A stretch of 64,000 nucleotides of DNA from Prochlorococcus sp. AG-424-P18 (lineage in GTDB: Bacteria > Cyanobacteriota > Cyanobacteriia > PCC-6307 > Cyanobiaceae): NCBI GenBank assembly GCA_003213235.1, contig QCNJ01000003.1, positions 1 to 64,000 on the forward strand. Reading direction: 5' to 3'. The notes beneath the pieces were generated by a model. The model was not told the DNA's origin. It searched no databases and was given only the letters and a program-made list of their open reading frames with translations. Position numbers and translations under genes: made by a program. Below are positions 1-64,000 of the stretch, one piece after another (the stretch's first letter is position 1; each line of letters starts with the position of its first letter).

Positions 1-806
1 GCATTAGGCGAATCATATTTTTTACCATCAAGATAGCTCTTTTTTATGATTGATCCATACTCACTAAATCTGGAGCTAACTAAAGGTAACGTGATTAATA
101 CTAATCTTGAGGGTACAAAAGTAAAAATATCTTCGATTTTGGCACTGAAAAAACCCAAATATTTAAAATAATCATATTTGTAACCTATCATTGAATCTAA
201 GGTACTTATGGCTTTATAAGAAAAACCAAGTGACAAAGGCCCTGGTAGAAAAATTGAAAACTGCATAAAAATAATTCCAATAAACATCCAAAATAATGGC
301 CCAAATATTCCATCAACAGAATTTTCAGTAAGGCTCTCAGTACTTGATCTTAAGAGATGTTTTATAGAAGATGAACTAACATCCCTACTTACTATTCTTT
401 GGACCTTCTCTTCTATTATTCTCTTGTTTTGGTCATTAATTTTTTCGCGCTCTATTAGCCCTGCAATTTCTTTCACACTTGAAATAAGTCCATTAGTCGC
501 AATACAACTTGAAAGTCCAAAAAAAATTAACAATCCACCAAAATAATGATTTCTTGATTGCAGATAACTGAGCTCTATCAATTTTCCTAAACTTAAACTT
601 ATCCCAATAGAGGATATAGAAACAAGTAAACCACCCCAAAACAATATATTTTTATTTTCTCCAAAATTATTTATGAGGTAATCAGATATTTTTTTAATGT
701 AAAAGCCAATTAATTGAACGGGGTGGATTAAGAATCTTGGATCCCCGATTAATAAATCAAAACCAATCGATCCAAGAAATATTAAAAATAAATTTATTTC
801 AGCCAA
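1..806 (-). CDS. cobD: Adenosylcobinamide-phosphate synthase CobD/CbiB, C-terminus cut by window edge
   Basis: A minus-strand frame is open from the window edge to about 806, giving some 268 visible residues. The start region reads [16 protein letters not shown] followed by IHPVQLIGF, and a later segment reads [12 protein letters not shown]. These are hallmarks of the CbiB/CobD integral membrane family, which attaches aminopropanol phosphate to adenosylcobyric acid late in cobalamin synthesis. Several hydrophobic membrane segments are visible. No ATG is available at the N-terminus. The best start is TTG at 806, which overlaps the ilvC end by 13 nt and suggests coupling to it. The protein is incomplete because its C-terminus lies beyond position 1. 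Confidence 0.85.
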
Positions 807-1783
807 CTGAACATCGAGCGCAGACCTTTTCCTACTTTCTCAATTTCATGTTTTGAATTCTCCTCTCTTAATTTTGTCATTAAGGGTTTGTTTTTATCAC
901 ATTCTTCCACAAAATTCTTAGCGAAAGTTCCATCCTGAATATCTTTTAGGATTTTCTGCATTTCTTTCTTTGTATCACTATTAATAAGTCTTTTACCACT
1001 TACATAATCTCCATATTCTGCAGTATTTGAAATGGAATCTCTCATTTGAGATAAGCCTCCCTTCACCATTAAATCAACAATAAGCTTAACTTCATGTAAA
1101 CATTCGAAGTATGCAAGTTCTGGCTGATATCCTGCTTCTACAAGAGTTTCGAAGCCGGATTTGACAAGTTCAGATAATCCTCCGCACAAAACTGCTTGTT
1201 CGCCAAATAAATCAGTTTCTGTTTCTTCTTTGAAGTTTGTTTCAAGAATCCCAGCTCTCGTTCCGCCAATTCCTTTAGCGTAAGCCATCGCCAATGATCT
1301 TGCACTTCCGGAAGAATCCTGCTCTACTGCAAACAATGCTGGAACTCCTTGACCATTCTGGTATTCCCAACGAACAGTGTGTCCAGGTCCTTTTGGGGCA
1401 ATCATTACAACATCCACAAAACTAGGAGGTTTGATAAGTCCGAATCTTATGTTGAAGCCATGAGCAAAACTTAATATCTTTCCTTCTTTTAAGTTTGGTT
1501 CTATTTCTTTAAGATAAACATCTTTCTGAAACTCATCTGGGAGGAGAATCATAATCCAGTCTGCTTTTTCGCAAGCTTCAGAAACACTAAAAACTTCTAG
1601 ACCATCGCTAATTGCTTTGCTCTCGGACCTACTTCCTTTATATAATCCGACAATTACATCCATGCCGCTATCCTTAAGATTGAGGGCATGAGCATGACCT
1701 TGTGAGCCATATCCAATAATCGCTATCGTTTTATTATTTAAGAGACTTAGATCTGCATCTGTGTCGTAAAAGAGTTGGGTCAT
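794..1783 (-). CDS. ilvC: Ketol-acid reductoisomerase
   Basis: IlvC catalyses the NADPH- and Mg-dependent isomerisation and reduction step of valine, leucine and isoleucine synthesis. The 329-residue length fits class I enzymes. The N-terminal Rossmann motif [13 protein letters not shown] (near residue 24) is followed by LLPDEFQ and then [10 protein letters not shown]. The C-terminal knotted domain carries the metal-binding segment [14 protein letters not shown] and a second acidic segment, [14 protein letters not shown]. The start is an ATG, with a 110-bp AT-rich gap to clpP upstream. The downstream cobD frame overlaps its 3' end. Confidence 0.97.
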
Positions 1784-1893
1784 TAGTTGTAGCTTCTTTG
1801 CGTTCGATAAATAATATTCTAGACATTAAAGGTGTAAATGTACCAAAAAATTATTAATTTAAAAATGAAAATTAAAATATTTGTTTAAAGAAT

Positions 1894-2505
1894 TTAAGAC
1901 TGATTTGCTTCGCTTGGATGAGTGATTACTCTATCAATCAAGCCATAGTTTTTCGCCTCTTCCGCACTTAGAAAATAATCTCTATCAGTATCCTTTTCAA
2001 TTTTCTCAAATGATTGGCCCGTCATATCCGCCATAGACATATTCAACATATCTTTAATTCTTAAAATTTCCTTAGCTTCTATCTCAATATCACTTGCTTG
2101 GCGTTGAGATGTTCCACCAAGGGGTTGGTGAATCATTATTCTGCTGTGGGGCAAAGCAACTCTTTTACCTTTTGTGCCAGCGGCTAATAGGAACGCTCCC
2201 ATGGAGGCTGCAAGGCCTACGCATATCGTGACTACATCACTTTTTACGTATTTGATAGTATCGTAAATAGCCAAGCCAGCGGTCACTGATCCTCCTGGAC
2301 TATTTATATATAGATAGATAGGTTTTGAATTGTCATCAGAATCAAGATAAAGCATTTGTGCGACAAGGCTATTAGCAATACCATCATTCACCTCTTGTCC
2401 TAGAAAGAGAATTCTTTCAACACCTAGTCTTGTATATATATCAACCCATCTTTCGTATTGACTTCCGGGAAGTCTGTAAGGCACGCTTGGAGTTCCTATT
2501 GGCAT
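1894..2505 (-). CDS. clpP: ATP-dependent Clp protease proteolytic subunit ClpP (ClpP3-like)
   Basis: This is the catalytic Clp protease subunit. Taking the ATG at 2505 ([14 protein letters not shown]) gives 203 residues. The frame stays open further upstream, but that extension runs into the intergenic gap and lacks family similarity. The complete Ser-His-Asp triad is visible at Ser101 (GLAASMGAF), His126 (MIHQP) and Asp176 (DRDYFL). It lies 25 bp downstream of clpR on the same strand. In Synechococcus the clpR-clpP3 pair forms a mixed ring, so I infer the same here. Confidence 0.95.
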
Positions 2506-2530
2506 GATTTTAAAGTAGTTTTTGTGAGAG

Positions 2531-3193
2531 TTAAATTTTACTTGGTAAATCTTTTTGACTTGTAAGTATTCTATCGATAACGCCGTAATCAAGGGCTTCA
2601 TGAGGGTTTAGATAACTCATCCTGTCTGAGTCTTTAGAGAGTTCTTCTATAGTCTTTCCAGTATTACGAGAGAGAATCTCTAGCATTGATTTTTTATTTT
2701 TCAAAACTTCCTCAGCTCTTATTTGGATATCTGTTGCTTGACCTCTTGCTCCGCTTATAGGTTGATGTAAAACAATAGAGGCGTGTGGAAGAGCTGCTCT
2801 ATGACCTTTTGTGCCAGAAGAAAGGATAACTGCAGCAGTTCCCATTGCTTGTCCGATACAAATGGTATGGACAGGAGGTTTAATGTAGCTTATGGTATCG
2901 CAAATAGCAAAAGCTTCTGTTTCGAAACCAACAGCGTCCCCTGTGTACCAACTTGTCCCAGTTGAATTGATATAAAAATAGATTGGTTTTTCTGGATCCT
3001 CAAACTCAAGGTAAAGAAGTTGAGCAATTATTAGCTCAGTAACATCCATTCCTAATTGTCTTTTCGCATCATCATCTGAAAATAATGGTAAACCGAGGTA
3101 GACAATTCTCTCTTTTAGTAGAAGAGAGGGTAGATCTGGTGGCGGAGTCCTCATAACGGTGTTTTCTCCGTAATAAGGAGCAGATACAGTCAT
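2531..3193 (-). CDS. clpR: ClpR, inactive ClpP-like subunit
   Basis: The ClpP fold is clear, with [26 protein letters not shown] and the C-terminal [13 protein letters not shown]. The catalytic Ser position reads GQAMGTA, where Gly118 replaces Ser, and the Asp position reads DRMSYL, where Met192 replaces Asp. Only His143 remains. That is the ClpR pattern, a non-proteolytic subunit that assembles with ClpP in cyanobacteria and plastids. The start used is ATG 3193 ([11 protein letters not shown], 220 aa); an in-frame GTG lies 9 nt upstream. It is first in an operon with clpP. Confidence 0.93.
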
Positions 3194-3233
3194 ATGTATC
3201 ACAAAAATAAGATTTATCTGATTCTAGCTATAT

Positions 3234-4343
3234 TTAACCCTGTGTCGCTGGTGATTTAAAAGATTTGTTTGACTCAGGATTATTTATCAGTTTTCCAAAG
3301 ACCATTCTACCTGTAGGGGTTTGTAGTGCTCCTGTTATCACAATATCTAATCTGCTTCCAACAAAATCCTTTGCTTCATCAATCACAACCATCGTACCAT
3401 CATCTAAATATCCTATACCTTGCATTTTTTCTTTACCCTCCCTAACAATTTTTATGTTAAGTGATTCTCCTGGTTGTACTTCTGGTCTTAAAGCAATAAC
3501 TAGATCACTCAAATTCATAACTTTTAATTCTTTGACTTCTGCAATCTGAGAAAGATTATAATCAGCGGTAATTAAAGTTCCTGTCATATCTTCAGTAATT
3601 TTTAAGAGTTTTTCATCTACCCCCTTACCTTCATATTTTGTTGGATTGATTACAAGTCTTCTTCCATATAAGTCTCTTAATTCTTTTAGCAATTTTAGAC
3701 CTCTTCTGCCCTTAGATCTTTTTTCATTGCTGCTCGAGTCAGCTAAAGTTTGTAATTCATCCATTACACTTTGAGCAACAATTAATTGTCCTTCCAGCAA
3801 GCCGCAACTTAATAGGCCATTTATTCTGCCATCAATAATCACACTTGTATCTAGAATTTTTGGACTTGCAGCAGGGAGTATTCCTTCATTAACTAGATAA
3901 GCATCAGTATTATTTGGATTGAATAATCTTAATAATGTCCTTCCATGTGTATCCGCTAATTTATAACCAAGCACACCAAAGAAAATATTGCTTAAAATAG
4001 CTGCCAAAGGTTTTGCAAAAAAGACTTCTCTGGGGAATGGAATTAATAGTATTGGCGCAAGAAGGAGATTAGCAACAAGTAATCCTAAAATTAATCCAAC
4101 TGACCTACTAATTAGTAAATCTGTAGGCATTGTCCTTATTTGATCAAGAAACGTTTTTCTAAGTTGAAGGAATACAAAACCAGCGGCTAATCCTATAAAA
4201 AATCCTATTATTGCTAAAACAATTCTAAAGCCCTCAATATTAGAAACCTGTTTAAGTATGTCTACTGGCAATAAATCAACTCCAAGCCATCCTGAAGCAG
4301 CGCCAGAAAATACAAATAAAATTAGTACTAAGATATCTGTCAT
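3234..4343 (-). CDS. Membrane PIN/TRAM-domain protein (YacL-like)
   Basis: This 369-residue protein has three or four N-terminal hydrophobic segments (residues 1-135). A PIN nuclease-like domain follows, with acidic residues in LDTSVIIDGRI, MDELQTLAD and LITADYNLSQIA. The C-terminal TRAM-like segment is near residues 290-350 (PGESLNIKIVREG, GIGYLDDGTMVVID). This architecture matches the YacL family of Firmicutes and cyanobacteria. The role is not established, but PIN domains are usually metal-dependent RNases. It ends 41 bp from the clpR start and may be co-transcribed. Confidence 0.85.
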   Translation of the reverse strand: MTDILVLILFVFSGAASGWLGVDLLPVDILKQVSNIEGFRIVLAIIGFFIGLAAGFVFLQLRKTFLDQIRTMPTDLLISRSVGLILGLLVANLLLAPILLIPFPREVFFAKPLAAILSNIFFGVLGYKLADTHGRTLLRLFNPNNTDAYLVNEGILPAASPKILDTSVIIDGRINGLLSCGLLEGQLIVAQSVMDELQTLADSSSNEKRSKGRRGLKLLKELRDLYGRRLVINPTKYEGKGVDEKLLKITEDMTGTLITADYNLSQIAEVKELKVMNLSDLVIALRPEVQPGESLNIKIVREGKEKMQGIGYLDDGTMVVIDEAKDFVGSRLDIVITGALQTPTGRMVFGKLINNPESNKSFKSPATQG

Positions 4344-4438
4344 ATCTATAATCTACTAGGATTTATTAATTGAGTAAATAAGGATTTGATTTTTTTGATC
4401 CTTAATACCTTTTTGGAGCTTAAAAATGTATCTTAATT

Positions 4439-5662
4439 ATGAATAAGTATCCAAGAAGCGCATATATACATATCCCTTTTTGCCATAGAAGGTGCTTTTA
4501 CTGTGATTTTGCTGTTATTCCACTAGGAAACGAAGTTGAAACTTTACAAGGTTATGGAAGCAAAACTGTAAAGGGATACTTGTGCTTCCTAAAAAAAGAA
4601 ATATTATCAATTAGGCATAAATCACCTCTTTCGACAATTTACATTGGAGGTGGTACTCCATCAATTTTGGATCCTAAACAAATCAAAGAATTAATTGATA
4701 TTTTTAAAGAACATTATGGAATTGACTATGGTGCTGAAATCACTATGGAGGTTGACCCAGCTAGTTTTACTCAAGATGACCTTTTTGGATTCATAAATGC
4801 TGGGATAAATAGATTTAGTCTCGGAGTACAAAGTTTTAATAATCAGATACTTCAAAAGTCGGGAAGGCGTCATTTGAAAGAAGATGCAGAAAAATCTTGT
4901 TTATGGTTGAAGAGAGGATATGATTCTGGCTTAATAAAAAGCTGGAGTTTAGATTTAATTCAAAACTTACCACTTAGTGGATTTAAAGAATGGCAAGATG
5001 ACTTAAAAAAAGCAATAACATTTTCACCGCCGCATCTATCTATTTACGATTTAAATATTGAAAATGGAACTGTTTTTAAAAAATTAGTTAATTTAGGAAA
5101 ATTAAAACTCCCAAGTGATGAAGAAGCTTTTAGAAATAGTCAATCAACTCATTTAATTTTAAAAAACTCAGGGTATTCAAGATATGAAATCTCAAACTAT
5201 TGCCTTCCGCGACATCAATCGAGACATAATAGAGTTTATTGGAGTGGTTTAGGCTGGTGGAGTTTTGGTCAGGGTTCCACTAGTTCACCTTGGGGAGAAA
5301 AGTTAACTAGACCAAGAGTTAGTAAAGAGTATAAAGAATGGGTAATTAGACAATACAAATTTAATTTAGATGCATCCCTTACTAATAAGGACTTTGTCTA
5401 TAAAGAACTTGATGAGAAAATAATGTTGGGATTAAGACTCAAAGAGGGTGTAGATATCAAAGAAGTTCTTAAAGAACAAAACTGGGAAAACAAAAAATTT
5501 GAAAGCAACTTCAGTAAATTACTAGAAGAATGGGAAAGATTTCTTGAAAGTGGATTATTAGTAAGAAAGGGGAATAGGTTCTTTTTAAGTGAGCCTAATG
5601 GAATGGAACTAAGCAATCAAGTTCTTGTTTCTATGTTTAAGTGGTGGGATCAGATTAATTAA
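4439..5662 (+). CDS. hemW: Radical SAM protein HemW (HemN-like)
   Basis: The protein has 407 residues. The N-terminus AYIHIPFCHRRCFYCDF gives the radical SAM CxxxCxxC motif at Cys15, Cys19 and Cys22, followed by the SAM-binding YIGGGTPS. The residue after CxxC is Asp-Phe rather than the extra Cys of true HemN. This points to HemW, a heme chaperone, rather than coproporphyrinogen dehydrogenase. Later segments (LGVQSFN, YEISNYCLPRHQSRHN, YWSG) are typical of the family. Its stop overlaps the convergent panB stop by 8 bp. Confidence 0.9.
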   Translation: MNKYPRSAYIHIPFCHRRCFYCDFAVIPLGNEVETLQGYGSKTVKGYLCFLKKEILSIRHKSPLSTIYIGGGTPSILDPKQIKELIDIFKEHYGIDYGAEITMEVDPASFTQDDLFGFINAGINRFSLGVQSFNNQILQKSGRRHLKEDAEKSCLWLKRGYDSGLIKSWSLDLIQNLPLSGFKEWQDDLKKAITFSPPHLSIYDLNIENGTVFKKLVNLGKLKLPSDEEAFRNSQSTHLILKNSGYSRYEISNYCLPRHQSRHNRVYWSGLGWWSFGQGSTSSPWGEKLTRPRVSKEYKEWVIRQYKFNLDASLTNKDFVYKELDEKIMLGLRLKEGVDIKEVLKEQNWENKKFESNFSKLLEEWERFLESGLLVRKGNRFFLSEPNGMELSNQVLVSMFKWWDQIN

Positions 5663-6428
5663 GTCTTTCAGAGTCTACCCATTCTTTTAATTTATCCTTA
5701 AATAATTTCTTTCCTTGGATAATTGGTTGGCAAAATGGTGGTTGATCATCATTTAGGCCTAACAAATCTGCAGTAACTCTTACTTGCCCATCGCAATAAT
5801 TACCTGCACCGATACCTATTATGGGAATTGTTAAAGAATTTTGTATTTCCTTAGCGAGTAAATCAGGAATATGTTCAAGAACTATTGAAAAACATCCCAA
5901 TTCCTCAAGAATTGAAGCCTCTTTCTTTATTTTTTCTTGGCTTGCTAAGCTTTCTCCTTGTTTTCTTAATCCAATATTTAGATAGCTTTGTGGTGTAAGA
6001 CCTATATGACCCATAACAGGGATTCCCATTCTAATTAATCTAGAAATAACTTTTTGTATTTCTGGTTCAGCTCCTTCTACTTTTACAGCTTTTGCATAAG
6101 TGCTCTGAATAATTTTCCCGGCATACTCAATAGCTTTATCCTCACCACATTGGTACGTCAGAAAAGGCATATCTGAAACGACCAAAGGTTGTTCCTCAAT
6201 TTTTTTCTTAAATCCTCTTGAAACAGCATTAGTATGATAAATAATGTTTTCTAAAGTTAATGGCAATGTTGATTTATATCCCAAACAGACCATTGCTAAT
6301 GAATCTCCTACTAGTACTAGATCAACATCTGCTTGTTCTGCTATAGATCCTGATATGGAGTCCCATGCAGTAAGTGCAATGATTTTGCGAGATTTTTTTT
6401 TATAATTAATTAGGTCTGAAGGTAACAT
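5655..6428 (-). CDS. panB: 3-methyl-2-oxobutanoate hydroxymethyltransferase
   Basis: PanB transfers a hydroxymethyl group from methylene-THF to 2-oxoisovalerate, the first step of pantothenate synthesis. The 257-residue sequence shows LTAWDSISG, VLVGDSLAMVCLG (metal-binding Asp), VVSDMPFLTY, MGHIGLTPQS and PIIGIGAGNYCDGQV, all family signatures. The ATG start is 46 bp from the oppositely oriented SRP RNA gene. It is convergent with hemW. Confidence 0.95.
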   Translation of the reverse strand: MLPSDLINYKKKSRKIIALTAWDSISGSIAEQADVDLVLVGDSLAMVCLGYKSTLPLTLENIIYHTNAVSRGFKKKIEEQPLVVSDMPFLTYQCGEDKAIEYAGKIIQSTYAKAVKVEGAEPEIQKVISRLIRMGIPVMGHIGLTPQSYLNIGLRKQGESLASQEKIKKEASILEELGCFSIVLEHIPDLLAKEIQNSLTIPIIGIGAGNYCDGQVRVTADLLGLNDDQPPFCQPIIQGKKLFKDKLKEWVDSERLN

Positions 6429-6474
6429 AATAGATTTATATATCTTTTTTTATTAAGAATTGCTAGTATGATGT

Positions 6475-6570
6475 TGACTCGGCCTTTCGCGGTTTTAACG
6501 CCTAAACCTGGTCAGGACCGGAAGGTAGCAGCCACAAGGGATGCTTGAGGCAGGCGAGATAACCGAGTCA
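6475..6570 (+). ncRNA. ffs: Signal recognition particle RNA (4.5S type)
   Basis: The closing stem pairs TGACTCGG (6475-6482) with CCGAGTCA (6563-6570) exactly. The apical region carries the invariant SRP RNA loop GGTCAGGACCGGAAGGTAGC, including the GGAA-type tetraloop and the symmetric internal loop that bind Ffh. The length of about 96 nt fits the short bacterial form. Its protein partner Ffh is encoded at 33153-34613. It is transcribed towards ftsZ, which is on the other strand and ends 14 bp later. Confidence 0.95.
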
Positions 6571-6584
6571 CTCTATTTTACCTT

Positions 6585-7700
6585 CTAACCTATATCTTTT
6601 TTATTTTGCCTTAATCTCAAAAACTCAGGAATACTAGCTCCTGATTCTTTATTCTCGGAAAAATTATATAAGGGTTGATTTGATAATCTGTTTTTTATTC
6701 TCTGTTGGTTTAATGGTTGGGTGGTTTCAAAACCTGTAGCAATTACTGTAACTTGTATCTCCCCCTCCATTGCCTCGTCTACCACTGCACCAACAATAAT
6801 ATTTGCTTCTTGATCAACAACATCATAGATAATTTCAGATGCGGAGGTCATGTCTTCTAAAGTCATATCTTTCCCACCAGTAATATTTATGACGCAGCCC
6901 TTGGCACCATCAATTCTAGCTGCTTCCAATAAAGGACTATTCATAGCTGCCTGTGCGGCCTCTATAGCTCTTGATCTTCCTGAACCTATACCTATTCCAA
7001 GAAGAGCAGTGCCAGCTTCCGTCATGACTGATCTTACGTCTGCAAAATCAACATTAACTAATCCTGGACAAGTAATTATGTCGCTTATACCTTTTACTCC
7101 CATCCTTAAAACATCATCAGCGTTCCTAAATGCTTCTTGAAGGGGGGCACCTGCTATAACGTCTTTTAATCTGTCATTTGGAATAACTATTAGAGTATCA
7201 ACGTTTTCAGCTAGTCTTGTGATCCCCTCTTCGGCTTGACGCATTCTTCTTTTACCTTCAAAAGAAAATGGTTTTGTTACTATGCCTACCGTTAAAGCAC
7301 CACTTTGTTTTGCTACTTCTGCAACAACTGGTGCTGCACCAGTACCAGTTCCTCCACCCATTCCAGCGGCTATAAAAACCAGATCAGATCCCTCTAATGC
7401 TTGTTGAAGTTCTTCTTTAGACTCTTCGGCAGCTTTTTGCCCAATACTTGGATTACCACCTGCACCTAAACCTCGAGTAAGGTTTTGTCCAAGTTGAACT
7501 CTACGCTCTGCAGAAGACTGTAATAGGGCTTGTGCATCTGTATTGAGGACTCGGAAAGAGACACCTTCTAAATCACTATTTATCATTCTATTTACTGCAT
7601 TACTGCCACCACCTCCTACCCCAATCACTTCTATTTTGGCGTTTTGGCTTGGAAGGATTTCTCTTGATTGATCAAAGTTTGGATTGTTACCGAAGCTCAT
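6585..7700 (-). CDS. ftsZ: Cell division protein FtsZ
   Basis: FtsZ is the tubulin-like GTPase that forms the division ring. The protein has 371 residues. The tubulin signature GGGTGTG is at residues 115-121, with [14 protein letters not shown] at the N-terminus and the T7-loop region [11 protein letters not shown]. The C-terminal tail [11 protein letters not shown] resembles the conserved partner-binding peptide. It is the downstream end of a ddl-hypothetical-ftsQ-ftsZ series, but a 179-bp gap after ftsQ leaves room for its own promoter. Confidence 0.98.
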
Positions 7701-7879
7701 CTCTTAATAAGAATCTATTAATAGTATTGGATGCATTATGAACTTACTGAGCTCATCTGTAGGAATTTGTTGAGGAAAATCCTAAAAATATTTTTTTATT
7801 AAATATTTTGTTTTGAATGCAAAACCCAATCTAACACTACAATAATTACAAAAAATTATTCAAAATCATTTTTCAAATA

Positions 7880-8605
7880 TTAGGGTTTGAACACTTTTAT
7901 TTTTGGTTTGTTTGGATTAGTAAGATCAATATTATCTATTTTTATTGAAAAGTTATTTTTATTAAATTCATTTTTAATGTTATCGATTATTTGTAATTGA
8001 TAGTTGATTAAATTTGGTTTATATCCTAAGTATATTGTACTTAAATCTTTTTCCTCAACACTTAGAAACCCATCGGGTGAAAAAGTTATTTTAACTAACT
8101 CAAATTCATAATTCTCGAGAGAGGTGAAAATTTCAGCTAATATTCTTTTAAATTTTTCTTTCCATCCAAAAACTTGTATGGTTAGTTTGCTCAAATTTTT
8201 ATCGTCCGCATTTTGTTTATGAATAAAAATTCCATCTTTATCAATTAAGCCAAATACCTTCTTGTTGTTAAATATTCTCTCACCATAAGCTATTGGAATT
8301 CTCGTTTGAATATAAACTTTCAAACCAAAAGGAAATAATTCTCTATTAACCGAAACATTCTTAAGAGATAAATTTTGTTTTAAATCTTTTTCTAATAAAT
8401 TAGTTTCTACAAAAATTAAACGGATCGGTAATTTTAAAGATGAATTGTTTACCACATCATTCTGCGAAAATGACTCACTACCAACAATCCTAATGTTCTG
8501 AATATAAACTTTTTTGAGTGTTTTTATGCTTAATAAGCTTGTTAAAAATAAAAATGAAATTAGAAAATAAAAGCTTCTATTTTTGATTCCTTTATTATTT
8601 TTCAC
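7880..8605 (-). CDS. ftsQ: FtsQ-type cell division protein with POTRA domain
   Basis: This 241-residue protein has one N-terminal membrane helix (residues 12-27, FYFLISFLFLTSLLSI). The POTRA-like segment YIQNIRIVGSESFSQNDVV follows, then the FtsQ beta domain with RIPIAYGERIF and GLIDKDGIFI. FtsQ links cytoplasmic and periplasmic divisome parts. Position supports the call: it lies between ddl and ftsZ, as in dcw clusters. Its ATG overlaps the stop of the upstream hypothetical by 4 nt (ATGA). Sequence divergence is high, as usual for FtsQ. Confidence 0.85.
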   Translation of the reverse strand: MKNNKGIKNRSFYFLISFLFLTSLLSIKTLKKVYIQNIRIVGSESFSQNDVVNNSSLKLPIRLIFVETNLLEKDLKQNLSLKNVSVNRELFPFGLKVYIQTRIPIAYGERIFNNKKVFGLIDKDGIFIHKQNADDKNLSKLTIQVFGWKEKFKRILAEIFTSLENYEFELVKITFSPDGFLSVEEKDLSTIYLGYKPNLINYQLQIIDNIKNEFNKNNFSIKIDNIDLTNPNKPKIKVFKP

Positions 8606-9012
8606 AAATCACATCGAGCTTTTTTCATCAGTTGATCCATCCATTCTCTCGCTTGCTCTGCATCTGAGAATGGTACATCCATCTCTTTCCCATCTCCTAC
8701 TAATCTCAACCTGCACTTACCTTGAGATTCACTTGTTAAAGGGGCTTCTCCTGAAGTTAGTGCCATTAATTCAACTAATTCTAGTTTCTTGATCGTAAAA
8801 CAATCTTTTTCTTCAAATTTACCAGCTTCAAATGCGCTCCACTTTAACTCACCATTTTTTAAAGACGCTGCACCTGAACTATCCAACTTGCACAGTTCAG
8901 AATCACTAGCCCAACTTCTAAAAAGATTTTGCCTTCTTCTTTCTAACCATCCAAGTGCAGTTAATAAAATGAAGATTAGTAGTAATGGTAACCAAAGTAG
9001 TCCATGCAACAT
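8602..9012 (-). CDS. Conserved hypothetical membrane-anchored protein of the ftsQ cluster
   Basis: I do not recognise a family for this 136-residue protein. It begins with a strong membrane helix (MLHGLLWLPLLLIFILLTAL), followed by basic residues and then a soluble domain. It contains Cys residues in ELCKLD, DCFTIKKL and GKCRLRL, and it ends in ARCDL. It sits 10 bp after ddl and overlaps the ftsQ start by 4 nt, so it is translated with the division genes. A role in division or the cell wall is only inferred from this location. Confidence 0.8.
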   Translation of the reverse strand: MLHGLLWLPLLLIFILLTALGWLERRRQNLFRSWASDSELCKLDSSGAASLKNGELKWSAFEAGKFEEKDCFTIKKLELVELMALTSGEAPLTSESQGKCRLRLVGDGKEMDVPFSDAEQAREWMDQLMKKARCDL

Positions 9013-9022
9013 TTGATTTAAA

Positions 9023-10090
9023 TTACAAATCTAAAGATATATCTACCAGTTTAGCCACAAGTTGTTCAATTTTTAAACCTGAAGCTTCCCAAAGCATTGG
9101 AAACATACTGTTTTTTGTAAAACCCGGAATTGTATTTATTTCATTTAGTAAAATTTTATTTGAAGATTTTTCTAAAAAGAAATCTACTCTTGCAAAACCA
9201 AAAATATTGAGTGCTCTACAACTTTTAATAGCAATTTCTTTAATTTCTTTTGTGATTTTAGAATCTATTTCGGCTGGGATAATTATTTTATTATTTGAAC
9301 GATATTTTGAGTCGTAATCATACCAATCACTTTCATAATTTACCTCGCCTATCTCAGAGGTTAAGAGTTTTGAATTTCCAATTATTCCGCATTCAATCTC
9401 CCTTACCTCTAAACCTTCTTCTATTAAGATTCTTGAATCTATTTCCCGAGCCTTTTCTAATGCTTGTAATATCTCAGATTCATTTTTGACTTTGGAGATG
9501 CCAAGAGATGATCCGGAGTTCGATGGTTTAACAAAAACAGGAAATTTTAATTTTTTTAAAATTTCATTAATTATTTTATTTTTGACTTCCTTATCATTGA
9601 GATTTTCATTTTGAAAAACTAGATAATTAACTTGTGGAAGTTTAAGATTTGAGAAAATTGTTTTCATCAATATTTTATCCATTCCGAGAGCAGAGCCAAT
9701 AATTCCACATCCGACTAAAGGTTTCTTTGTAAATCTAAGTAAGCCATGAATTGATCCGTCTTCACCATTAAATCCATGTAAAAGAGGAAACCAAACATCA
9801 ACATTTTGAAATTCAATTCCTTCAAGGAAGTTAATTTTTTTCTGATTAAAAATTTCCTGTTTATTTGTTTTCTCATTCTCAATTTCACTAATAAGGATTT
9901 TTTCTGAACTATCAATATCAAGCCAATCTCCATATTTGTTTATGTAAAAGGTTTTAACTACATAGCGTTCTTTGTTTATTTCTGAATTAAATGCTTGAAA
10001 AACTGTTTTTGCAGAGGATATCGATACTTCATGCTCATTGGAATTTCCACCAAATATTAAACCAATACATTTTTTTTGCCCCCCGATCAT
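9023..10090 (-). CDS. ddl: D-alanine--D-alanine ligase
   Basis: This is an ATP-grasp ligase making the D-Ala-D-Ala dipeptide for peptidoglycan. The protein has 355 residues. Visible motifs are IGLIFGGNSNEHEVSISSA at the N-terminus, PLLHGFNGEDGSIHGLL, KPSNSGSSLGISKV (ATP binding), IEEGLEVREIECGI, and the C-terminal FARVDFFLE and LNEINTIPGFTKNSMFP. It abuts the end of miaB with no gap and runs into the ftsQ-ftsZ genes. Confidence 0.96.
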   Translation of the reverse strand: MIGGQKKCIGLIFGGNSNEHEVSISSAKTVFQAFNSEINKERYVVKTFYINKYGDWLDIDSSEKILISEIENEKTNKQEIFNQKKINFLEGIEFQNVDVWFPLLHGFNGEDGSIHGLLRFTKKPLVGCGIIGSALGMDKILMKTIFSNLKLPQVNYLVFQNENLNDKEVKNKIINEILKKLKFPVFVKPSNSGSSLGISKVKNESEILQALEKAREIDSRILIEEGLEVREIECGIIGNSKLLTSEIGEVNYESDWYDYDSKYRSNNKIIIPAEIDSKITKEIKEIAIKSCRALNIFGFARVDFFLEKSSNKILLNEINTIPGFTKNSMFPMLWEASGLKIEQLVAKLVDISLDL

Positions 10091-11494
10091 TTAAAAAGAC
10101 TTTAAATAAAGTTCGCCTGTTAAAGAAAAAGGTCTTGCTTCATTGATTTTGACATCTATCTCATCTCCCAATGAAAAATTAAAATTAATGTTTTTGGGAA
10201 TCTCTACGAAAGTTAATCTATTTGTTCTAGTTCTACCCATGATTTGAGATGAATTTTTTGGATTTAAACCCTCAATTAAAACGCTTTCGATATTATTGAT
10301 ATATCTTTGATTCCTACGCCTAGCAGTTTTCTCGACCAAATCATTAATTTCCTGTAATCTAGCTTTTTTTACCTCTTCCGAAAGTTGATTCGTCCAAACT
10401 GCTGCAGGCGTATTTGGTCTTGGAGAGTATGCTGCTGTATTCACCTGATCAAAGCCAATTTCTGATATTAGCTTTAATGTATCTTGATACTGTTGTTCGG
10501 TTTCTCCTGGGAAAGCAACTATCGCGTCAGCTGTGATTGATGCATCTGGCATTAATAATCTTATGTTCTCGATAATATTTTTATACTTTTTAATAGAATA
10601 TCCTCTGGACATTTGCTTTAGAATTTCATCATTTCCACTTTGGAAGGGGATATGGAAATGTTCACAGACTTTATCAAGTTCATAACAAGCTTGAATCAAT
10701 CTTTTTGAAAAATATCTTGGATGACTAGTAGCAAATCTTATTCTGCGAATTCCTTTAACATCATGAATATAATACAAAAGATCAGTTAGGGTATTTTCTT
10801 TTCTCCCCTCTTTTGTGGTCCCTGGGAGGTCTCTACCATAAGCATCAATGTTCTGACCTAAAAGAGTAATTTCTCTAAAATTATCATCAGCTAATTTTTG
10901 GATCTCACTTTTTATCGCATTCGGATATCTTGATTGCTCTTTTCCTCTGACAGAAGGAACTACACAATATGAACATCTTTCATTACATCCATAAATGATA
11001 TTAACCCAGCCACAAATAGAGCTTTCTCTTCTGGCACTTGTTATATCTTCAGAAATGAAGGTTTCTTCTGTAGCAGCAACTTGATTTCCTAAATCAACTT
11101 TCCCCAGAAGATTCTCAAGATTATTTACGTGTTGAGGCCCCATAACCAGATCAAGTTCTGGGACTCTTCTTAGTAAGGACTCTCCCTCTTGCTGAGCAAG
11201 ACAACCTGCAACAACAAGTTTTAAGCTAGGTGATTTGTGCTTTCTTTTTGCTTGTCTTCCTAGAAAGCTATAAACTTTTTTCTCTGCATTATCTCTGATT
11301 GTGCATGTATTGTATAAGACCAAATCGGCATTAAATTCATTATCTGCTCTGGTGTATCCCATTTTCTCTAATGTCCCAGCCATTCTCTCAGAATCAGCCT
11401 TGTTCATTTGGCATCCAAATGTGGTTATCCAATAACTGCCATTAGTTGAATTGTTTTGAATTTTTTTTTGGTCTGATTTTGTTTTTGTTAGCAC
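10091..11494 (-). CDS. miaB: tRNA-2-methylthio-N6-dimethylallyladenosine synthase
   Basis: MiaB adds the 2-methylthio group to i6A37 of tRNAs reading UNN codons. The protein has 467 residues. The N-terminal UPF0004 domain holds Cys28 (FGCQMN), Cys64 (NTCTIR) and Cys98 (AGCLAQ) for the auxiliary cluster. The radical SAM cluster is Cys170, Cys174 and Cys177 ([13 protein letters not shown]). A C-terminal TRAM segment ends the protein. It is immediately upstream of ddl with zero spacing. Confidence 0.95.
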
Positions 11495-11566
11495 TTTGCT
11501 AGGAATTTTTTATGATTCTTTAATTCAAAATTACAAGTTAAATAATTTTGCTGCAATATTTTTGAG

Positions 11567-11640
11567 GGCGAGCGAGGGGATTCGAACCCCCGAATAGCGG
11601 CGCCACAAGCCGCTGCCTTAACCACTTGGCGACGCCCGCC
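11567..11640 (-). tRNA. tRNA-His (GTG)
   Basis: Read on the minus strand, the 74-nt sequence folds as a cloverleaf. The acceptor is GGCGGGC paired with GCTCGCC. The anticodon stem GCGGC/GCCGC encloses loop TTGTGGC with anticodon GTG. The T arm reads GGGGGTTCGAATCCCC. It is unlinked to either neighbour, sitting between the divergently read miaB and the CodA-like gene. Confidence 0.95.
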
Positions 11641-11768
11641 TCACATTTATAAATTTAACAACTCAAGGGTAATTTTTCATAGTTATTTTTATCTTTTGGC
11701 GAAATTTGAATTATTTTCTAATTCAGTAAAGTTTTCTTATGATTTAAAATAAAAGAAAAATTAAAAAT

Positions 11769-13004
11769 TTGAGTAATTCCGGCACAGCTGAGGTTCTTAT
11801 TCCCAGAAGCCTCTGTTTAATAGAAGATATTGATAACCTCATAATTGATGTAGAGGATTTATGTTCAGTTTCCATTAGTTGGGAGGATGGATTTGTTTCT
11901 GAGTTAAAGCCTTTAAAAAATAAAATTACAAAACCAAAAAATATTTTATTCCCAAGATTTGTTGAAACGCATTCGCATTTTGATAAATCTTTTACATGGG
12001 CAGACTTTCCTAATCTTCAATCAAATTATGAAGGAGCATTATCAGTAAATCTAGAAGAACATAAAACTAGAACTACAGATAAGGTTCTTAGAAAAGTTGA
12101 GAAATCATTAAAACTTGCAATACAAAATGGATACCGAGCAATTAGAAGTCATATTGATACATATAAAGGTCAATCTATTGATATTTGGATTGAACTTTTT
12201 AAATTACAAAAAAATTTTTCATCTGAGTTAACCTTACAATACGTTGCTTTAGCTCCATTGGAATTCTGGGATACTACTGATGGAGAAGATTTGGCAAAAA
12301 TATTTTCCTCTAATGGAGGCATTTTAGGAGGTGTTATCGTACCCCCTTTCAATAAAAAAAATACAAGCAAATTTCTAGCAAAGATGCTTTTTCTTGCGAG
12401 TAAATATAAATTAGAGATTGATTTGCATATAGATGAATCAATTATTGAACCTGCAGTGGGACTAAAAGTTTTATTAGAAACAATCGAAAATTTAAAAATT
12501 AATAGTATTCCGATCACTTGTAGTCATTTGAGTAGTCTTATTTCTTTAAGTAATAGAGAGATTTTAAATTTAGGAGAAAAAATGGCTGAGAAAAATATTA
12601 AGGTTATTGCCTTACCCCTAACAAATTTTTGGCTGCTCAATCGAAGTAATAAAACTACTTCATTGAAAAGACCAGTTGCTCCAATAAAGCAATTACAAAA
12701 ATCACATGTGGATGTATCTCTTGGAAGTGATAATGTTCAAGACGCTTGGTACCCATTTGGTAATTTTGACCCTTTTTATATGTTGTCTTGCTCGATACCT
12801 ATGCTTCAACTAAATCCTTGGGAGAGAATGACTTTATCTTCTATTTTTTTAGCTCCAAGCAGATTATTAAATTTAAAATGGGATGGTTTAATAAAAAAGG
12901 GTTGCCCTGCTGACTTTGTAATTTTAGAAGCACAAAGATGGGCAGATGTTTTTTCTTCTAATTTAAAGAGAAAAGTATATGTAAAAGGCGATTTATATTG
13001 CTAA
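11769..13004 (+). CDS. CodA-like amidohydrolase (cytosine/isocytosine deaminase family)
   Basis: This 411-residue protein belongs to the amidohydrolase superfamily, with metal-binding motifs in order: HSHFDK near residue 77, HIDESI near 223, CSHLSSL near 257 and LGSDNVQDAWYPFG near 320. The pattern follows cytosine deaminase CodA, where the last motif is normally GHDDVxDPWYPxG. The His-Asp to Ser-Asp change suggests a different or broader substrate. The start is TTG 11769 (SNSGTAEV...), with no upstream ATG. It is 35 bp ahead of an FAD oxidase and probably co-transcribed, suggesting use or detoxification of a nitrogen heterocycle. The exact substrate is unknown. Confidence 0.8.
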   Translation: MSNSGTAEVLIPRSLCLIEDIDNLIIDVEDLCSVSISWEDGFVSELKPLKNKITKPKNILFPRFVETHSHFDKSFTWADFPNLQSNYEGALSVNLEEHKTRTTDKVLRKVEKSLKLAIQNGYRAIRSHIDTYKGQSIDIWIELFKLQKNFSSELTLQYVALAPLEFWDTTDGEDLAKIFSSNGGILGGVIVPPFNKKNTSKFLAKMLFLASKYKLEIDLHIDESIIEPAVGLKVLLETIENLKINSIPITCSHLSSLISLSNREILNLGEKMAEKNIKVIALPLTNFWLLNRSNKTTSLKRPVAPIKQLQKSHVDVSLGSDNVQDAWYPFGNFDPFYMLSCSIPMLQLNPWERMTLSSIFLAPSRLLNLKWDGLIKKGCPADFVILEAQRWADVFSSNLKRKVYVKGDLYC

Positions 13005-13039
13005 TCGACTAATTTATATAAAACTCAAGAAATTTATTA

Positions 13040-14395
13040 ATGACATCTAATACTCTTAAATTTTTAGACAAATTTAGGGAAGTTAAAAACTTAGAGATTA
13101 TTGAAAGCCAATCCGATGTAAAAAGACTTTCAAAAGATTTCTATAACTACTCTCCAATCCTTACTGAAAAATTAGACGAATGTATTGCTGATTTGGTGGT
13201 AAGACCTAGTGATCACAGAGCGGTAAAGGAAGTAGCAGAAATTTGTTGGGAATATTCTATCCCAATTACTTTAAGGGGTTCAGGTACAGGTAATTATGGA
13301 CAAGCTGTCCCATTGTTTAAAGGAGTTGTAATGCAGATGAGTCATTTTAATAACTTAGAAGAATTTGATCCAGATACAGGTTTTGTAAAAGTACAGTCTG
13401 GCTGTGTTATGGGAGATTTGAATAAACAATTAGAGAAATATGGAAGGGAACTTAGGTTGCTTCCTAGTACTTGGAAAACTGCAACAATTGGAGGTTTTAT
13501 TGCAGGTGGATCAGGAGGTATTGGGTCTATAAGGTGGGGATTTTTAAGAGATCCAGGAAATCTTATTGGTTTAGAGGCAGTAACGATGAATGCAAAACCT
13601 AAATTATTAAAATTTGATGCTGAAGAATCCGAACCTCTAAATCATGCTTATGGAACTAATGGAATAATTACTTCTTTATTACTTGCTACTGATATCAAAC
13701 GTAAGTGGTATTCAATAGTTATCGACTGTATTGAATTTGATAAAACAATAGAAATATTGAAAACTCTTACGAGCGCAGCAATTGATCTGAAATTAGGAGC
13801 AATTCTTGAAGAAGAAATTGTAGATCAAATGCCAAAATGGTTTAAAAGTAAATCTAGAAGTCACAAGATATTAATTCAATCTACTCTTGGAGGAATAAAA
13901 ACCATTGAGCTAATTTGTAAAAAATTTAAAGTCGAATCTACCCTACTTGGGGAAGAAGAAAAGCTCGTCAACGGAATTTCTGAAGTCGTATGGAATCATA
14001 CAACTCTTCATATGAGGTCTAGGGACAAAAATTGGACGTATTTACAGATGCTTTTGCCACTTAATAATGAACTAGAATTAATTAATTTTTTGAGAAAAAA
14101 ATGGGGTAAAAAAGTTCTTTGGCATTTAGAGGCAGTTTCTCAACAAGGATCACCGCGATTAGCGGCTTTGCCTGTATTAAAGTGGAATGGAGCAGAAGAA
14201 TTAAATGAAATAATAGAAGATTGCAAGAAACTTGGTGCGTTTATTTTTAATCCTCATGTTTTAACAGTTGAAGGCGGAGGTCTCGGAGTGGTGGATGCAG
14301 ATCAAGTAAAAGCTAAATTAAGATTTGATCCTAAGGGGCTTTTAAATCCAGGAAAATTGGAAGGTTGGGAAGTAAAAGAACAATTTAAAATTTAA
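13040..14395 (+). CDS. FAD-binding oxidase (GlcD/PCMH family)
   Basis: This 451-residue flavoprotein has a PCMH-type FAD-binding domain in its first half: VVRPSDHRAVKEV, ITLRGSGTGNYGQAVP, VKVQSGCVMGDLN, and IGGFIAGGSGGIGSIRWG. The C-terminus VKAKLRFDPKGLLNPGKL is the usual end of GlcD/DLD-type 2-hydroxyacid oxidases. The substrate cannot be told from the sequence. It follows the CodA-like gene closely, so the two may work in one catabolic step series. Its stop overlaps the convergent folC stop by 4 bp. Confidence 0.85.
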   Translation: MTSNTLKFLDKFREVKNLEIIESQSDVKRLSKDFYNYSPILTEKLDECIADLVVRPSDHRAVKEVAEICWEYSIPITLRGSGTGNYGQAVPLFKGVVMQMSHFNNLEEFDPDTGFVKVQSGCVMGDLNKQLEKYGRELRLLPSTWKTATIGGFIAGGSGGIGSIRWGFLRDPGNLIGLEAVTMNAKPKLLKFDAEESEPLNHAYGTNGIITSLLLATDIKRKWYSIVIDCIEFDKTIEILKTLTSAAIDLKLGAILEEEIVDQMPKWFKSKSRSHKILIQSTLGGIKTIELICKKFKVESTLLGEEEKLVNGISEVVWNHTTLHMRSRDKNWTYLQMLLPLNNELELINFLRKKWGKKVLWHLEAVSQQGSPRLAALPVLKWNGAEELNEIIEDCKKLGAFIFNPHVLTVEGGGLGVVDADQVKAKLRFDPKGLLNPGKLEGWEVKEQFKI

Positions 14396-15624
14396 CATTT
14401 CTGTTTATTCGCAAATTTAATAAATTCAGCAACTAAAAAAATAGAACCTGTTAGAACAGGATGATTAGGTGGCCATTTTCCAATGGAAAATAAATACTCA
14501 ATGGCAAGTTCAAATGTTTTAAATTCAATTGTTTTTTGAAAGTCAATTTCTTTAATCTTAGAGAGATCATTTAATTGCCAACTAGGTTGGTTTGGAACTG
14601 GCACAAGTAATAAGTGATCATTTTTCTTTAGAAGTGTTTTTAATATTGCGTACATATCTTTTTGTCTTTGGACACCTAAAATCCAATAAATTCCTTTTTC
14701 TTCATTCTCCCAATTGCTTCGCTCATTAGAGAGTGCTTTTGCAGCAGGATAATTATGCGCACAATCTACAAGAATTTCTTTGTTGAAATAATTTATTATT
14801 TCTAGCCTTCCCTTCAAAGTTGTCTTTTTAAGACCTTCTGATATATGTTTTTCTTTTATATTAAATCCCAAATTATTCAGCGCTTCAATTGCCCCAACAG
14901 CTACTGAAGCATTTTGCTTTTGAAAAATTCCTTTTAATCCAAGCTCATAGTTGTTTGAAATTGAATCTTTCCAAATAATTTCTGCTCCTACCTCTTTAAC
15001 TTTTTTGGTTATTAAATTTTCAACTTGACTATTTTGATTGCATGAGATGACAATTGAGTTTTTTTCAATAACTGCTAATTTTTCTTCAGCAATTTTTTCA
15101 ATCGTATCTCCAAGAAATTCTTTATGGTCTAAGCCAATATTCCCAATAGCAATGATTGGTCTAGATTTATGGGCTGTTGTCGCGTCTAATCTTCCTCCTA
15201 AGCCAGCTTCAAGAATGAGTAATTCAACTTTTTGATGGTCAAAAAAATTTAGTGCGCAGCAAATGATTTTTTCAAAAGGAGTTAATTCAAATGTTGAAAA
15301 ATTTTTTTCTATTAATCTATAGATTTTTTCAAAGTCAGTTTTATTAATATTTTTTTTATTAACTCTAATCCTCTCGCATACATCCAAAAGATGAGGAGAT
15401 GTCGTTACACCGAAATTCCTTTTAGCTTCAAAAAGTATACTTTCTAAATATGCCGCGATTGATCCTTTCCCATTGGTTCCAATAATCTGTATCGCAGGGA
15501 TATTCTTGCAAGGATTACCAAGTTCTTGAAGTGCTTTTTTAATTCTTGATAAACCTAATTTGATATTATCCCTTTCATATTTAGGAGATAATAATTCAAA
15601 AGTTTTTAAATTTGCATTTTTCAA
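14392..15624 (-). CDS. folC: Folylpolyglutamate synthase / dihydrofolate synthase
   Basis: FolC adds glutamates to folates and also makes dihydrofolate. The protein has 410 residues. The Mur-ligase-like ATP motif IIGTNGKGSIAAYLES is near residue 47, followed by TSPHLLDVCERIRVN, LEAGLGGRLDATTA and the second domain with LKGRLEIINYFNKEILVDCAHNY split over residues 255-290. It starts 11 bp after the argD stop, so argD-folC is likely one transcript. Confidence 0.94.
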   Translation of the reverse strand: MKNANLKTFELLSPKYERDNIKLGLSRIKKALQELGNPCKNIPAIQIIGTNGKGSIAAYLESILFEAKRNFGVTTSPHLLDVCERIRVNKKNINKTDFEKIYRLIEKNFSTFELTPFEKIICCALNFFDHQKVELLILEAGLGGRLDATTAHKSRPIIAIGNIGLDHKEFLGDTIEKIAEEKLAVIEKNSIVISCNQNSQVENLITKKVKEVGAEIIWKDSISNNYELGLKGIFQKQNASVAVGAIEALNNLGFNIKEKHISEGLKKTTLKGRLEIINYFNKEILVDCAHNYPAAKALSNERSNWENEEKGIYWILGVQRQKDMYAILKTLLKKNDHLLLVPVPNQPSWQLNDLSKIKEIDFQKTIEFKTFELAIEYLFSIGKWPPNHPVLTGSIFLVAEFIKFANKQKC

Positions 15625-15635
15625 AATTTGAATTG

Positions 15636-16811
15636 CTATAACTCTTCAAAAATTGAATTTAGCTTATCCAAAAGAATATTAATTTCTCTTCGAGAAATAA
15701 CTAATGGTGGGACAATCCTTATAACATTTCCTCCTGCAGGAACTACCAGTAATCCTTTATCAAAAGCTTTTAATGTAATTTTTTTTGCATCAACATAATC
15801 ATCATTGATCACAAGACCTTGTATTAAACCTAAACCTCTTTTCCCGCTAATAATATTTGGAAATTTTTTTGACAATTCTTCAAACCCAGCACTTAATTGT
15901 TCCCCTCTTAGATAAACATTATTTATAATATTCCTTCTATTTATTTCTTCTAATACAGTTAGGGCAGCTTTACAAGCGAATGGGTTCCCTCCAAAAGTGC
16001 TTGCATGATCCCCTGGAGAAAAAATGTTGGCTTTTTCTTTTACCAATAATGCTCCAATTGCATGACCTCCTCCTAATCCTTTAGCAAGGGTAAATCCATC
16101 AGGTTCAATACCTAAATTCTCATAACCCCACATTCTCCCAGTTCGCCCTACTCCACTTTGGACCTCATCTAAAATGAGAAGAGAATTATATTTATCACAT
16201 ATTTCTCTCAGGTTTTTAAAAAATATTTTATTTCCAGGTATTACGCCGCCTTCACCCTGTATTGGTTCAACTAAAACGCCGGAAATTTTTTGATCATTAT
16301 TTTCACATTCTTCAAATAATTTTTTTACCGAATCAAAATTGTTAAATTTAAAAAATTTGAACCCTTGAATCATTGGTTCGAAACCTTTTTGATATTTTGG
16401 TTGTCCAGTGGCACTCAAGGCTGCAAGCGTCCTTCCATGGAAGCTGGATTCTGCTGCGAGAATAATTGATTCTTTATCTTTATTTGTTTTATTTCCATAT
16501 TTTTTAATTAATTTAATTGCTGATTCATTTGCTTCCGCACCACTATTACAGAAAAAGACGCTTTTAGCACAACTCATATTCGTTAAAGTTCTGCTTAATT
16601 GTTCTTGTTCTTCAATGTTGTAGAGATTAGAAATGTGCTGAATCTTTTTTAGTTGAGTTGATAACCTTCTTCTTAAAACTCTGTCGCTATGTCCAAGACT
16701 ACAAGTTGCTATACCAGCGACTGCATCAAGATACCTTTTACCTGTTTTGTCCCATAGCCAACAACCTTTTCCTTTTTTGAAAGATATATCGAATCGACTA
16801 TAAGTATTCAT
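15636..16811 (-). CDS. argD: Acetylornithine aminotransferase
   Basis: ArgD is the PLP-dependent transaminase of arginine synthesis. The start is ATG 16811 (MNTYSRFDISFKKG), giving 391 residues. The frame stays open upstream only because it reads backwards through a tRNA-Leu gene. Motifs are FCNSGAEANESAIKL, FHGRTLAALSATGQ, LILDEVQSGVGRTG and the PLP lysine in LAKGLGGGHAIGAL. The tRNA-Leu 3' end lies only 5 nt before the start codon, leaving almost no leader. The mRNA 5' end may be set by tRNA processing. Confidence 0.94.
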   Translation of the reverse strand: MNTYSRFDISFKKGKGCWLWDKTGKRYLDAVAGIATCSLGHSDRVLRRRLSTQLKKIQHISNLYNIEEQEQLSRTLTNMSCAKSVFFCNSGAEANESAIKLIKKYGNKTNKDKESIILAAESSFHGRTLAALSATGQPKYQKGFEPMIQGFKFFKFNNFDSVKKLFEECENNDQKISGVLVEPIQGEGGVIPGNKIFFKNLREICDKYNSLLILDEVQSGVGRTGRMWGYENLGIEPDGFTLAKGLGGGHAIGALLVKEKANIFSPGDHASTFGGNPFACKAALTVLEEINRRNIINNVYLRGEQLSAGFEELSKKFPNIISGKRGLGLIQGLVINDDYVDAKKITLKAFDKGLLVVPAGGNVIRIVPPLVISRREINILLDKLNSIFEEL

Positions 16812-16816
16812 TAAAG

Positions 16817-16899
16817 TGGGAGCGGTCGGACTTGAACCGACATACCCGAAGGTGCCGCATTTTGAGTGCGGTGCGTCTACCAATTCCACCACGCTCCCA
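16817..16899 (-). tRNA. tRNA-Leu (CAA)
   Basis: This is an 83-nt class II tRNA on the minus strand. The acceptor TGGGAGC pairs with GCTCCCA. The anticodon arm CCGCA-CTCAAAA-TGCGG carries anticodon CAA. The long variable arm is CACCTTCGGGTAT-like, and the T arm is GTCGGTTCAAGTCCGAC. The next gene on the same strand is argD, starting 5 nt after the tRNA. Confidence 0.94.
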
Positions 16900-17178
16900 A
16901 GGCTTTTGAAAAAATGAACTTTTTTATTATAACAAAAATCAACTTATTGACTATTGTTTTGGTCAAGGAATATTTATCAAAATAACGTTTGTTAATAGTT
17001 AATCTTTTCAATAAAAACATAGAATTATTTATTGCATTTGCTGATATGAAATGAGAGAGGAAAGGCAAATTTAAACAGTTCTGATACATTCTTGTGATTA
17101 ATTACTATTATAAAGTCTTTTTTTAAGGATATAGCTTCATGATTAGTAATATTGTGTTATATTTAAAAAAAAAAGCAA

Positions 17179-17286
17179 ATGTCTAAAACTCAAGCTAAAA
17201 AATTATCCTTTAAATTTGTCCCTTTTCTTTTTATCGCAGTAACTATACTTACAACATTCGGATCTAATAGTGTAACTTGGGCATGA
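17179..17286 (+). CDS. Small predicted membrane/exported peptide, 35 aa
   Basis: An ATG opens a 35-residue frame reading MSKTQAKKLSFKFVPF, then a hydrophobic run LFIAVTILTTFG, ending SNSVTWA. A basic N-terminus plus one hydrophobic helix suggests a single-pass or secreted peptide. Its TGA stop overlaps the ATG of the next small frame as ATGA, strong evidence that both are translated. I do not recognise the family. A purine-poor but A-rich leader precedes the start. Confidence 0.5.
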   Translation: MSKTQAKKLSFKFVPFLFIAVTILTTFGSNSVTWA

Positions 17287-17393
17287 ACGAATTCAAATTT
17301 AATGGCTTAAATAAAATTTGGTCTAATCGCTTTCTAGTTTTATTTATATTATTTTTAGCTTGTATTTCACTAATCAATATTGCTTACGTTTGA
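17283..17393 (+). CDS. Small predicted single-pass membrane peptide, 36 aa
   Basis: This 36-residue frame reads MNEFKFNGLNKIWSNR, then the hydrophobic helix FLVLFILFLACISLINIAYV. It overlaps the preceding small ORF by ATGA and so is probably translationally coupled to it. The size and layout resemble small photosystem or cytochrome subunits, but no known family is recognisable. It is followed by a weak hairpin with a T run and by the convergent murA end. Confidence 0.5.
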   Translation: MNEFKFNGLNKIWSNRFLVLFILFLACISLINIAYV

Positions 17394-17411
17394 ATCAACT
17401 TTCTTGATTTT
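17393..17411 (+). terminator. Weak hairpin with T run after the small peptide pair
   Basis: AATCAA and TTGATT (6-bp stem, 5-nt loop CTTTC) are followed by a short T run directly after the second small ORF. The stem is AT-rich and short, so this is a low-confidence terminator. Confidence 0.3.
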
Positions 17412-17427
17412 TAAAATTTTTGAAATA

Positions 17428-18798
17428 TTAAGCCACTTCGAGTTTTGAAAGTTTCTTAGAATTAGGTTCAAGTTTGTATTCTTTCTCCTTAAGAGCTCTT
17501 TTGCTGAACTCCCTAGTTATTTCTACACCTAAATTTTTTAGTTTTAATTCAAAATTTTCATAACCTCTATCTAAATGTTCTAATCCATAGATCTTGCTAC
17601 TACCTTTTGCGATGATTCCTGCAATTATTAATGCAGCTGATGACCTTAGATCTGAACCAACTAGATTCATCCCATTAATTGTTTTAACACCTTTGATGTG
17701 AGCTACGTTTTTGTTTAGTTTTATACGGGCACCCATTTCATTAAGTAAATAAATATGGTTCATTCTGTTTTCGAAAATTGTTTCAGTTATCTTTGATTCA
17801 CCATTTGCGATTGTCATTAGAGCTGTAAATGGTGCCTGCAAATCAGTAGGAAAGCCTGGGAAAGGAGCTGTTTCAATATCTACTCCTTTAATCTTTTTAC
17901 TCTTAATAGAAATCGAATTACCTTTAATCGTAATTTTACTCCCACTCTCTTGAAGCTTTTTAGTGACAGCTTCAAGATGATGAGGGATTACCGGAGAAAT
18001 TGTTATTGAAGAGGAAGTTGCAGCAGCAGCTATTAGAAAAGTTCCAGCTTCTATTCGGTCTGGAATTACTTTATGGGTACATCCGCCAAGCTTATTAACA
18101 CCATCAATAATAATTGTTTCTTTACCGGAGTCATAAATTTTGGCCCCCATTTTATTAAGCATTTGGCATAAATCTTGAACTTCAGGCTCTCTAGCAGCAT
18201 TTTCAATAATAGTTCTTCCTTTGGCTAAAGATGCTGCCATTATTAAAGTTTCAGTCGCACCTACACTTGGACAATTTAATTTAATATGAGTGCCATGTAG
18301 TCTATTTTTGTTCCCCCTTGTTTTTGCCTTTACAATTCCCTCTTCAATAATAATGTCTGCTCCTAGTGCGATTAATCCATTAATGTGCTCGTCTATTGGC
18401 CTTGAACCAATATTGCATCCACCTGGCAACGGTACATGAGCTTCTCCAAATTTAGTTAATAGTGCACCTATACAAAAGAAACTAGCTCTTAATCCTTTAA
18501 CAAGTTCATATGGAAGTTCTTTAATCGAAATAGTTGTTGGATCTATTTCTAGTTGGTTGTTTTTACGAACTAAATTCACTCCTAAATTCTTTAAGATATT
18601 TCCCATCTTTTCAATATCAGTGAGAAAAGGTACATTTTCAAGAATTATTTTTTCATTTGTTAGCAATGATGAGGCTAATAAAACTAAGGCGGAATTCTTC
18701 GCACCACTTATTTCAACTATTCCATTTAACTTGCCTTGGCCAAGAATCTTTAAATTTTGCGATTTAAGATATGACTTCGTTTTGCTTCCGCAAATCAT
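17428..18798 (-). CDS. murA: UDP-N-acetylglucosamine 1-carboxyvinyltransferase
   Basis: MurA is the first committed enzyme of peptidoglycan synthesis, transferring enolpyruvate from PEP to UDP-GlcNAc. The protein has 456 residues, slightly longer than usual because of an N-terminal extension and a lysine-rich tail. Motifs are ISGAKNSALVLLASSLL (Lys for substrate binding), the catalytic Cys128 in LPGGCNIGSRPID, and FPGFPTDLQAPFTALM. It retains Cys (not Asp) and so should be fosfomycin-sensitive by family rule. It is convergent with the small peptide pair. Confidence 0.96.
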   Translation of the reverse strand: MICGSKTKSYLKSQNLKILGQGKLNGIVEISGAKNSALVLLASSLLTNEKIILENVPFLTDIEKMGNILKNLGVNLVRKNNQLEIDPTTISIKELPYELVKGLRASFFCIGALLTKFGEAHVPLPGGCNIGSRPIDEHINGLIALGADIIIEEGIVKAKTRGNKNRLHGTHIKLNCPSVGATETLIMAASLAKGRTIIENAAREPEVQDLCQMLNKMGAKIYDSGKETIIIDGVNKLGGCTHKVIPDRIEAGTFLIAAAATSSSITISPVIPHHLEAVTKKLQESGSKITIKGNSISIKSKKIKGVDIETAPFPGFPTDLQAPFTALMTIANGESKITETIFENRMNHIYLLNEMGARIKLNKNVAHIKGVKTINGMNLVGSDLRSSAALIIAGIIAKGSSKIYGLEHLDRGYENFELKLKNLGVEITREFSKRALKEKEYKLEPNSKKLSKLEVA

Positions 18799-19008
18799 TA
18801 AGAGTTAATTTATTAGGTTCATCATGACAAACTAATAATATTAAGTCCACCCTATGTAACGTCATGAATATTAATTAAAAGTGAAAATGTATTTTTTGAT
18901 TTCTTGGGAAATAAAAATTTAATAAATAATTGATCAAAATATTTATGTAATTAAAATATAGTTGACAACAAATTTTTTAAAATACTCATAGAAAATACTT
19001 TTTTAAAA

Positions 19009-19830
19009 ATAACTAGTAAAAACAATAATCTAGTTAAAAGATTTAGATCATTCAAAAGAGGATCATCTCCAAAAGATCAAGACTTTTTTTGCATAGAGGG
19101 TAAACATCTCATTGAAGAATTGCTGAAGGCTGGAAAAAATCCCTCTAAGATTTTAGCAACCGAAAAATGGCTAAGAAATAATCAAAATCTAAGCAAAAAA
19201 TTTGATGAGTCATCAATAAATATTGTCTCAGAGGAAGTCTTGGCATCTGCGATTTCAACAATTAATCCAGATGGGATAGCAGCTTTAGTAGAGATTTCAG
19301 CAATACCTAATTATCAATTTAATAGAAAAGATGATTTTGTTCTTGTTCTCGACAGAATTCAAGATCCTGGGAATATGGGTAATTTATTTAGAACAGCTTT
19401 AGCTGCGGGTGTTAATGCAATTTTTTTAGCTGGAGGTGCGCACCCATTAGGCCAAAAGGTATTAAGAGCATCCTCAGGTGCAGTTTTTCATCTGCCATTT
19501 TTAAGATTTGATGGCATTGAAGAAGAAATATTAAGTTCTTTACTAAAGTCTTTGTCTGAATTATCAAATGTAGGATTTAAGATTTTCTCTACTAGTAGCC
19601 ATAATGAGAGTTCAAAAAAACCTTCAAAACCTTACTGGGAAGTCGATTGGTCTAGACGTACAGCATTAATTTTGGGTAATGAAGGCCAAGGTATTCATAA
19701 AAAAATTCAAGAAGCTTTTAATGAAACAATTACAATTCCGCATAGCGAGATTGTAGAATCATTAAATGTGGCTTGTGTTGCAGTTCCTTTATTACTAGAA
19801 CGAAAAAGAGTCGCATACACCTCTAAATAA
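19009..19830 (+). CDS. SpoU/TrmH-family RNA 2'-O-methyltransferase, start codon unclear
   Basis: The C-terminal SPOUT domain is clear: LDRIQDPGNMGNLFRTALAAG, VLRASSGAVFHLPF, LILGNEGQGI and ESLNVACVAVPLLLERKR. The first ATG/GTG/TTG in this frame is TTG 19120. However, the frame upstream encodes the expected substrate-binding start ITSKNNNLVKRFRSF followed by FCIEGKHLIEELL, so translation must begin earlier. The frame is open from 18955 with no ATG/GTG/TTG. I place the 5' end at the ATA codon at 19009 by similarity, giving 273 aa, but it is uncertain. The RNA target (rRNA or tRNA) is not known. It is followed by lpd after 11 bp. Confidence 0.8.
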   Translation: MTSKNNNLVKRFRSFKRGSSPKDQDFFCIEGKHLIEELLKAGKNPSKILATEKWLRNNQNLSKKFDESSINIVSEEVLASAISTINPDGIAALVEISAIPNYQFNRKDDFVLVLDRIQDPGNMGNLFRTALAAGVNAIFLAGGAHPLGQKVLRASSGAVFHLPFLRFDGIEEEILSSLLKSLSELSNVGFKIFSTSSHNESSKKPSKPYWEVDWSRRTALILGNEGQGIHKKIQEAFNETITIPHSEIVESLNVACVAVPLLLERKRVAYTSK

Positions 19831-19841
19831 ATAAATAAAAA

Positions 19842-21281
19842 GTGACTGATTCAAGTTTTGATTTTGATTTAATAGTAATAGGAGCAGGATATGGAGGTTT
19901 TGATGCCGCTAAACATGCTGCTGGTAAGGGACTGAAAGTCGCAATAGTAGAATCTTCTGATATGGGAGGCACTTGTGTTAACAAGGGTTGTGTTCCATCT
20001 AAAGCTCTTTTGGCTGCAAGTGGAAAAGTTAGAGAAATAGCTAATTATGAACATTTAGCTAAATTTGGTATACATGCTGCACCAGTAAGGTTCGAGAGAT
20101 CAAAAATTGCAGACCATGCAAATAATTTAGTTTTAAATGTTAGAGAAAATTTAACAAAAACTCTTAAAAGGAGTGGAGTTGAAATTATTTTGGGCATTGG
20201 AAGAATTGAAGGAAATCAAAAAGTAGGTGTAAGAGATAAAAACGGAATTGATAAAATTTTCACATGTAAGAATATTGTTATAGCAACAGGCTCTGCTCCT
20301 TTTGTGCCCCGTGGAATAACTTTGGATAATAGGACCGTATTTACTAGCGATGATGCGGTTAAACTTGAGTGGCTTCCAAGATGGATAGCAATTATTGGAA
20401 GCGGATATATAGGTCTAGAATTTGCTGATGTTTATACCGCGCTTGGTTGTGAAGTTACCATGATCGAGGCTTTGGAGAATATTATGCCAACATTTGATCC
20501 AGACATCACTAAAATTGCTAAGAAGAACCTTATTCAAGCAAGAGATATAGACACAAAATCAAATGTCTTTGCGACAAAAATAACACCTGGATGCCCTGTA
20601 AAAATAGAACTGACTGATGCAAAATCTAAGGAAGTTGTTGAAACTTTAGAAGTTGACGCTGTACTAGTCGCAACTGGCAGAAGTCCTAATAGTAACAACT
20701 TAAATCTTGAGTCGGTTGGTGTCGAAACAGTAAAAGGTTTCATTCCTGTAGATGATCAAATGAGAGTTAAGAATGGTGATGAAACAATACCTAACATTTG
20801 GGCTGTTGGAGATGTAACTGGCAAACTAATGCTTGCCCATACAGCTGCAGCCCAGGGTACTATTGCTGTTGATAATATTTGCGGTGGTAATGTCGAAATC
20901 AACTATAAAAGTATCCCCGCAGCAACCTTTACTCACCCAGAGATAAGTTCAGTTGGTCTCTCTGAAGTTGAAGCTAAAGAGATATCTACAAAAGAAAATT
21001 TTACTTTGGGAGTTGTCAAAAGTTTCTTTAAGGCTAATTCAAAAGCATTGGCTGAATTAGAGAGTGATGGATTGCTAAAGTTGATTTTCAATAAAGATAA
21101 TGGGAAAGTATTAGGTGCTCATATTTTTGGGTTACATGCGGCTGATTTAATTCAAGAAATTTCGAACGCTATTTCAAGGAACCAAGATGTAATTGAATTA
21201 TCTAAAGAAGTTCATACTCATCCTACGCTTAGTGAAGTAGTTGAGGTCGCATATAAACAGGCGGCTTCTCAAATAAAATAA
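19842..21281 (+). CDS. lpd: Dihydrolipoamide dehydrogenase
   Basis: Lpd is the E3 flavoprotein of the pyruvate dehydrogenase complex. The protein has 479 residues with a GTG start. The FAD motif IGAGYGGFDAAKHAA is near residue 12, and the redox disulfide lies in GGTCVNKGCVPSKALL. The NAD motif is IIGSGYIGLEFADVY, with WAVGDVTGKLMLAHTAAAQG next and the active-site His-Glu segment HTHPTLSEVVE at the C-terminus. The partner pdhA lies at 29813-30886. The gene is followed by trpC after 12 bp. Confidence 0.96.
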   Translation: MTDSSFDFDLIVIGAGYGGFDAAKHAAGKGLKVAIVESSDMGGTCVNKGCVPSKALLAASGKVREIANYEHLAKFGIHAAPVRFERSKIADHANNLVLNVRENLTKTLKRSGVEIILGIGRIEGNQKVGVRDKNGIDKIFTCKNIVIATGSAPFVPRGITLDNRTVFTSDDAVKLEWLPRWIAIIGSGYIGLEFADVYTALGCEVTMIEALENIMPTFDPDITKIAKKNLIQARDIDTKSNVFATKITPGCPVKIELTDAKSKEVVETLEVDAVLVATGRSPNSNNLNLESVGVETVKGFIPVDDQMRVKNGDETIPNIWAVGDVTGKLMLAHTAAAQGTIAVDNICGGNVEINYKSIPAATFTHPEISSVGLSEVEAKEISTKENFTLGVVKSFFKANSKALAELESDGLLKLIFNKDNGKVLGAHIFGLHAADLIQEISNAISRNQDVIELSKEVHTHPTLSEVVEVAYKQAASQIK

Positions 21282-21293
21282 TATCTAAAATTA

Positions 21294-22181
21294 ATGGAGA
21301 TAAGACGCAGGCCACCAAATCCAACAGTAAGGGTAGAAAATTTAGAATATGCTGTACCTCATAGAGAAGCACAAGCAAAAAATATTCTGGAAGAAATTGT
21401 ATGGCACAAGGATATTGAAATTAAGAATTTTAAAAAAATAGTCTCTTTAGAAGATCTCATCAAAAAGATTGCAAAAGTTCCTACTCCCAAGGATTTTTAC
21501 AAAAATATCTTGGAGTCAAAAATAAAACCAGGAGTTATTGCTGAAATAAAAAAAGCTAGTCCGAGTAAAGGAGTTATTAGAAAAGATTTTAATCCTGAAA
21601 ACATAGCAATTTGTTATGAAAAATTAGGTGTATCATGTATCTCAGTACTTACCGATAAAAGGTTTTTTCAAGGTAGTTATGAAATACTCGAAACTGTAAG
21701 GAAATCAACTAATCTCCCTCTACTCTGCAAAGATTTTATAATTTCTGCTTATCAGATTTATAAAGCAAGGGTATTTGGTGCTGATGCAATATTATTAATC
21801 GCTGCGATTTTAAGTGATGATGATTTAATTTATTTAAAGAAAATAGCTGATAATTTAAAGATGAGTGTTCTTGTTGAAGTTCATAACTCTAATGAATTAG
21901 AAAGGATTCTAAAATTAAAATCTTTTAATTTGATTGGAATAAATAATAGGGACTTAAAGACTTTTAAAACGGATTTAAAAACATCAAAAGAATTGATGCA
22001 TACATATGCAGATATATTTTTAAAACAAAATATTATTCCCATAAGTGAATCTGGAATTAATTGTGCTGAAGATTTAGAATCGCTTAAATCTATTGGAATC
22101 AAGGGAGTATTAATTGGTGAAACTTTTATGAGAGAAACTGATATTGAACAATCGTTCAAGAAATTATTTAACTCAATTTAA
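21294..22181 (+). CDS. trpC: Indole-3-glycerol phosphate synthase
   Basis: TrpC closes the indole ring in tryptophan synthesis. The protein has 295 residues. Family motifs on the TIM barrel include [16 protein letters not shown] (catalytic Lys), [65 protein letters not shown] and [12 protein letters not shown]. It is the third gene of an SpoU-lpd-trpC run with gaps of 11 and 12 bp. An approximately 40-residue N-terminal extension is typical of the cyanobacterial form. Confidence 0.95.
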
Positions 22182-22236
22182 TATTGGCTTCAAATCGTGC
22201 TATAAAATTGAATAATCAAAGTTGTACTGAATATAT

Positions 22237-22908
22237 ATGCAGGCTGTAATTTTAACAGGTATAGTCGCAGGATTTGTGCATGTAGTTAGTGGCGCTGATC
22301 ATCTAATTGCAATGGCACCAGCAGCGATTAATAATCCCCAAAAAGCTCTTAAAAATAGTTTTTCATGGGGCTTGGGACATTCTTCAGGAGTCCTCTTGTT
22401 AGCTTTTCTAGCGATTTTTATTAAGGATATTACGCCATTAAACAAATTTTCTAGTATTGCCGAATTCCTAGTTGGAATTTCACTTCTAATTGTTGGAGTA
22501 TTTGCTATAAAAAATTCTTTTCAAGTAAGTATCCACTCACATTCCCATAAGCATGAGAATGGAATTGCCCATCGTCACTTTCACTTTCATGTTAATGAAC
22601 AAAAAAACAACAATAAGCACTCACATGCTCTGACTGGTTTAGGCTTGCTACACGGTATAGCTGGAGGATCACATTTTCTTGCAGTTCTTCCTGCTTTAGC
22701 ACTACCTTTAACAAGCGCTTGTTTATATTTGATTTCATATTTGATTGGTTCACTCATAAGTATGAATCTTTTTACTTGTTTAATATCTTTTACTACCTTT
22801 AAAGCAAGTCAAAAATTTATTAAAAGATTAATAGCTTTAGCAGGAGGCCTTTCCTTTTCTTTGGGATTATTTTGGATTCAAAGAAGTGCTTCTGTTTTTT
22901 TGAATTAA
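22237..22908 (+). CDS. NicO/UreH-like nickel transporter, probable partner of NiSOD
   Basis: This 223-residue membrane protein has about six hydrophobic segments. The first helix carries HVVSGADHLIAMAP, the HxxxxxDH-type motif of NicO/HoxN nickel permeases. A second copy-like motif is LHGIAGGSHFLAVLPAL. Between them lies a His-rich loop (HSHSHKHENGIAHRHFHFH) suited to metal binding. It is convergent with sodX and overlaps its end by 42 bp, next to sodN. I infer that it supplies nickel to the superoxide dismutase. Confidence 0.8.
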   Translation: MQAVILTGIVAGFVHVVSGADHLIAMAPAAINNPQKALKNSFSWGLGHSSGVLLLAFLAIFIKDITPLNKFSSIAEFLVGISLLIVGVFAIKNSFQVSIHSHSHKHENGIAHRHFHFHVNEQKNNNKHSHALTGLGLLHGIAGGSHFLAVLPALALPLTSACLYLISYLIGSLISMNLFTCLISFTTFKASQKFIKRLIALAGGLSFSLGLFWIQRSASVFLN

Positions 22909-23259
22909 AAAATTTTTTAATTTAGGAATAATTAATTTAGAGGTGACAATCCCAATAATTTTTTCGTTATTGATTAATCCAAATTTATTACTATCTTTGC
23001 TAAATTCAATATTGTCGCCAATAACCTCAATGTTATTTTGATTTACTGAATTTATCCTTTTTATTAGTTTTTTATTTTTAATTGGATGATTAAAAATAAC
23101 TATTTGTCGATTTTTAAGTATTGATTTATTCTTTTTATATTTTTTAAAAAATACGATGTCACCCTCTTTTAAGTAAGGAAACATCGATTCACCACTTATG
23201 ATCGCGGTTTTTCTTAAACCTAAAAAAAATAAAATAAAATCAAAAAAACTTTTGAAAAT
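22867..23259 (-). CDS. sodX: SodX, nickel-type superoxide dismutase maturation protease, non-canonical start
   Basis: This is an S26 signal-peptidase-like protein. The catalytic serine motif AIISGESMFPYLKEGDIVFF lies mostly upstream of the only canonical start, ATG 23184, which falls just after the Ser codon at 23187. Starting there would remove the nucleophile. The frame is open upstream to 23271 and contains no ATG/GTG/TTG. An ATT codon at 23259 gives IFKSFFDFILFFLGLRKTA..., a hydrophobic anchor before the Ser, for about 130 aa. The likely base lysine is in LIKRINS. It is directly downstream of sodN, whose propeptide it should remove. Confidence 0.75.
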   Translation of the reverse strand: MFKSFFDFILFFLGLRKTAIISGESMFPYLKEGDIVFFKKYKKNKSILKNRQIVIFNHPIKNKKLIKRINSVNQNNIEVIGDNIEFSKDSNKFGLINNEKIIGIVTSKLIIPKLKNFLIQKNRSTSLNPK

Positions 23260-23267
23260 AACTCTGA

Positions 23268-23741
23268 TTAACTAGCTTTTACAAAAGCGTCTGATCTTCC
23301 TTTTGAAGCCCAGAAAATATTATGAATTTTTTCTACATAACTCATGAGTTCTTCAGCTTGGGCTAAGTCAATATTAACTTTGCATGAACTGCATAATTTG
23401 GCAGCCTTCCAAATGGTTTCATGTAAGTCTGGATAAGTTTCTAAGTGAACTGGTTTAAAGTAATCTGTCCACAAAATTAGAATCTCTTTCTTTGTTTCTT
23501 TTGCTTGCTCTTCTTTAACTGCAACATATCTAGAAAATGTATTACTGTATGCAGCCCACTCTGCTGAATCAGTGCTAGAAGGAGCTTCTAATGCAATAAG
23601 TTTTTTTGTCATTGACAAAACTGCTTCAGCTGCAACTCTCGTAGATGCTGGGTCGTAAACACCACAAGGACCATCGCAGTGAGCATGTACTGTCATTGGG
23701 GATTTTTTATCTAGAAAAGAATTGATGAATTTACTTAACAT
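23268..23741 (-). CDS. sodN: Nickel superoxide dismutase
   Basis: SodN is a 157-residue precursor that dismutates superoxide using nickel. The nickel hook HCDGPCGVY begins at residue 21 after Ala20. SodX-type cleavage would expose His21 as residue 1, with Cys22 and Cys26 as ligands, leaving a mature protein of about 137 residues. The rest is the four-helix domain with KEEQAKETKKEILILWTDYF broken across residues 78-98. It forms a block with sodX downstream and a NicO-like permease. Using nickel rather than iron fits an iron-poor ocean. Confidence 0.97.
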   Translation of the reverse strand: MLSKFINSFLDKKSPMTVHAHCDGPCGVYDPASTRVAAEAVLSMTKKLIALEAPSSTDSAEWAAYSNTFSRYVAVKEEQAKETKKEILILWTDYFKPVHLETYPDLHETIWKAAKLCSSCKVNIDLAQAEELMSYVEKIHNIFWASKGRSDAFVKAS

Positions 23742-23819
23742 TTCAAATATTTGGTGTTGTATATATATTACTTGGAGATTAACTAAATTGAAAAGTCTTA
23801 GATATTTTTCTTACTTAAT

Positions 23820-24392
23820 TTAATTTACTTTTAATAATTCAACTTCAAATATTAAAGTCGCATTAGCAGGTATTACATTTCCAGCTCCTCTTGATCCGTA
23901 TCCAAGTTCCGGAGGTATTATTAATTTTCTTGTGCCTCCAACTTTCATGCCTGCTACACCTTCGTCCCAACCTTTTATAACTCGTCCAGCACCCAAAGGA
24001 AAGCTGAATGGAGCTCTGCCGATGCTGGTATCAAATTGTGTCCCGTCTTCTAGTGTTCCTGTGTAATTTACAGTAACTGTTTGCCCAGCGCTAGCCTCAT
24101 CTCCTTCCCCGTTTACGATATCTGAAATTATTAAACCACTTTCTGTAGTCCTTGAATTGTTGTCTGATGGTGTTTCTTCTGACATAGCGAAAAGTATAGG
24201 ATTTGGATCAGATGGGTCTAGTTCAAATAAATTATTATTTGAGACATTTGACGATTTTGCAACAGGTGATCTTTGAACTGACTGAGTTTCTGATTCAGCA
24301 GCATTAACAACTTGAGGTGAATTAAATTGACTGAAAAGAGTTAATGAAACACAAAAAACAAAAACTGCAAAACTGATAAAGACTTCTTTCAC
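23820..24392 (-). CDS. FKBP-type peptidyl-prolyl cis-trans isomerase, exported
   Basis: This 190-residue protein has an N-terminal signal or anchor ([18 protein letters not shown]) and a low-complexity linker rich in Ser/Asn. An FKBP domain follows from residue 85: [39 protein letters not shown] and [19 protein letters not shown]. All the usual FK506-pocket aromatic positions (Tyr, Phe, Trp, Tyr) appear present. It probably assists folding in the periplasm or thylakoid lumen. It is upstream of sodN on the same strand with a 78-bp gap. Confidence 0.93.
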
Positions 24393-24478
24393 TTAAATTT
24401 TGAAAGTTACTAAAATCTAGTCTACAGAATAAAGGTACAATAAACGGGTGATTATAAATTTAATTTCGTAATTGTAGA

Positions 24479-25966
24479 TTGTTAATCCCAACTCAAATTA
24501 AAAGTCTAAGACAATATTTTTACCCTTGTTTAGGAGGGATTTTAGGAGGAATTTCAGTTTCAACTCATTTTTGGCTGATTTTTATGCCGATATCATTATT
24601 TATTTTATGGAAGGGAAGTGAAAGGAGAATAGCAAATTTTTGTTGGGGTTTTTTCTTTATCTTGATAAGTCATTCTTGGCTTTATGATCTTCATCCATTG
24701 ACTTGGCTTGGGTTTTCATGGCTTACAAGTTTAATAATCACCATTTTTATATTCTTATTTTGCGCTTTTTTGGGCGGGATATTAGTTTATTTATGGGGAT
24801 TGTTAGTTGAAATTATTCTCTGGAAAGAAGACGTTTTCAAAATGAAAATATTATCTTTAACAGTAAAAGTATTTTTTTTATCTTTGACTTGGGGTATTGG
24901 TGAATTGATACTTTCTCAAACACCTTTTTTTTGGATAGGTTTAGGAGAGAGTCTTATCCCAGGTGATATTTATCTTGCTGGTTTAGCAAGATGGATTGGT
25001 GCAAGTGGTTTATGCGTATTACAAATATTGATTGGATTTTGGATTTTTTATATTCAAGGTAGATGGGAAAGAAAACTTTACTTTAAAAAAATATTTCTTT
25101 TAGGACTTTTGGCTTTTATTTTCTTACATTTATTTGGAGGTTTAACAACTCCAATTAAAAGAAATTTTGAATATCCAGTAGCTATTTGGCAAACTAATAT
25201 ACCAACAAGAGAAAAATTAAAAATAAATGATGAATTTATTGAAGAAAAGGTATCTATCGCTCAAAAGTATGCTTTATCAAACAAAGTGAAACTTCTTGTC
25301 GCTCCTGAGGGGACTTTAAATAGTAATTTTTATTTATCCAAAGGCTTTGAAGTTAATATCTTGGCAGGAGGTTTCAGAAATTCTAATAATGAGTTAAGAA
25401 GTTCTTTACTCGGATTTAAAATTGGAGATAAATCTTTTACCTCATTTATAGATAAACATAGACTTGTTCCATTAGGTGAAAAAACACCAAGATTTCTAGA
25501 TAGTTTTTCAAGAGGATTATCTGCAGTAGGAGGAATTCAACCTGGCTCCGATTCAAGATTGTTTGATCCTAAATTTACACAACCTCTAGCAGTGGCTATT
25601 TGTTATGAAATTAGTGATGGATTGAAAATAAGAAAGGCTATTAATAGCGGTGCAAAACTAATAATAACTGCAGCAAATTTAGATCCCTATCCAACTAAGC
25701 TTTATAATCAATTCCTATCTTTGGCAAGATTGAGAAGTATTGAAAATAGAAAAGATAATCTACTTGTATCAAACACTGGTCCTTCGGGATTAGTTAAAGA
25801 TGATGGGAAAATAATTCAACTTCTAGATTTAAATGTGGAGCAAAATAAAGTAGTTTTTCCCAATTTTTCATCCGACATGACCTTCTACACAAAATTTGGA
25901 GATAAACCTATTTTGTTATTATTTATATTATTTATGGGATTAAATTTCTTTTGGAAAATTAATTAA
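24479..25966 (+). CDS. lnt: Apolipoprotein N-acyltransferase
   Basis: Lnt adds the third acyl chain to lipoproteins at the inner membrane. The 495-residue protein has six or seven N-terminal membrane helices up to about residue 220. A nitrilase domain follows with the expected triad: Glu in [10 protein letters not shown], Lys in the stretch [13 protein letters not shown], and Cys in [11 protein letters not shown]. The start is TTG 24479 with no nearby ATG. Its stop overlaps the convergent mnmA stop by 8 bp. Confidence 0.92.
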
Positions 25967-27116
25967 TTAATCCGCCACCTAATAAAATTTCTCCTTTATA
26001 AAAAACTGCAGCTTGTCCTGGTGTTACCGAACTTTGACTTTCTTCAAATATTAATTTAAATGTTTTTGTTGGATTATCTAAATTTTTCAAAGGGATTAAA
26101 GTTCCTTTTACTGGATGACTTCTATATCTGATTTGTGCTTCTACTTGTATCTCTTGATTAGGTTCTTCGATTGAAACCCAGTTAACCTTAGTAATTATTG
26201 CTTCTTTATTAAATAGATCACTTTTATCTGTTACATAAACTATGTTTTTTACCCTGTCTAAACTTTTTACATATAATGGTTCAGGCCAAGCGATGCCTAA
26301 ACCTTTTCTTTGACCTACTGTAAAGTACTGAATACCACTGTGCGATCCTAGGACTTCCCCATTTACATGCACAATTTCTCCTTCATTGGGTTCAATGTTT
26401 TTGTCGATAAATCTCTGCATTGATCCATAATGCTCAACTAAACATAAATCTTGGCTTTCTGGTTTTTGAGCAGTTCTAAGGCCTAATCTCAGGGCTTCCT
26501 TTCTTGTTTCTTCTTTTTTCATTTCACCAAGAGGAAATTCTAATCTGCTTAGTACTTCTTGTGAAAGAGAATAAAGAAAATAACTTTGGTCCTTGTTTTT
26601 GTCAGCACCTCTTAGAAGAAGGAAGTCTTTAAATACAAAGCTCTTGCAATCAAGTTTTTCAGCATAAGATGATTTTTTTATCCTTGCGTAATGTCCGGTC
26701 GCAATATAAGTAAAGTCTTTTTTGTTTATTACGTAATTAAGCATCTCTTCAAACTTCACATTCTTGTTGCACATCGAACATGGAAGTGGAGTGAATCCTT
26801 TCTCATAGCTTTCAGTAGTTTTTTTAATTACCTCTCTTTCGAAAATTTCTCTTGAGTCTATTATTTTATGATTAATTCCCAAATCTTCACAAAGGCCAGC
26901 AGCATCTACTAATCCTTCAGAACAACAGGAGCCTTGTCCTTTCATTAGCCAAAGAGTTAGTCCCTCAACATTCCAACCTCTTTCTACAAGAAGAGCAGCT
27001 GAAAGGGAACTATCTACGCCACCAGAAAGACCTACAATAATATTTTTCTTCTTTTTAGTTTTATCATTAGAAGAAAAAGAGTTCTCTAATTTTTTATCCT
27101 TTTGTGTCTTTAACAT
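25959..27116 (-). CDS. mnmA: tRNA-specific 2-thiouridylase MnmA
   Basis: MnmA thiolates U34 of tRNA-Lys, -Glu and -Gln. The 385-residue protein carries the PP-loop [15 protein letters not shown] near residue 29, [10 protein letters not shown], the catalytic Cys region [22 protein letters not shown], and the second Cys in [15 protein letters not shown]. The N-terminal 25 residues are lysine-rich and probably not conserved. It diverges from nnrD/E after a 46-bp gap. Confidence 0.94.
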
Positions 27117-27162
27117 GGAAGTTTAAATTTTTGAACAGTACTTCAATTGCTTTGTACTAATT

Positions 27163-28728
27163 ATGAACGAAATTGTATGGCCAACAATTGACTCTAAACA
27201 TTTAATTGTTGATTCAAAGCAAATGTTGATATTAGAGAAAGAAATGTTTTCTGATGGAATGCCTCCAGAAGCACTGATGGAAAAAGCTGGTATTCAAATT
27301 AGTAGATGGCTCTTGAAAAGGAAACCTCTTCTAAAGTATGGAATAACTGTTGTTATAGGTCCTGGGCATAATGGTGGGGATGGTGCAGTAATAGCTAGAG
27401 AGCTTTTTTTGAAAGGTTTTTTAGTAAAGGTATGGTGTCCATTCCCGATAAAAAAAACATTAACAAATAACCACCTTAATTATCTTACATCTATTGGTGT
27501 CACAAAATTAGTAGAGCCCCCTGATGCAAATGGTAAAGAACTTTGGATTGATGCTGTTTTTGGAAATAATCAAACAAGAAAACTTGATAATAAATTAATT
27601 AAACTTTTTAATCAAAAATTTCATAACAAATATGGCAAGGTAATAAGTATTGATATTCCAACAGGATTATGTCCTGATAAAGGAGAGCCTTTTTTAGATA
27701 ACGCAGTAAAGGCAGACCATACCTTGGCAATTGGTCTTAATAAAATTGGGTTGACGCAAGATTCTGCATTACCTTTTATTGGAGAATTGCACCATATAGA
27801 TGTTGGGGTGCCTATTAGTAAACTTTCCAAAGTTGATAAAAAGATTTTTAAGATTACTTACAAAGATTTAAAAAATATTGATTTACCTTTTTTACCAAGA
27901 AATTCCAACAAATATAAAAGAGGTAGAACATTATTAATAGCTGGAAGTGAAAAATATCCTGGCGCTGCATACTTAGCATTAAAAGGGGCGATATCAAGTG
28001 GAGCAGGCTATATCTCGGCTATCCTGCCTGAGTTAGTTGCTGAATCTATTTGGCAAGTAGCGCCAGAAATAGTTTTAAAGGATACTATGCAATCTAATCA
28101 AAATGGAAATGCATCTTTATTTAGTGCATTAAAAAATATTGATTTAAGTGCATTTGATTCAGTAGCTGTCGGCCCAGGAATAGGAATTGATAATGATGAT
28201 TGGCAAAAAGCAGAAGACATTCTCACTGGTTTTGAAGGATTATTGATCTTGGATGCGGATGCACTCAATAGAATTTCAGAATCTAAATTATGTTCAAAAT
28301 TCTTCTTAGAGAGAAGATTTAAGACATGGATAACGCCTCATAGCAAAGAATTTTCGAGGTTATTCCCAAATATCAAATGCGTGACTAATGTTGAAAATGC
28401 TCTTAATGCTGCGCAAGAATTTAACATAAGTGTTTTGTTAAAGGGAGCTAATAGCATAGTCGCTGACAATAAAAAGGCTTGGCAACTTTTTGGGACTGAT
28501 TCACATACAGCTCGAGCTGGATTGGGTGATCTTTTAACTGGATTTATAGCTGGTAGTTCTGCGATTGATTTAACCTTTTGTAGAAACATAACAACAGATT
28601 TTTTTGCTAAATACGTACTTTTGCATTCATTTGCTGCATCAAAGTGCAAAAAAGGGTCAAATGCTTCTGCTATTGGTGACGAATTGTCAAAATTAATGCG
28701 AAATATAAAAATGAGACAAATATCTTGA
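27163..28728 (+). CDS. nnr: Bifunctional NAD(P)H-hydrate epimerase / ADP-dependent dehydratase
   Basis: This two-domain NAD(P)HX repair enzyme has 521 residues. The N-terminal YjeF_N epimerase occupies about 1-225, with MEKAGIQISRWLL, GPGHNGGDGAVIARELF and the SIDIPTGLCPDKGE segment. The C-terminal ribokinase-like dehydratase occupies about 235-521, with GAAYLALKGAISSGAGYI, AVGPGIGIDNDDW, LDADALNRIS, WITPHSKEFSRLF and ARAGLGDLLTGFIAG. Fusion of the two is the normal bacterial form. The following 140 bp before the sigma gene look like a promoter region. Confidence 0.93.
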   Translation: MNEIVWPTIDSKHLIVDSKQMLILEKEMFSDGMPPEALMEKAGIQISRWLLKRKPLLKYGITVVIGPGHNGGDGAVIARELFLKGFLVKVWCPFPIKKTLTNNHLNYLTSIGVTKLVEPPDANGKELWIDAVFGNNQTRKLDNKLIKLFNQKFHNKYGKVISIDIPTGLCPDKGEPFLDNAVKADHTLAIGLNKIGLTQDSALPFIGELHHIDVGVPISKLSKVDKKIFKITYKDLKNIDLPFLPRNSNKYKRGRTLLIAGSEKYPGAAYLALKGAISSGAGYISAILPELVAESIWQVAPEIVLKDTMQSNQNGNASLFSALKNIDLSAFDSVAVGPGIGIDNDDWQKAEDILTGFEGLLILDADALNRISESKLCSKFFLERRFKTWITPHSKEFSRLFPNIKCVTNVENALNAAQEFNISVLLKGANSIVADNKKAWQLFGTDSHTARAGLGDLLTGFIAGSSAIDLTFCRNITTDFFAKYVLLHSFAASKCKKGSNASAIGDELSKLMRNIKMRQIS

Positions 28729-28868
28729 AAGAAACAATTTAAGAGGGTTATTTATAGTTTTAAACACAAAAGTGTACAAATATAACTTGAAATCTGAAGC
28801 GCGCATTAAATATTTAGCTATTTCTTCAAAAGTGTAGGAGAGTTTTAATACCTTAATTAGGTCAAAGT

Positions 28869-29810
28869 ATGGTCTCATCACTACCAGCCCAAACAGAACC
28901 ACAAAAAAGAAGAGGTAATGATCCTATAAGTTGGTATTTGCAAAATATCGGTAGGGTACCGTTGTTAACACCTGCTGAAGAAATTGAATTGGGTAATCAA
29001 GTTCAAAAGATGATGATTCTGACAGAGGATGGCCAAGTTAATGAAAAAACTAAAGAATTTACAACTCAGCAAAAAAGGATAATAAAAATTGGTCGGAGAG
29101 CAAAAGAGAGAATGATGAAAGCTAATCTAAGATTAGTAGTCAGTGTCGCAAAAAAATATCAAGGCAAAGGATTAGAACTTCTAGATTTAGTTCAAGAAGG
29201 ATCTCTTGGTTTAGAGAGAGCAGTTGAAAAATTTGATCCGACAAGAGGATATAAATTTTCTACCTATGCATTTTGGTGGATTCGACAAAGTATGACAAGA
29301 GCAATTGCCTGTCAATCAAGAACAATCCGTTTGCCAGTTCACTTAAGCGAAAGATTAGCATCTATAAGAAAAGTTAGTAGGGATCTTGCACATAAACTTG
29401 GAGCTATGCCAAGCAGAATTGAAATTGCAGAAGCAATGGATATTGATGTTGAAGAATTAGATTCAGTTTTAAGACAAGCCTTATCAACAAGTAGTTTGGA
29501 TGCTCCAGTTAATGGGGATGATGGTAGAAGCTTTTTAGGTGATCTAATTGCAGATAGTAATAATGAAGAGCCGTTAGATCAAGTTGAACAGAAAATGCAT
29601 CAAGAGCAACTTGGTAAGTGGTTAACTCATCTAAGTGAGCAAGAGCAACATGTTTTAAAATTAAGATTTGGACTAGATGGAAATGAAAGACACACACTTG
29701 CTGAAATAGGAAGATTATTAGAAGTTTCTAGGGAAAGAGTTAGACAGGTTGAACTGAAGGCATTAAGAAAATTAAGAAACTTAACTAGAAAACTACCCAG
29801 CGGTATTTAA
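28869..29810 (+). CDS. Group 2 sigma-70 factor
   Basis: This RNA polymerase sigma factor has 313 residues. Region 1.2 (DPISWYLQNIGRVPLLTPAEE), region 2 (ANLRLVVSVAKKYQGKGLE, DLVQEGSLGLERAVEKFDP, FSTYAFWWIRQSMTRAI), region 3 (LPVHLSERLASIRK) and the region 4.2 helix-turn-helix (TLAEIGRLLEVSRERVRQVE) are all present. There is no region 1.1 and the protein is short, so it is a group 2 (SigB/SigC-like) rather than the primary sigma. It ends 2 bp from the convergent pdhA stop. Confidence 0.94.
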   Translation: MVSSLPAQTEPQKRRGNDPISWYLQNIGRVPLLTPAEEIELGNQVQKMMILTEDGQVNEKTKEFTTQQKRIIKIGRRAKERMMKANLRLVVSVAKKYQGKGLELLDLVQEGSLGLERAVEKFDPTRGYKFSTYAFWWIRQSMTRAIACQSRTIRLPVHLSERLASIRKVSRDLAHKLGAMPSRIEIAEAMDIDVEELDSVLRQALSTSSLDAPVNGDDGRSFLGDLIADSNNEEPLDQVEQKMHQEQLGKWLTHLSEQEQHVLKLRFGLDGNERHTLAEIGRLLEVSRERVRQVELKALRKLRNLTRKLPSGI

Positions 29811-29812
29811 TT

Positions 29813-30886
29813 TTAATCTTCTGCCCAAATATATTTAGTTAATTCTTCTGAAGGGGGTTCAGGTGCTTCAATAGCATTTTTAACTGACTCCGATATCTCT
29901 GTATCAATTTTCTTTTCAATAATTTTTAATTCTTCTTCTGTTGCTAATTTACTGTCAATAATTTCTTTGGCTAATTTCTTAATAGGATCTCTTTTCCCCC
30001 AAAACTCCTTCTCTTTCTCAGACCTTAATTCATCTGGATCTGCAAGAGAATGTCCTCTGTATCTATAAGTCAAACATTCTAAAAGTGTCGGGCCTTCACC
30101 TGCTCTAGCTCGCTCAATTGCTCTTTGTGCTGCTCCTCTTACTGCTAGTACATCCATTCCATCAACTTCCTCGCCGTGCATACCAAAAGCAGACGCTTTT
30201 CTCCAGATTTCAGGATTACTAGTAGCTCTATCGTGAGCCATACCAATAGCCCATTTATTATTTTCAACAACAAAAATTATGGGTAATTTCCATAACTGGG
30301 CCATATTTAAACATTCAAAAAACTGCCCATTATTGCAAGTCCCATCCCCAAAGAATGCTGCAGTTACAGCATCACTACTGCTATTACCAGCAACTTCCTT
30401 TTTGTATTTGCTTGAAAAGGCTGCCCCTAAGGCAACTGGAATTCCCTCTCCAATAAATGCATATCCTCCGAGTAAGTGATGCTCTCTTGAAAATAAGTGC
30501 ATGGACCCACCTCGCCCTTTGCTACAACCAGTAGCTTTACCAAAAAGTTCACTCATTACTTCAAATGAGGGGACTCCCGCACTTAGTGCATGTACATGAT
30601 CGCGATAAGTACTACAAAACCAATCATGTTTCTTTTTCATAGCGCCAATTACTCCAGTGCTTATAGCCTCTTGACCGTTATATAAATGAACGAAACCAAA
30701 CATTTTCCCCCTGTAATACATTTCTGCACACTTATCTTCAAACCTACGACCAAGCGTCATGTCTTCATAAAGAAATAATCCGGTTTCTCGATCTAATTCG
30801 GCTTTTTTTATGTCTTGAAGATTTGAGATTCTCTCTACGTGTGTTTCCAAGAAAAATACCTTAACGAAGTTTTGATTTGTTAACAT
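29813..30886 (-). CDS. pdhA: Pyruvate dehydrogenase E1 component, alpha subunit
   Basis: The alpha subunit binds thiamine diphosphate and decarboxylates pyruvate. The 357-residue protein shows [45 protein letters not shown], the TPP motif [21 protein letters not shown] split over residues 190-210, and [13 protein letters not shown]. The first 15 residues before the ETHVERIS stretch may be non-conserved. It is divergent from ftn2 with a 113-bp shared upstream region. Confidence 0.96.
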
Positions 30887-30999
30887 TCTAAGCCGTGAAG
30901 GGCGATTTTCATGATTTTTTTTAATAACTCTGTAAGACCTTGTGAAAAAAATTTTTAACTTGATAAAATTTGTCTAAGAATTTTTAATAGGATATTTGT

Positions 31000-33105
31000 T
31001 TGGAACTTCCTTTAGACCACTTTCGTTTAATAGGCGTAAGCCCCTCTGCAACTTCTGAGGAAATATTAAGGGCGTTTCAATTGCGGTTAGATAAAACACC
31101 CGATGAAGGTTTTACTTATGAAGTTTTAACCCAAAGATCTGAGTTGCTTCGCCTCACTGCCGATCTGCTTACAGATCCAGAGAGCAGAAGAGAGTACGAA
31201 AATTTGCTATTAAATGGGAATTCTGGATTGGATTTTTCTTCAAATAGAGAAGTAGCAGGATTAATACTTCTTTGGGAATCAGGTTCACCAAAAGAAGCTT
31301 TTAAAATCACGAGAAAAGCATTGCAGCCCCCACAAACTCCAGCTTTAGGAAGTAGTAGAGAAGCTGATTTAACATTATTGGCTGCTTTAACAGCAAGAGA
31401 TTCCGCAATTCAAGAACAACAGCTTAGATCCTATTCGAACGCGGCAGACTTTTTACATGAAGGTATACAACTTCTACAAAGAATGGGAAAGCTTGGAGAC
31501 ATAAGAAAAGAACTTGAAGAAGACTTAGTTGCATTGCTTCCTTACAGAATCCTAGATCTACTTAGTAGGGACCTAAATGATCAAGAATCGCATAAAAAAG
31601 GCTTAAGTATGTTGGAAAATTTAATAATCAAAAGAGGTGGCCTAGAAGGTAATAATAAATCTGAATATAAAGATTATTTAAATCAAAAAGAGTTTGAAGC
31701 TTTTTTTCAACAAATTAAGTCATTTTTGACAGTGCAAGAACAGATTGATTTGTTTCTTGAATTACAAAAAAGAGGATCATTAGAAGCAGGATTTTTAGCT
31801 TTTCTATCTTTAACAGCTATCGGTTTCTCCAGAAGAAAGCCAGAAAAATTATTTGAAGCGAGGAGAATTTTAAAGAAACTAAATTTATCCGGTCTTGATT
31901 CAATGCCTCTAGTTGGTTGTTTAGATTTACTTTTAGCTGATATTGACCAGGCCTCTGCAAGGTTTTCAAGTAGTTCTGATGAAAATTTACGCGATTGGCT
32001 TAATAGTTATCCTGGAAATAAGTTAGAAGCAATATGTATTTTCTGTAAAAATTGGTTAGAGAATGATGTTTTAGTTGGGTATAGAGACATTGACTCAAAA
32101 GAGGTGGATTTAGATTCTTGGTTTGAAGATAGAGAAATTCAAGAATTTATTGAAAAATTAGAAAAGAAATCAAATAAAATTTCAATTAGGTCAAATCTTC
32201 AGAACCAACAGATTGAGAAGGAACCCTCTCCAAAAACGACTGAGGACTTCGATAATTTATTAGTTAATATTGAGGAAAGGAGACTACCCTGGCCTGGTGG
32301 TATCAAAAAAGATTATGAAAAGGTTGAGATCAAAGAAAAAGAGTTCGATGAGGATTACTTTAAGAAAAAACCAATAGAGTTTTATAATTTTTTAATTGAA
32401 AAAATTGCCGAATTAAAGTTTAGTTTTGGGGAATTCTTGAAGGATAAAGAAATTATTAATCGGTCACCTTATTTAATTTATATTTATGCGTTTTTGATTT
32501 TATTTGCATTTGGTATTGGTATTGGATTTTTAAGAAATAATTTAAAAAAATCAATTCAGGATGGAGCTATTACTGAAAAAACTTTAATCGCCATAGATAA
32601 AAATCAAAAGATAAGTGAGAAAGATATTATTCAAGAAGTTAAAAAAAATCCTTCAAGTACATCGAATTCTATTCCTGAGAAATCTAATTCAATTATTTCT
32701 TATGAATTCAAAGAACTTAATTCCTCTTCACCTTCTTTGGAAGAGATTAGGAATTTAATTAATGTATGGCTTCTAAGTAAAAGTAATTATCTGGCGGGCA
32801 AGAGTGAAATTAATTTGTCCAAAATTGTAAATAAAGGTTTGATTGATCGAACAATGGAAGAAAGACAGAACGATATTAAGAAGGGAATTTATAAGGAAAT
32901 TAATTCCCAAATACGTAAGATTGATTTGGAATCGCAAACTTCATCTCGTATAGTTGTTTTAGTAGAATTGAATTATCTAGAGAGAATAGCAAAGAATTCT
33001 GGAGAATTTGTTAATGAAACAACATTAAATCCTCTTAAAGTTAAATATATTTTAGGTTTTTCAAATAAATCATGGAAATTGGTTGATTTCGTTAGCGGCT
33101 TGTAA
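31000..33105 (+). CDS. ftn2: Cell division protein Ftn2 (ZipN/ARC6 homologue)
   Basis: Ftn2 tethers FtsZ to the membrane in cyanobacteria. The 701-residue protein begins with a degenerate J-domain (residues 1-70, DHFRLIGVSPSATSEEIL...). A long helical region follows. One membrane segment lies near residues 489-510 (YLIYIYAFLILFAFGIGIGF), and a C-terminal ARC6-type domain covers about 585-701 (EEIRNLINVWLLSKSNYLAG). The start is TTG 31000. Its tail region between 400 and 470 is highly charged. Confidence 0.9.
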   Translation: MELPLDHFRLIGVSPSATSEEILRAFQLRLDKTPDEGFTYEVLTQRSELLRLTADLLTDPESRREYENLLLNGNSGLDFSSNREVAGLILLWESGSPKEAFKITRKALQPPQTPALGSSREADLTLLAALTARDSAIQEQQLRSYSNAADFLHEGIQLLQRMGKLGDIRKELEEDLVALLPYRILDLLSRDLNDQESHKKGLSMLENLIIKRGGLEGNNKSEYKDYLNQKEFEAFFQQIKSFLTVQEQIDLFLELQKRGSLEAGFLAFLSLTAIGFSRRKPEKLFEARRILKKLNLSGLDSMPLVGCLDLLLADIDQASARFSSSSDENLRDWLNSYPGNKLEAICIFCKNWLENDVLVGYRDIDSKEVDLDSWFEDREIQEFIEKLEKKSNKISIRSNLQNQQIEKEPSPKTTEDFDNLLVNIEERRLPWPGGIKKDYEKVEIKEKEFDEDYFKKKPIEFYNFLIEKIAELKFSFGEFLKDKEIINRSPYLIYIYAFLILFAFGIGIGFLRNNLKKSIQDGAITEKTLIAIDKNQKISEKDIIQEVKKNPSSTSNSIPEKSNSIISYEFKELNSSSPSLEEIRNLINVWLLSKSNYLAGKSEINLSKIVNKGLIDRTMEERQNDIKKGIYKEINSQIRKIDLESQTSSRIVVLVELNYLERIAKNSGEFVNETTLNPLKVKYILGFSNKSWKLVDFVSGL

Positions 33106-33152
33106 TTACAAACTTCAAGATCATCTATAATAATTAAAATTACTTTTAAATA

Positions 33153-34613
33153 ATGTTTGATGAACTCTCTTCACGCTTTGAAGACGCAGTAAAGGGTTTA
33201 AGAGGTGAAGCAAAAATTAGTGAAAATAATATTAACGATGCCTTGAAAGAGGTTAAAAGAGCACTCCTTGATGCAGATGTTAGTTTGTCTGTAGTAAAAG
33301 AGTTTATATCAGATGTTAAAGATAAAGCTATTGGAGAAGAGGTAGTTAGGGGTGTAAACCCAGGTCAAAAATTTATAGAGGTTGTGAATAAAGAATTGAT
33401 TAACATTATGGGGAATGAAAATTCTCCATTAATTGAGAATCAAGATAAGCCTAATGTTATCTTAATGGCTGGATTGCAGGGAGCGGGTAAAACAACTGCA
33501 ACAGGAAAATTAGGACTTTATTTAAAAGAAAAAGATAAAAAAGTTCTTTTGGTGGCGGCAGATATTTATCGACCAGCAGCTGTAGAGCAGCTTAAAACAT
33601 TGGGGAGTCAATATGACTTGGAAGTTTTTTCAGCTAAAGAAAAAAATAGTAAACCAGAAGAGATAGCAAAGCAGGCATTAAATTTTGCTGTTGAAAATGA
33701 TTTTAATTCGATAATTATAGACACCGCAGGAAGACTGCAAATTGATGATTCTATGATGAGTGAAATGGTTCGAATAAAAGAAGTTTCTAATCCTGATGAG
33801 GTTTTGCTTGTTGTTGATTCAATGATTGGGCAAGAGGCTGCAGACTTAACAAAGTCATTTCATGAAAAAGTAGGAATCACAGGGGCGATATTAACTAAGT
33901 TGGATGGTGACTCAAGAGGCGGAGCTGCTTTATCAATAAGAAAAATAAGTGGTAAACCAATTAAATTTATAGGTGTAGGTGAAAAAATAGAAGCACTGCA
34001 ACCATTTCATCCAGAGAGAATGGCTAGCAGAATTTTAGGCATGGGCGATGTATTGACACTTGTTGAAAAAGCCCAAAAAGAAGTTGAACTTGCTGATGCA
34101 GAAGCGATGCAAAAGAAACTTCAAGAAGCGACTTTCGATTTTAATGATTTTGTTAAGCAAATGAGATTAATTAAAAGGATGGGATCACTTGGGGGATTGA
34201 TTAAATTGATTCCTGGAATGAATAAAATCGATGATGGGATGATAAAAGATGGAGAAGATCAACTTAAGAAAATAGAATCAATGATCTCTTCAATGACTCT
34301 TGAGGAAAAACAAAAACCTGAGGTTCTTGCTGCTCAGCCTTCAAGAAGACAAAGAATTGCTCAAGGTAGCGGTTATGAGGCCAAAGATGTAGATAAAGTA
34401 TTAGCTGACTTTCAAAGAATGAGAGGCTTCATGAAACAAATGTCGAACGGGGGAATGCCAGGAATGGGTGGAATGCCAGGAATGGGAGGAATGCCAGGAA
34501 TGGGAGGAATGCCAGGAATGGGAGGAATGCCAGGAATGGGAGGGATGAGTGGTAATAAGCCAATGAAAAAACAAAAAAATAATAAAAAGAAAAAAGGTTT
34601 TGCAGATTTATAA
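33153..34613 (+). CDS. ffh: Signal recognition particle protein Ffh
   Basis: Ffh is the SRP54 GTPase that binds signal sequences and 4.5S RNA. The 486-residue protein has an N domain, then the G domain with LQGAGKTTATGKL, DIYRPAAVEQL, DTAGRLQID and TKLDGDSRGGAALS. The M domain starts near residue 325 and includes RRQRIAQGSG. The C-terminus has five copies of the hexapeptide MPGMGG and a lysine-rich end. Its RNA partner is encoded at 6475-6570. Confidence 0.97.
   Translation: MFDELSSRFEDAVKGLRGEAKISENNINDALKEVKRALLDADVSLSVVKEFISDVKDKAIGEEVVRGVNPGQKFIEVVNKELINIMGNENSPLIENQDKPNVILMAGLQGAGKTTATGKLGLYLKEKDKKVLLVAADIYRPAAVEQLKTLGSQYDLEVFSAKEKNSKPEEIAKQALNFAVENDFNSIIIDTAGRLQIDDSMMSEMVRIKEVSNPDEVLLVVDSMIGQEAADLTKSFHEKVGITGAILTKLDGDSRGGAALSIRKISGKPIKFIGVGEKIEALQPFHPERMASRILGMGDVLTLVEKAQKEVELADAEAMQKKLQEATFDFNDFVKQMRLIKRMGSLGGLIKLIPGMNKIDDGMIKDGEDQLKKIESMISSMTLEEKQKPEVLAAQPSRRQRIAQGSGYEAKDVDKVLADFQRMRGFMKQMSNGGMPGMGGMPGMGGMPGMGGMPGMGGMPGMGGMSGNKPMKKQKNNKKKKGFADL
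34455..34544 (+). repeat. Five tandem 18-bp units encoding MPGMGG in ffh
   Basis: Five consecutive 18-bp units begin at 34455, 34473, 34491, 34509 and 34527. The unit reads ATGCCAGGAATGGGAGGA with one or two synonymous changes. They are in frame from codon 435 and extend the methionine-rich tail of the M domain. Near-identity at synonymous sites points to recent slippage, so copy number is probably variable among strains. Confidence 0.95.
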
Positions 34614-34668
34614 TTGCTATATTTTTACCTCTAAATGATATTATTATTTAAAACACATTAATTTAACG

Positions 34669-35034
34669 ATGATTAAATTGCGCCTTAAGCGCTTTGGAAA
34701 GAAAAAAGAAGCAAGTTTCAGAATTGTTGCATGCAATAGTACTTCCAGAAGAGATGGTAGACCTCTTCAAGAATTAGGTTTTTATAATCCAAGAACTAAG
34801 GAAACCAGGCTTGATACAGAAGCTTTAAGAACAAGACTTACGCAGGGTGCTCAGCCAACTGATGTTGTGAGAACTTTATTAGAAAAAGGAGGGTTATTAG
34901 AAAAAATAGAAAGACCCTCTATCGCAATTGGTAAAGCAAAGTTAGAGAAGGAAAAATTAGCTAAGGCTAAAACTAAAGACGAAGAAAATGATAGTGGTAA
35001 AGCTGAAAGTGAGAGTAATGAAGCTGAAAGCTAG
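34669..35034 (+). CDS. rpsP: 30S ribosomal protein S16
   Basis: The start [20 protein letters not shown] and the motif [13 protein letters not shown] are diagnostic of bS16. The protein has 121 residues, longer than the usual 80-90 because of a charged Lys/Glu-rich C-terminal tail (from residue 86) that is common in cyanobacterial S16. It follows ffh by 55 bp and precedes phoH by 36 bp, so ffh-rpsP-phoH may form one transcript. Confidence 0.97.
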
Positions 35035-35070
35035 TGATTTGATAAATTTTTATTCATATTTAATAACTAG

Positions 35071-36027
35071 ATGAAAGAAGTTTCCAAAACTGGTCACTTC
35101 ACAATAGATTTGCCAAGCTCTGATGCCGCTACCGCTTTATCTGGACCTGGTAATTCTTTCTTAAAAAAATTTGAGTCCCTTACAGGAGTTTCTTTAACTA
35201 TAAGAGGCTTACAACTTGAGATGAACGGAGTCATATCTAAAATTGAGAGAGCCTCAGCATTAGTGGAACTAACAAGACCAATTTGGGAACAAGGGTTGGA
35301 AGTCCCAGAGGTAGATCTAAAAGCGGCTTTAAGTTCTTTAAATATAGGCGAATCGTCTTCATATGCTGAACTTGGAAAAAAAATTCTTGCTCGTTCCAAA
35401 GAAGGAAGATATTTAAGACCAAGAACTATAAAGCAAAAAGAATATGTTGAATCAATTGAAAACTTTGATCTTACGTTCGCTATTGGCCCCGCTGGAACTG
35501 GTAAGACATTTTTAGCAACTGTTTGCGCGGCAAGGCTATTGAACGAGAAAAAAATTGAAAAAATTGTTTTAACCAGACCAGCTGTAGAAGCTGGTGAAAG
35601 TTTGGGATTTCTACCGGGGGATTTACAACAAAAAGTTGATCCATATTTAAGACCCCTATTTGATTCTTTACATAGTATTTTTGGGTTTGATAGAACAAAT
35701 TCGTTAATCGATAAGGGAATTATTGAAGTTGCACCCTTAGCATTTATGCGAGGCAGAACCTTAGATAACTCTATGGTTATCCTAGATGAAGCACAAAATA
35801 CTACTCGCGCTCAAATGAGAATGTTTTTAACCAGATTGGGTGATAGATCTAAAATGGTTGTAAACGGAGATATTACACAAATTGATTTAGGAAAAGATCA
35901 GGAAAGCGGCCTCATTGAAGCATCGAGAATTTTCTCTGAAACTCAAGGTATAAAATTATGTTATTTAACTGTTGAAGATGTAGTTCGTCATCCTTTAGTT
36001 CAGAAAATTATTGAGGCTTATCAATAA
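35071..36027 (+). CDS. phoH: PhoH-like ATPase
   Basis: This 318-residue protein has an N-terminal KH-like segment, then the PhoH ATPase domain. Walker A is AIGPAGTGKTFLA near residue 137. Next come RPAVEAGESLGFLPGDLQQK, Walker B VILDEAQNTTRAQM, and GDITQIDLG. PhoH proteins are phosphate-starvation-associated in some bacteria, and their RNA-related role is still poorly defined. It is downstream of rpsP and followed by a 16-bp tandem duplication. Confidence 0.93.
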   Translation: MKEVSKTGHFTIDLPSSDAATALSGPGNSFLKKFESLTGVSLTIRGLQLEMNGVISKIERASALVELTRPIWEQGLEVPEVDLKAALSSLNIGESSSYAELGKKILARSKEGRYLRPRTIKQKEYVESIENFDLTFAIGPAGTGKTFLATVCAARLLNEKKIEKIVLTRPAVEAGESLGFLPGDLQQKVDPYLRPLFDSLHSIFGFDRTNSLIDKGIIEVAPLAFMRGRTLDNSMVILDEAQNTTRAQMRMFLTRLGDRSKMVVNGDITQIDLGKDQESGLIEASRIFSETQGIKLCYLTVEDVVRHPLVQKIIEAYQ

Positions 36028-36033
36028 CTTTAT

Positions 36034-36065
36034 AACTCTGGAGATCCGTAACTCTGGAGATCCGT
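36034..36065 (+). repeat. Tandem duplication of a 16-bp unit between phoH and the BI-1 gene
   Basis: The unit AACTCTGGAGATCCGT occurs at 36034-36049 and again at 36050-36065 with no mismatch. It starts 6 nt after the phoH stop and ends 52 nt before the next ATG. It is unusually GC-rich for the local spacer. No protein is encoded and no hairpin is obvious. Confidence 0.95.
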
Positions 36066-36117
36066 ACCCTGAAATTTTAAAAATCGAGTAGAATAAGTCC
36101 ATATCTAAATACAAAAA

Positions 36118-36855
36118 ATGCCAGCAAGTAGTAATTTCAATCAAGCTATTCGTGAAGCACAAACCAGTTCAATTGTTGGACCTAATGTTGTTCAAAAAGC
36201 TTTACCTTACGTAGGAGGAGGTATGGTTTTAACCTCTCTAGGCGTTTTAGCAGGTGTCTCACTCATAGCAACAAATCCTGGGCTTTTCCAGCCTCTTTCA
36301 ATAGCTGCATTAATTGCAGAATTGATTTTGTTTTTTATAGCCACAAGTGCTGCAAATAATGCAAATAATGCGAAGGCTTTGCCTTTATTAACAGGCTTTA
36401 GCTTGTTAACTGGATTCACCTTAAGTGGAATAGTTGCATTAGCAATAGGGACAATTGGTATTGGTTCTGTTGGAACAGCGGCCTTAGCTACAGGTATAAC
36501 TTTCGTTATAGCCTCTTATACTGGCCAAAGAATGAGTGATAGTGTCGGTCAAGCACTAAGTGGGGTAGTTGGTCTTGGGTTGATAGGACTTCTAATAGCA
36601 ATGTTTGTCCAATTAATTGGAGGATTCTTTGCTCCAGGAGTTTTTGGAGGTTCAGGACTCGAATTGATAATTGCAGGATTTGGAACTGTCTTATTCGTTG
36701 CAATGTCATTTGTCGATTTCTATACAATGCCAAGAAGGTATAATGATGATCAATACCTTGCAGGGGCTTTAGGTATGTATTTAACTTATATAAATCTTTT
36801 TGTTTTTATATTGAGATTAATGATTGCACTTCAAGGCGGCGGAAGAAGAGACTAA
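36118..36855 (+). CDS. Bax inhibitor-1 (YccA/YbhL-like) family membrane protein
   Basis: The 245-residue protein is mostly hydrophobic, with about seven membrane segments. The family pattern is visible in NAKALPLLTGFSLLTGFTL, ATGITFVIASYTGQ, DFYTMPRRYNDDQYLAGALGMYL and the final helix YINLFVFILRLMIAL. BI-1 proteins are pH-sensitive cation leak channels or FtsH modulators in bacteria, and the role here is unknown. FtsH is encoded elsewhere in the window (50139-52001). A strong terminator follows. Confidence 0.9.
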   Translation: MPASSNFNQAIREAQTSSIVGPNVVQKALPYVGGGMVLTSLGVLAGVSLIATNPGLFQPLSIAALIAELILFFIATSAANNANNAKALPLLTGFSLLTGFTLSGIVALAIGTIGIGSVGTAALATGITFVIASYTGQRMSDSVGQALSGVVGLGLIGLLIAMFVQLIGGFFAPGVFGGSGLELIIAGFGTVLFVAMSFVDFYTMPRRYNDDQYLAGALGMYLTYINLFVFILRLMIALQGGGRRD

Positions 36856-36880
36856 ACACATTAAGTAAATAATTTAACTC

Positions 36881-36910
36881 AAAGCGTAGATTTGTATCTG
36901 CGCTTTTTTA
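36881..36910 (+). terminator. Strong intrinsic terminator between BI-1 gene and the convergent hypothetical
   Basis: AAAGCGTAGAT (36881-36891) pairs with ATCTGCGCTTT (36896-36906) over 11 bp with one G-T wobble and a 4-nt loop TTGT. It is followed by TTTATT. The leading AAA makes the reverse direction plausible too, serving the convergent gene ending at 36908. Confidence 0.85.
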
Positions 36911-37435
36911 TTGGGCGATATCAAGAATTTGTTTTTTTATAAATTCCTTTTGCTCCGAATCATACTTTACTGAATTATCAAAACTATTGCCCATATCATC
37001 TAAGTCTCTAAGCACTTGATTGACAGAATTTGTAACCGACTTTGTTTCTAGCAGTCTTAAAATAGCCTTACATCTAACTGAAATGTTTTCCGATGTTATC
37101 TCATATTCATGATTATTATCTCTTCGATGAATAATAATTTGAGCAGAACTCATTATTAAATTTTTTACTACTATGTCTGTCACATCATCGCCACCTTCGT
37201 TCAGTTTGTAAATTAGTGAAAAAGGCAGCTTATCTAACAACAAACAATCTTTATCTGATAAAGCGTATGCAAAAAATCCTCTTAGTCCATTTCTTGTTTT
37301 AGTTAGCTCTGCGATTCTATCTGCTAAAACCTCTTCGCTGAGTAAATCTTCACCCCACTCTTTGCACCATTGCGCGGATATGTTTATTGCTTGTGTGAAA
37401 GAAACTTCTTTAAAATTTATGGTTTTTTTTTCCAT
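36908..37435 (-). CDS. Conserved cyanobacterial hypothetical protein, 175 aa
   Basis: I do not recognise a named domain in this soluble, acidic 175-residue protein. It has the look of a conserved picocyanobacterial protein: balanced composition, no signal or membrane segment, and motifs such as WCKEWGEDLLSEEVLADRI and GLRGFFAYALSD. It starts 38 bp from era, in the opposite direction, and shares the terminator with the BI-1 gene. A role in RNA metabolism beside era would be guesswork. Confidence 0.85.
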   Translation of the reverse strand: MEKKTINFKEVSFTQAINISAQWCKEWGEDLLSEEVLADRIAELTKTRNGLRGFFAYALSDKDCLLLDKLPFSLIYKLNEGGDDVTDIVVKNLIMSSAQIIIHRRDNNHEYEITSENISVRCKAILRLLETKSVTNSVNQVLRDLDDMGNSFDNSVKYDSEQKEFIKKQILDIAQ

Positions 37436-37473
37436 TTTTGATCAGAATTTTATTATTGATGCATTAAAAGTCT

Positions 37474-38385
37474 TTGTCCAATTATAGATCTGGGTTTGTA
37501 ACTTTACTAGGAAGGCCAAATGTCGGTAAATCTACTTTAATAAATAAATTAATTGGAGAAAAAATAACAATTACTTCTCCAATAGCACAAACTACTAGAA
37601 ATAAATTAAAAGGAATACTTACTACAGAAAATGGGCAAATAATTTTTGTTGATACGCCAGGTGTTCATAAACCTCATCATCGACTTGGAGAGATATTAGT
37701 AAAAAACGCAAAATCTGCAATTAATGGAGTTGATATGGTAATTTTTGTAATTGATTCAAGTGAAGAACCTGGTAGAGGTGATGAATATATTTTGAACTTT
37801 TTAATCGCAAGTAAAACTGAATTTATTGTTGCATTAAATAAGTGGGATTTGGTTAATGAAGAATTTAGGAATTTACGATTAGATCAATATAGGAGATTTT
37901 TTGGAATTAATAGAAACTTTCAAATTGTGAGTGCTTCTCAAGGAAAGGGATGTTCTGAACTAGTTGATATGGCACTTAAATTTCTTCCAGAGGGACCAAA
38001 ACTTTATGGCGAAGATACTATTTGCGATCAACCATTAGATAATTTATTATCTGATTTAGTAAGAGAGCAGGTATTAATAAATACAAGAGAGGAGGTACCT
38101 CATAGTGTCGCGGTAAAGATAGAAAAGAGAGAGGAAATGAAAAGAAAAAATGGTAAAGTTTTTACAGCTATTTTGGCTACTATTATTGTTGAAAGATCAA
38201 CTCAAAAAGCCATTCTTATTGGAAAGAAAGGTTCAATGTTAAAAATGATTGGTCAGTCAGCAAGATCAAATATGTCAAAATTAATTGATGGTCCAGTTTA
38301 CCTAGAGTTGTTTGTGAAAGTAGTTCCAAATTGGAGAAAAAAAGAATCAAGGTTAATTGAGTTTGGTTATGAGGAAGATTTCTAG
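37474..38385 (+). CDS. era: GTPase Era
   Basis: Era binds 16S rRNA and aids 30S assembly. The 303-residue protein shows G1 LLGRPNVGKSTLIN, the switch segment SPIAQTTRNKLKGI, G3 FVDTPGVHKPHH and G4 ALNKWDLV. The C-terminal KH domain has LIGKKGSMLKMIGQSAR and VKVVPNWRK. The TTG start at 37474 (SNYRSGFVTLLGRP) is the only sensible one. Its stop abuts the trmD start with no gap. Confidence 0.96.
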   Translation: MSNYRSGFVTLLGRPNVGKSTLINKLIGEKITITSPIAQTTRNKLKGILTTENGQIIFVDTPGVHKPHHRLGEILVKNAKSAINGVDMVIFVIDSSEEPGRGDEYILNFLIASKTEFIVALNKWDLVNEEFRNLRLDQYRRFFGINRNFQIVSASQGKGCSELVDMALKFLPEGPKLYGEDTICDQPLDNLLSDLVREQVLINTREEVPHSVAVKIEKREEMKRKNGKVFTAILATIIVERSTQKAILIGKKGSMLKMIGQSARSNMSKLIDGPVYLELFVKVVPNWRKKESRLIEFGYEEDF

Positions 38386-39606
38386 ATGATTGGTTTTAAT
38401 TTTGATGTAATTACATTGTTCCCTAATGCTTTTGAATTAATAAATAATTTAGGGGTCATAACAAGAGCTCTAGATAAGAATTTGATCAATGTAAATTTAC
38501 ATGATTTGAGAGAATATGGAGAAGGGTCTTACAGACAAGTAGACGATAAGCCTTATGGAGGAGGAGCAGGTATGGTATTAAAACCTGAACCTATTTATAA
38601 AGCATATGAATCAATTATAAAATTACCTAAAAGTAAAACTTTGCTGATGACCCCACAGGGTAAAGTCTTAAAGCAAAGGGATCTTGCGAGATGGTCCACT
38701 TTGGATCAAATAATAATTATTTGTGGTCAATATGAAGGTTTTGATGAAAGGATTAGATGTTTAGCAGATGAAGAGATATCCATAGGCGATTATGTACTTT
38801 CTGGAGGTGAAATACCTGCTATATCAATAATTAACGGTTTAACTAGATTATTACCAGGAACTCTTGGTGATCCAGACTCCTTAGTCGATGAAAGTCATAA
38901 TTCTCCTTTATTAGAATATCCTCAATACACCAGGCCGTTAACTTTTAAAGATATGAAAGTGCCTGATATTTTAGTGAGCGGTAATCATGAAGAGATTAAA
39001 TCGTGGAGAAGACGAAAAAGTTATGAAAGAACATTGGAGAGAAGAAGTGACTTGATTTTAAATGAAAACTACAAAAAATCCCCACAAAGTAAGAGAATAA
39101 TAGAAGAATATAATCAATTCATGAAATTTAGAATAGGTAATGGATACGATATTCACAGACTAGTAAAGGGTAGAGATTTAATTATTGGAGGTGTAAAATT
39201 GTATCATCCTGAAAATTTAGGACTGGATGGTCATAGTGATGCTGATGTTTTAAGTCACTCAATAATGGATGCATTATTGGGAGCACTTTCGCTGGGCGAC
39301 ATAGGGAAATATTTTCCCCCATCGGATGAGAAATGGGAAAATGCTGATAGCTTATTTTTGTTATCAAAAGTAATTGACTTGATAAGACAAAATGGTTGGG
39401 AAATAAATAATATCGATAGTGTTCTTGTTGCTGAAAGACCAAAAATCATGCCACATATCAACCTAATGAAAAAAAACATTTCTGAGATCTTAAATATTGA
39501 TGAAAATTTAATTGGGATTAAAGCAACAACTAATGAAAAATTGGGTCCAGAAGGGAGAGAAGAGGGTATAAGTTGCCATTCGGTAGTCCTTCTCGAGAAA
39601 AAATGA
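38386..39606 (+). CDS. trmD-ispF: Fused TrmD (tRNA m1G37 methyltransferase) - IspF (MEcPP synthase)
   Basis: One uninterrupted 406-residue frame contains two complete enzymes. Residues 1 to about 240 are Trm[43 protein letters not shown] and the SAM knot [20 protein letters not shown]. From Met246 (ATG 39121) the sequence is a normal Isp[13 protein letters not shown] (metal Asp and His), [32 protein letters not shown] and [17 protein letters not shown]. TrmD modifies tRNA, whereas IspF makes 2-C-methylerythritol 2,4-cyclodiphosphate for isoprenoids. No stop separates them, so TrmD either reads into IspF or IspF also starts internally at 39121. Confidence 0.9.
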
Positions 39607-40049
39607 GAACTAATTTAAATTTGAAAAAAGATTATCAAAGATTTTGTTTATTATTAATTTGCTTAGCAGTTTTATTTTTTCAATCTAATATTCCCAATTT
39701 AAAAGCTCTTACAATGGATAATTATCAAAGTGAAATGGTCATAGAGGAACTAAGACTTAAAGTACCTGCCGATGTAAAAACAGCTTGGTTAAATGCTGAA
39801 AAAGAAATATGGGAGCCATGGTTATCTTCTCAAAATGGTTTTTTGGGAAGACAATTATTTTGGGATAAAGAAAAAGAAGAAGCTTTAATATTGGTAAATT
39901 GGAAAAGTAAGAAATTATGGAAAAGCATACCAATGTCAGAAGTAAATATAGTCCAACAAAAATTTGAAGATAATGTTAAGGCTGCTCTTAATGTAGGAGA
40001 AAATCCTTTTGAATTAATTTATGAGGGAGAGTTAGATAAGCAAAGATGA
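39603..40049 (+). CDS. TIGR03792-like cyanobacterial conserved protein, membrane-anchored or exported
   Basis: The best start is ATG 39603, which overlaps the IspF stop as ATGA and gives 148 residues ([14 protein letters not shown]...). A hydrophobic N-terminal helix ([13 protein letters not shown]) suggests export or anchoring. The soluble part has [37 protein letters not shown] and [17 protein letters not shown], the pattern I associate with the TIGR03792 family of unknown function. That fold resembles dimeric alpha-beta barrel proteins. It overlaps larB by 4 nt. Confidence 0.75.
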
Positions 40050-40702
40050 ATTTTGATATCAAGTTTGATTTTCAAAGAAGAGAGAGGCTTGGACTCATTG
40101 AGGCTATTTGGGGACAAGATAAGAGTATCGACCAACTAAAGAGATTATCTGAAAGTGTATTAAGTAAAAATGAGGTTGTTTTCATTACTAGGATTAATTG
40201 CGAAAAGGCTAATTATCTCTTAGGTTTGTACGATGATGCGCGATTCTACGAAGAAGCAAATTGCTTAATAATTGGAAAAAATCTGAATAAAATAAACACA
40301 AACAAAAAAGTTGCAATAATAGCAGGGGGCTCAAGTGATTTGCTGGTAACACTCGAAGCGCAATTGTCTCTTGAAATCTATGGAGTGAATTGTAAATCTT
40401 TTATAGATGTTGGAGTAGCAGGACTTCATCGCTTAATGAGTCAGTTGGATGAAATTAATAAATATGATGTATTAATAGTTTGTGCTGGAATGGAGGGAGC
40501 TCTTGCAACAGTTGTTGGTGGCTTGTTGGCACAACCTATAATTGCAGTTCCTGTTTCAGTCGGCTACGGCGTTAGTAAGGATGGAGAAACTGCTTTAAAT
40601 AGTATGTTGTCAAGTTGTTCTCCAGGGATTGCAGTTATGAATATCGATAATGGATATGGAGCAGCAATGGCGGCTCTAAGAATTATTAAAAGTTTATCCT
40701 AA
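40046..40702 (+). CDS. larB: LarB, nickel-pincer cofactor biosynthesis carboxylase (PurE-related)
   Basis: LarB carboxylates nicotinic acid adenine dinucleotide in the nickel-pincer nucleotide pathway. The 218-residue protein has the PurE-like core: VAIIAGGSSDLLVTLEAQ, GVAGLHRLM, VLIVCAGMEGALATVVGGL, PIIAVPVSVGYGVSKDG and the C-terminal NIDNGYGAAMAALRI. It overlaps the upstream gene by 4 nt (ATGA), making a tight chain from era to larB. No larC, larE or larA is in this window, so its use here is uncertain. Confidence 0.88.
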   Translation: MNFDIKFDFQRRERLGLIEAIWGQDKSIDQLKRLSESVLSKNEVVFITRINCEKANYLLGLYDDARFYEEANCLIIGKNLNKINTNKKVAIIAGGSSDLLVTLEAQLSLEIYGVNCKSFIDVGVAGLHRLMSQLDEINKYDVLIVCAGMEGALATVVGGLLAQPIIAVPVSVGYGVSKDGETALNSMLSSCSPGIAVMNIDNGYGAAMAALRIIKSLS

Positions 40703-40837
40703 TTACTTATTTTTTTCTATTTCTAATAGGTTTTCTATCCATAAATTTAGTTGCTTTGAAAGCATTCCTTCCTCTCTCATTTTGATTGCTTTAATTACTA
40801 CTTCAGTGTTAATCCACTCAGGAAATCTTCTCGCCAT
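40703..40837 (-). CDS. Small hypothetical protein, 44 aa
   Basis: ATG at 40837 opens a 44-residue frame starting MARRFPEWINTEVVIKAI, followed by KMREEGMLSKQLNLWIENL and ending EIEKNK. It has protein-like composition, amphipathic helices and an exact tail-to-tail junction with larB (stop codons adjacent). The MARRFPEWI start and regular charge pattern suggest a real conserved small protein, but I do not recognise the family. A second small frame lies upstream on the same strand. Confidence 0.55.
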   Translation of the reverse strand: MARRFPEWINTEVVIKAIKMREEGMLSKQLNLWIENLLEIEKNK

Positions 40838-40904
40838 TTATTTTTATATTCAGTTACTTTAATTTGGTACAAATTTTTATAAAAACAAGACCAAAGTTAC
40901 AAAT

Positions 40905-41072
40905 TTAATCTTTTAGGTTTGATTTAGTTCCTAATCGAGTTAATTCAGAAGAAATATGTTCACTTTCTACATTTTTTAATCTTTCTATTAACTCTGACAA
41001 ATCTTTATGCGCTAACTCACCGTTTCGTTCCCATTTGAGGGACCTTGAATTGTTATCAGTTTTTTCTTTCAT
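40905..41072 (-). CDS. Small hypothetical protein, 55 aa
   Basis: ATG at 41072 opens a 55-residue frame: MKEKTDNNSRSLKWERNGEL, then AHKDLSELIERLKNVESEHI, ending LGTKSNLKD. It is highly charged and probably mostly helical. It lies 67 bp upstream of the 44-aa frame and on the same strand. Codon use looks like the neighbours and the helix heptads are regular. Function is unknown. Confidence 0.55.
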   Translation of the reverse strand: MKEKTDNNSRSLKWERNGELAHKDLSELIERLKNVESEHISSELTRLGTKSNLKD

Positions 41073-41183
41073 TATTTTTTTTATGTAATAAAAATATAAA
41101 ACGAAAAAAGAAAAAATTTGGATATTGTTTCAAGCCTAAACTTAAAAAATTATGAAGATTTTTAATTAAAAAAAATATTTCTC

Positions 41184-41393
41184 TTAACCACCACCAACTA
41201 TAGAAACGATTTCTAAATTATCCCCATCTTTAAGTTTCACTTTACTCCATTTTATAGAATTAATAATTAAATAATTTAACTCCACAACAATTGTGTTGGG
41301 TTTATATCCCATGTAATCTAGCGCTGTGGATAGTAAAACATTTTCTTGATCAAGTTCTAATTTTTTTTCTTCTCCATTTACTTTAATTTTCAT
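41184..41393 (-). CDS. thiS: Sulfur carrier protein ThiS
   Basis: This 69-residue ubiquitin-like protein ends in the required C-terminal Gly-Gly (LEIVSIVGGG). It starts MKIKVNGEEKKLELDQE, typical of ThiS, which carries sulfur for the thiazole of thiamine. Its ATG lies inside the end of thiE (11-bp overlap), so the two are coupled in the thiamine pathway. Confidence 0.94.
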   Translation of the reverse strand: MKIKVNGEEKKLELDQENVLLSTALDYMGYKPNTIVVELNYLIINSIKWSKVKLKDGDNLEIVSIVGGG

Positions 41394-42438
41394 GAGACAA
41401 CTCTTTAAGGATCATAATAGCGTCTTCTTTAGGATTTTCAGAATTCATTAATTGCGATACTAAGGCAACTTTTTTAAACCCATTTCTTTTTAAATATGAA
41501 ATATTATTTGAATTAATTCCTCCGATCGCAAACCATGGAATATTTAAATTTTTTGTTAGTATTTTGATCTTTTCAATGCCTATAGGTTTTTTGTTCTTTT
41601 TTGTTTTAGTTTCAAATACTGGACCTATTCCAATGTAATTACAACCCTCTTTGAGAGCATTTGAAATATCAATTTCATTATTTGCGCTTATACCAATAAT
41701 TTTTGAATGCCCTAATAATTTTCTCGCGGTTTTTAAGTCTAAATCATTTTGTCCAAGATGAATTCCATCCGCATTAGATGCTAGAGCTATATCAAGTCTA
41801 TCGTTAATGATGAACAAAGAATTATATCTTTTACATAGATTTTTAATCTGAATTGCTTCTTTCAAATGATCTCTATCAGTTCCCGTTTTAAATCTGTGTT
41901 GAATGATTTTTACTCCTGCAATTAAAATATCTTCTATTATTTTTAATAAATTATCCTTTTGATCTGTTATTACATATAAGTGGTTTTCTTTTAATATTTC
42001 CTCCGACTTCTTACATTTGCTTAAACTTAATAATTCGATTTCTATAGTATAAATTTCATATCTAATTTCCGAAGCGATTTTTGAAAGATCATAATTGTGT
42101 AGTCTTGAGAATTCTTCTATGACTCTTAATGCTTCTTGAACCCTGCCTGAATTAGAACTTATAATTTGCCCAGAGGTGTTTCTGTTAATTTGCTCTTGAT
42201 GAGTCAATCCTTTGCATTTGTCCTCAATATGATTTCTAGATTGCTTATAAACTTCTAAATGATTTTTTCCTAAAATTTGCCTAAAATTTTTTATCCTTTC
42301 AACATATTTTTCTTTGCCTAAACCAAATCTGGCCCAATCCTCTAATACTCTTAGCCCTTCTCTAGCTCTATCTAGATTAGCGTCAATAATTTGATAAATT
42401 TCTAAATCTTCAGCGTTTGTATTATTGGAATTAAGCAT
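41383..42438 (-). CDS. thiE: Thiamine-phosphate synthase ThiE with N-terminal extension
   Basis: The C-terminal half (about 150-351) is ThiE: LYVITDQ, VKIIQHRFKTGTDRDHL, LFIINDRLDIALASNADGIHLGQ with the Asp/Asn pattern, YIGIGPVFETKTKK and WFAIGGINSNN. ThiE joins HMP-PP and thiazole phosphate. The first 140 residues (IIDANLDRAREGLRVLEDWARFGL and onward, in pieces) form the extra domain seen in cyanobacterial ThiE. Its role is unclear. It overlaps thiS and follows ribF by 8 bp. Confidence 0.93.
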   Translation of the reverse strand: MLNSNNTNAEDLEIYQIIDANLDRAREGLRVLEDWARFGLGKEKYVERIKNFRQILGKNHLEVYKQSRNHIEDKCKGLTHQEQINRNTSGQIISSNSGRVQEALRVIEEFSRLHNYDLSKIASEIRYEIYTIEIELLSLSKCKKSEEILKENHLYVITDQKDNLLKIIEDILIAGVKIIQHRFKTGTDRDHLKEAIQIKNLCKRYNSLFIINDRLDIALASNADGIHLGQNDLDLKTARKLLGHSKIIGISANNEIDISNALKEGCNYIGIGPVFETKTKKNKKPIGIEKIKILTKNLNIPWFAIGGINSNNISYLKRNGFKKVALVSQLMNSENPKEDAIMILKELSHEN

Positions 42439-42446
42439 AATTTAAA

Positions 42447-43370
42447 TTATTTTTTGTTATTTTTAAAAATTCTTTGGGCAATATCTCTATCTTTTTTAAT
42501 TTGATAAGAAAGTTGATCCATATTCTTGAACTGGATTTGAGATCTAAGCTTTTCAACTGGTTCTACAGATAGATTTAAACCATAAAGATCTAAATTTTTA
42601 TTTATTAAATGAACTTCAACTGCAGATGGCAATAAAGGATTAATTGTTGGTTGAGAGCCAAGATTCATAATAGATTCAATTTTTTGGTTGGAATTTTCTA
42701 TAGTTGTCCAAGCTGCGTAGACTCCTTCGCCAGGTAAAAATTTTCTTCCATCTATTTCTAGGTTTGCGGTGGGCCATCCTATACTTTTTCCAATCCCTTT
42801 ACCTTTAACAACTTTTCCATTAAAACTATAAGGCCTATTGAGAATTTTGAAAGCATTTTTTAGATCACTTTTCTCTAATAAAACTCTTATTCTGCTGCTA
42901 CTTATTCTTCCTTCTTGGTCTTCTAAAATTGGAGTGATTTTTAGTTTAATATCAGTATCTTTAATTGTCTTTTTTATAGTATTGATATTTCCACTTCTTC
43001 TGAAACCAAATTTGAAATTAGCACCAACAGAAATATTTTTTGCTTGTAATTGATTAATCAAAATATCTTGTATAAATCTTTCTGCACTTAATTTTGATAG
43101 TTTCTCATCAAAAGGAATCAGTACTAATTGTTCAATTCCGAGTTCTTCAAGAATAGGTAGTTTTTCATCTGGGAGATCAAGTCTCAGACGAGTCTCTTTG
43201 TATAGAACTTCTCTGGGATGAGGCCAGAAGCTCGCAATTGTTGGGGTATATTGATTTTCTTCAACAACACTTTTTATTAATTTTCTGTGGCCAGCATGTA
43301 ACCCATCAAAACTTCCAATAGCTATTGAAGTAGGATTCTTAACTTCAGATGGCGATATTAAAGAGATCAA
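42447..43370 (-). CDS. ribF: Bifunctional riboflavin kinase / FAD synthetase
   Basis: RibF makes FMN and FAD. The 307-residue protein has the N-terminal nucleotidyltransferase domain (IGSFDGLHAGHRKLI with its HxGH-like motif, GANFKFGFRRSGN, SSSRIRVLL). The C-terminal flavokinase domain has RPYSFNGKVVKGKGIGKSIGW split across residues 179-199, PTANLEI and GVYAAWT. It heads a ribF-thiE-thiS run on the minus strand. Confidence 0.95.
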   Translation of the reverse strand: MISLISPSEVKNPTSIAIGSFDGLHAGHRKLIKSVVEENQYTPTIASFWPHPREVLYKETRLRLDLPDEKLPILEELGIEQLVLIPFDEKLSKLSAERFIQDILINQLQAKNISVGANFKFGFRRSGNINTIKKTIKDTDIKLKITPILEDQEGRISSSRIRVLLEKSDLKNAFKILNRPYSFNGKVVKGKGIGKSIGWPTANLEIDGRKFLPGEGVYAAWTTIENSNQKIESIMNLGSQPTINPLLPSAVEVHLINKNLDLYGLNLSVEPVEKLRSQIQFKNMDQLSYQIKKDRDIAQRIFKNNKK

Positions 43371-43438
43371 AAGATTACGTGCAATTTTATGATTTTGATG
43401 GCAAATTTGAATAGATTATAGTTTATTCAATCAAATGA

Positions 43439-43972
43439 ATGTCTGACAAAATTGATTTTCAGTCGCTTTCATTTGGAATGCGGCGCATTGGATGGATACG
43501 CTTTTGGGTCCAATCCATTTTAGGCGTTGTTGTTGCAGCAGTTTTGCTTTTTTCAAATGTTGTAAATAATAGCGAAGGACAGCTTGGCTTAGCGCCTGGC
43601 CTATCACTTACAACAATTTCCTTGATTTTACTACTTTTTAGTCTTTGGCAAGGTTGGTTAATAGTTAGAACGGGTAGAGCAATCGCAAGCAACGCAAGAC
43701 CTTCAAGAGGACAAACTAGTAAATTAATAAAAAGAGGTCTAATAGTCGATTTATTAGGAATTTTGTTTGGATTAATTGGATATCAAGCTCTCATGGGAGC
43801 CCTTTTTATACAAGCATCCTCTCAGACAACTGGACAATTGATAACAGCGACATCTGATATCCCAATTACTGGACTTGAAATATTATCAGTTCTTAGTAAT
43901 ACACAAGTTATTGCTGCTCACTTCTTTGGACTTTGCTTTTCTTTATGGCTTTTAAGAAGGATTTACAAATGA
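43439..43972 (+). CDS. DUF3611-type membrane protein (Tic21/PIC1-like)
   Basis: This 177-residue protein has four membrane segments: [58 protein letters not shown] and [14 protein letters not shown]. The N-terminal [15 protein letters not shown] and the central [15 protein letters not shown] match the cyanobacterial DUF3611 family. I recall that family as including the chloroplast inner-envelope protein Tic21/PIC1. A role in metal or protein transport is only inferred. Its end overlaps surE by 21 bp, convergent. Confidence 0.75.
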
Positions 43973-44761
43973 ATTATTAATTTTAGGTAAGTCATCTAAA
44001 TTGCCCCTCCAAAATAAATCTGGTTCTACAGGTGTAAGAGATATTTTATTATCTTGTATTTGTGATACGTCACTGGGCCAGTTTTTTGGACCATAACCTT
44101 TTGATTTGAGATCTAAAACAACCTCACCTGCTAACCAATAATAATCGTCACCCCTTGGGTCTTCCCTTTTGGAAAATTGATTTTTATATTTTCTTATCGA
44201 TAATCTTGTCCATGATAATTCTTTTATTTTGTTTTTTTCGCAGGGGGGGATATTCAAATTCAATAAAAGTGAAGCTGGCCAACTATCGTTAATTGCTTGT
44301 TCGGCAATATTCATTGCAATTTCTCCAGCAAATTCAAAATTCTTCCATTTAAAACTAGCAACACTTATTGCCATGGAGGGAACATTTTCTAAAGTCCCTT
44401 CCATAGCAGCAGCGACTGTTCCTGAACAAAAAATATCTGTTCCTAAATTGGGACCGTGATTTATTCCAGATAGTACCAGATCAGGTTTATGATCCAGGAG
44501 TTCAGAAAGTGCTAATTTGACACAGTCTGCTGGGGTTCCCGAACATCCCCAAGCTTCAATTCCTTCTCCAAATAATTCATCAGCTTTTTCCACTCTTAAT
44601 GGGGATTGTAAAGTTAGCCCATGACCTGTAGCTGATCTTTCTTGGTCAGGACATACTACTTTTACCTTATGTCCTCTTTTTTGGGCTGATTTTGCTAAAG
44701 CTCTTATCCCCGCTGCGAAAACACCATCATCATTGCTAATTAATATATTTAACGGTTTCAT
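43952..44761 (-). CDS. surE: 5'/3'-nucleotidase SurE
   Basis: SurE is a metal-dependent nucleoside monophosphatase. The 269-residue protein has [19 protein letters not shown] (metal Asp-Asp), [51 protein letters not shown] and [10 protein letters not shown]. These are all the family's metal and substrate segments. The protein has no signal peptide, so it is cytoplasmic. It diverges from pheS with a 68-bp gap. Confidence 0.95.
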
Positions 44762-44829
44762 TAATCAATAAATTTTATTTATGGACGATATTTAAGTAAG
44801 ATAAAGCAATACTTATTTTTACTATATCA

Positions 44830-45837
44830 GTGAGTCAAATTGAATCATTAAGTCAAATTGAGGAAAAACTAAATAATCTTTCTCTAATAGCAAAAAATAA
44901 TATTGATAATTCTAATACTCATGAAGAGCTGGATCAATTGAGAGTTTCTTTGCTAGGCAAAAAAGGTGATTTATCAATTATCTTGAAAACAATGGGTCAA
45001 TTATCTGCTGCTGATCGACCAATTGTTGGTCAGAAGGCAAATTTAATAAAGATAAATTTGCAAGAATTAATAACTGAAAGAAGAAATCAACTAAATAATG
45101 AAGCCTTAGATAAAAAAATTAAAACAGAAAAAATTGATGTAACTATACCTTCTATTGGAACACCCCCCGGGAAAAAACATCCTTTAATCTCAACTCAAGA
45201 TGAAATAATAGATATTTTTTGTGGGTTAGGATTTTCAGTTGAAAGTGGCCCTGAAATAGAAACTGATTTTTATAATTTTGAGTCTCTAAATATACCTAAA
45301 AATCATCCTGCAAGAGATATGCAGGATACATTCTACCTAGATGAAAATCAACTTTTAAGGACTCATACTTCTCCTGTTCAGATAAGATACTTAGAAAAAA
45401 ATCCTCCTCCAGTAAGAATTATTGCTCCCGGGAGAGTGTATAGAAGAGATGCAGTAGATGCTACTCATTCCCCTGTATTTAATCAGGTGGAGGTTTTATG
45501 TATCGATCAAGATATTAATTTTAGTCATTTAAGAGGAACAGTTCTTACATTTTTAAAGGCTTTTTTTGGAGATATTCCAGTAAGATTTAGAGCTAGTTAT
45601 TTCCCATTTACTGAACCTTCAGCAGAAGTCGACGTCCAGTGGAAAGGTAAATGGTTAGAAGTAATGGGCTGCGGAATGGTTGATCCAAAGGTCTTAGAAA
45701 AATTAGGAATAGATTCTGAGAAATGGACAGGTTTTGCAGCAGGATTAGGAGTAGAAAGATTTTGTATGGTGAGGCATCAGATCGACGACATCAGAAAATT
45801 TTATACAAATGACCTTAGATTCTTAGAACAGTTCTAA
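44830..45837 (+). CDS. pheS: Phenylalanine--tRNA ligase alpha subunit
   Basis: This class II aminoacyl-tRNA synthetase catalytic subunit has 335 residues. The N-terminal coiled coil is followed by [20 protein letters not shown], motif 1 [27 protein letters not shown], motif 2 [35 protein letters not shown], and motif 3 [18 protein letters not shown] 44830 is the likely start ([12 protein letters not shown]). The pheT subunit is not in this window. Confidence 0.97.
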
Positions 45838-45907
45838 TAAAATTGAAATTTTAAATTAGGATTGTCCAACAAATTAGTTTAAGATAGACCTAGTTTTAAT
45901 TTTTTGA

Positions 45908-46816
45908 TTGGTACGTAAAGCAGGGCTAATCGTTAATGATGGAAAGGAACTAGCTGTTCAAACTGCAACTTCTGTTCAAAAAAAATTGGAAAAATCTAAT
46001 TTTGAAGTTGTAAGAGTTAGTAGCTCTGGAGGGATGGTTGGTTTCGCAAATCCTGATCAACATGTTCGTCCCTTGGGATATACGAATTGTGTTCCCGAGG
46101 GGTTCGATTCATCAATGGAATTTGCAATTGTTCTTGGCGGAGATGGGACTGTGCTTTCTGCTGCAAGGCAAACGGCACCCGCTAAAATTCCAATTCTTAC
46201 AATAAATACTGGTCATTTAGGATTTCTTGCAGAAGCTTATTTGTCTAACCTCAATGAGGCTATAGATAAAATAATTGCAGGAAATTGGGATATTGAAGAA
46301 AGAACCTGCTTTATCATTAGTGTAATGAGAAATGATCAGAGGAGATGGGAGTCTCTCTGTCTTAATGAGATGGCTCTTCATAGAGAACCTCTTACAAGTA
46401 TGTGTCATTTTGAAATTTCTATAGGGCGACATGCTCCTGTGGATATCTCAGCTGATGGAGTGATTTTATCGACTCCAACCGGTTCTACTGCATATTCGTT
46501 GAGTGCTGGAGGACCAGTAATTACCCCTGATTGCCCTGTCGTTCAATTAACTCCAATTGCTCCACATTCATTGGCATCTAGGGCATTGGTTTTTAATGAT
46601 TCAGAGCCAGTAACTGTTTTTCCTGCGACTCCTGAAAGATTAGTAATGGTTGTTGATGGAAATGCTGGTTGTTATGTTTGGCCTGAAGATAGGGTTTTAA
46701 TAAGAAAAAGTAAACACTCAGTAAAGTTTATTAGACTTGAAGATCACGAATTTTTCCAAGTTTTAAGAAATAAACTTGGTTGGGGTTTGCCACATGTGGC
46801 TAAACCTGACAAATAA
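45908..46816 (+). CDS. nadK: NAD kinase
   Basis: NadK makes NADP from NAD and ATP. The 302-residue protein has [15 protein letters not shown] (catalytic Asp), [42 protein letters not shown] and [10 protein letters not shown]. The start is TTG 45908 ([12 protein letters not shown]), 70 bp after pheS. Its stop is 13 bp from the convergent cobL. Confidence 0.95.
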
Positions 46817-46829
46817 CAATTTTTAAAAT

Positions 46830-48107
46830 TTATTTTTTCCCTTTCAATAAAAAAACAGGATTATTTGGTTCTAGTCTCATTCCTTCTGAAATACTTAAGC
46901 TTTTATAGGCCTGAATTAAATTTAAATTTGTTTTGAAACTTTTATCTTCTAATGCCTCTTTTAATTCTTTAATAGTTTGAATGTCAATTATTGGGATAAC
47001 GATAATATCTCCAATATTCATATCTGTAGCCAGTTTTTTTATAATTTGAAGTTTGGTCTTTTTATCACATCCTCCAATTATTAATCTATTAGGTTTTTCA
47101 AAAGAACTTAAATTTCTCGTATTCAATGTATTATTTATATCTTCTTCAAAAATAAATTTTGGTTTAACACTAAGTCTTTTTGAGTTTTCCAGTATTAATG
47201 CTTTTGAGCCAATCCTTTTGTCGATACAAAACAAATCTAAATCAGGCCTTAATCTTAATGCCTCTAAACCAATTGACCCACAACCTGCTCCTATATCCCA
47301 GATGACCCCATTTTTAGGTAGCTCTAGATCAGCCAAGATTTGAACGCGAACCTCCCTCTTAGTTAATAAGTTGGGTCTATCATCAAAAGTCTTAAAAATA
47401 TGGTCACCGATTCCGAAGAGAGGGAGATTATCATTTGAGTAATTTTTCCTTGTTTTTGTAAGAACAACAATGTTTAAACTCGATATATCAGAGGGTAATG
47501 ATTCTTTAAGATTTAATTTTCTTATATTTTCTTTATCGAAGCCTATTTCTTCACAGAGCCAAAAATCATAGAACTTAATTAGATTTAATTCTGATAAGTT
47601 TTCTTTGATTATTTCTAAACTTTTATTATTTGAATCTGTAATAATTGACAAACTAGAAGGCCTTGATTTAAGAGCCTCAACTAACTTAGTAGAATCTCTG
47701 CCGTGGATACTTACATTAACAGTATCTTGCCAGGGAATCTTTAACTTACTAAATGCTAATTGAATGCAAGTATTTGAAGGGTAGAAATTTAATTCATCTT
47801 TTGAAAAATTTTCCAGTAATATTCTCCCAATTCCAAACCAAAGTGGATCTCCTCTAGAAATTAAAATAACATCAGTTTTTTGAGATCGAAGCCATTCAAC
47901 AAGATCTTTATTACTTTTGCTCGAAAAAAATGATTTCTTTTTTTCTAAACCACATTTGCTCCATGATTTAATTTCTTCAAAATATGAGTTTGGAACTGCA
48001 ATATTTTTTGTTTCTAAAAATAGATTTTGTAATTTGAAAGATAGATTCTCAAATTTATAAGAATTAATCCCAATTACATGGATTTTTCTATTAACTTCAG
48101 TCATCAA
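46830..48107 (-). CDS. cobL: Precorrin-6Y C5,15-methyltransferase (CbiE-CbiT fusion)
   Basis: CobL performs two methylations and a decarboxylation in cobalamin synthesis. The 425-residue protein has an N-terminal tetrapyrrole methylase domain (ILISRGDPLWFGIGRILLE, FYPSNTCIQLAFSKL, IHGRD). The C-terminal CbiT domain shows the SAM motif VIWDIGAGCGSIGLEALR and LRPDLDLFCIDK. With cobD at the window start, this shows a cobalamin-making organism. Confidence 0.92.
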   Translation of the reverse strand: MMTEVNRKIHVIGINSYKFENLSFKLQNLFLETKNIAVPNSYFEEIKSWSKCGLEKKKSFFSSKSNKDLVEWLRSQKTDVILISRGDPLWFGIGRILLENFSKDELNFYPSNTCIQLAFSKLKIPWQDTVNVSIHGRDSTKLVEALKSRPSSLSIITDSNNKSLEIIKENLSELNLIKFYDFWLCEEIGFDKENIRKLNLKESLPSDISSLNIVVLTKTRKNYSNDNLPLFGIGDHIFKTFDDRPNLLTKREVRVQILADLELPKNGVIWDIGAGCGSIGLEALRLRPDLDLFCIDKRIGSKALILENSKRLSVKPKFIFEEDINNTLNTRNLSSFEKPNRLIIGGCDKKTKLQIIKKLATDMNIGDIIVIPIIDIQTIKELKEALEDKSFKTNLNLIQAYKSLSISEGMRLEPNNPVFLLKGKK

Positions 48108-48187
48108 TATTTAATGAAATGGAACTAAATTATTTGAATGTTTTATTAAATTATCTTATTATTATTTGAGTTATCATAGTAAATTAA

Positions 48188-48439
48188 TTGTCTGAAAGGA
48201 GAAAGAGATTACATGATTTATTGTTAACTCTAATTAATAAAGATAGTGAATTTGAGTTTATTGAAGAAGATTCTAGCGATTTAACATCAAGCTATTCTGA
48301 AAAAGATACTTTGAATTTATCTCGAGTTATAGAAAAAAATCGTAAAATAATCAAAAGATATCAAGCCATTGTAAGAACAGCTGTAACTCTTGATGCCCTA
48401 ATGGATTCTGAAAATGAAGAAAATTACAAAATCAAATAA
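48188..48439 (+). CDS. Conserved hypothetical protein, 83 aa
   Basis: This charged, soluble 83-residue protein starts at TTG 48188 (SERRKRLHDLLLTLINKDSE) and contains the helical segment RVIEKNRKIIKRYQAIVRTA. I do not recognise a domain. Its last 26 bp overlap the start of the following exported-protein gene in another frame, which suggests translational coupling. The upstream 80 bp separate it from the divergent cobL. Confidence 0.65.
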   Translation: MSERRKRLHDLLLTLINKDSEFEFIEEDSSDLTSSYSEKDTLNLSRVIEKNRKIIKRYQAIVRTAVTLDALMDSENEENYKIK

Positions 48440-48914
48440 AAATATTTTTTTAAAAGGAATATTACCTTTACTTTTACTACTATCCTTTGTTTTTAACCCA
48501 TTAAAAGTATCTGCAGAGATTGCAGAAACAGAAATAAATGGAGAATTAATGAATGCTAGCAGTGAGTTTTTAAGGGATTTGGATTTTGAAACTTGGCAAT
48601 TAGTAGCTTATAAATCACCTTTTTATGAAGATAAATTGATCTTGAGAGTAATAGGATATCCAGGAAATCTCAGGATTGATCATCCCACTGACTTGAGAGT
48701 TGAATCAGGGAGAAAAGAGTGGCTTTTAGACGATAAAACATTACTTAATGTGGAATTAGCAAATGATGGAAGACAAGCTGCAGCAGAATTCGATCTTGAT
48801 CAATTGATTAAGAATTTAGATAAAAATAGACCATTAAGATTATCTTTGTTAGGAGTTTTTTCTGAATTACCTGTACCTCCTTTTCTGGTTAAAGAATGGA
48901 GAGCACTCAGTTAA
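48414..48914 (+). CDS. DUF3122-like exported cyanobacterial protein
   Basis: The 166-residue protein starts with a signal peptide (FLKGILPLLLLLSFVFNPL, then KVSAEIAE as a likely cleavage site). The mature part contains LRDLDFETWQLVAYK, LRIDHPTDLRVESGRKEWLL, FDLDQLIKNLDKNRPLRL and a C-terminal PVPPFLVKEWR. This resembles the DUF3122 family of cyanobacteria. Function is unknown; it is probably periplasmic or lumenal. It sits just before ribD. Confidence 0.75.
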   Translation: MKKITKSNKNIFLKGILPLLLLLSFVFNPLKVSAEIAETEINGELMNASSEFLRDLDFETWQLVAYKSPFYEDKLILRVIGYPGNLRIDHPTDLRVESGRKEWLLDDKTLLNVELANDGRQAAAEFDLDQLIKNLDKNRPLRLSLLGVFSELPVPPFLVKEWRALS

Positions 48915-48929
48915 TTATTGATAGAGGAG

Positions 48930-50024
48930 ATGTCTGAAAAAAATGTAAGCCATAAAAAATGGATGAAAAGAGCAATTTTTTTGGCTTCTTTAGGAAAGGA
49001 TACAACAAGTCCTAACCCTAGGGTGGGAGCGGTGATACTTGATAAAAATGGAAACCTTATTTCAGAAGGGTTTCATTTCAAAGCAGGGATGCCTCATGCA
49101 GAGGCAATGGCTTTTAATAATTTAAAAAAGGATGCTAATGGTGGAACAATGTATGTTAATCTTGAGCCTTGTTGCCATCAAGGTAAAACACCTCCATGTG
49201 TAGATAAGGTGATATCCTCTGGTTTAAAAAAGGTATATATATCTATTGAAGACCCTGATAAAAGAGTCTCTGGTAAAGGTATTAAACTTCTTAAAGAAGC
49301 AGGAATTCAAGTTCACTTGGGATTGTGTAAAAAAGAATCCCTAGATTTAAATAAGGCTTTCATTCATAGAAATATCACTAAAAAGGCATTTGGTGTTCTT
49401 AAATGGGCAATGAGTATCGATGGAAGAATAGCTCTAAAAAATGGAAAAAGTAAATGGATCACTAGTGAAAAATCAAGGGCATTAGTTCACTCTTTTAGAG
49501 CAGAATTTGATGCAATAATCATTGGGGGAAACACATTAAGAAGAGACAACCCACTTTTGACTACTAGAGGTTCCAAAAATCCTGAACCTTTGCGAGTTGT
49601 TTTTACAAAAAGTTTAAATCTCCCTTCAAAATCTAATCTTTGGGATTGTAGCAAGGCAAAAACTTTAGTTATTTATGATTCTTCTACAGCAAATGAAAGC
49701 TATCTCTCAAGGATTCCGAAATGTGTGGAGGTTGAAAAGGTATTATCAGATAATCCAGAGTTAATTTCAAAAATACTTGCAAAAAGAGGATGTAATAAAG
49801 TTCTTTGGGAATGTGGTCCTGAATTGGCCACTGCCGCTATTCAATCTAATTGTATTCAGGAACTTGTTACTTTTATAGCCCCAAAAATTTTAGGTGGAGA
49901 AAATAGTATGAATCCTCTAAGTGATTTTGAATTTAGAGAAATGCACGAAGTTATTAAATTAAGTGATTCTCAGTTTAGTTTGATTGGAAATGATATATGT
50001 ATTAAGAGTTCATTCAAAAATTAA
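48930..50024 (+). CDS. ribD: Bifunctional riboflavin biosynthesis protein RibD
   Basis: RibD deaminates and then reduces the pyrimidine intermediate of riboflavin synthesis. The N-terminal deaminase has TSPNPRVGAVI, the zinc motif MPHAEAMAF and NLEPCCHQGKTPPCVDK. The C-terminal reductase starts near residue 150 (FGVLKWAMSIDGRIAL, DAIIIGGNTLRRDNPLLTTR, VLWECGPELATAAI). The start is ambiguous. TTG 48918 and ATG 48930 are in frame, and a GAGGAG run lies directly before the ATG, too close for a normal ribosome site. I use the ATG. Confidence 0.93.
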   Translation: MSEKNVSHKKWMKRAIFLASLGKDTTSPNPRVGAVILDKNGNLISEGFHFKAGMPHAEAMAFNNLKKDANGGTMYVNLEPCCHQGKTPPCVDKVISSGLKKVYISIEDPDKRVSGKGIKLLKEAGIQVHLGLCKKESLDLNKAFIHRNITKKAFGVLKWAMSIDGRIALKNGKSKWITSEKSRALVHSFRAEFDAIIIGGNTLRRDNPLLTTRGSKNPEPLRVVFTKSLNLPSKSNLWDCSKAKTLVIYDSSTANESYLSRIPKCVEVEKVLSDNPELISKILAKRGCNKVLWECGPELATAAIQSNCIQELVTFIAPKILGGENSMNPLSDFEFREMHEVIKLSDSQFSLIGNDICIKSSFKN

Positions 50025-50053
50025 TTTTTATAATAATTTTTATGAGTCAAAGT

Positions 50054-50063
50054 ACCGTACGGT
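50054..50063. promoter_or_regulatory. Perfect 10-bp palindrome upstream of ftsH
   Basis: ACCGTACGGT is a perfect inverted repeat, 75 bp before the ftsH ATG. It is GC-rich in an AT-rich spacer. It could be an operator, but no matching second site was seen and no regulator can be named. Confidence 0.3.
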
Positions 50064-50138
50064 TCTTACCCAAAAAAAAGAATACAGATACGGAAACTCT
50101 TCGTTTAGTTTATAATAAGCTAATAATTGATCTTAACT

Positions 50139-52001
50139 ATGCCAATAAGACAAGACGATAATCAACCTAATAGAAGATTTGGAATTGTAAATATCATTTT
50201 GATAGGAGTTGGAGCTTTACTCCTATTTAGTAGCCTATTCCCTAATCAAAATATGCAAATACCTAGGGTTCCTTACTCATTATTCATAGATCAAGTTAAT
50301 GATGGGGAAGTTAAGCGTGCCTATATCACTCAAGAACAAATTAGATATGAGTTAAATGGAGCTGAAGAAGGAGCACCTTCAGTTTTGGCGACAACTCCAA
50401 TTTTTGATATGGACCTCCCACAAAGGTTGGAGAGTAAAGGGGTTGAATTTGCTGCTGCACCGCCAAAAAAACCTAATTTCTTTTCAACAATTTTAAGTTG
50501 GGTTGTTCCGCCTTTAATTTTTATCCTTGTTTTGCAATTTTTTGCTAGACGCAGTATGGGTGGCGGAGGTGCTCAAGGAGCTTTAAGTTTTACTAAAAGT
50601 AAAGCAAAAGTTTATGTCCCGGATGATGAATCAAAAGTAACATTTGCAGATGTTGCTGGAGTCGATGAAGCTAAAGACGAATTAACAGAAATAGTTGATT
50701 TTTTAAAAAAACCAGAAAGATATACAGATATAGGAGCCCGGATACCTAAAGGTGTACTTCTTGTAGGACCTCCAGGTACAGGAAAAACTCTTCTTTCAAA
50801 GGCAGTTGCTGGAGAAGCAGAAGTTCCTTTTTTTATCATTTCAGGTTCTGAGTTTGTTGAGCTTTTTGTAGGAGCAGGTGCAGCAAGAGTCAGGGACTTA
50901 TTTGAGCAAGCTAAGAAAAAAGCACCTTGCATTATCTTTATTGATGAATTAGATGCTATTGGTAAAAGTCGTTCTGGATCGATGGGAGTAGTTGGAGGCA
51001 ACGATGAGAGAGAACAAACTCTAAATCAGCTCTTAACTGAAATGGATGGTTTTGCCTCCGCAGATAAACCAGTTATAGTTTTGGCAGCTACTAACCAACC
51101 TGAAGTTCTCGACGCGGCACTTTTAAGACCTGGAAGATTTGACAGACAAGTATTAGTTGACAGGCCAGATTTATCAGGAAGAAAGACCATTTTGGAGATT
51201 TATACAAAAAAAGTTAAACTTGCAGATTCAATTGATTTGGATTCTATTGCCCAAGCTACTAGTGGATTCGCAGGAGCTGATTTAGCTAACATGGTGAATG
51301 AAGCAGCTTTACTAGCGGCCAGAGCAAAAAGAAAAAGTGTAGAACAACAAGATTTAAGCGAAGCGATCGAGAGAGTAGTTGCTGGATTGGAAAAAAAGAG
51401 TCGTGTTTTGCAAGATGATGAAAAGAAAGTCGTTGCTTATCATGAAGTCGGTCATGCAATAGTTGGTCATCTTATGCCTGGAGGATCTAAAGTTGCAAAG
51501 ATTTCAATTGTTCCGAGAGGTATGAGTGCACTTGGCTATACTCTTCAATTGCCAACTGAAGAAAGATTTTTGAATTCTAAGGAGGAATTGAAAGGACAAA
51601 TAGCCACACTCCTTGGAGGAAGATCAGCAGAAGAGGTTGTATTTGGAAAGATAACAACGGGAGCTTCAAACGATTTACAAAGAGCAACCGATATAGCAGA
51701 ACAAATGGTTGGAACATTTGGAATGAGTGATATTCTCGGCCCCCTTGCTTACGATAAACAAGGCGGAGGTCAGTTTTTAGGAAATGGTAATAACCCTAGA
51801 AGATCCGTAAGCGATGCCACTGCTCAAGCCATAGATAAAGAAGTTAGAGATTTAGTTGATGATGCTCATGAAACTGCTCTTAATATTTTGAGAAATAATT
51901 TACCCCTTCTCGAATCGATTTCGCAGAAAATTCTCAAAGAAGAAGTTATAGAAGGTGAGGATCTAAAAACTCTTCTAGCTGAAAGTAAAATGCCTGCATA
52001 G
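50139..52001 (+). CDS. ftsH: ATP-dependent zinc metalloprotease FtsH
   Basis: FtsH is a membrane AAA protease. Starting at ATG 50139 ([15 protein letters not shown]) gives 620 residues; an in-frame TTG 12 nt upstream is less likely. Two membrane helices lie near residues 15-33 and 118-136. Walker A is GPPGTGKT (210-217), Walker B is FIDELDAIG (267-275), and the SRH region is [19 protein letters not shown]. The zinc site is HEVGH (435-439), with the third ligand Asp probably in [12 protein letters not shown]. It is close to cyanobacterial FtsH proteins that act in photosystem II repair. Confidence 0.96.
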
Positions 52002-52029
52002 TAGAATTTAGTTTTTCATACTAATTTAG

Positions 52030-52977
52030 ATGCTAAAACCAATCAAGCTTGTTAATAAGAATTTTTTATCGAGCTTAGATACCTCAACTGAAGAGTTTTT
52101 TCATATTCTAGAGATAGCTGAAAATTTTAAAAATAAAAATTTAAATATAGAATTTAAAAATAAAGTCTTAGGACTAATTTTTGATAAGTCCTCTACTCGT
52201 ACAAGGGTTAGTTTTCAAGTGGCAATGTCAAGACTTGGCGGCACAACAGTTGATCTTAATCCGACTACTTCTCAAATTGGAAGGGGCGAGCCAATTAGAG
52301 ATACTGCAAGAGTGTTAAGTAGATATTGTGATGTTCTTGCCATAAGAACCTTTAAACAATCTGATTTGGAAGAATATGCAAAATGGTCTTCTAAACCAGT
52401 TATTAACGCTCTTACAGATTTAGAACATCCATGCCAAGCTTTGGCCGATTACATGACAATAAAAGAGGAATTTGTTGATTTTAAAAATGTGGTTTTGACG
52501 TTCATTGGCGATGGTAATAATGTCGCAAATTCTCTTATTTTATGTGGTGCGTTATTAGGAGTAGAAGTAAGAATTGCATGTCCTAAAGGGTATGAACCTA
52601 ACGCATTGGTGATTCAAAAAGCATATGAAATATATCAAAATGAGAATTTATTGAAAATCACTAATGATCCAAATATTGCTGCTTTAGGAGCAAACGTTCT
52701 TTATACAGATGTTTGGTCATCCATGGGAGAAGAAAATAAAAAGGAAGAGAAAGATAAACGTTTTAATGGATTTACTATTAATCAAGATTTAGTAAGTAAG
52801 GCTGATGAGAATGCAATTATTCTTCATTGCCTTCCTGCTTATAGGTCCAAAGAAATCACTGATGAAATTCTTGAAAGCAAAAAAAGCAGAATTTTTGAAC
52901 AAGCAGAAAATAGATTACATGCTCAACAAGCACTTTTATCTTGTCTTCTAGATGGGGTTGACTTGCGAGCTGGTTAA
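52030..52977 (+). CDS. argF: Ornithine carbamoyltransferase
   Basis: ArgF makes citrulline from ornithine and carbamoyl phosphate. The 315-residue protein has the carbamoyl-phosphate site SSTRTRVSFQVAM, HPCQALADYMT, the ornithine-binding DVWSSMGEE and the catalytic Cys loop HCLPAYR. It follows ftsH by 28 bp and precedes lexA. A second arginine gene, argD, is at 15636-16811. Confidence 0.97.
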   Translation: MLKPIKLVNKNFLSSLDTSTEEFFHILEIAENFKNKNLNIEFKNKVLGLIFDKSSTRTRVSFQVAMSRLGGTTVDLNPTTSQIGRGEPIRDTARVLSRYCDVLAIRTFKQSDLEEYAKWSSKPVINALTDLEHPCQALADYMTIKEEFVDFKNVVLTFIGDGNNVANSLILCGALLGVEVRIACPKGYEPNALVIQKAYEIYQNENLLKITNDPNIAALGANVLYTDVWSSMGEENKKEEKDKRFNGFTINQDLVSKADENAIILHCLPAYRSKEITDEILESKKSRIFEQAENRLHAQQALLSCLLDGVDLRAG

Positions 52978-52983
52978 AAATGG

Positions 52984-52997
52984 GGTACAAATGTATT
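52984..52997. promoter_or_regulatory. Probable LexA-binding (SOS) box upstream of lexA
   Basis: GGTACAAATGTATT fits the cyanobacterial LexA box RGTACNNNDGTWCB as I recall it with one mismatch (T for C near the end). It lies in the argF-lexA gap, 17 bp before the lexA ATG at 53015, a natural place for autoregulation. Confidence 0.55.
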
Positions 52998-53014
52998 AGT
53001 TGGTAAATGTTTTT

Positions 53015-53632
53015 ATGACATACCCTGTTGATAATAATCTAACTAATGCTCAAAATGAGCTTTATGGATGGATCAAGGATTATATGCAAAACTTTAAGCA
53101 TAGTCCATCAATAAGGCAGATGATGGAAGCTATGGGATTGAAATCTCCTGCTCCTATTCAAAGTCGCTTAAAACATTTGCAAGAGAAAGGATATATTTCA
53201 TGGCAAGAAGGTAAGGCTAGAACAATGCAAATAGTTGATGAAATTGTTGAAGGGGTTCCGATTATGGGTTCAGTAGCAGCTGGAGGTTTAATTGAAACTT
53301 ATTCTGATATAAATGAAAATTTAGATATCTCTGATGTTCTAAAAAAGAAAAATGTTTTTGCTCTTACAGTTAATGGAGATTCAATGATAGATGCTTGTAT
53401 TGCTGATGGGGACATGGTTTTAATGGAGCCAATAAATGATTCATACTCTTTAAGAAACGGAACGATAGTTAGTGCGATGGTCCCAGGATTAGGAACAACT
53501 TTGAAATATTTTTTTAAAAGAGATGGAAAAATTTTTTTAGAAGCTGCTAATTCTAATTATGATCCAATTGAACTTAATTTAGATGAGGTTATTTTTCAAG
53601 GCAAACTTCTTGCCGTTTGGAGAAAAGTTTAA
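53015..53632 (+). CDS. lexA: LexA repressor
   Basis: LexA represses DNA-damage genes and is inactivated by RecA-stimulated self-cleavage. The N-terminal winged helix-turn-helix includes NAQNELYGWIKDYM, SPSIRQMMEAMGL and SRLKHLQEKGYI. The cleavage site Ala-Gly is in GSVAAGGLIE, the serine is in VNGDSMIDACIADGD, and the lysine is in TTLKYFFKRDG. All catalytic parts are present, so it can self-cleave, unlike some cyanobacterial LexA. An upstream TTG at 53000 is possible, but ATG 53015 (MTYPVDNN) leaves space for the operator. About 205 residues. Confidence 0.93.
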   Translation: MTYPVDNNLTNAQNELYGWIKDYMQNFKHSPSIRQMMEAMGLKSPAPIQSRLKHLQEKGYISWQEGKARTMQIVDEIVEGVPIMGSVAAGGLIETYSDINENLDISDVLKKKNVFALTVNGDSMIDACIADGDMVLMEPINDSYSLRNGTIVSAMVPGLGTTLKYFFKRDGKIFLEAANSNYDPIELNLDEVIFQGKLLAVWRKV

Positions 53633-53684
53633 TAATTAAACTATAAATATTAGTAAAGAAGTTTTGAAAAACTAAGAATATAGA

Positions 53685-54575
53685 TCATAAATTTGAAAGA
53701 TTTTCGATTATAAATCCATCTTTTTTAAATTTTTCTTTTAAGAGTTCTATTATCCTACTGACTGGGACATTAGCTGATTCAGTTGCATGCTCAAAAGTCG
53801 AGGAAGGTTTAGGATATAGATTTACAGAACCATATTTGTAACCTCTTATTGGATTATCAGGCATGGGCATTATATCTTTTGAGCTATTTTTAAATTCTTC
53901 TAAATCCCAAAAATATCCTCCACCGAAATCTACTCCGTATAAGTTAATTTTTTTAAAACCACTTAAATATGCTAAAAAAATTGCTGTTATTGTTGATGAA
54001 GTTGATTGGCATATAAATTTATTTTTTTTATTAGTTGATTTCTTTATAAAACTTTCAAGTTGTCTTTCTGTAACTATTGGCATCGAAGCCTCATAAAGAT
54101 ATTTATTTGATACTGAATAATTAGAGTCAAAAGGGAGATTATTGTATTTACATGTCAGATTTTTCATTATCAATAGGCCAATATATTTTGATCTTGTTAA
54201 ATAAATTTCTTTTATTTTCGGGATAATCTTTTTATGTTTTTCACCACACCATTCAGTAAAATAAAGATGATGATAAATGGGAAGAAGACATGTGAAATTT
54301 CCACCTATTACTAAATTATCATTATTTAGATTATCAATTGCATTAAGAGCAGAACGTCCTGAACCAATAAAGTTTATTTCTTCAGTGCCCTTATTAATCC
54401 GTAGTTCTTCTAGAAAATTTATAATTTCTTTGCGATCAACTCTATAAGTATTATTTGATTTATTGTGAAGCAAAAAATGTTTAATTTTTGATTTAAATCT
54501 ATTTTTTAAAAATATTGATAATGCATAAAATTCTTTCATTTTTAATTTAAGAGGAACGATATTCATCTTATTCAT
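53685..54575 (-). CDS. GT42/DUF115-like putative glycosyltransferase (sialyltransferase-like)
   Basis: This 296-residue protein has no strong name. INFIGSGRSALNAID (residues 68-81) resembles the GNGPSL nucleotide-binding start of GT42 sialyltransferases and DUF115/MptE proteins. STSSTITAIFLAYLSGFKKI followed by NLYGVDFGGGYFW (residues 191-223) resembles the later segment of the same fold. It diverges from the aldolase gene with a 72-bp gap. Given the adjacent CMP-sugar synthetase, I infer a transferase that uses a CMP-activated sugar acid. Composition is AT-rich, consistent with an island gene. Confidence 0.5.
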   Translation of the reverse strand: MNKMNIVPLKLKMKEFYALSIFLKNRFKSKIKHFLLHNKSNNTYRVDRKEIINFLEELRINKGTEEINFIGSGRSALNAIDNLNNDNLVIGGNFTCLLPIYHHLYFTEWCGEKHKKIIPKIKEIYLTRSKYIGLLIMKNLTCKYNNLPFDSNYSVSNKYLYEASMPIVTERQLESFIKKSTNKKNKFICQSTSSTITAIFLAYLSGFKKINLYGVDFGGGYFWDLEEFKNSSKDIMPMPDNPIRGYKYGSVNLYPKPSSTFEHATESANVPVSRIIELLKEKFKKDGFIIENLSNL

Positions 54576-54647
54576 TTGATGTTAATTAATAATTTTCTGA
54601 TTTTTATAAAAGTGCTAATGTTAATCTTAATATAAAAAGTTTATTTG

Positions 54648-56213
54648 ATGGGTGATTTCAAAGTAAAAATTCTTGATTGTACATTTAGAGATGGTGGCTA
54701 TTACACTAACTGGAATTTCGACATAAATATATTAAGTAAATATCTAAAGTTGCTGAATACAGGGGTATCTGACATTGTTGAAATAGGTTTAAGGACAATA
54801 AACTCTAATTCATATCTTGGACCATTCGCTTATTCCTCTATTGATTATTTTGATTTTTGCAAAGATTTTAAAAATATAATATTTAGTACACTTGTTAATT
54901 GGTCAGATGTAGAAGATTCTTTTAATGATTTTAAGAAAGTTTTTCCAGGAACTGAAAAAGATTTTATTAAAATTGTAAGAATTGTGATTAAATCTTTAGA
55001 AAATAAAGAAGTTAAAAATAATATAAATTATTTAAAGGATAAAGGTTATAAAGTTTGTTTGAATATTCAAAAATGCGATCAGTTAATAGATTTAGATGAA
55101 GACATTTTCAGAAAAAAAATAAGCAATCTTAATCCTGACATTTTATATTTGGCAGATACTAATGGATCCTTAAATCCATCGAATACAAAAATACTATTGG
55201 AAAAAATTAAATCTTTAACAAATCTTCCAATTGGTGTTCATATGCATAATAATCAAGGATTAGCTTATGCGAATACTCTCCAAGCAATAAATTCTGGGGT
55301 TTCATATGTTGATTCTACTTTTACTGGAATTGGTAGAGGTCCTGGTAATACTCAAACAGAATATTTGAGTTATTTCTTGAAGGATTTATCTATTGATCAA
55401 ATTTTAGATATTTCAGAATTGATAGAAGGTCACTTTTTACCATTAAAAAAGAAATTTCTTTGGGGAGAAAACTATTTTTATTTCTTATCTGGATTAAATA
55501 ATCAGTCTGCCTCTTTAATGCATGATTTAATAAATAATAGATCATATCCTAGTAAAAGCTTAATTAAAATAGCCAGAGCTGATGAAAAAGATGCAATTTC
55601 TTCCCTATTAAAAAGAAATAACATTAACCCTAATTATTTTATTAAGAAACCTGAAGCTGCAATAATGGCAAATGGGAGTAATTGGTTAATTGAAAAAAAA
55701 CAAATACTTGACTATCTAAAGAACAACAAGCTGAAGGTCATACATATAAATTTTCCAAATGATAAAAGTAAAATTCCTTATATTAATTTTTTCGCAAGTT
55801 GTGATCCAGTAAAAATAATGGCAGACTTAAATTTATATTTAGATATGAAAGATATTCCATTAGTTTGTCCAAGTAATCTTATAGAGGAGATGAAAATTGA
55901 CAAAGAATTAATTAATAAAGTTAATTATGATTGTTTTATTTCTGAAAAAAAATTAAATATTCAATCAAATAAATGTTTTATACCTCATGTCCAATCATTA
56001 TGTTTTTGTTTATCTTATATGTATGCTTCAGGTTACAGGAATATTATTATTATCGGAGCTCAAGGTTTTGAATTGAGCTCTAAAAATTTTGAGGCTATTG
56101 ACTGTCTTAATAAATTAAGAATTAATTATCCAGATCTTGAAATTACTTCCTTAAATCCAAATGCACTGGGATTACCATCTAAGAGTATATTTGAACTCTG
56201 TAATTTGGAATAA
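54648..56213 (+). CDS. DRE-TIM aldolase-like protein fused to a GT42/DUF115-like domain
   Basis: ATG 54648 gives 521 residues in two parts. Residues 1 to about 265 form a DRE-TIM metallolyase barrel like HMG-CoA lyase and 4-hydroxy-2-oxovalerate aldolase: ILDCTFRDGGYYTNWNF near residue 9, LADTNGSLNP, the metal His pair VHMHNNQGLAYANT near 198-200, and TGIGRGPGNTQTEYL. Residues 335-521 look like a separate Rossmann-type domain (IMANGSNWLIEKKQIL, CLSYMYASGYRNIIIIGAQG), recalling the divergent neighbour at 53685. It begins a run with kdsB-like and HAD genes. I infer aldol formation of a 2-keto-3-deoxy sugar acid; the substrate is unknown. Confidence 0.7.
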   Translation: MGDFKVKILDCTFRDGGYYTNWNFDINILSKYLKLLNTGVSDIVEIGLRTINSNSYLGPFAYSSIDYFDFCKDFKNIIFSTLVNWSDVEDSFNDFKKVFPGTEKDFIKIVRIVIKSLENKEVKNNINYLKDKGYKVCLNIQKCDQLIDLDEDIFRKKISNLNPDILYLADTNGSLNPSNTKILLEKIKSLTNLPIGVHMHNNQGLAYANTLQAINSGVSYVDSTFTGIGRGPGNTQTEYLSYFLKDLSIDQILDISELIEGHFLPLKKKFLWGENYFYFLSGLNNQSASLMHDLINNRSYPSKSLIKIARADEKDAISSLLKRNNINPNYFIKKPEAAIMANGSNWLIEKKQILDYLKNNKLKVIHINFPNDKSKIPYINFFASCDPVKIMADLNLYLDMKDIPLVCPSNLIEEMKIDKELINKVNYDCFISEKKLNIQSNKCFIPHVQSLCFCLSYMYASGYRNIIIIGAQGFELSSKNFEAIDCLNKLRINYPDLEITSLNPNALGLPSKSIFELCNLE

Positions 56214-56218
56214 AATAA

Positions 56219-56953
56219 ATGCCAAAAATTATCATTTTGATACCGGCTAGATATGAATCTTCAAGATTTTACGGTAAACCTTTGGCAATGATTAATGGGA
56301 AAGAGATGCTTATTAGGGTTTTAGAAAGATCAACATTCAAATATGAAGTTTACGCAGTAATTAATAATAATTTAATTGGTGAGGTTGTTAAAAGAAATGG
56401 TTTTAAATATATAATGGTAGAAGAAGATTGTAAAACTGGTACTGACAGGATAGGATTAGCCCTCGATAAGATTTCAATAAATGAAGATGATATTTTGGTT
56501 AATGTTCAGGGAGATGAACCAATGGTTTCTCCCTGGATGATAGAAAAAGTTATAGAAATGAAAAAAAGATTCCCTGATAGTGTGGTTAATGCTTTTTCAA
56601 GCATAAACTCTGAAAAAGAGTTTGAATCTAAAGCTTCGATTAAAATGATTATAAATAAGAATTCAGATTTACTCTATGCAAGTAGATCAACTATTCCTTC
56701 AACAAAAAAAACAAATAATTTTTCATTAGCTGTAAAGCAAGTTTGTATTTATGCATTTAGTCCAAAACATTTAAGGACTTTTATTGATACTGAAAGAGGA
56801 AAAATTGAATGTAGTGAGGATATTGAGATTTTAAGATTTATAGAAAATTCTATTTGTTCGGTAAAAATGGTTGATTTAGGAAATATAAATTTAAAGGCTG
56901 TCGATTATAAAGAAGATATTTTATTAGTTGAAAAGCTTCTTGATGAAGAATAA
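56219..56953 (+). CDS. kdsB: CMP-sugar acid cytidylyltransferase, KdsB-like
   Basis: This 244-residue protein of the KdsB (CMP-Kdo synthetase) family has IPARYESSRFYGKPLAMI at the N-terminus, CKTGTDRIGLAL, VNVQGDEPMVSP and a C-terminal VDYKEDILLVE that replaces the common VDTPEDL. The canonical PGKPL is here YGKPL. It activates a 3-deoxy-ulosonic acid with CTP, but whether that is Kdo or another acid cannot be told. The gene lies 5 bp after the aldolase fusion and overlaps the HAD gene by one base. Confidence 0.85.
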   Translation: MPKIIILIPARYESSRFYGKPLAMINGKEMLIRVLERSTFKYEVYAVINNNLIGEVVKRNGFKYIMVEEDCKTGTDRIGLALDKISINEDDILVNVQGDEPMVSPWMIEKVIEMKKRFPDSVVNAFSSINSEKEFESKASIKMIINKNSDLLYASRSTIPSTKKTNNFSLAVKQVCIYAFSPKHLRTFIDTERGKIECSEDIEILRFIENSICSVKMVDLGNINLKAVDYKEDILLVEKLLDEE

Positions 56954-57624
56954 TGGAAAAAAAAATAAACATAATTTTTGATTTTGATGGAGTAATTCTT
57001 AATTCAAATAAGATTAAGACATTAGCTTTTAAAACTATTTCAAAAGAATTTGGATCAGAAAAATCTAATCATTTGGTGAACTACCATTTAAAAAACGGGG
57101 GTATAAGTAGATTTGAAAAGATAAGCTGGTTTGTGAAAAATATTTTAAAGATTGAAAATGAACACTTAATAAATAAATTAATATATGATTATGGAGTAGA
57201 GGTTAAGAAATCACTTTTTGAGTGCGAATTTAGAACTAATTTAACATCACTAAGAAAAAAACTGGAGGGTACATTTTGGTCAATTGCTAGTGGAGGCTTA
57301 GAAGAAGAAATTAAAAATTTCTTAATAAAAAAATCTTTTATTCATTATTTCGAAAATGGAGTTTATGGATCCCCAACTCCAAAAATTGAGATAGTTGAAA
57401 ATATTAAGTTAAGTTCTAAATCAAATAATAATATTTGGTTTTTAATTGGAGATAGCATTTATGATTATGAGTGTGCTCGAGAATATGAAATGAATTTTAT
57501 ATTGGCTACTGATTGGTCAGAGATTAAAAATCCATGTAAATTTGCTAAAGAAAATAATATAGAGTATATATCCGGTATAGAAGAGTTAGATTTGGAATTT
57601 TTAAATAGTAAAAAATTTATTTAG
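56953..57624 (+). CDS. HAD-superfamily phosphatase
   Basis: The 223-residue protein has the four HAD motifs: FDFDGVILNS (Asp10, Asp12), SIASGG, Lys in TPKIEIV, and IGDSIYDYECA. A helical cap between motifs I and II (residues 20-95) marks it as subfamily I with a cap, unlike the capless KdsC. Its start codon overlaps the kdsB-like stop (TAATG). By position it probably dephosphorylates the sugar-acid phosphate before CMP activation. Confidence 0.82.
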   Translation: MEKKINIIFDFDGVILNSNKIKTLAFKTISKEFGSEKSNHLVNYHLKNGGISRFEKISWFVKNILKIENEHLINKLIYDYGVEVKKSLFECEFRTNLTSLRKKLEGTFWSIASGGLEEEIKNFLIKKSFIHYFENGVYGSPTPKIEIVENIKLSSKSNNNIWFLIGDSIYDYECAREYEMNFILATDWSEIKNPCKFAKENNIEYISGIEELDLEFLNSKKFI

Positions 57625-57625
57625 T

Positions 57626-58351
57626 TCATATTATATTTTTCAATATTGAAGGTAACTTTTTTAAAAAAACAATAATGCCTTTCAAAAATTCTTTTAAAAG
57701 AAATTTAATCACAAAAAACTTTCCATCAATTCCAGGTTCAATCCATCTGGCTAAATTTCTATTGGATGTTAGTAAATTTAAAACTAATGTATATCTTTCA
57801 TCTTCATTATTACTTTTGTAAGAATGTCTGGTTTTTCCTTCTAGTCTGGAAAATGCAAGGTATCTATTTTCTCTCCAATCTACTTGCTTAGAAGGGATTG
57901 ATTCTTTTTTTTTGTAAAGAAAAGTACCTATATTTTTTTTTGGAGAAAGATAAATAACTACACTTAATAATTTTTCAGCAGAGTCATCATGTATATGATA
58001 AGTTCCTTTTTTTACAGTTTTACTTAATTGGAATGAAAATGAATTATAAAGATGAAATTTTCTTGGGGCAAGTTTTTTAAGGTGATCTAACAATTTATCC
58101 TCGTATTTTTTATAAAAATCAATTAACTCTTTATTACTTAGAATAGATGATCCCATTGTGACTTTTAAATCAGGGACAGCAATTCTTGCTTGATTATATT
58201 CAACGCTAAAACCATATTCATTTTTTGAATTATTTATTAAATTATTAATTCTAGATTTTAATTTTCCAAAATCTTCTTTATCTAAAAAATTATCTTCAAC
58301 AATATGTTTAAAAGGCTCACTAAAAATCATTAAATTTTTATTTGATTCCAT
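57626..58351 (-). CDS. 2-oxoglutarate/Fe(II)-dependent oxygenase-like protein
   Basis: The 241-residue protein has a jelly-roll metal motif: THYH-type segment TYHIHDDSAEKLLSVVIYLS with His121 and Asp123, a second His at RHSYKS (His176), and an Arg in RYTLVLNLL (Arg186) that would bind 2-oxoglutarate. This is the pattern of prolyl-4-hydroxylase-like oxygenases. The last 40 residues are hydrophobic and lysine-rich (FFVIKFLLKEFLKGIIVFL), perhaps a membrane-associated tail. It is convergent with the HAD gene, separated by one base. The substrate is unknown. Confidence 0.65.
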   Translation of the reverse strand: MESNKNLMIFSEPFKHIVEDNFLDKEDFGKLKSRINNLINNSKNEYGFSVEYNQARIAVPDLKVTMGSSILSNKELIDFYKKYEDKLLDHLKKLAPRKFHLYNSFSFQLSKTVKKGTYHIHDDSAEKLLSVVIYLSPKKNIGTFLYKKKESIPSKQVDWRENRYLAFSRLEGKTRHSYKSNNEDERYTLVLNLLTSNRNLARWIEPGIDGKFFVIKFLLKEFLKGIIVFLKKLPSILKNII

Positions 58352-58479
58352 TTAATAAATATTTCTTTTAACAATATAGTTTAAATAGAATATAGGTTTA
58401 AATTAATAAGAAAAAATTTTAATAAAAGAAAATTCTTATGAAATTAATCGGTCTAGAAGCAAAAATAAAAAGTTAGACC

Positions 58480-58527
58480 GGGTGCTTTTGGAGCACTAAG
58501 TAGCGGGTTAGAATCCTGTTGCCCCGA
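58480..58527 (+). pseudogene. 3' half of a tRNA-Pro (TGG), degenerate copy
   Basis: This 48-nt piece aligns by eye with the second half of a tRNA-Pro. The anticodon stem is GGTGC/GCACT with loop TTTTGGA (expected TTTGGGA). The T arm is GCGGG-TTAGAAT-CCTGT (T loop normally TTCGAAT), followed by TGCCCCG and discriminator A. No matching 5' half (CGGGGCA acceptor strand, D arm) precedes it. Loss of the 5' half and changes in both loops mark it as a remnant, of the type left by integration at a tRNA gene. Confidence 0.7.
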
Positions 58528-58664
58528 CTCAATAAAAACCAAGTCATCCTAATATTCTTCCAACTCGCTTTTTTACAAGATAATTATGAGGTAATACATT
58601 TCCATCATAATCCAGACAAAAAATGGAATCTCTATATTTTTATTGATAATCATTAAGACTATTT

Positions 58665-58961
58665 TTAATTGTTGTAATTTTGCATCATTTTATCCCGAAA
58701 TTTCCTTACTCTCTGCATATTTATGCTGTTTGAACTTTCGTACCAAGAAACATCGATGATAGCCATTATTTCCGCTAAATTTATATCCTCTTTGAACTCC
58801 TTAGATGTTTTATAAGTATCTTCATAAGAATCACCAATCTTAAGAAGATTTGGGAAAGAGGAAGTTGTGATATTAATTAATTCAATCAGTTTGGCAGGTT
58901 CTAAGATACGTTTTTTTAATTCAATTAGAAATTCCAGATAAATATCTAAAAGAGACTCTTG
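58665..58961 (-). pseudogene. Long open frame without a start codon, probable gene remnant
   Basis: A minus-strand frame of about 98 codons is open from the TAA at 58962-58964 to a TAA at 58665. It has protein-like composition (LEFLIELKKRILEPAKLIEL, IGDSYEDTYKTSKEFKEDIN, VSWYESSNSINMQRVRKF). The only ATGs lie near the C-terminus, so it looks 5'-truncated. No family is recognised. It is in the same frame as the short piece upstream, separated by the stop. Confidence 0.45.
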
Positions 58962-58972
58962 TTAAAAGTCTC
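58948..58972 (-). terminator. Hairpin after the short remnant, minus strand
   Basis: On the minus strand, GAGACT and AGTCTC (58952-58972) form a 6-bp stem with a 9-nt loop and are followed by TTTTAG. The hairpin spans the TAA that ends the short remnant. It looks like the terminator of a gene whose 3' end alone survives here. Confidence 0.5.
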
Positions 58973-59021
58973 CCTCTGCTCTTTCTTCCTTCCACACTCC
59001 ATCCATTACCAACTTGGCTTT
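58962..59021 (-). pseudogene. C-terminal gene fragment ending KLVMDGVWKEERAEGDF
   Basis: Nineteen codons between two in-frame stops read KAKLVMDGVWKEERAEGDF and end in the TAA at 58962. The stop sits in a terminator hairpin. It is too short to be a gene but looks like the coding 3' end of a small gene family. I have a vague memory of similar endings in Prochlorococcus small ORFs but cannot verify it. An alternative frame over the same bases (from an ATG at about 59084) is also open for 47 codons. Confidence 0.4.
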
Positions 59022-59199
59022 TTAAGTAGGTGCGGAATCGCTTTAGAACAGTCCCAGAAAGCATGCTACAACTTGTAAATCTCTAGGTGCATTTTAAGGT
59101 GCAGATTTAATTAATCAAACGCTATAAAGTACTATAGGAATTACGGACGTTACGAAAGAAATCTAAAGATAGATTGATATCACTGACGTTTCGAGATAT

Positions 59200-59272
59200 G
59201 GGGCCATAGCTCAGCTGGTAGAGCACCTGCATGGCATGCAGGGGGTCAGCGGTTCGAGTCCGCTTGGCTCCA
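59200..59272 (+). tRNA. tRNA-Ala (GGC)
   Basis: This is a 73-nt cloverleaf. The acceptor GGGGCCA pairs with TGGCTCC. The D arm is GCTCAGCTGGTAGAGC. The anticodon stem CCTGC/GCAGG has loop ATGGCAT and anticodon GGC. The T arm is AGCGGTTCGAGTCCGCT. It is intact and bounds the debris-rich stretch at 58.4-59.2 kb. Confidence 0.96.
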
Positions 59273-59356
59273 TAAAGATTTTCGCTAGTTATGGTATTTG
59301 GATCTTTTTTGGAAAAAATTTTAAATGAAGAATTGTTGGGCTGCCATGATTAGGGC

Positions 59357-59593
59357 TTATAAATATGACTTTAATGAAATTAAAAAAATCCTTTTAAATG
59401 AATTTTTAGTTCTACCTAATTGGCAACTAATAATCCAAAGTAATTGATGATATATCGCAAAAGAAGAATCGTCCCAACGAAATTCTAAAAAAACTTTATA
59501 CTCATTTGAAATTTGATTATTATTCTTTTGCATGAAGTTTAATAGTATTTCGAATCCTCTTATCTCAGTAATAATTTCATTAGATAGAAACAA
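59357..59593 (-). CDS. Doubtful hypothetical ORF, 78 aa
   Basis: The frame starts MFLSNEIITEIRGFEILLNF and runs for 78 codons in the 418-bp space between tRNA-Ala and the methyltransferase gene. The middle, EYKVFLEFRWDDSSFAIYHQ, looks protein-like, but the end is Lys/Ser-rich and AT-driven. No family is recognised and no ribosome site is visible. The rest of the space (59273-59356 and 59594-59690) shows nothing recognisable. Confidence 0.3.
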   Translation of the reverse strand: MFLSNEIITEIRGFEILLNFMQKNNNQISNEYKVFLEFRWDDSSFAIYHQLLWIISCQLGRTKNSFKRIFLISLKSYL

Positions 59594-59690
59594 TTAGAAA
59601 GTTAAATTTTTAAAACAAAAAAGATTGGTTTTATACATAAAATTAATAGTAAAGTGTTTATCCTCAAGCAGATCTTTCTTGGGAAAAATA

Positions 59691-60461
59691 TTAGTCATAT
59701 AAAAAACCATCGCTAATATCAACCACCCCAGTCCCTGTAAAATGTCCAAAAACTGTAGCGTCTATCTTAGGAGATTTAATCTTTCTCCAAAAATCAATCA
59801 TATTTACGAACAAAATATCATCCAAAATTAAAAACCTTTTGCCTTTATTTTTTAATTTTTTGAATTGTTTTGCCATTCTATATTCAAATGAATCATCTTT
59901 GGGAGCATCCATAAAAATCAGATCGGCATTATTAAGGATATCTAAATTATTATCGAAAAAGTTATCGTCAGATAGATCTCCAATTATTTGATTTAAGGAT
60001 TCATCAAAGTCTGCACTATTAAAATGACTAGGCAAAGGCAGTTCATTCCATTTTAAAATGTCGTAAGTAGTTACTAATACGTCATTTAATCCATATTTGA
60101 GGGCCAACGTACCCATTCCTGTGAAAGTTCCAATTTCAACAATATTTTTTGCATTAATTGTTTTAGCTATAGCGTTTATAAGTCGGTAATGTTCTCCTGG
60201 AAAGATATTTAAATATTTACTATCAGGCAAATTCTTTTTGCCGCAATTTAGAACAGTTTTTGATGCTAACTTTGAAGATTCAGCTATTAAATCAATTAAT
60301 TCTGGAGTTACTGTTGAATCTTCTTTGCTATAAATTAATGAAGGTTCAAAGTGCCTAATTTGATTATCTCTTAAAACACATTTTGATAAAAGACTATAAA
60401 TTTTTCGTAAATTCTTAATGCCTAAGGATATCTTTAATAGGTTAATTACAAAAATTTTCAT
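59691..60461 (-). CDS. Class I SAM-dependent methyltransferase (O-methyltransferase-like)
   Basis: In this 256-residue protein, KNIVEIGTFTGMGTLALKYG is SAM motif I. The acidic DILKWNELPLP segment and ADLIFMDAPKDDSFEYRM (metal/post-motif Asp), followed by RFLILDDILFVN, match the catechol-type O-methyltransferase order. The substrate is unknown; in an island rich in sugar genes, a surface-polymer or lipid substrate is possible. It stands alone, with 230 bp gaps on both sides. Confidence 0.7.
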   Translation of the reverse strand: MKIFVINLLKISLGIKNLRKIYSLLSKCVLRDNQIRHFEPSLIYSKEDSTVTPELIDLIAESSKLASKTVLNCGKKNLPDSKYLNIFPGEHYRLINAIAKTINAKNIVEIGTFTGMGTLALKYGLNDVLVTTYDILKWNELPLPSHFNSADFDESLNQIIGDLSDDNFFDNNLDILNNADLIFMDAPKDDSFEYRMAKQFKKLKNKGKRFLILDDILFVNMIDFWRKIKSPKIDATVFGHFTGTGVVDISDGFLYD

Positions 60462-60695
60462 ATTATTTTAATGATTTCTATGATTTCACTAATTATAAAT
60501 TAAAGGAATATATTCATTATTAATTATTCATAACAATAAGAAAATCAGGGTGTTTTAATTACTAAGAACAATTTCTTTGCGATCAAATTGGTAAAAACAT
60601 ACTCATTACAATGACTTCAAGAAATTTTATTGGTTTACCAAGATTAAGAGTGCTTTTATATTTTTTCAAAAAACTTTGTTATAATTAAAAAAATT

Positions 60696-61808
60696 TTGAA
60701 GTTTGAAGTGTCCCTTCTTGTGCTAAAAAAGAATTTAATAGGTTTTGTTTATTTTTTATTGTTTTCAATTCCTTTTTTGATTGGTGCAATTTGGCAATTT
60801 AGAGCGAACAATCCTTTCATTTCTAAATTTCCGGTTATTGACTCACTAGTAAATTTATCGGGCTCATCTGGAATTTATAAGATCTTCTTTACTCTATTTC
60901 TCATAAGTCTCCCATTTTTATTAATAACTACTTTAGAAATATTTAGGTCTAACGAAAATTTTAAAAACAGATTATTTTCAACAAGTTTAGGAAGAATGTA
61001 TTTCTCCAAAGGTCATAAATTTGCAGATATTTGGTATTTTTCTTTTGAACTTATTTTTGCTAAATTTCCCAAGATACTTACCTTTTTAACTCTAGGAGTG
61101 GCAATTTTCAATTCAAAGGTCTCAACTTGGTTCACTAATTTTTATTCAAGTATTCTTAAAATACCCTCATCGCAAATAATAGCCCTCATAATTTTTATAA
61201 TTGCAATTTTAATTTTAAACTTAATATCTTATTTAAAACATAGGATTGTTCATACAGTTCCTTTCTTTTGGGATCTTCATGAGCTTCATCATTCTCCCAC
61301 GGAAATGACAATATTATCAAGAGAACGGAAGACACCATTTGAAGGTGCTTTCCTTGTTGTTTTAGGATTGCCATTTGAAGCTGTATGCTCCTTACTTATT
61401 GCTCATTATTTAAAAGAGGGTTTTGTATTGCCATTAATTATTTATATTTTATATTTTTGCCTTGACAACATTCATACAACAGTAGGGCATTCTTCATTTA
61501 AGTTGGTTTATCCAAAGCCTTTCAACTATATATTGATGAGTCCTTCTCTTCATTGGATACATCATTCTAGTAATCCGAAACACTTCAGGAGTAATTTTGG
61601 AAATACATTAAGTATCTGGGATAGAGTTTTTGATACATATTTGGATGAAACACACCTTAAAGAGATAAAAAGTTATGGCTTCAAAAATAGTGAGTATAAC
61701 AAACATCATCCATTTTACTCAGTTATGTTTTTGCCAATTATAAAAATGAAAAAAAGATTAGTTAGAATGAGTAAGAAGAGATTAAGAAAAAAAGTTATTT
61801 ACCAATAA
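60696..61808 (+). CDS. Fatty acid hydroxylase / sterol desaturase superfamily membrane protein
   Basis: This 370-residue membrane di-iron protein has about six hydrophobic segments. The His clusters are in order: HRIVHTVPFFWDLHELHHS near residue 187, HTTVGHSSF near 263 and LHWIHHSSNPKHFRSNFG near 288. Together they form the eight-His pattern of this superfamily. A sterol substrate is unlikely in Prochlorococcus; hydroxylation of a fatty acid or carotenoid-like lipid is more plausible. The start is TTG 60696 (KFEVSLLVLKKN). Confidence 0.82.
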   Translation: MKFEVSLLVLKKNLIGFVYFLLFSIPFLIGAIWQFRANNPFISKFPVIDSLVNLSGSSGIYKIFFTLFLISLPFLLITTLEIFRSNENFKNRLFSTSLGRMYFSKGHKFADIWYFSFELIFAKFPKILTFLTLGVAIFNSKVSTWFTNFYSSILKIPSSQIIALIIFIIAILILNLISYLKHRIVHTVPFFWDLHELHHSPTEMTILSRERKTPFEGAFLVVLGLPFEAVCSLLIAHYLKEGFVLPLIIYILYFCLDNIHTTVGHSSFKLVYPKPFNYILMSPSLHWIHHSSNPKHFRSNFGNTLSIWDRVFDTYLDETHLKEIKSYGFKNSEYNKHHPFYSVMFLPIIKMKKRLVRMSKKRLRKKVIYQ

Positions 61809-62058
61809 ATATATAATTATTCCCTATTATCATTAATAAATAAAAAAGTACTTTAGATAAATTTTAATAATATTTTTTATAGTAATTGTATTTGAAACCT
61901 TATTTATTTAGTTAAAAAGAGATCCTCGATTTTATAAATATTTATAAGTTTTAAATATAATTTAAAAATGATTTATGAAATATAAAAAAGTTTAATGTTA
62001 TGGGTTAATTGCAAAATTTTCTAATTTTTTTTGGGAAGATTATTTAAAAAGTAAAAAA
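61809..62058. other. AT-rich non-coding spacer
   Basis: Between the convergent hydroxylase-like and Gfo/Idh genes lie 250 bp of very AT-rich sequence with stops in all frames. I see no tRNA, repeat or convincing terminator hairpin in it. Confidence 0.6.
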
Positions 62059-63030
62059 TTAAGTAATTGGTATTAATATAGATTCTTCTTTTAGGGTGAG
62101 GCGCCTGTGCTTCATAAGAGATTCTAAAAACTTTTCATGTTGTAAGATTGATTGTTCCAGTGCTGTTAAATCGCAATTAAAATCTCTATAAATTTTACAA
62201 ATTACTTCTGGAACAATATCAGATAAATTGTCAACTTTCCCAGACAAGTAATTCCCATCTGATAAATATGCCTTTCCTTTTTGTTCATCAATATTTATAA
62301 AACTTTTTAAGGTATTAATTTCTATAGAATGAGTAGAAAGCTCTCCTGGGGAACAAACTAATTCTAAAGTACTATTTTTTATAAAATTTATTTTCATTAT
62401 TCCATATACCTCTTCAAAACCCTTTCTTTTACTTTTAGACCAGTTATTTAATCCCGAAATATCAATATCTTTAATTACATCATCTGTCCACCATGAGACA
62501 AGATCTATAAAGTGCAATGCATTGCAAGCTAAGCCCCATTCAATACCTTGAATTTTTACTTTTATAGGATTTTTAGTATTAATATTATTCAAAAAAGTTT
62601 TCTTAATTTCCCTATGCCATTTCATTATCCTCCTTGGGTGATTGACCCAAACTTTTTTATTATTTATAAACATTCTTTCCATTTTTCTTAATTCATCAAG
62701 AGATTGAACAATAACTTTTTCAATAATCCAAGATCTTATTTCAAACTTTTGTTTGATATTCCGGATAATTTCAACTCTGTTTTTTGCAGTTGTTGATATT
62801 ATCGCTATATCGAATGTCCCCTCTATATCCTCAACTGAATCGTTAAAACTTACACTCAAAAAACCTTGGTTTTCTAAACTTAAAAAAAATTTTTTAGCTA
62901 ATAATAATGAGTCCTTGGAAATATCTAAGATTTGAACTTTAGTTTCAAATTTTAGTTTTGCTAAACCTTCTAAATATCTACGACCTATGTTGCCAGAACC
63001 AACTAAAAGTATGCTTAGTTGTTTATTCAT
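62059..63030 (-). CDS. Gfo/Idh/MocA-family oxidoreductase
   Basis: This 323-residue NAD(P)-dependent sugar dehydrogenase-like protein has the Rossmann motif LLVGSGNIGRRYLEGLAKL at the N-terminus, AIISTTAKNRVEII, and the family's Glu-Lys pair in WIIEKVIVQS. WVNHPRRIMKWH and GLACNALHFIDLVSWW carry the His/Asp of the catalytic region. It probably oxidises or reduces a nucleotide sugar or sugar acid for surface polysaccharide. It is 103 bp downstream of the partial gene at the window edge, same strand. Confidence 0.8.
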   Translation of the reverse strand: MNKQLSILLVGSGNIGRRYLEGLAKLKFETKVQILDISKDSLLLAKKFFLSLENQGFLSVSFNDSVEDIEGTFDIAIISTTAKNRVEIIRNIKQKFEIRSWIIEKVIVQSLDELRKMERMFINNKKVWVNHPRRIMKWHREIKKTFLNNINTKNPIKVKIQGIEWGLACNALHFIDLVSWWTDDVIKDIDISGLNNWSKSKRKGFEEVYGIMKINFIKNSTLELVCSPGELSTHSIEINTLKSFINIDEQKGKAYLSDGNYLSGKVDNLSDIVPEVICKIYRDFNCDLTALEQSILQHEKFLESLMKHRRLTLKEESILIPIT

Positions 63031-63133
63031 TTCTCTTTAATTGGAATAAAACTAGGGTAACCTAAAACTCTATAAAAATAAATTTTTTTATAAGTTTTAA
63101 ATATATATATAAGCTTTGAAATTTACAGATAGA

Positions 63134-64000
63134 TTAAATAATTTTGAAAAGATTATTCTTCTCTAAATCTATCCCTAATTCCTTATAAAGTTTATTTGGT
63201 TTTCTCCAAATATATTTCATATTTTTGTTATAAAAATAATCTCCAAGATATTTTTTTTCTGAATCTAGTTGAGATGTTAAAATTGCCGCAGAAGGATAAC
63301 CTGAAAGAAGAAAATCTGGATTCAAAAATTTCTCGATAATTTCATAAGGTAATTCATAACAAATGAAAGGATCAAGAAAATCACAAGTAAAACAAATATT
63401 ATCAAATTTATCCTTTAGCTTTAAAAGAAATTCCTCCATAAAAGGAGAAATCTCGAATCTTTTATTTTGAATAGATATTAAGTCACTAGGATGCGGAATT
63501 ACAAAAATTGAAATTGGTTTTTTTATAAGCTTAACCAAATTATTTATAGAACTAAGATTATGTTCCATAAATTCATCGTAAAAAGGTTCAACATTTTCAA
63601 TACTTAATTCAAATGGTCTTATACTTATTGGTAAAAAAGCGATCAAGCAACTATCATTACCAAATTTATTTAAATTTATAAATTCCTTTTCGTAATAAAG
63701 TTTTAAAGTTTCAGAATAAACCTTTTTTATAAGAGTATTATTAAAATTTATAGTTAAATAATTTTTATTCGAAAAAGAATTTTTATAATTAAGATTTAAT
63801 GAAATTTTTTTACCAATATTTCTTAAAAAAACAGATTGACCATTAAGAAAATAATCTATAAAACTTATAATTTTTCTAACTAAAGATTTAACTCTTAAAA
63901 TTGTACTTACTCTATTTGATGCAGCAATTAAATACTCATTTATTCCATGACTAATTGTCATTGCTTTTAACCATGGTGGGTATATCTTCCTTAATTGTGA
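63134..64000 (-). CDS. Partial protein, possibly polysialyltransferase-like (5' end outside window)
   Basis: The frame is open to the right edge, so the N-terminus is missing; at least 288 residues are visible. The first ATG inside the window (63961) is internal, since coding-like sequence (RKIYPPWLKAMTISHGINE) precedes it. The motifs IFVIPHPSDLISI and LLSGYPSAAILTSQ resemble the His-Pro and Ser-Ser regions of polysialyltransferase/GT52-type proteins. It has no membrane helix. The call is tentative but fits an island with a CMP-sugar synthetase. Confidence 0.5.
   Translation of the reverse strand, partial: SQLRKIYPPWLKAMTISHGINEYLIAASNRVSTILRVKSLVRKIISFIDYFLNGQSVFLRNIGKKISLNLNYKNSFSNKNYLTINFNNTLIKKVYSETLKLYYEKEFINLNKFGNDSCLIAFLPISIRPFELSIENVEPFYDEFMEHNLSSINNLVKLIKKPISIFVIPHPSDLISIQNKRFEISPFMEEFLLKLKDKFDNICFTCDFLDPFICYELPYEIIEKFLNPDFLLSGYPSAAILTSQLDSEKKYLGDYFYNKNMKYIWRKPNKLYKELGIDLEKNNLFKII

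Follow-up and report, generated by a model that had tools for sequence, protein, structure and literature searches.

We propose that a compact three-gene cassette in Prochlorococcus sp. AG-424-P18 is likely to make a CMP-activated 3-deoxy-2-ulosonic acid by a pyruvate-dependent route, a reading that we draw from sequence. The standard entry into the CMP-ulosonic acids is through the PEP-dependent enzymes KdsA and NeuB. The cassette spans positions 54645-57624 of the window (the whole stretch of 64,000 nucleotides that was analysed) and encodes an aldolase (ALD), a KdsB-like protein and a HAD phosphatase, all on the plus strand. Both the ORF coordinates and the Pfam matches confirm the initial annotation in describing these as co-directional, touching genes: ALD and KdsB lie 5 bp apart, and KdsB and HAD overlap by 1 bp. 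The called start of ALD is a TTG at 54645, with the ATG at 54648 being the likelier one. The neighbouring ST gene is divergent from ALD. The features are as follows:

53685..54575, minus strand: ST, a putative GT42/MptE-like transferase (PF01973, 8e-4; corresponds to the C-terminal half of an OXY-ST fusion in genome G142)
54645..56213, plus strand: ALD, a DRE-TIM (HMGL-like) aldolase with a C-terminal domain (PF00682, structure comparison)
56219..56953, plus strand: KdsB-like CMP-ulosonate cytidylyltransferase, Q-x-C subgroup (PF02348, NF003952, motif)
56953..57624, plus strand: putative HAD-IA phosphatase (PF13419, 3e-13)
57626..58351, minus strand: OXY, a putative 2OG-Fe(II) oxygenase (PF13640, 7e-4, below cut-off; N-terminal half of the G142 fused gene)

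In the proposed pathway, ALD would form a metal-bound pyruvate enolate and condense it with a sugar aldehyde (probably a phosphorylated one) to give a 2-keto-3-deoxy sugar-acid phosphate, a job that KdsA and NeuB do with PEP. The HAD enzyme would presumably then remove the phosphate, the KdsB-like enzyme (or a NeuA-type enzyme in some relatives) would make the CMP-sugar, and a GT42-like protein, either the fused C-terminal domain of ALD or the neighbouring ST, may transfer it. The Kdo pathway (KdsA-KdsC-KdsB) likewise combines a condensing enzyme, a HAD phosphatase and a CMP-transferase, and its KdsB is homologous to that of the cassette; by contrast, an unrelated DRE-TIM aldolase stands here in place of the PEP-dependent KdsA, the cassette HAD matches class IA/HAD_2 models rather than KdsC, and the cassette KdsB has Q-x-C where the KdsB of the Kdo pathway has H-x-G.

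Residues 6-261 of ALD match PF00682 (HMGL-like; 7e-25), and the DRE-TIM domain as a whole comprises residues 6-312, including Arg15, Asp16, His199 and His201. The initial annotation had called for the metal ligands to be checked on a modelled aldolase domain, and both the R-D and H-x-H motifs are present and conserved: His199 and His201 occur in all 84 ALD rows, Arg15 in 81/81 and Asp16 in 80/81 of the rows filled at these positions. We take these motifs to be the catalytic Arg and the metal ligands of the 4-hydroxy-2-oxovalerate aldolases. Judged from the model, the nearest characterised folds are indeed these pyruvate aldolases, with DmpG (1nvm) at Z 29.6. The nearest fold of all, PDB entry 3dxi (Z 35.0), is the N-terminal domain, solved alone, of the putative aldolase BVU_2661 from Bacteroides vulgatus; it belongs to the aldolase subfamily of ALD (2e-76), and its title names no function. 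The fold, R-D and H-x-H are common to ALD and to DmpG, BphI and MhpE, but ALD differs from them in a GGYYNNWDF motif, in carrying a fused GT42/MptE-fold domain where they have a partner aldehyde dehydrogenase, and in scoring below the family cut-offs, failing both 4-hydroxy-2-oxovalerate aldolase models (TIGR03217, 62.7 versus 286 bits; NF006049, 72.8 versus 229 bits). It lies under the cut-off of all 25 NCBIfam models listed of the 28 matched. Moreover, His21 of DmpG, presumably the catalytic base, aligns with a Tyr in ALD and in 81 of the 82 filled rows, which counts against the proposed reading. Alternatives from the same superfamily are a Claisen-type synthase like LeuA/NifV, which would join acetyl-CoA to a 2-oxo acid, and a lyase working by retro-aldol cleavage; models of isopropylmalate synthase and homocitrate synthase do match ALD weakly. 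Nevertheless, 3dxi and the HOA aldolases are closer to ALD than LeuA/NifV in both sequence and fold, and we know of no Claisen product that is of the substrate type of KdsB or NeuA, such that we regard either activity as most improbable.

The Rossmann-type domain that had been noticed fused to the aldolase is real: in predicted models of ALD and its relative L066, residues ~335-522 (ALD numbering) adopt a GT42/MptE/SteA fold. Because the barrel hid this domain in the structure match lists of the full model, it was modelled alone from L066 (pLDDT 96), and in VIA-align comparisons the resulting model matches SteA, MptE-type HPPK and GT42 sialyltransferases at Z 10-12. Against CstII (1ro8_A), it gives Z 11.3 over 175 residues at 4.2 Å, with SteA (12.0) and HPPK (11.9) tied, and the best 50 Foldseek matches have SteA and HPPK on top and contain no GT42 member. 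The predicted domain thus has the fold of CstI and CstII (Z 10.3-11.3), but MptE-type HPPK and SteA are equally close, and the PDB and Pfam searches gave it no sequence match to GT42. Within the family, Asn38 is invariant and Gly13 nearly so, and the window protein lacks the Asp of the GFDGY motif that 36/38 members keep, the last being a point against our reading. For ST, the earlier label of 'sialyltransferase-like' comes down to a weak similarity, since its match to the MptE-like PF01973 (8e-4) is below cut-off and the PDB search found none; comparison of the ALD C-terminal family with ST by hhalign gives a probability of 1.5%, and a relationship is unsupported. A distinct GT42-like gene bearing a G-N-G-P-S motif was also considered and rejected as a general part of the module, since only 4/78 loci have it no more than 50 bp from ALD.

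The KdsB-like protein matches PF02348 (4e-30) and exceeds the cut-off of NF003952, a broader subfamily model (200.7 versus 193 bits), but fails the TIGR00466 equivalog (122.2 versus 155.2 bits). The cytidylyltransferase core (IPAR, S, R, GTDR and QGDEP) is invariant in 16 aligned cassette KdsBs, that of the window included, and it aligns to solved KdsBs. The His of H-x-G is present in all five solved KdsBs aligned, and Q-x-C is found in the window protein and in 45/47 cluster KdsBs, the other two fitting neither motif. The HAD protein has a D10-x-D12 nucleophile motif and the family G-x-S-R motif at residues 50-53; Asp10, Asp12, Gly50 and Arg53 occur in 61/61 family members, and Ser52 in 60/61.

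The linkage of aldolase, kdsB and HAD genes that the initial annotation had sought in relatives is conserved across phyla, namely, in Gammaproteobacteria, Pelagibacteraceae, Bacillota, Campylobacterota, Spirochaetes and cyanobacteria. It was measured in close relatives, because the 80 loci sampled are the best-scoring of at least 563 ALD-relative loci, some genomes giving two. Downstream sequence of 2 kb is available for 71 of these 80 closest named relatives, and a six-frame test puts a CMP-transferase no more than 5 kb from ALD, on whichever side and strand, in 69/71 and a HAD gene in 58/71. Among the 75 relatives with an ALD ORF of >400 aa plus a following ORF (simple ORF calling missed the ALDs of L068 and L078, which are absent from this set and from the tree), the CMP-transferase is in the same tight run as ALD in 66 and is its immediate neighbour in 55, against 33/581 of the other ORFs at the same loci. 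As to exceptions, which count against our reading, no HAD gene was seen in any of the 10 Pelagibacteraceae loci (one with just 0.9 kb downstream), nor in L074 and L099; the 5 kb around ALD in L086 and L091 contain no CMP-transferase; and L090 and L095 carry theirs 1.9-4.5 kb off, on the opposite strand. Apparent HAD-CMP-transferase fusions in L063 and L096 were discounted, as only the HAD part matched and the six-frame test places the two on different ORFs. Genome G095 has an aldolase-only relative of ALD with no KdsB beside it, and aldolase-only relatives occur in other contexts, such as a Priestia plasmid near aromatic-degradation genes.

The partner of ALD is of the NeuA type in 26 of the 84 rows of the ALD tree, and switches between KdsB and NeuA 13 times, at least six of them forced, on a quick tree in which 30/81 forks stay open and many rows carry composition warnings. 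The two labels come from small custom profiles, PF02348 covering both types without separating them; 10 NeuA-labelled genes were tested, including seven that partner ALD in the tree, and all exceed the PF02348 cut-off. In the midpoint-rooted drawing, the stem leading to the window ALD and its closest relative is very long (3.83), which counts against our reading.

The absence of KdsA, suspected from the window, holds genome-wide: there is no kdsA match (TIGR01362) in the window genome (G000, 89% complete), and hence no kdsA set was found elsewhere in it that might serve this KdsB. Nor is there a kdsA match in four other genomes of the genus with ALD-KdsB (G016, 83% complete; G047, 67%; G073, 96%; G143, 63%). 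A NeuB gene, however, is present at G000:C3:78625-79353, ~21 kb beyond the module, albeit with its own legionaminate-type cluster outside the window and not within the cassette gene set. The KdsB-like enzyme might then activate the nonulosonate product of NeuB, or Kdo from elsewhere, with ALD and HAD being unrelated residents of the same polysaccharide island. Consistent with this, no CMP-transferase was read beside NeuB in the window genome; NeuB is found in 6/7 genus genomes with an ALD relative versus 68/151 overall, which counts against the pyruvate route; and kdsA is also present in 14/20 named module genomes (a set that may overlap with the genus genomes, e.g. L106 and G073), plus G357. 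Against it, the module occurs as ALD-NeuA-HAD in a cyanobacterium (G273; 5.2 Mb, two contigs, 99% complete) and as ALD-KdsB-HAD in a Rossellomorea (G151), neither with kdsA over cut-off or a clear neuB: the sole NeuB match in each (31 and 32 bits, respectively) is on an ORF that also gives a sub-cut-off kdsA match. Moreover, a NeuA-type gene (PF02348) stands in the NeuB gene set of G016 and G047, and of the 28 KdsB matches from module genomes (12 H-x-G, 12 Q-x-C and four neither), the 12 canonical H-x-G proteins are encoded by genes separate from the cassette KdsB. Given also the tight linkage of the cassette across phyla, we consider this alternative quite unlikely. The NeuB-NeuA pathways to sialic, legionaminic and pseudaminic acids do resemble the module in that NeuA-type CMP-transferases also serve as ALD partners, but the PEP-dependent NeuB lies outside the module, and some module genomes have no clear NeuB.

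Further support for a condensing role of ALD comes from what stands beside KdsB in other genomes. KdsA is within 5 kb of KdsB in 14/36 KdsB genomes (G074 falling narrowly short of the kdsA cut-off). Among the 30 short loci and 13 longer regions retrieved, five Prochlorococcus genomes (G130, G138, G098, G144 and G127) have an HpcH/HpaI ORF directly next to KdsB, and in G142 and G044 the two are 1.5-2.3 kb apart; each of these ORFs except that of G138 is Pfam-confirmed; in G127, HpaI/KdsB is followed by a HAD gene homologous to that of the window (29%, 2e-13). These pyruvate aldolases (GarL, HpaI and KDR aldolase) thus share genomic context with ALD, and in G127 a HAD family, but they belong to a different Pfam family (PF03328, as opposed to PF00682). 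Four KdsB genomes pair KdsB with a HAD-like gene but show no labelled aldolase across the 20 kb that were read, which counts against the reading. Together with the lack of a kdsA match and the cross-phylum linkage, the presence of KdsA or HpaI beside KdsB supports the pyruvate-aldol origin first suggested for this cluster, the enzymatic activities being those that we infer.

HpaI also adjoins ALD itself in L046, L088 and L201 and is near it in L110, such that ALD may do another step there; more distant relatives of ALD, from another family of the same phylum, are likewise beside HpaI (L208 and L210). On this basis, ALD could be a tailoring aldolase, lengthening or shortening the chain of a sugar acid that another enzyme, for example HpaI, has produced. 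This we judge unlikely, as neighbour clustering places HpaI in only 3/78 loci, six HpaI-KdsB regions (L189-L193 and L198) have no ALD, and, for the modules of G273 and G151, the surrounding 20 kb that were read show no HpaI.

The position of the cassette also supports our reading. In G142, OXY and ST are fused into a single gene that has KdsA and KdsC-like genes next to it, and in the window, the cassette sits exactly at the junction of its two halves: ST is 65% identical to residues 212-505 of the fusion and OXY is 63% identical over 210 aa to residues 8-217. The fused gene itself has no oxygenase match at 0.01; the haemagglutinins that OXY matches in the PDB (E ≥ 0.045) were dismissed as chance, and nothing was found to support OXY as a relative of Kdo hydroxylases.

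Searches of part of the literature showed nothing on this module among the papers listed. We put at roughly even chances the broader proposal of a third, PEP-independent origin of CMP-3-deoxy-2-ulosonic acids, in which a DRE-TIM pyruvate aldolase with a GT42-fold domain would make an undescribed acid in maybe hundreds of species and, in marine picocyanobacteria, would belong to a set of interchangeable condensing cassettes (KdsA, HpaI and DRE-TIM) at a hypervariable surface-glycan locus. Cyanobacterial LPS is described as being without KDO and heptose (PMC4515613), which makes the product of the cassette in these cyanobacterial genomes a testable question. If the proposal is true, it would account for the KdsB-like genes of genomes where kdsA is missing and open a pyruvate-based route to rare sugar acids; given so widespread a replacement of the condensing step, marine bacteria would also be expected to carry acidic surface sugars that have so far gone unseen.

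As the initial annotation proposed, the window carries an aldolase, a KdsB-like and a HAD gene with a divergent transferase gene, and a further gene flanks this cassette:

53685–54575, minus strand: ST, a putative GT42/MptE-like transferase gene, its start lying ~70 bp upstream of that of ALD, on the opposite strand
54645–56213, plus strand: ALD, a DRE-TIM (HMGL-type) aldolase fused to a second domain, with the HMGL-like domain at residues 6–261
5 bp after ALD: the KdsB-like gene
overlapping the KdsB-like gene by 1 bp: the HAD gene
57626–58351, minus strand: OXY, a putative 2OG-Fe(II) oxygenase gene, whose end adjoins the HAD stop

The site is at the border of a surface-polysaccharide island and adjoins lexA, argF and ftsH (gene names by eye); it belongs to an assembly (G000) of 1.48 Mb in 45 contigs that is 89% complete.

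The predicted DRE-TIM aldolase withstands modelling and inspection of its metal ligands: the fold resembles 4-hydroxy-2-oxovalerate (HOA) aldolases, and the R-D and H-x-H residues, which in DmpG bind metal and substrate, are conserved in almost all 84 ALD sequences. A profile built from 38 relatives has the Bacteroides structure 3dxi as its top PDB match (2e-76), followed by the HOA aldolases 8ih7, 1nvm and 4lrs; the order is similar for the AF2 model (mean pLDDT 86.9, pTM 0.75), with Z scores of 35.0 for 3dxi, 29.6 for 1nvm and 29.1 for 8ih7, and homocitrate synthases at 24.8 and below. His21 of DmpG, however, corresponds in the alignment to the first Tyr of GGYYNNWDF, the family motif. ALD reaches the cut-off of none of the HOA-aldolase models and is therefore not filed as one, although it may work like one. 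The second domain shows weak MptE-like similarity in 7 of the 38 members. Modelled alone from the relative at locus L066 (pLDDT 96.1), it matches SteA (Z 12.0), an archaeal HPPK (11.9) and bacterial sialyltransferases (10.3–11.3) in VIA-align; SteA (5e-5) and HPPK (1e-3) also lead the Foldseek top 50, among which there is no GT42 chain. Because of these matches, in VIA-align alone for the sialyltransferases, the model places the domain in the fold group common to CMP-sialic acid transferases and pterin pyrophosphokinases. Two of 38 members, the window protein and the one closest to it, have Gln in place of the conserved Asp of the domain's GFDGY motif, and in G102 (L029) the domain is encoded by a separate gene.

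Linkage of the three genes is conserved. Seven of 151 genus genomes have an ALD relative, near full-length in G000, G143, G047, G016 and G073, and limited to the aldolase part in G095 and G102; G090 has another HOA-like aldolase. Other genus matches cover residues ~155–242 of ORFs that are for the most part about 550 aa long, and they resemble LeuA. The order ALD-KdsB-HAD is the same in G000, G047, G016 and G073; the 3.1-kb contig of G143 has ALD-KdsB with no HAD seen, and G102 has a different PF02348 gene where KdsB stands in the others. The G143 contig (C51, L024) carries the same ALD stretch inverted at both ends (1–672 and 1626–3140), probably through amplification or as an assembly chimera. 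At least 563 relatives came from a scan of named genomes. The analysis used the 80 top-scoring loci, and a six-frame test confirmed ALD in every one of them. Among the 71 loci with at least 2 kb downstream, a CMP-transferase (KdsB or NeuA type, both PF02348) lies within 5 kb of ALD, on either side or strand, in 69, HAD in 58 and both in 57. The conserved adjacency that the initial annotation proposed to look for is seen in tight same-strand runs, which join ALD to a CMP-transferase in 66/75 and to HAD in 53/75; the CMP-transferase is the immediate neighbour in 55/75, whereas for other ORFs of at least 200 aa in the same loci the figure is 33 of 581. On a Leisingera plasmid, the public annotation names the products "aldolase catalytic domain-containing protein", "3-deoxy-manno-octulosonate cytidylyltransferase" and "HAD family hydrolase". 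Halomonas alkaliantarctica has two ALD-KdsB-HAD modules (L047, L057) ~16 kb apart on one scaffold, and in Marinobacter (L044, L045, L051, L071) the modules lie near LPS-core-like genes (kinase- and heptosyltransferase-like, by eye).

The KdsB and NeuA families both activate 3-deoxy-2-ulosonic acids. On a quick tree of the 84 ALDs (49 with KdsB, 26 with NeuA, 9 with no partner called), the partner changes 13 times, at least six of these forced by starred branches, compared with a shuffled mean of ~22; the aldolase is the constant part of the module, and its partner is taken from two families. The window and G143 ALDs form a pair whose stem is very long; the inference therefore reaches the window copy via gene order and conserved residues. 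Whereas five aligned KdsBs of solved structure have H-x-G, cassette KdsBs have Q-x-C at the same place (45 of 47 KdsB ORFs in the 80 loci, the other two fitting neither pattern); 28 KdsB matches from module genomes divide into 12 H-x-G, 12 Q-x-C and 4 with neither.

A conventional synthase elsewhere in the genome could supply the acid. For KdsA, which reaches its cut-off in 16 of the 151 genus genomes, there is no match of any kind in G000, G016, G047, G073 or G143. NeuB occurs in 68/151, including G000, G016, G047 and G073, and so cannot be dismissed by absence within the genus. In the 20 kb past the window (L031, G000:C3:64001–84000) lie NeuB (by Pfam) and NeuC-like epimerase, aminotransferase and acetyltransferase genes (by eye), a legionaminate-type nonulosonate set with no CMP-transferase read beside it; another G000 contig (L032) has a PF02348 gene with Gfo/Idh-, aminotransferase-, hydrolase- and SDR-like genes. 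In some module genomes outside the genus, a NeuB source can be dismissed by absence. Among 20 named genomes that carry an ALD relative, kdsA is present in 14 and a NeuB match in 13. In Rossellomorea aquimaris (G151, completeness not given), a single ORF (C1:104 kb) is the only match: its kdsA score of 127 bits is below the cut-off of 314, and its NeuB score of 32 formally passes the Pfam cut-off of 22. We take it for a DAHP synthase. ALD relatives at 1e-60 or better occur in 19 of 386 phylum genomes, G000 included. G273 (5.2 Mb, two contigs, 99% complete) has ALD-NeuA-HAD and one ORF (122 bits for kdsA, 31 for NeuB) likewise read as a putative DAHP synthase. In G333 (one contig, 100% complete), ALD-KdsB-HAD occurs together with two NeuB genes and there is no kdsA match, and G357 has a NeuA-type module and kdsA together. 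G527 (one contig) has ALD-KdsB-HAD and neither kdsA nor NeuB over cut-off, but is not a clean case because DAHP-synthase-family and NeuA-type genes lie 7–10 kb from the module. The DAHP-synthase-family, NeuA-type and shikimate-dehydrogenase-substrate-domain genes there (L225 3037–8496), which lie in a polysaccharide island, may form a further unusual CMP-ulosonate set.

Comparison of two genomes shows the cassette behaving as a single block at a locus where G142 has a Kdo-type set close by. G142 holds the one strong ST relative (65%) among the other 150 genomes, fused to an OXY relative (63%) in a 509-aa gene beside relatives of the window's lexA, argF and ftsH; homology to OXY runs up to residue 217 and to ST from residue 212, and between these halves the window has the ALD-KdsB-HAD block and no further gene. 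Beside the fusion stand KdsA (326.7 bits, over cut-off), a KdsC-like HAD gene (by eye; a Pfam hydrolase), a CBS-like gene, HpaI, two SDR-like genes and KdsB. In several genomes, variable glycan genes are again bordered by the lexA-argF-ftsH side (window 53000–53632; L028, L192, L194, L227, L228, L233), which is an exchange hotspot. The G142 island also contains a 42% relative (L233 5710–6801) of a fatty-acid-hydroxylase-family gene at window 60696–61808.

Other condensing enzymes also accompany KdsB, whose genes occur in 36/151 genus genomes; those of the five with ALD score 315–380 bits, the next 252. By coordinates, 14 of the 36 have KdsA no more than 5 kb from KdsB. In the regions read (the 30 best loci and wider regions), an HpcH/HpaI ORF adjoins KdsB in G130, G138 (called by our own profile only, 89 bits), G098, G144 and G127; in G044 and G142 such an ORF is found at a distance of 2.3 kb and 1.5 kb, respectively:

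L189 8755–9498, HpcH/HpaI ORF
L190 10095–10826, HpcH/HpaI ORF
L191 4511–5278, HpcH/HpaI ORF
L192 10668–11420, HpcH/HpaI ORF
L193 1704–2459, HpcH/HpaI ORF
L198 14390–15142, HpcH/HpaI ORF
L233 9163–9939, HpcH/HpaI ORF

Three of these ORFs fit HpaI, GarL and KDR aldolase best among named models, below those cut-offs; the three model enzymes are pyruvate aldolases for 2-keto-3-deoxy acids. HpaI with KdsB is possibly a second alternative CMP-ulosonate route in other Prochlorococcus. In G127, KdsB is followed on the opposite strand by HpaI, a HAD gene homologous to the window HAD (29%, 2e-13) and a SIS-domain gene. KdsB–HAD-like pairs with no labelled aldolase nearby (G077, G095, G025, G051), and sets of KdsB with 3-dehydroquinate-synthase-like and SDR-like genes (by eye) in five Prochlorococcus genomes (L199 1–2465, L200 8303–10918, L183, L184, L188), place some KdsB loci outside the pattern. 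Next to these aldolase or KdsB sets, an LdpA-like Fe-S protein is found repeatedly (LdpA_C by match: L227 6952–8010, L189 11135–12166, L110 1701–2729; by eye, with similar starts: L190 7430–8461, L218 422–1495). L030 (G090, 676–11251) has a different HOA-type aldolase in a sugar cluster with aldehyde-dehydrogenase-like, TPP-enzyme-like and KdsC-like genes (all by eye); related sets with a TPP-enzyme-like gene occur in L207, L208 and L210, with HpaI in the latter two.

Passages of one paper name Kdo and nonulosonates among the constituents of marine bacterial glycans (PMC3210612), and passages of another give Kps Kdo-linker genes a confined distribution in cyanobacteria (PMC4594306); these passages do not deal with the present module. 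Outside a pyruvate-aldolase reading fall the HpaI genes that adjoin ALD in a small number of modules, Pelagibacteraceae modules lacking HAD, and aldolase-only relatives in other contexts. Overall, the most economical reading, and one that we consider rather probable, is that the cassette provides a pyruvate-aldolase route to a CMP-ulosonic acid; that its product would be a sugar not yet described is the bolder claim, to which we give about an even chance.
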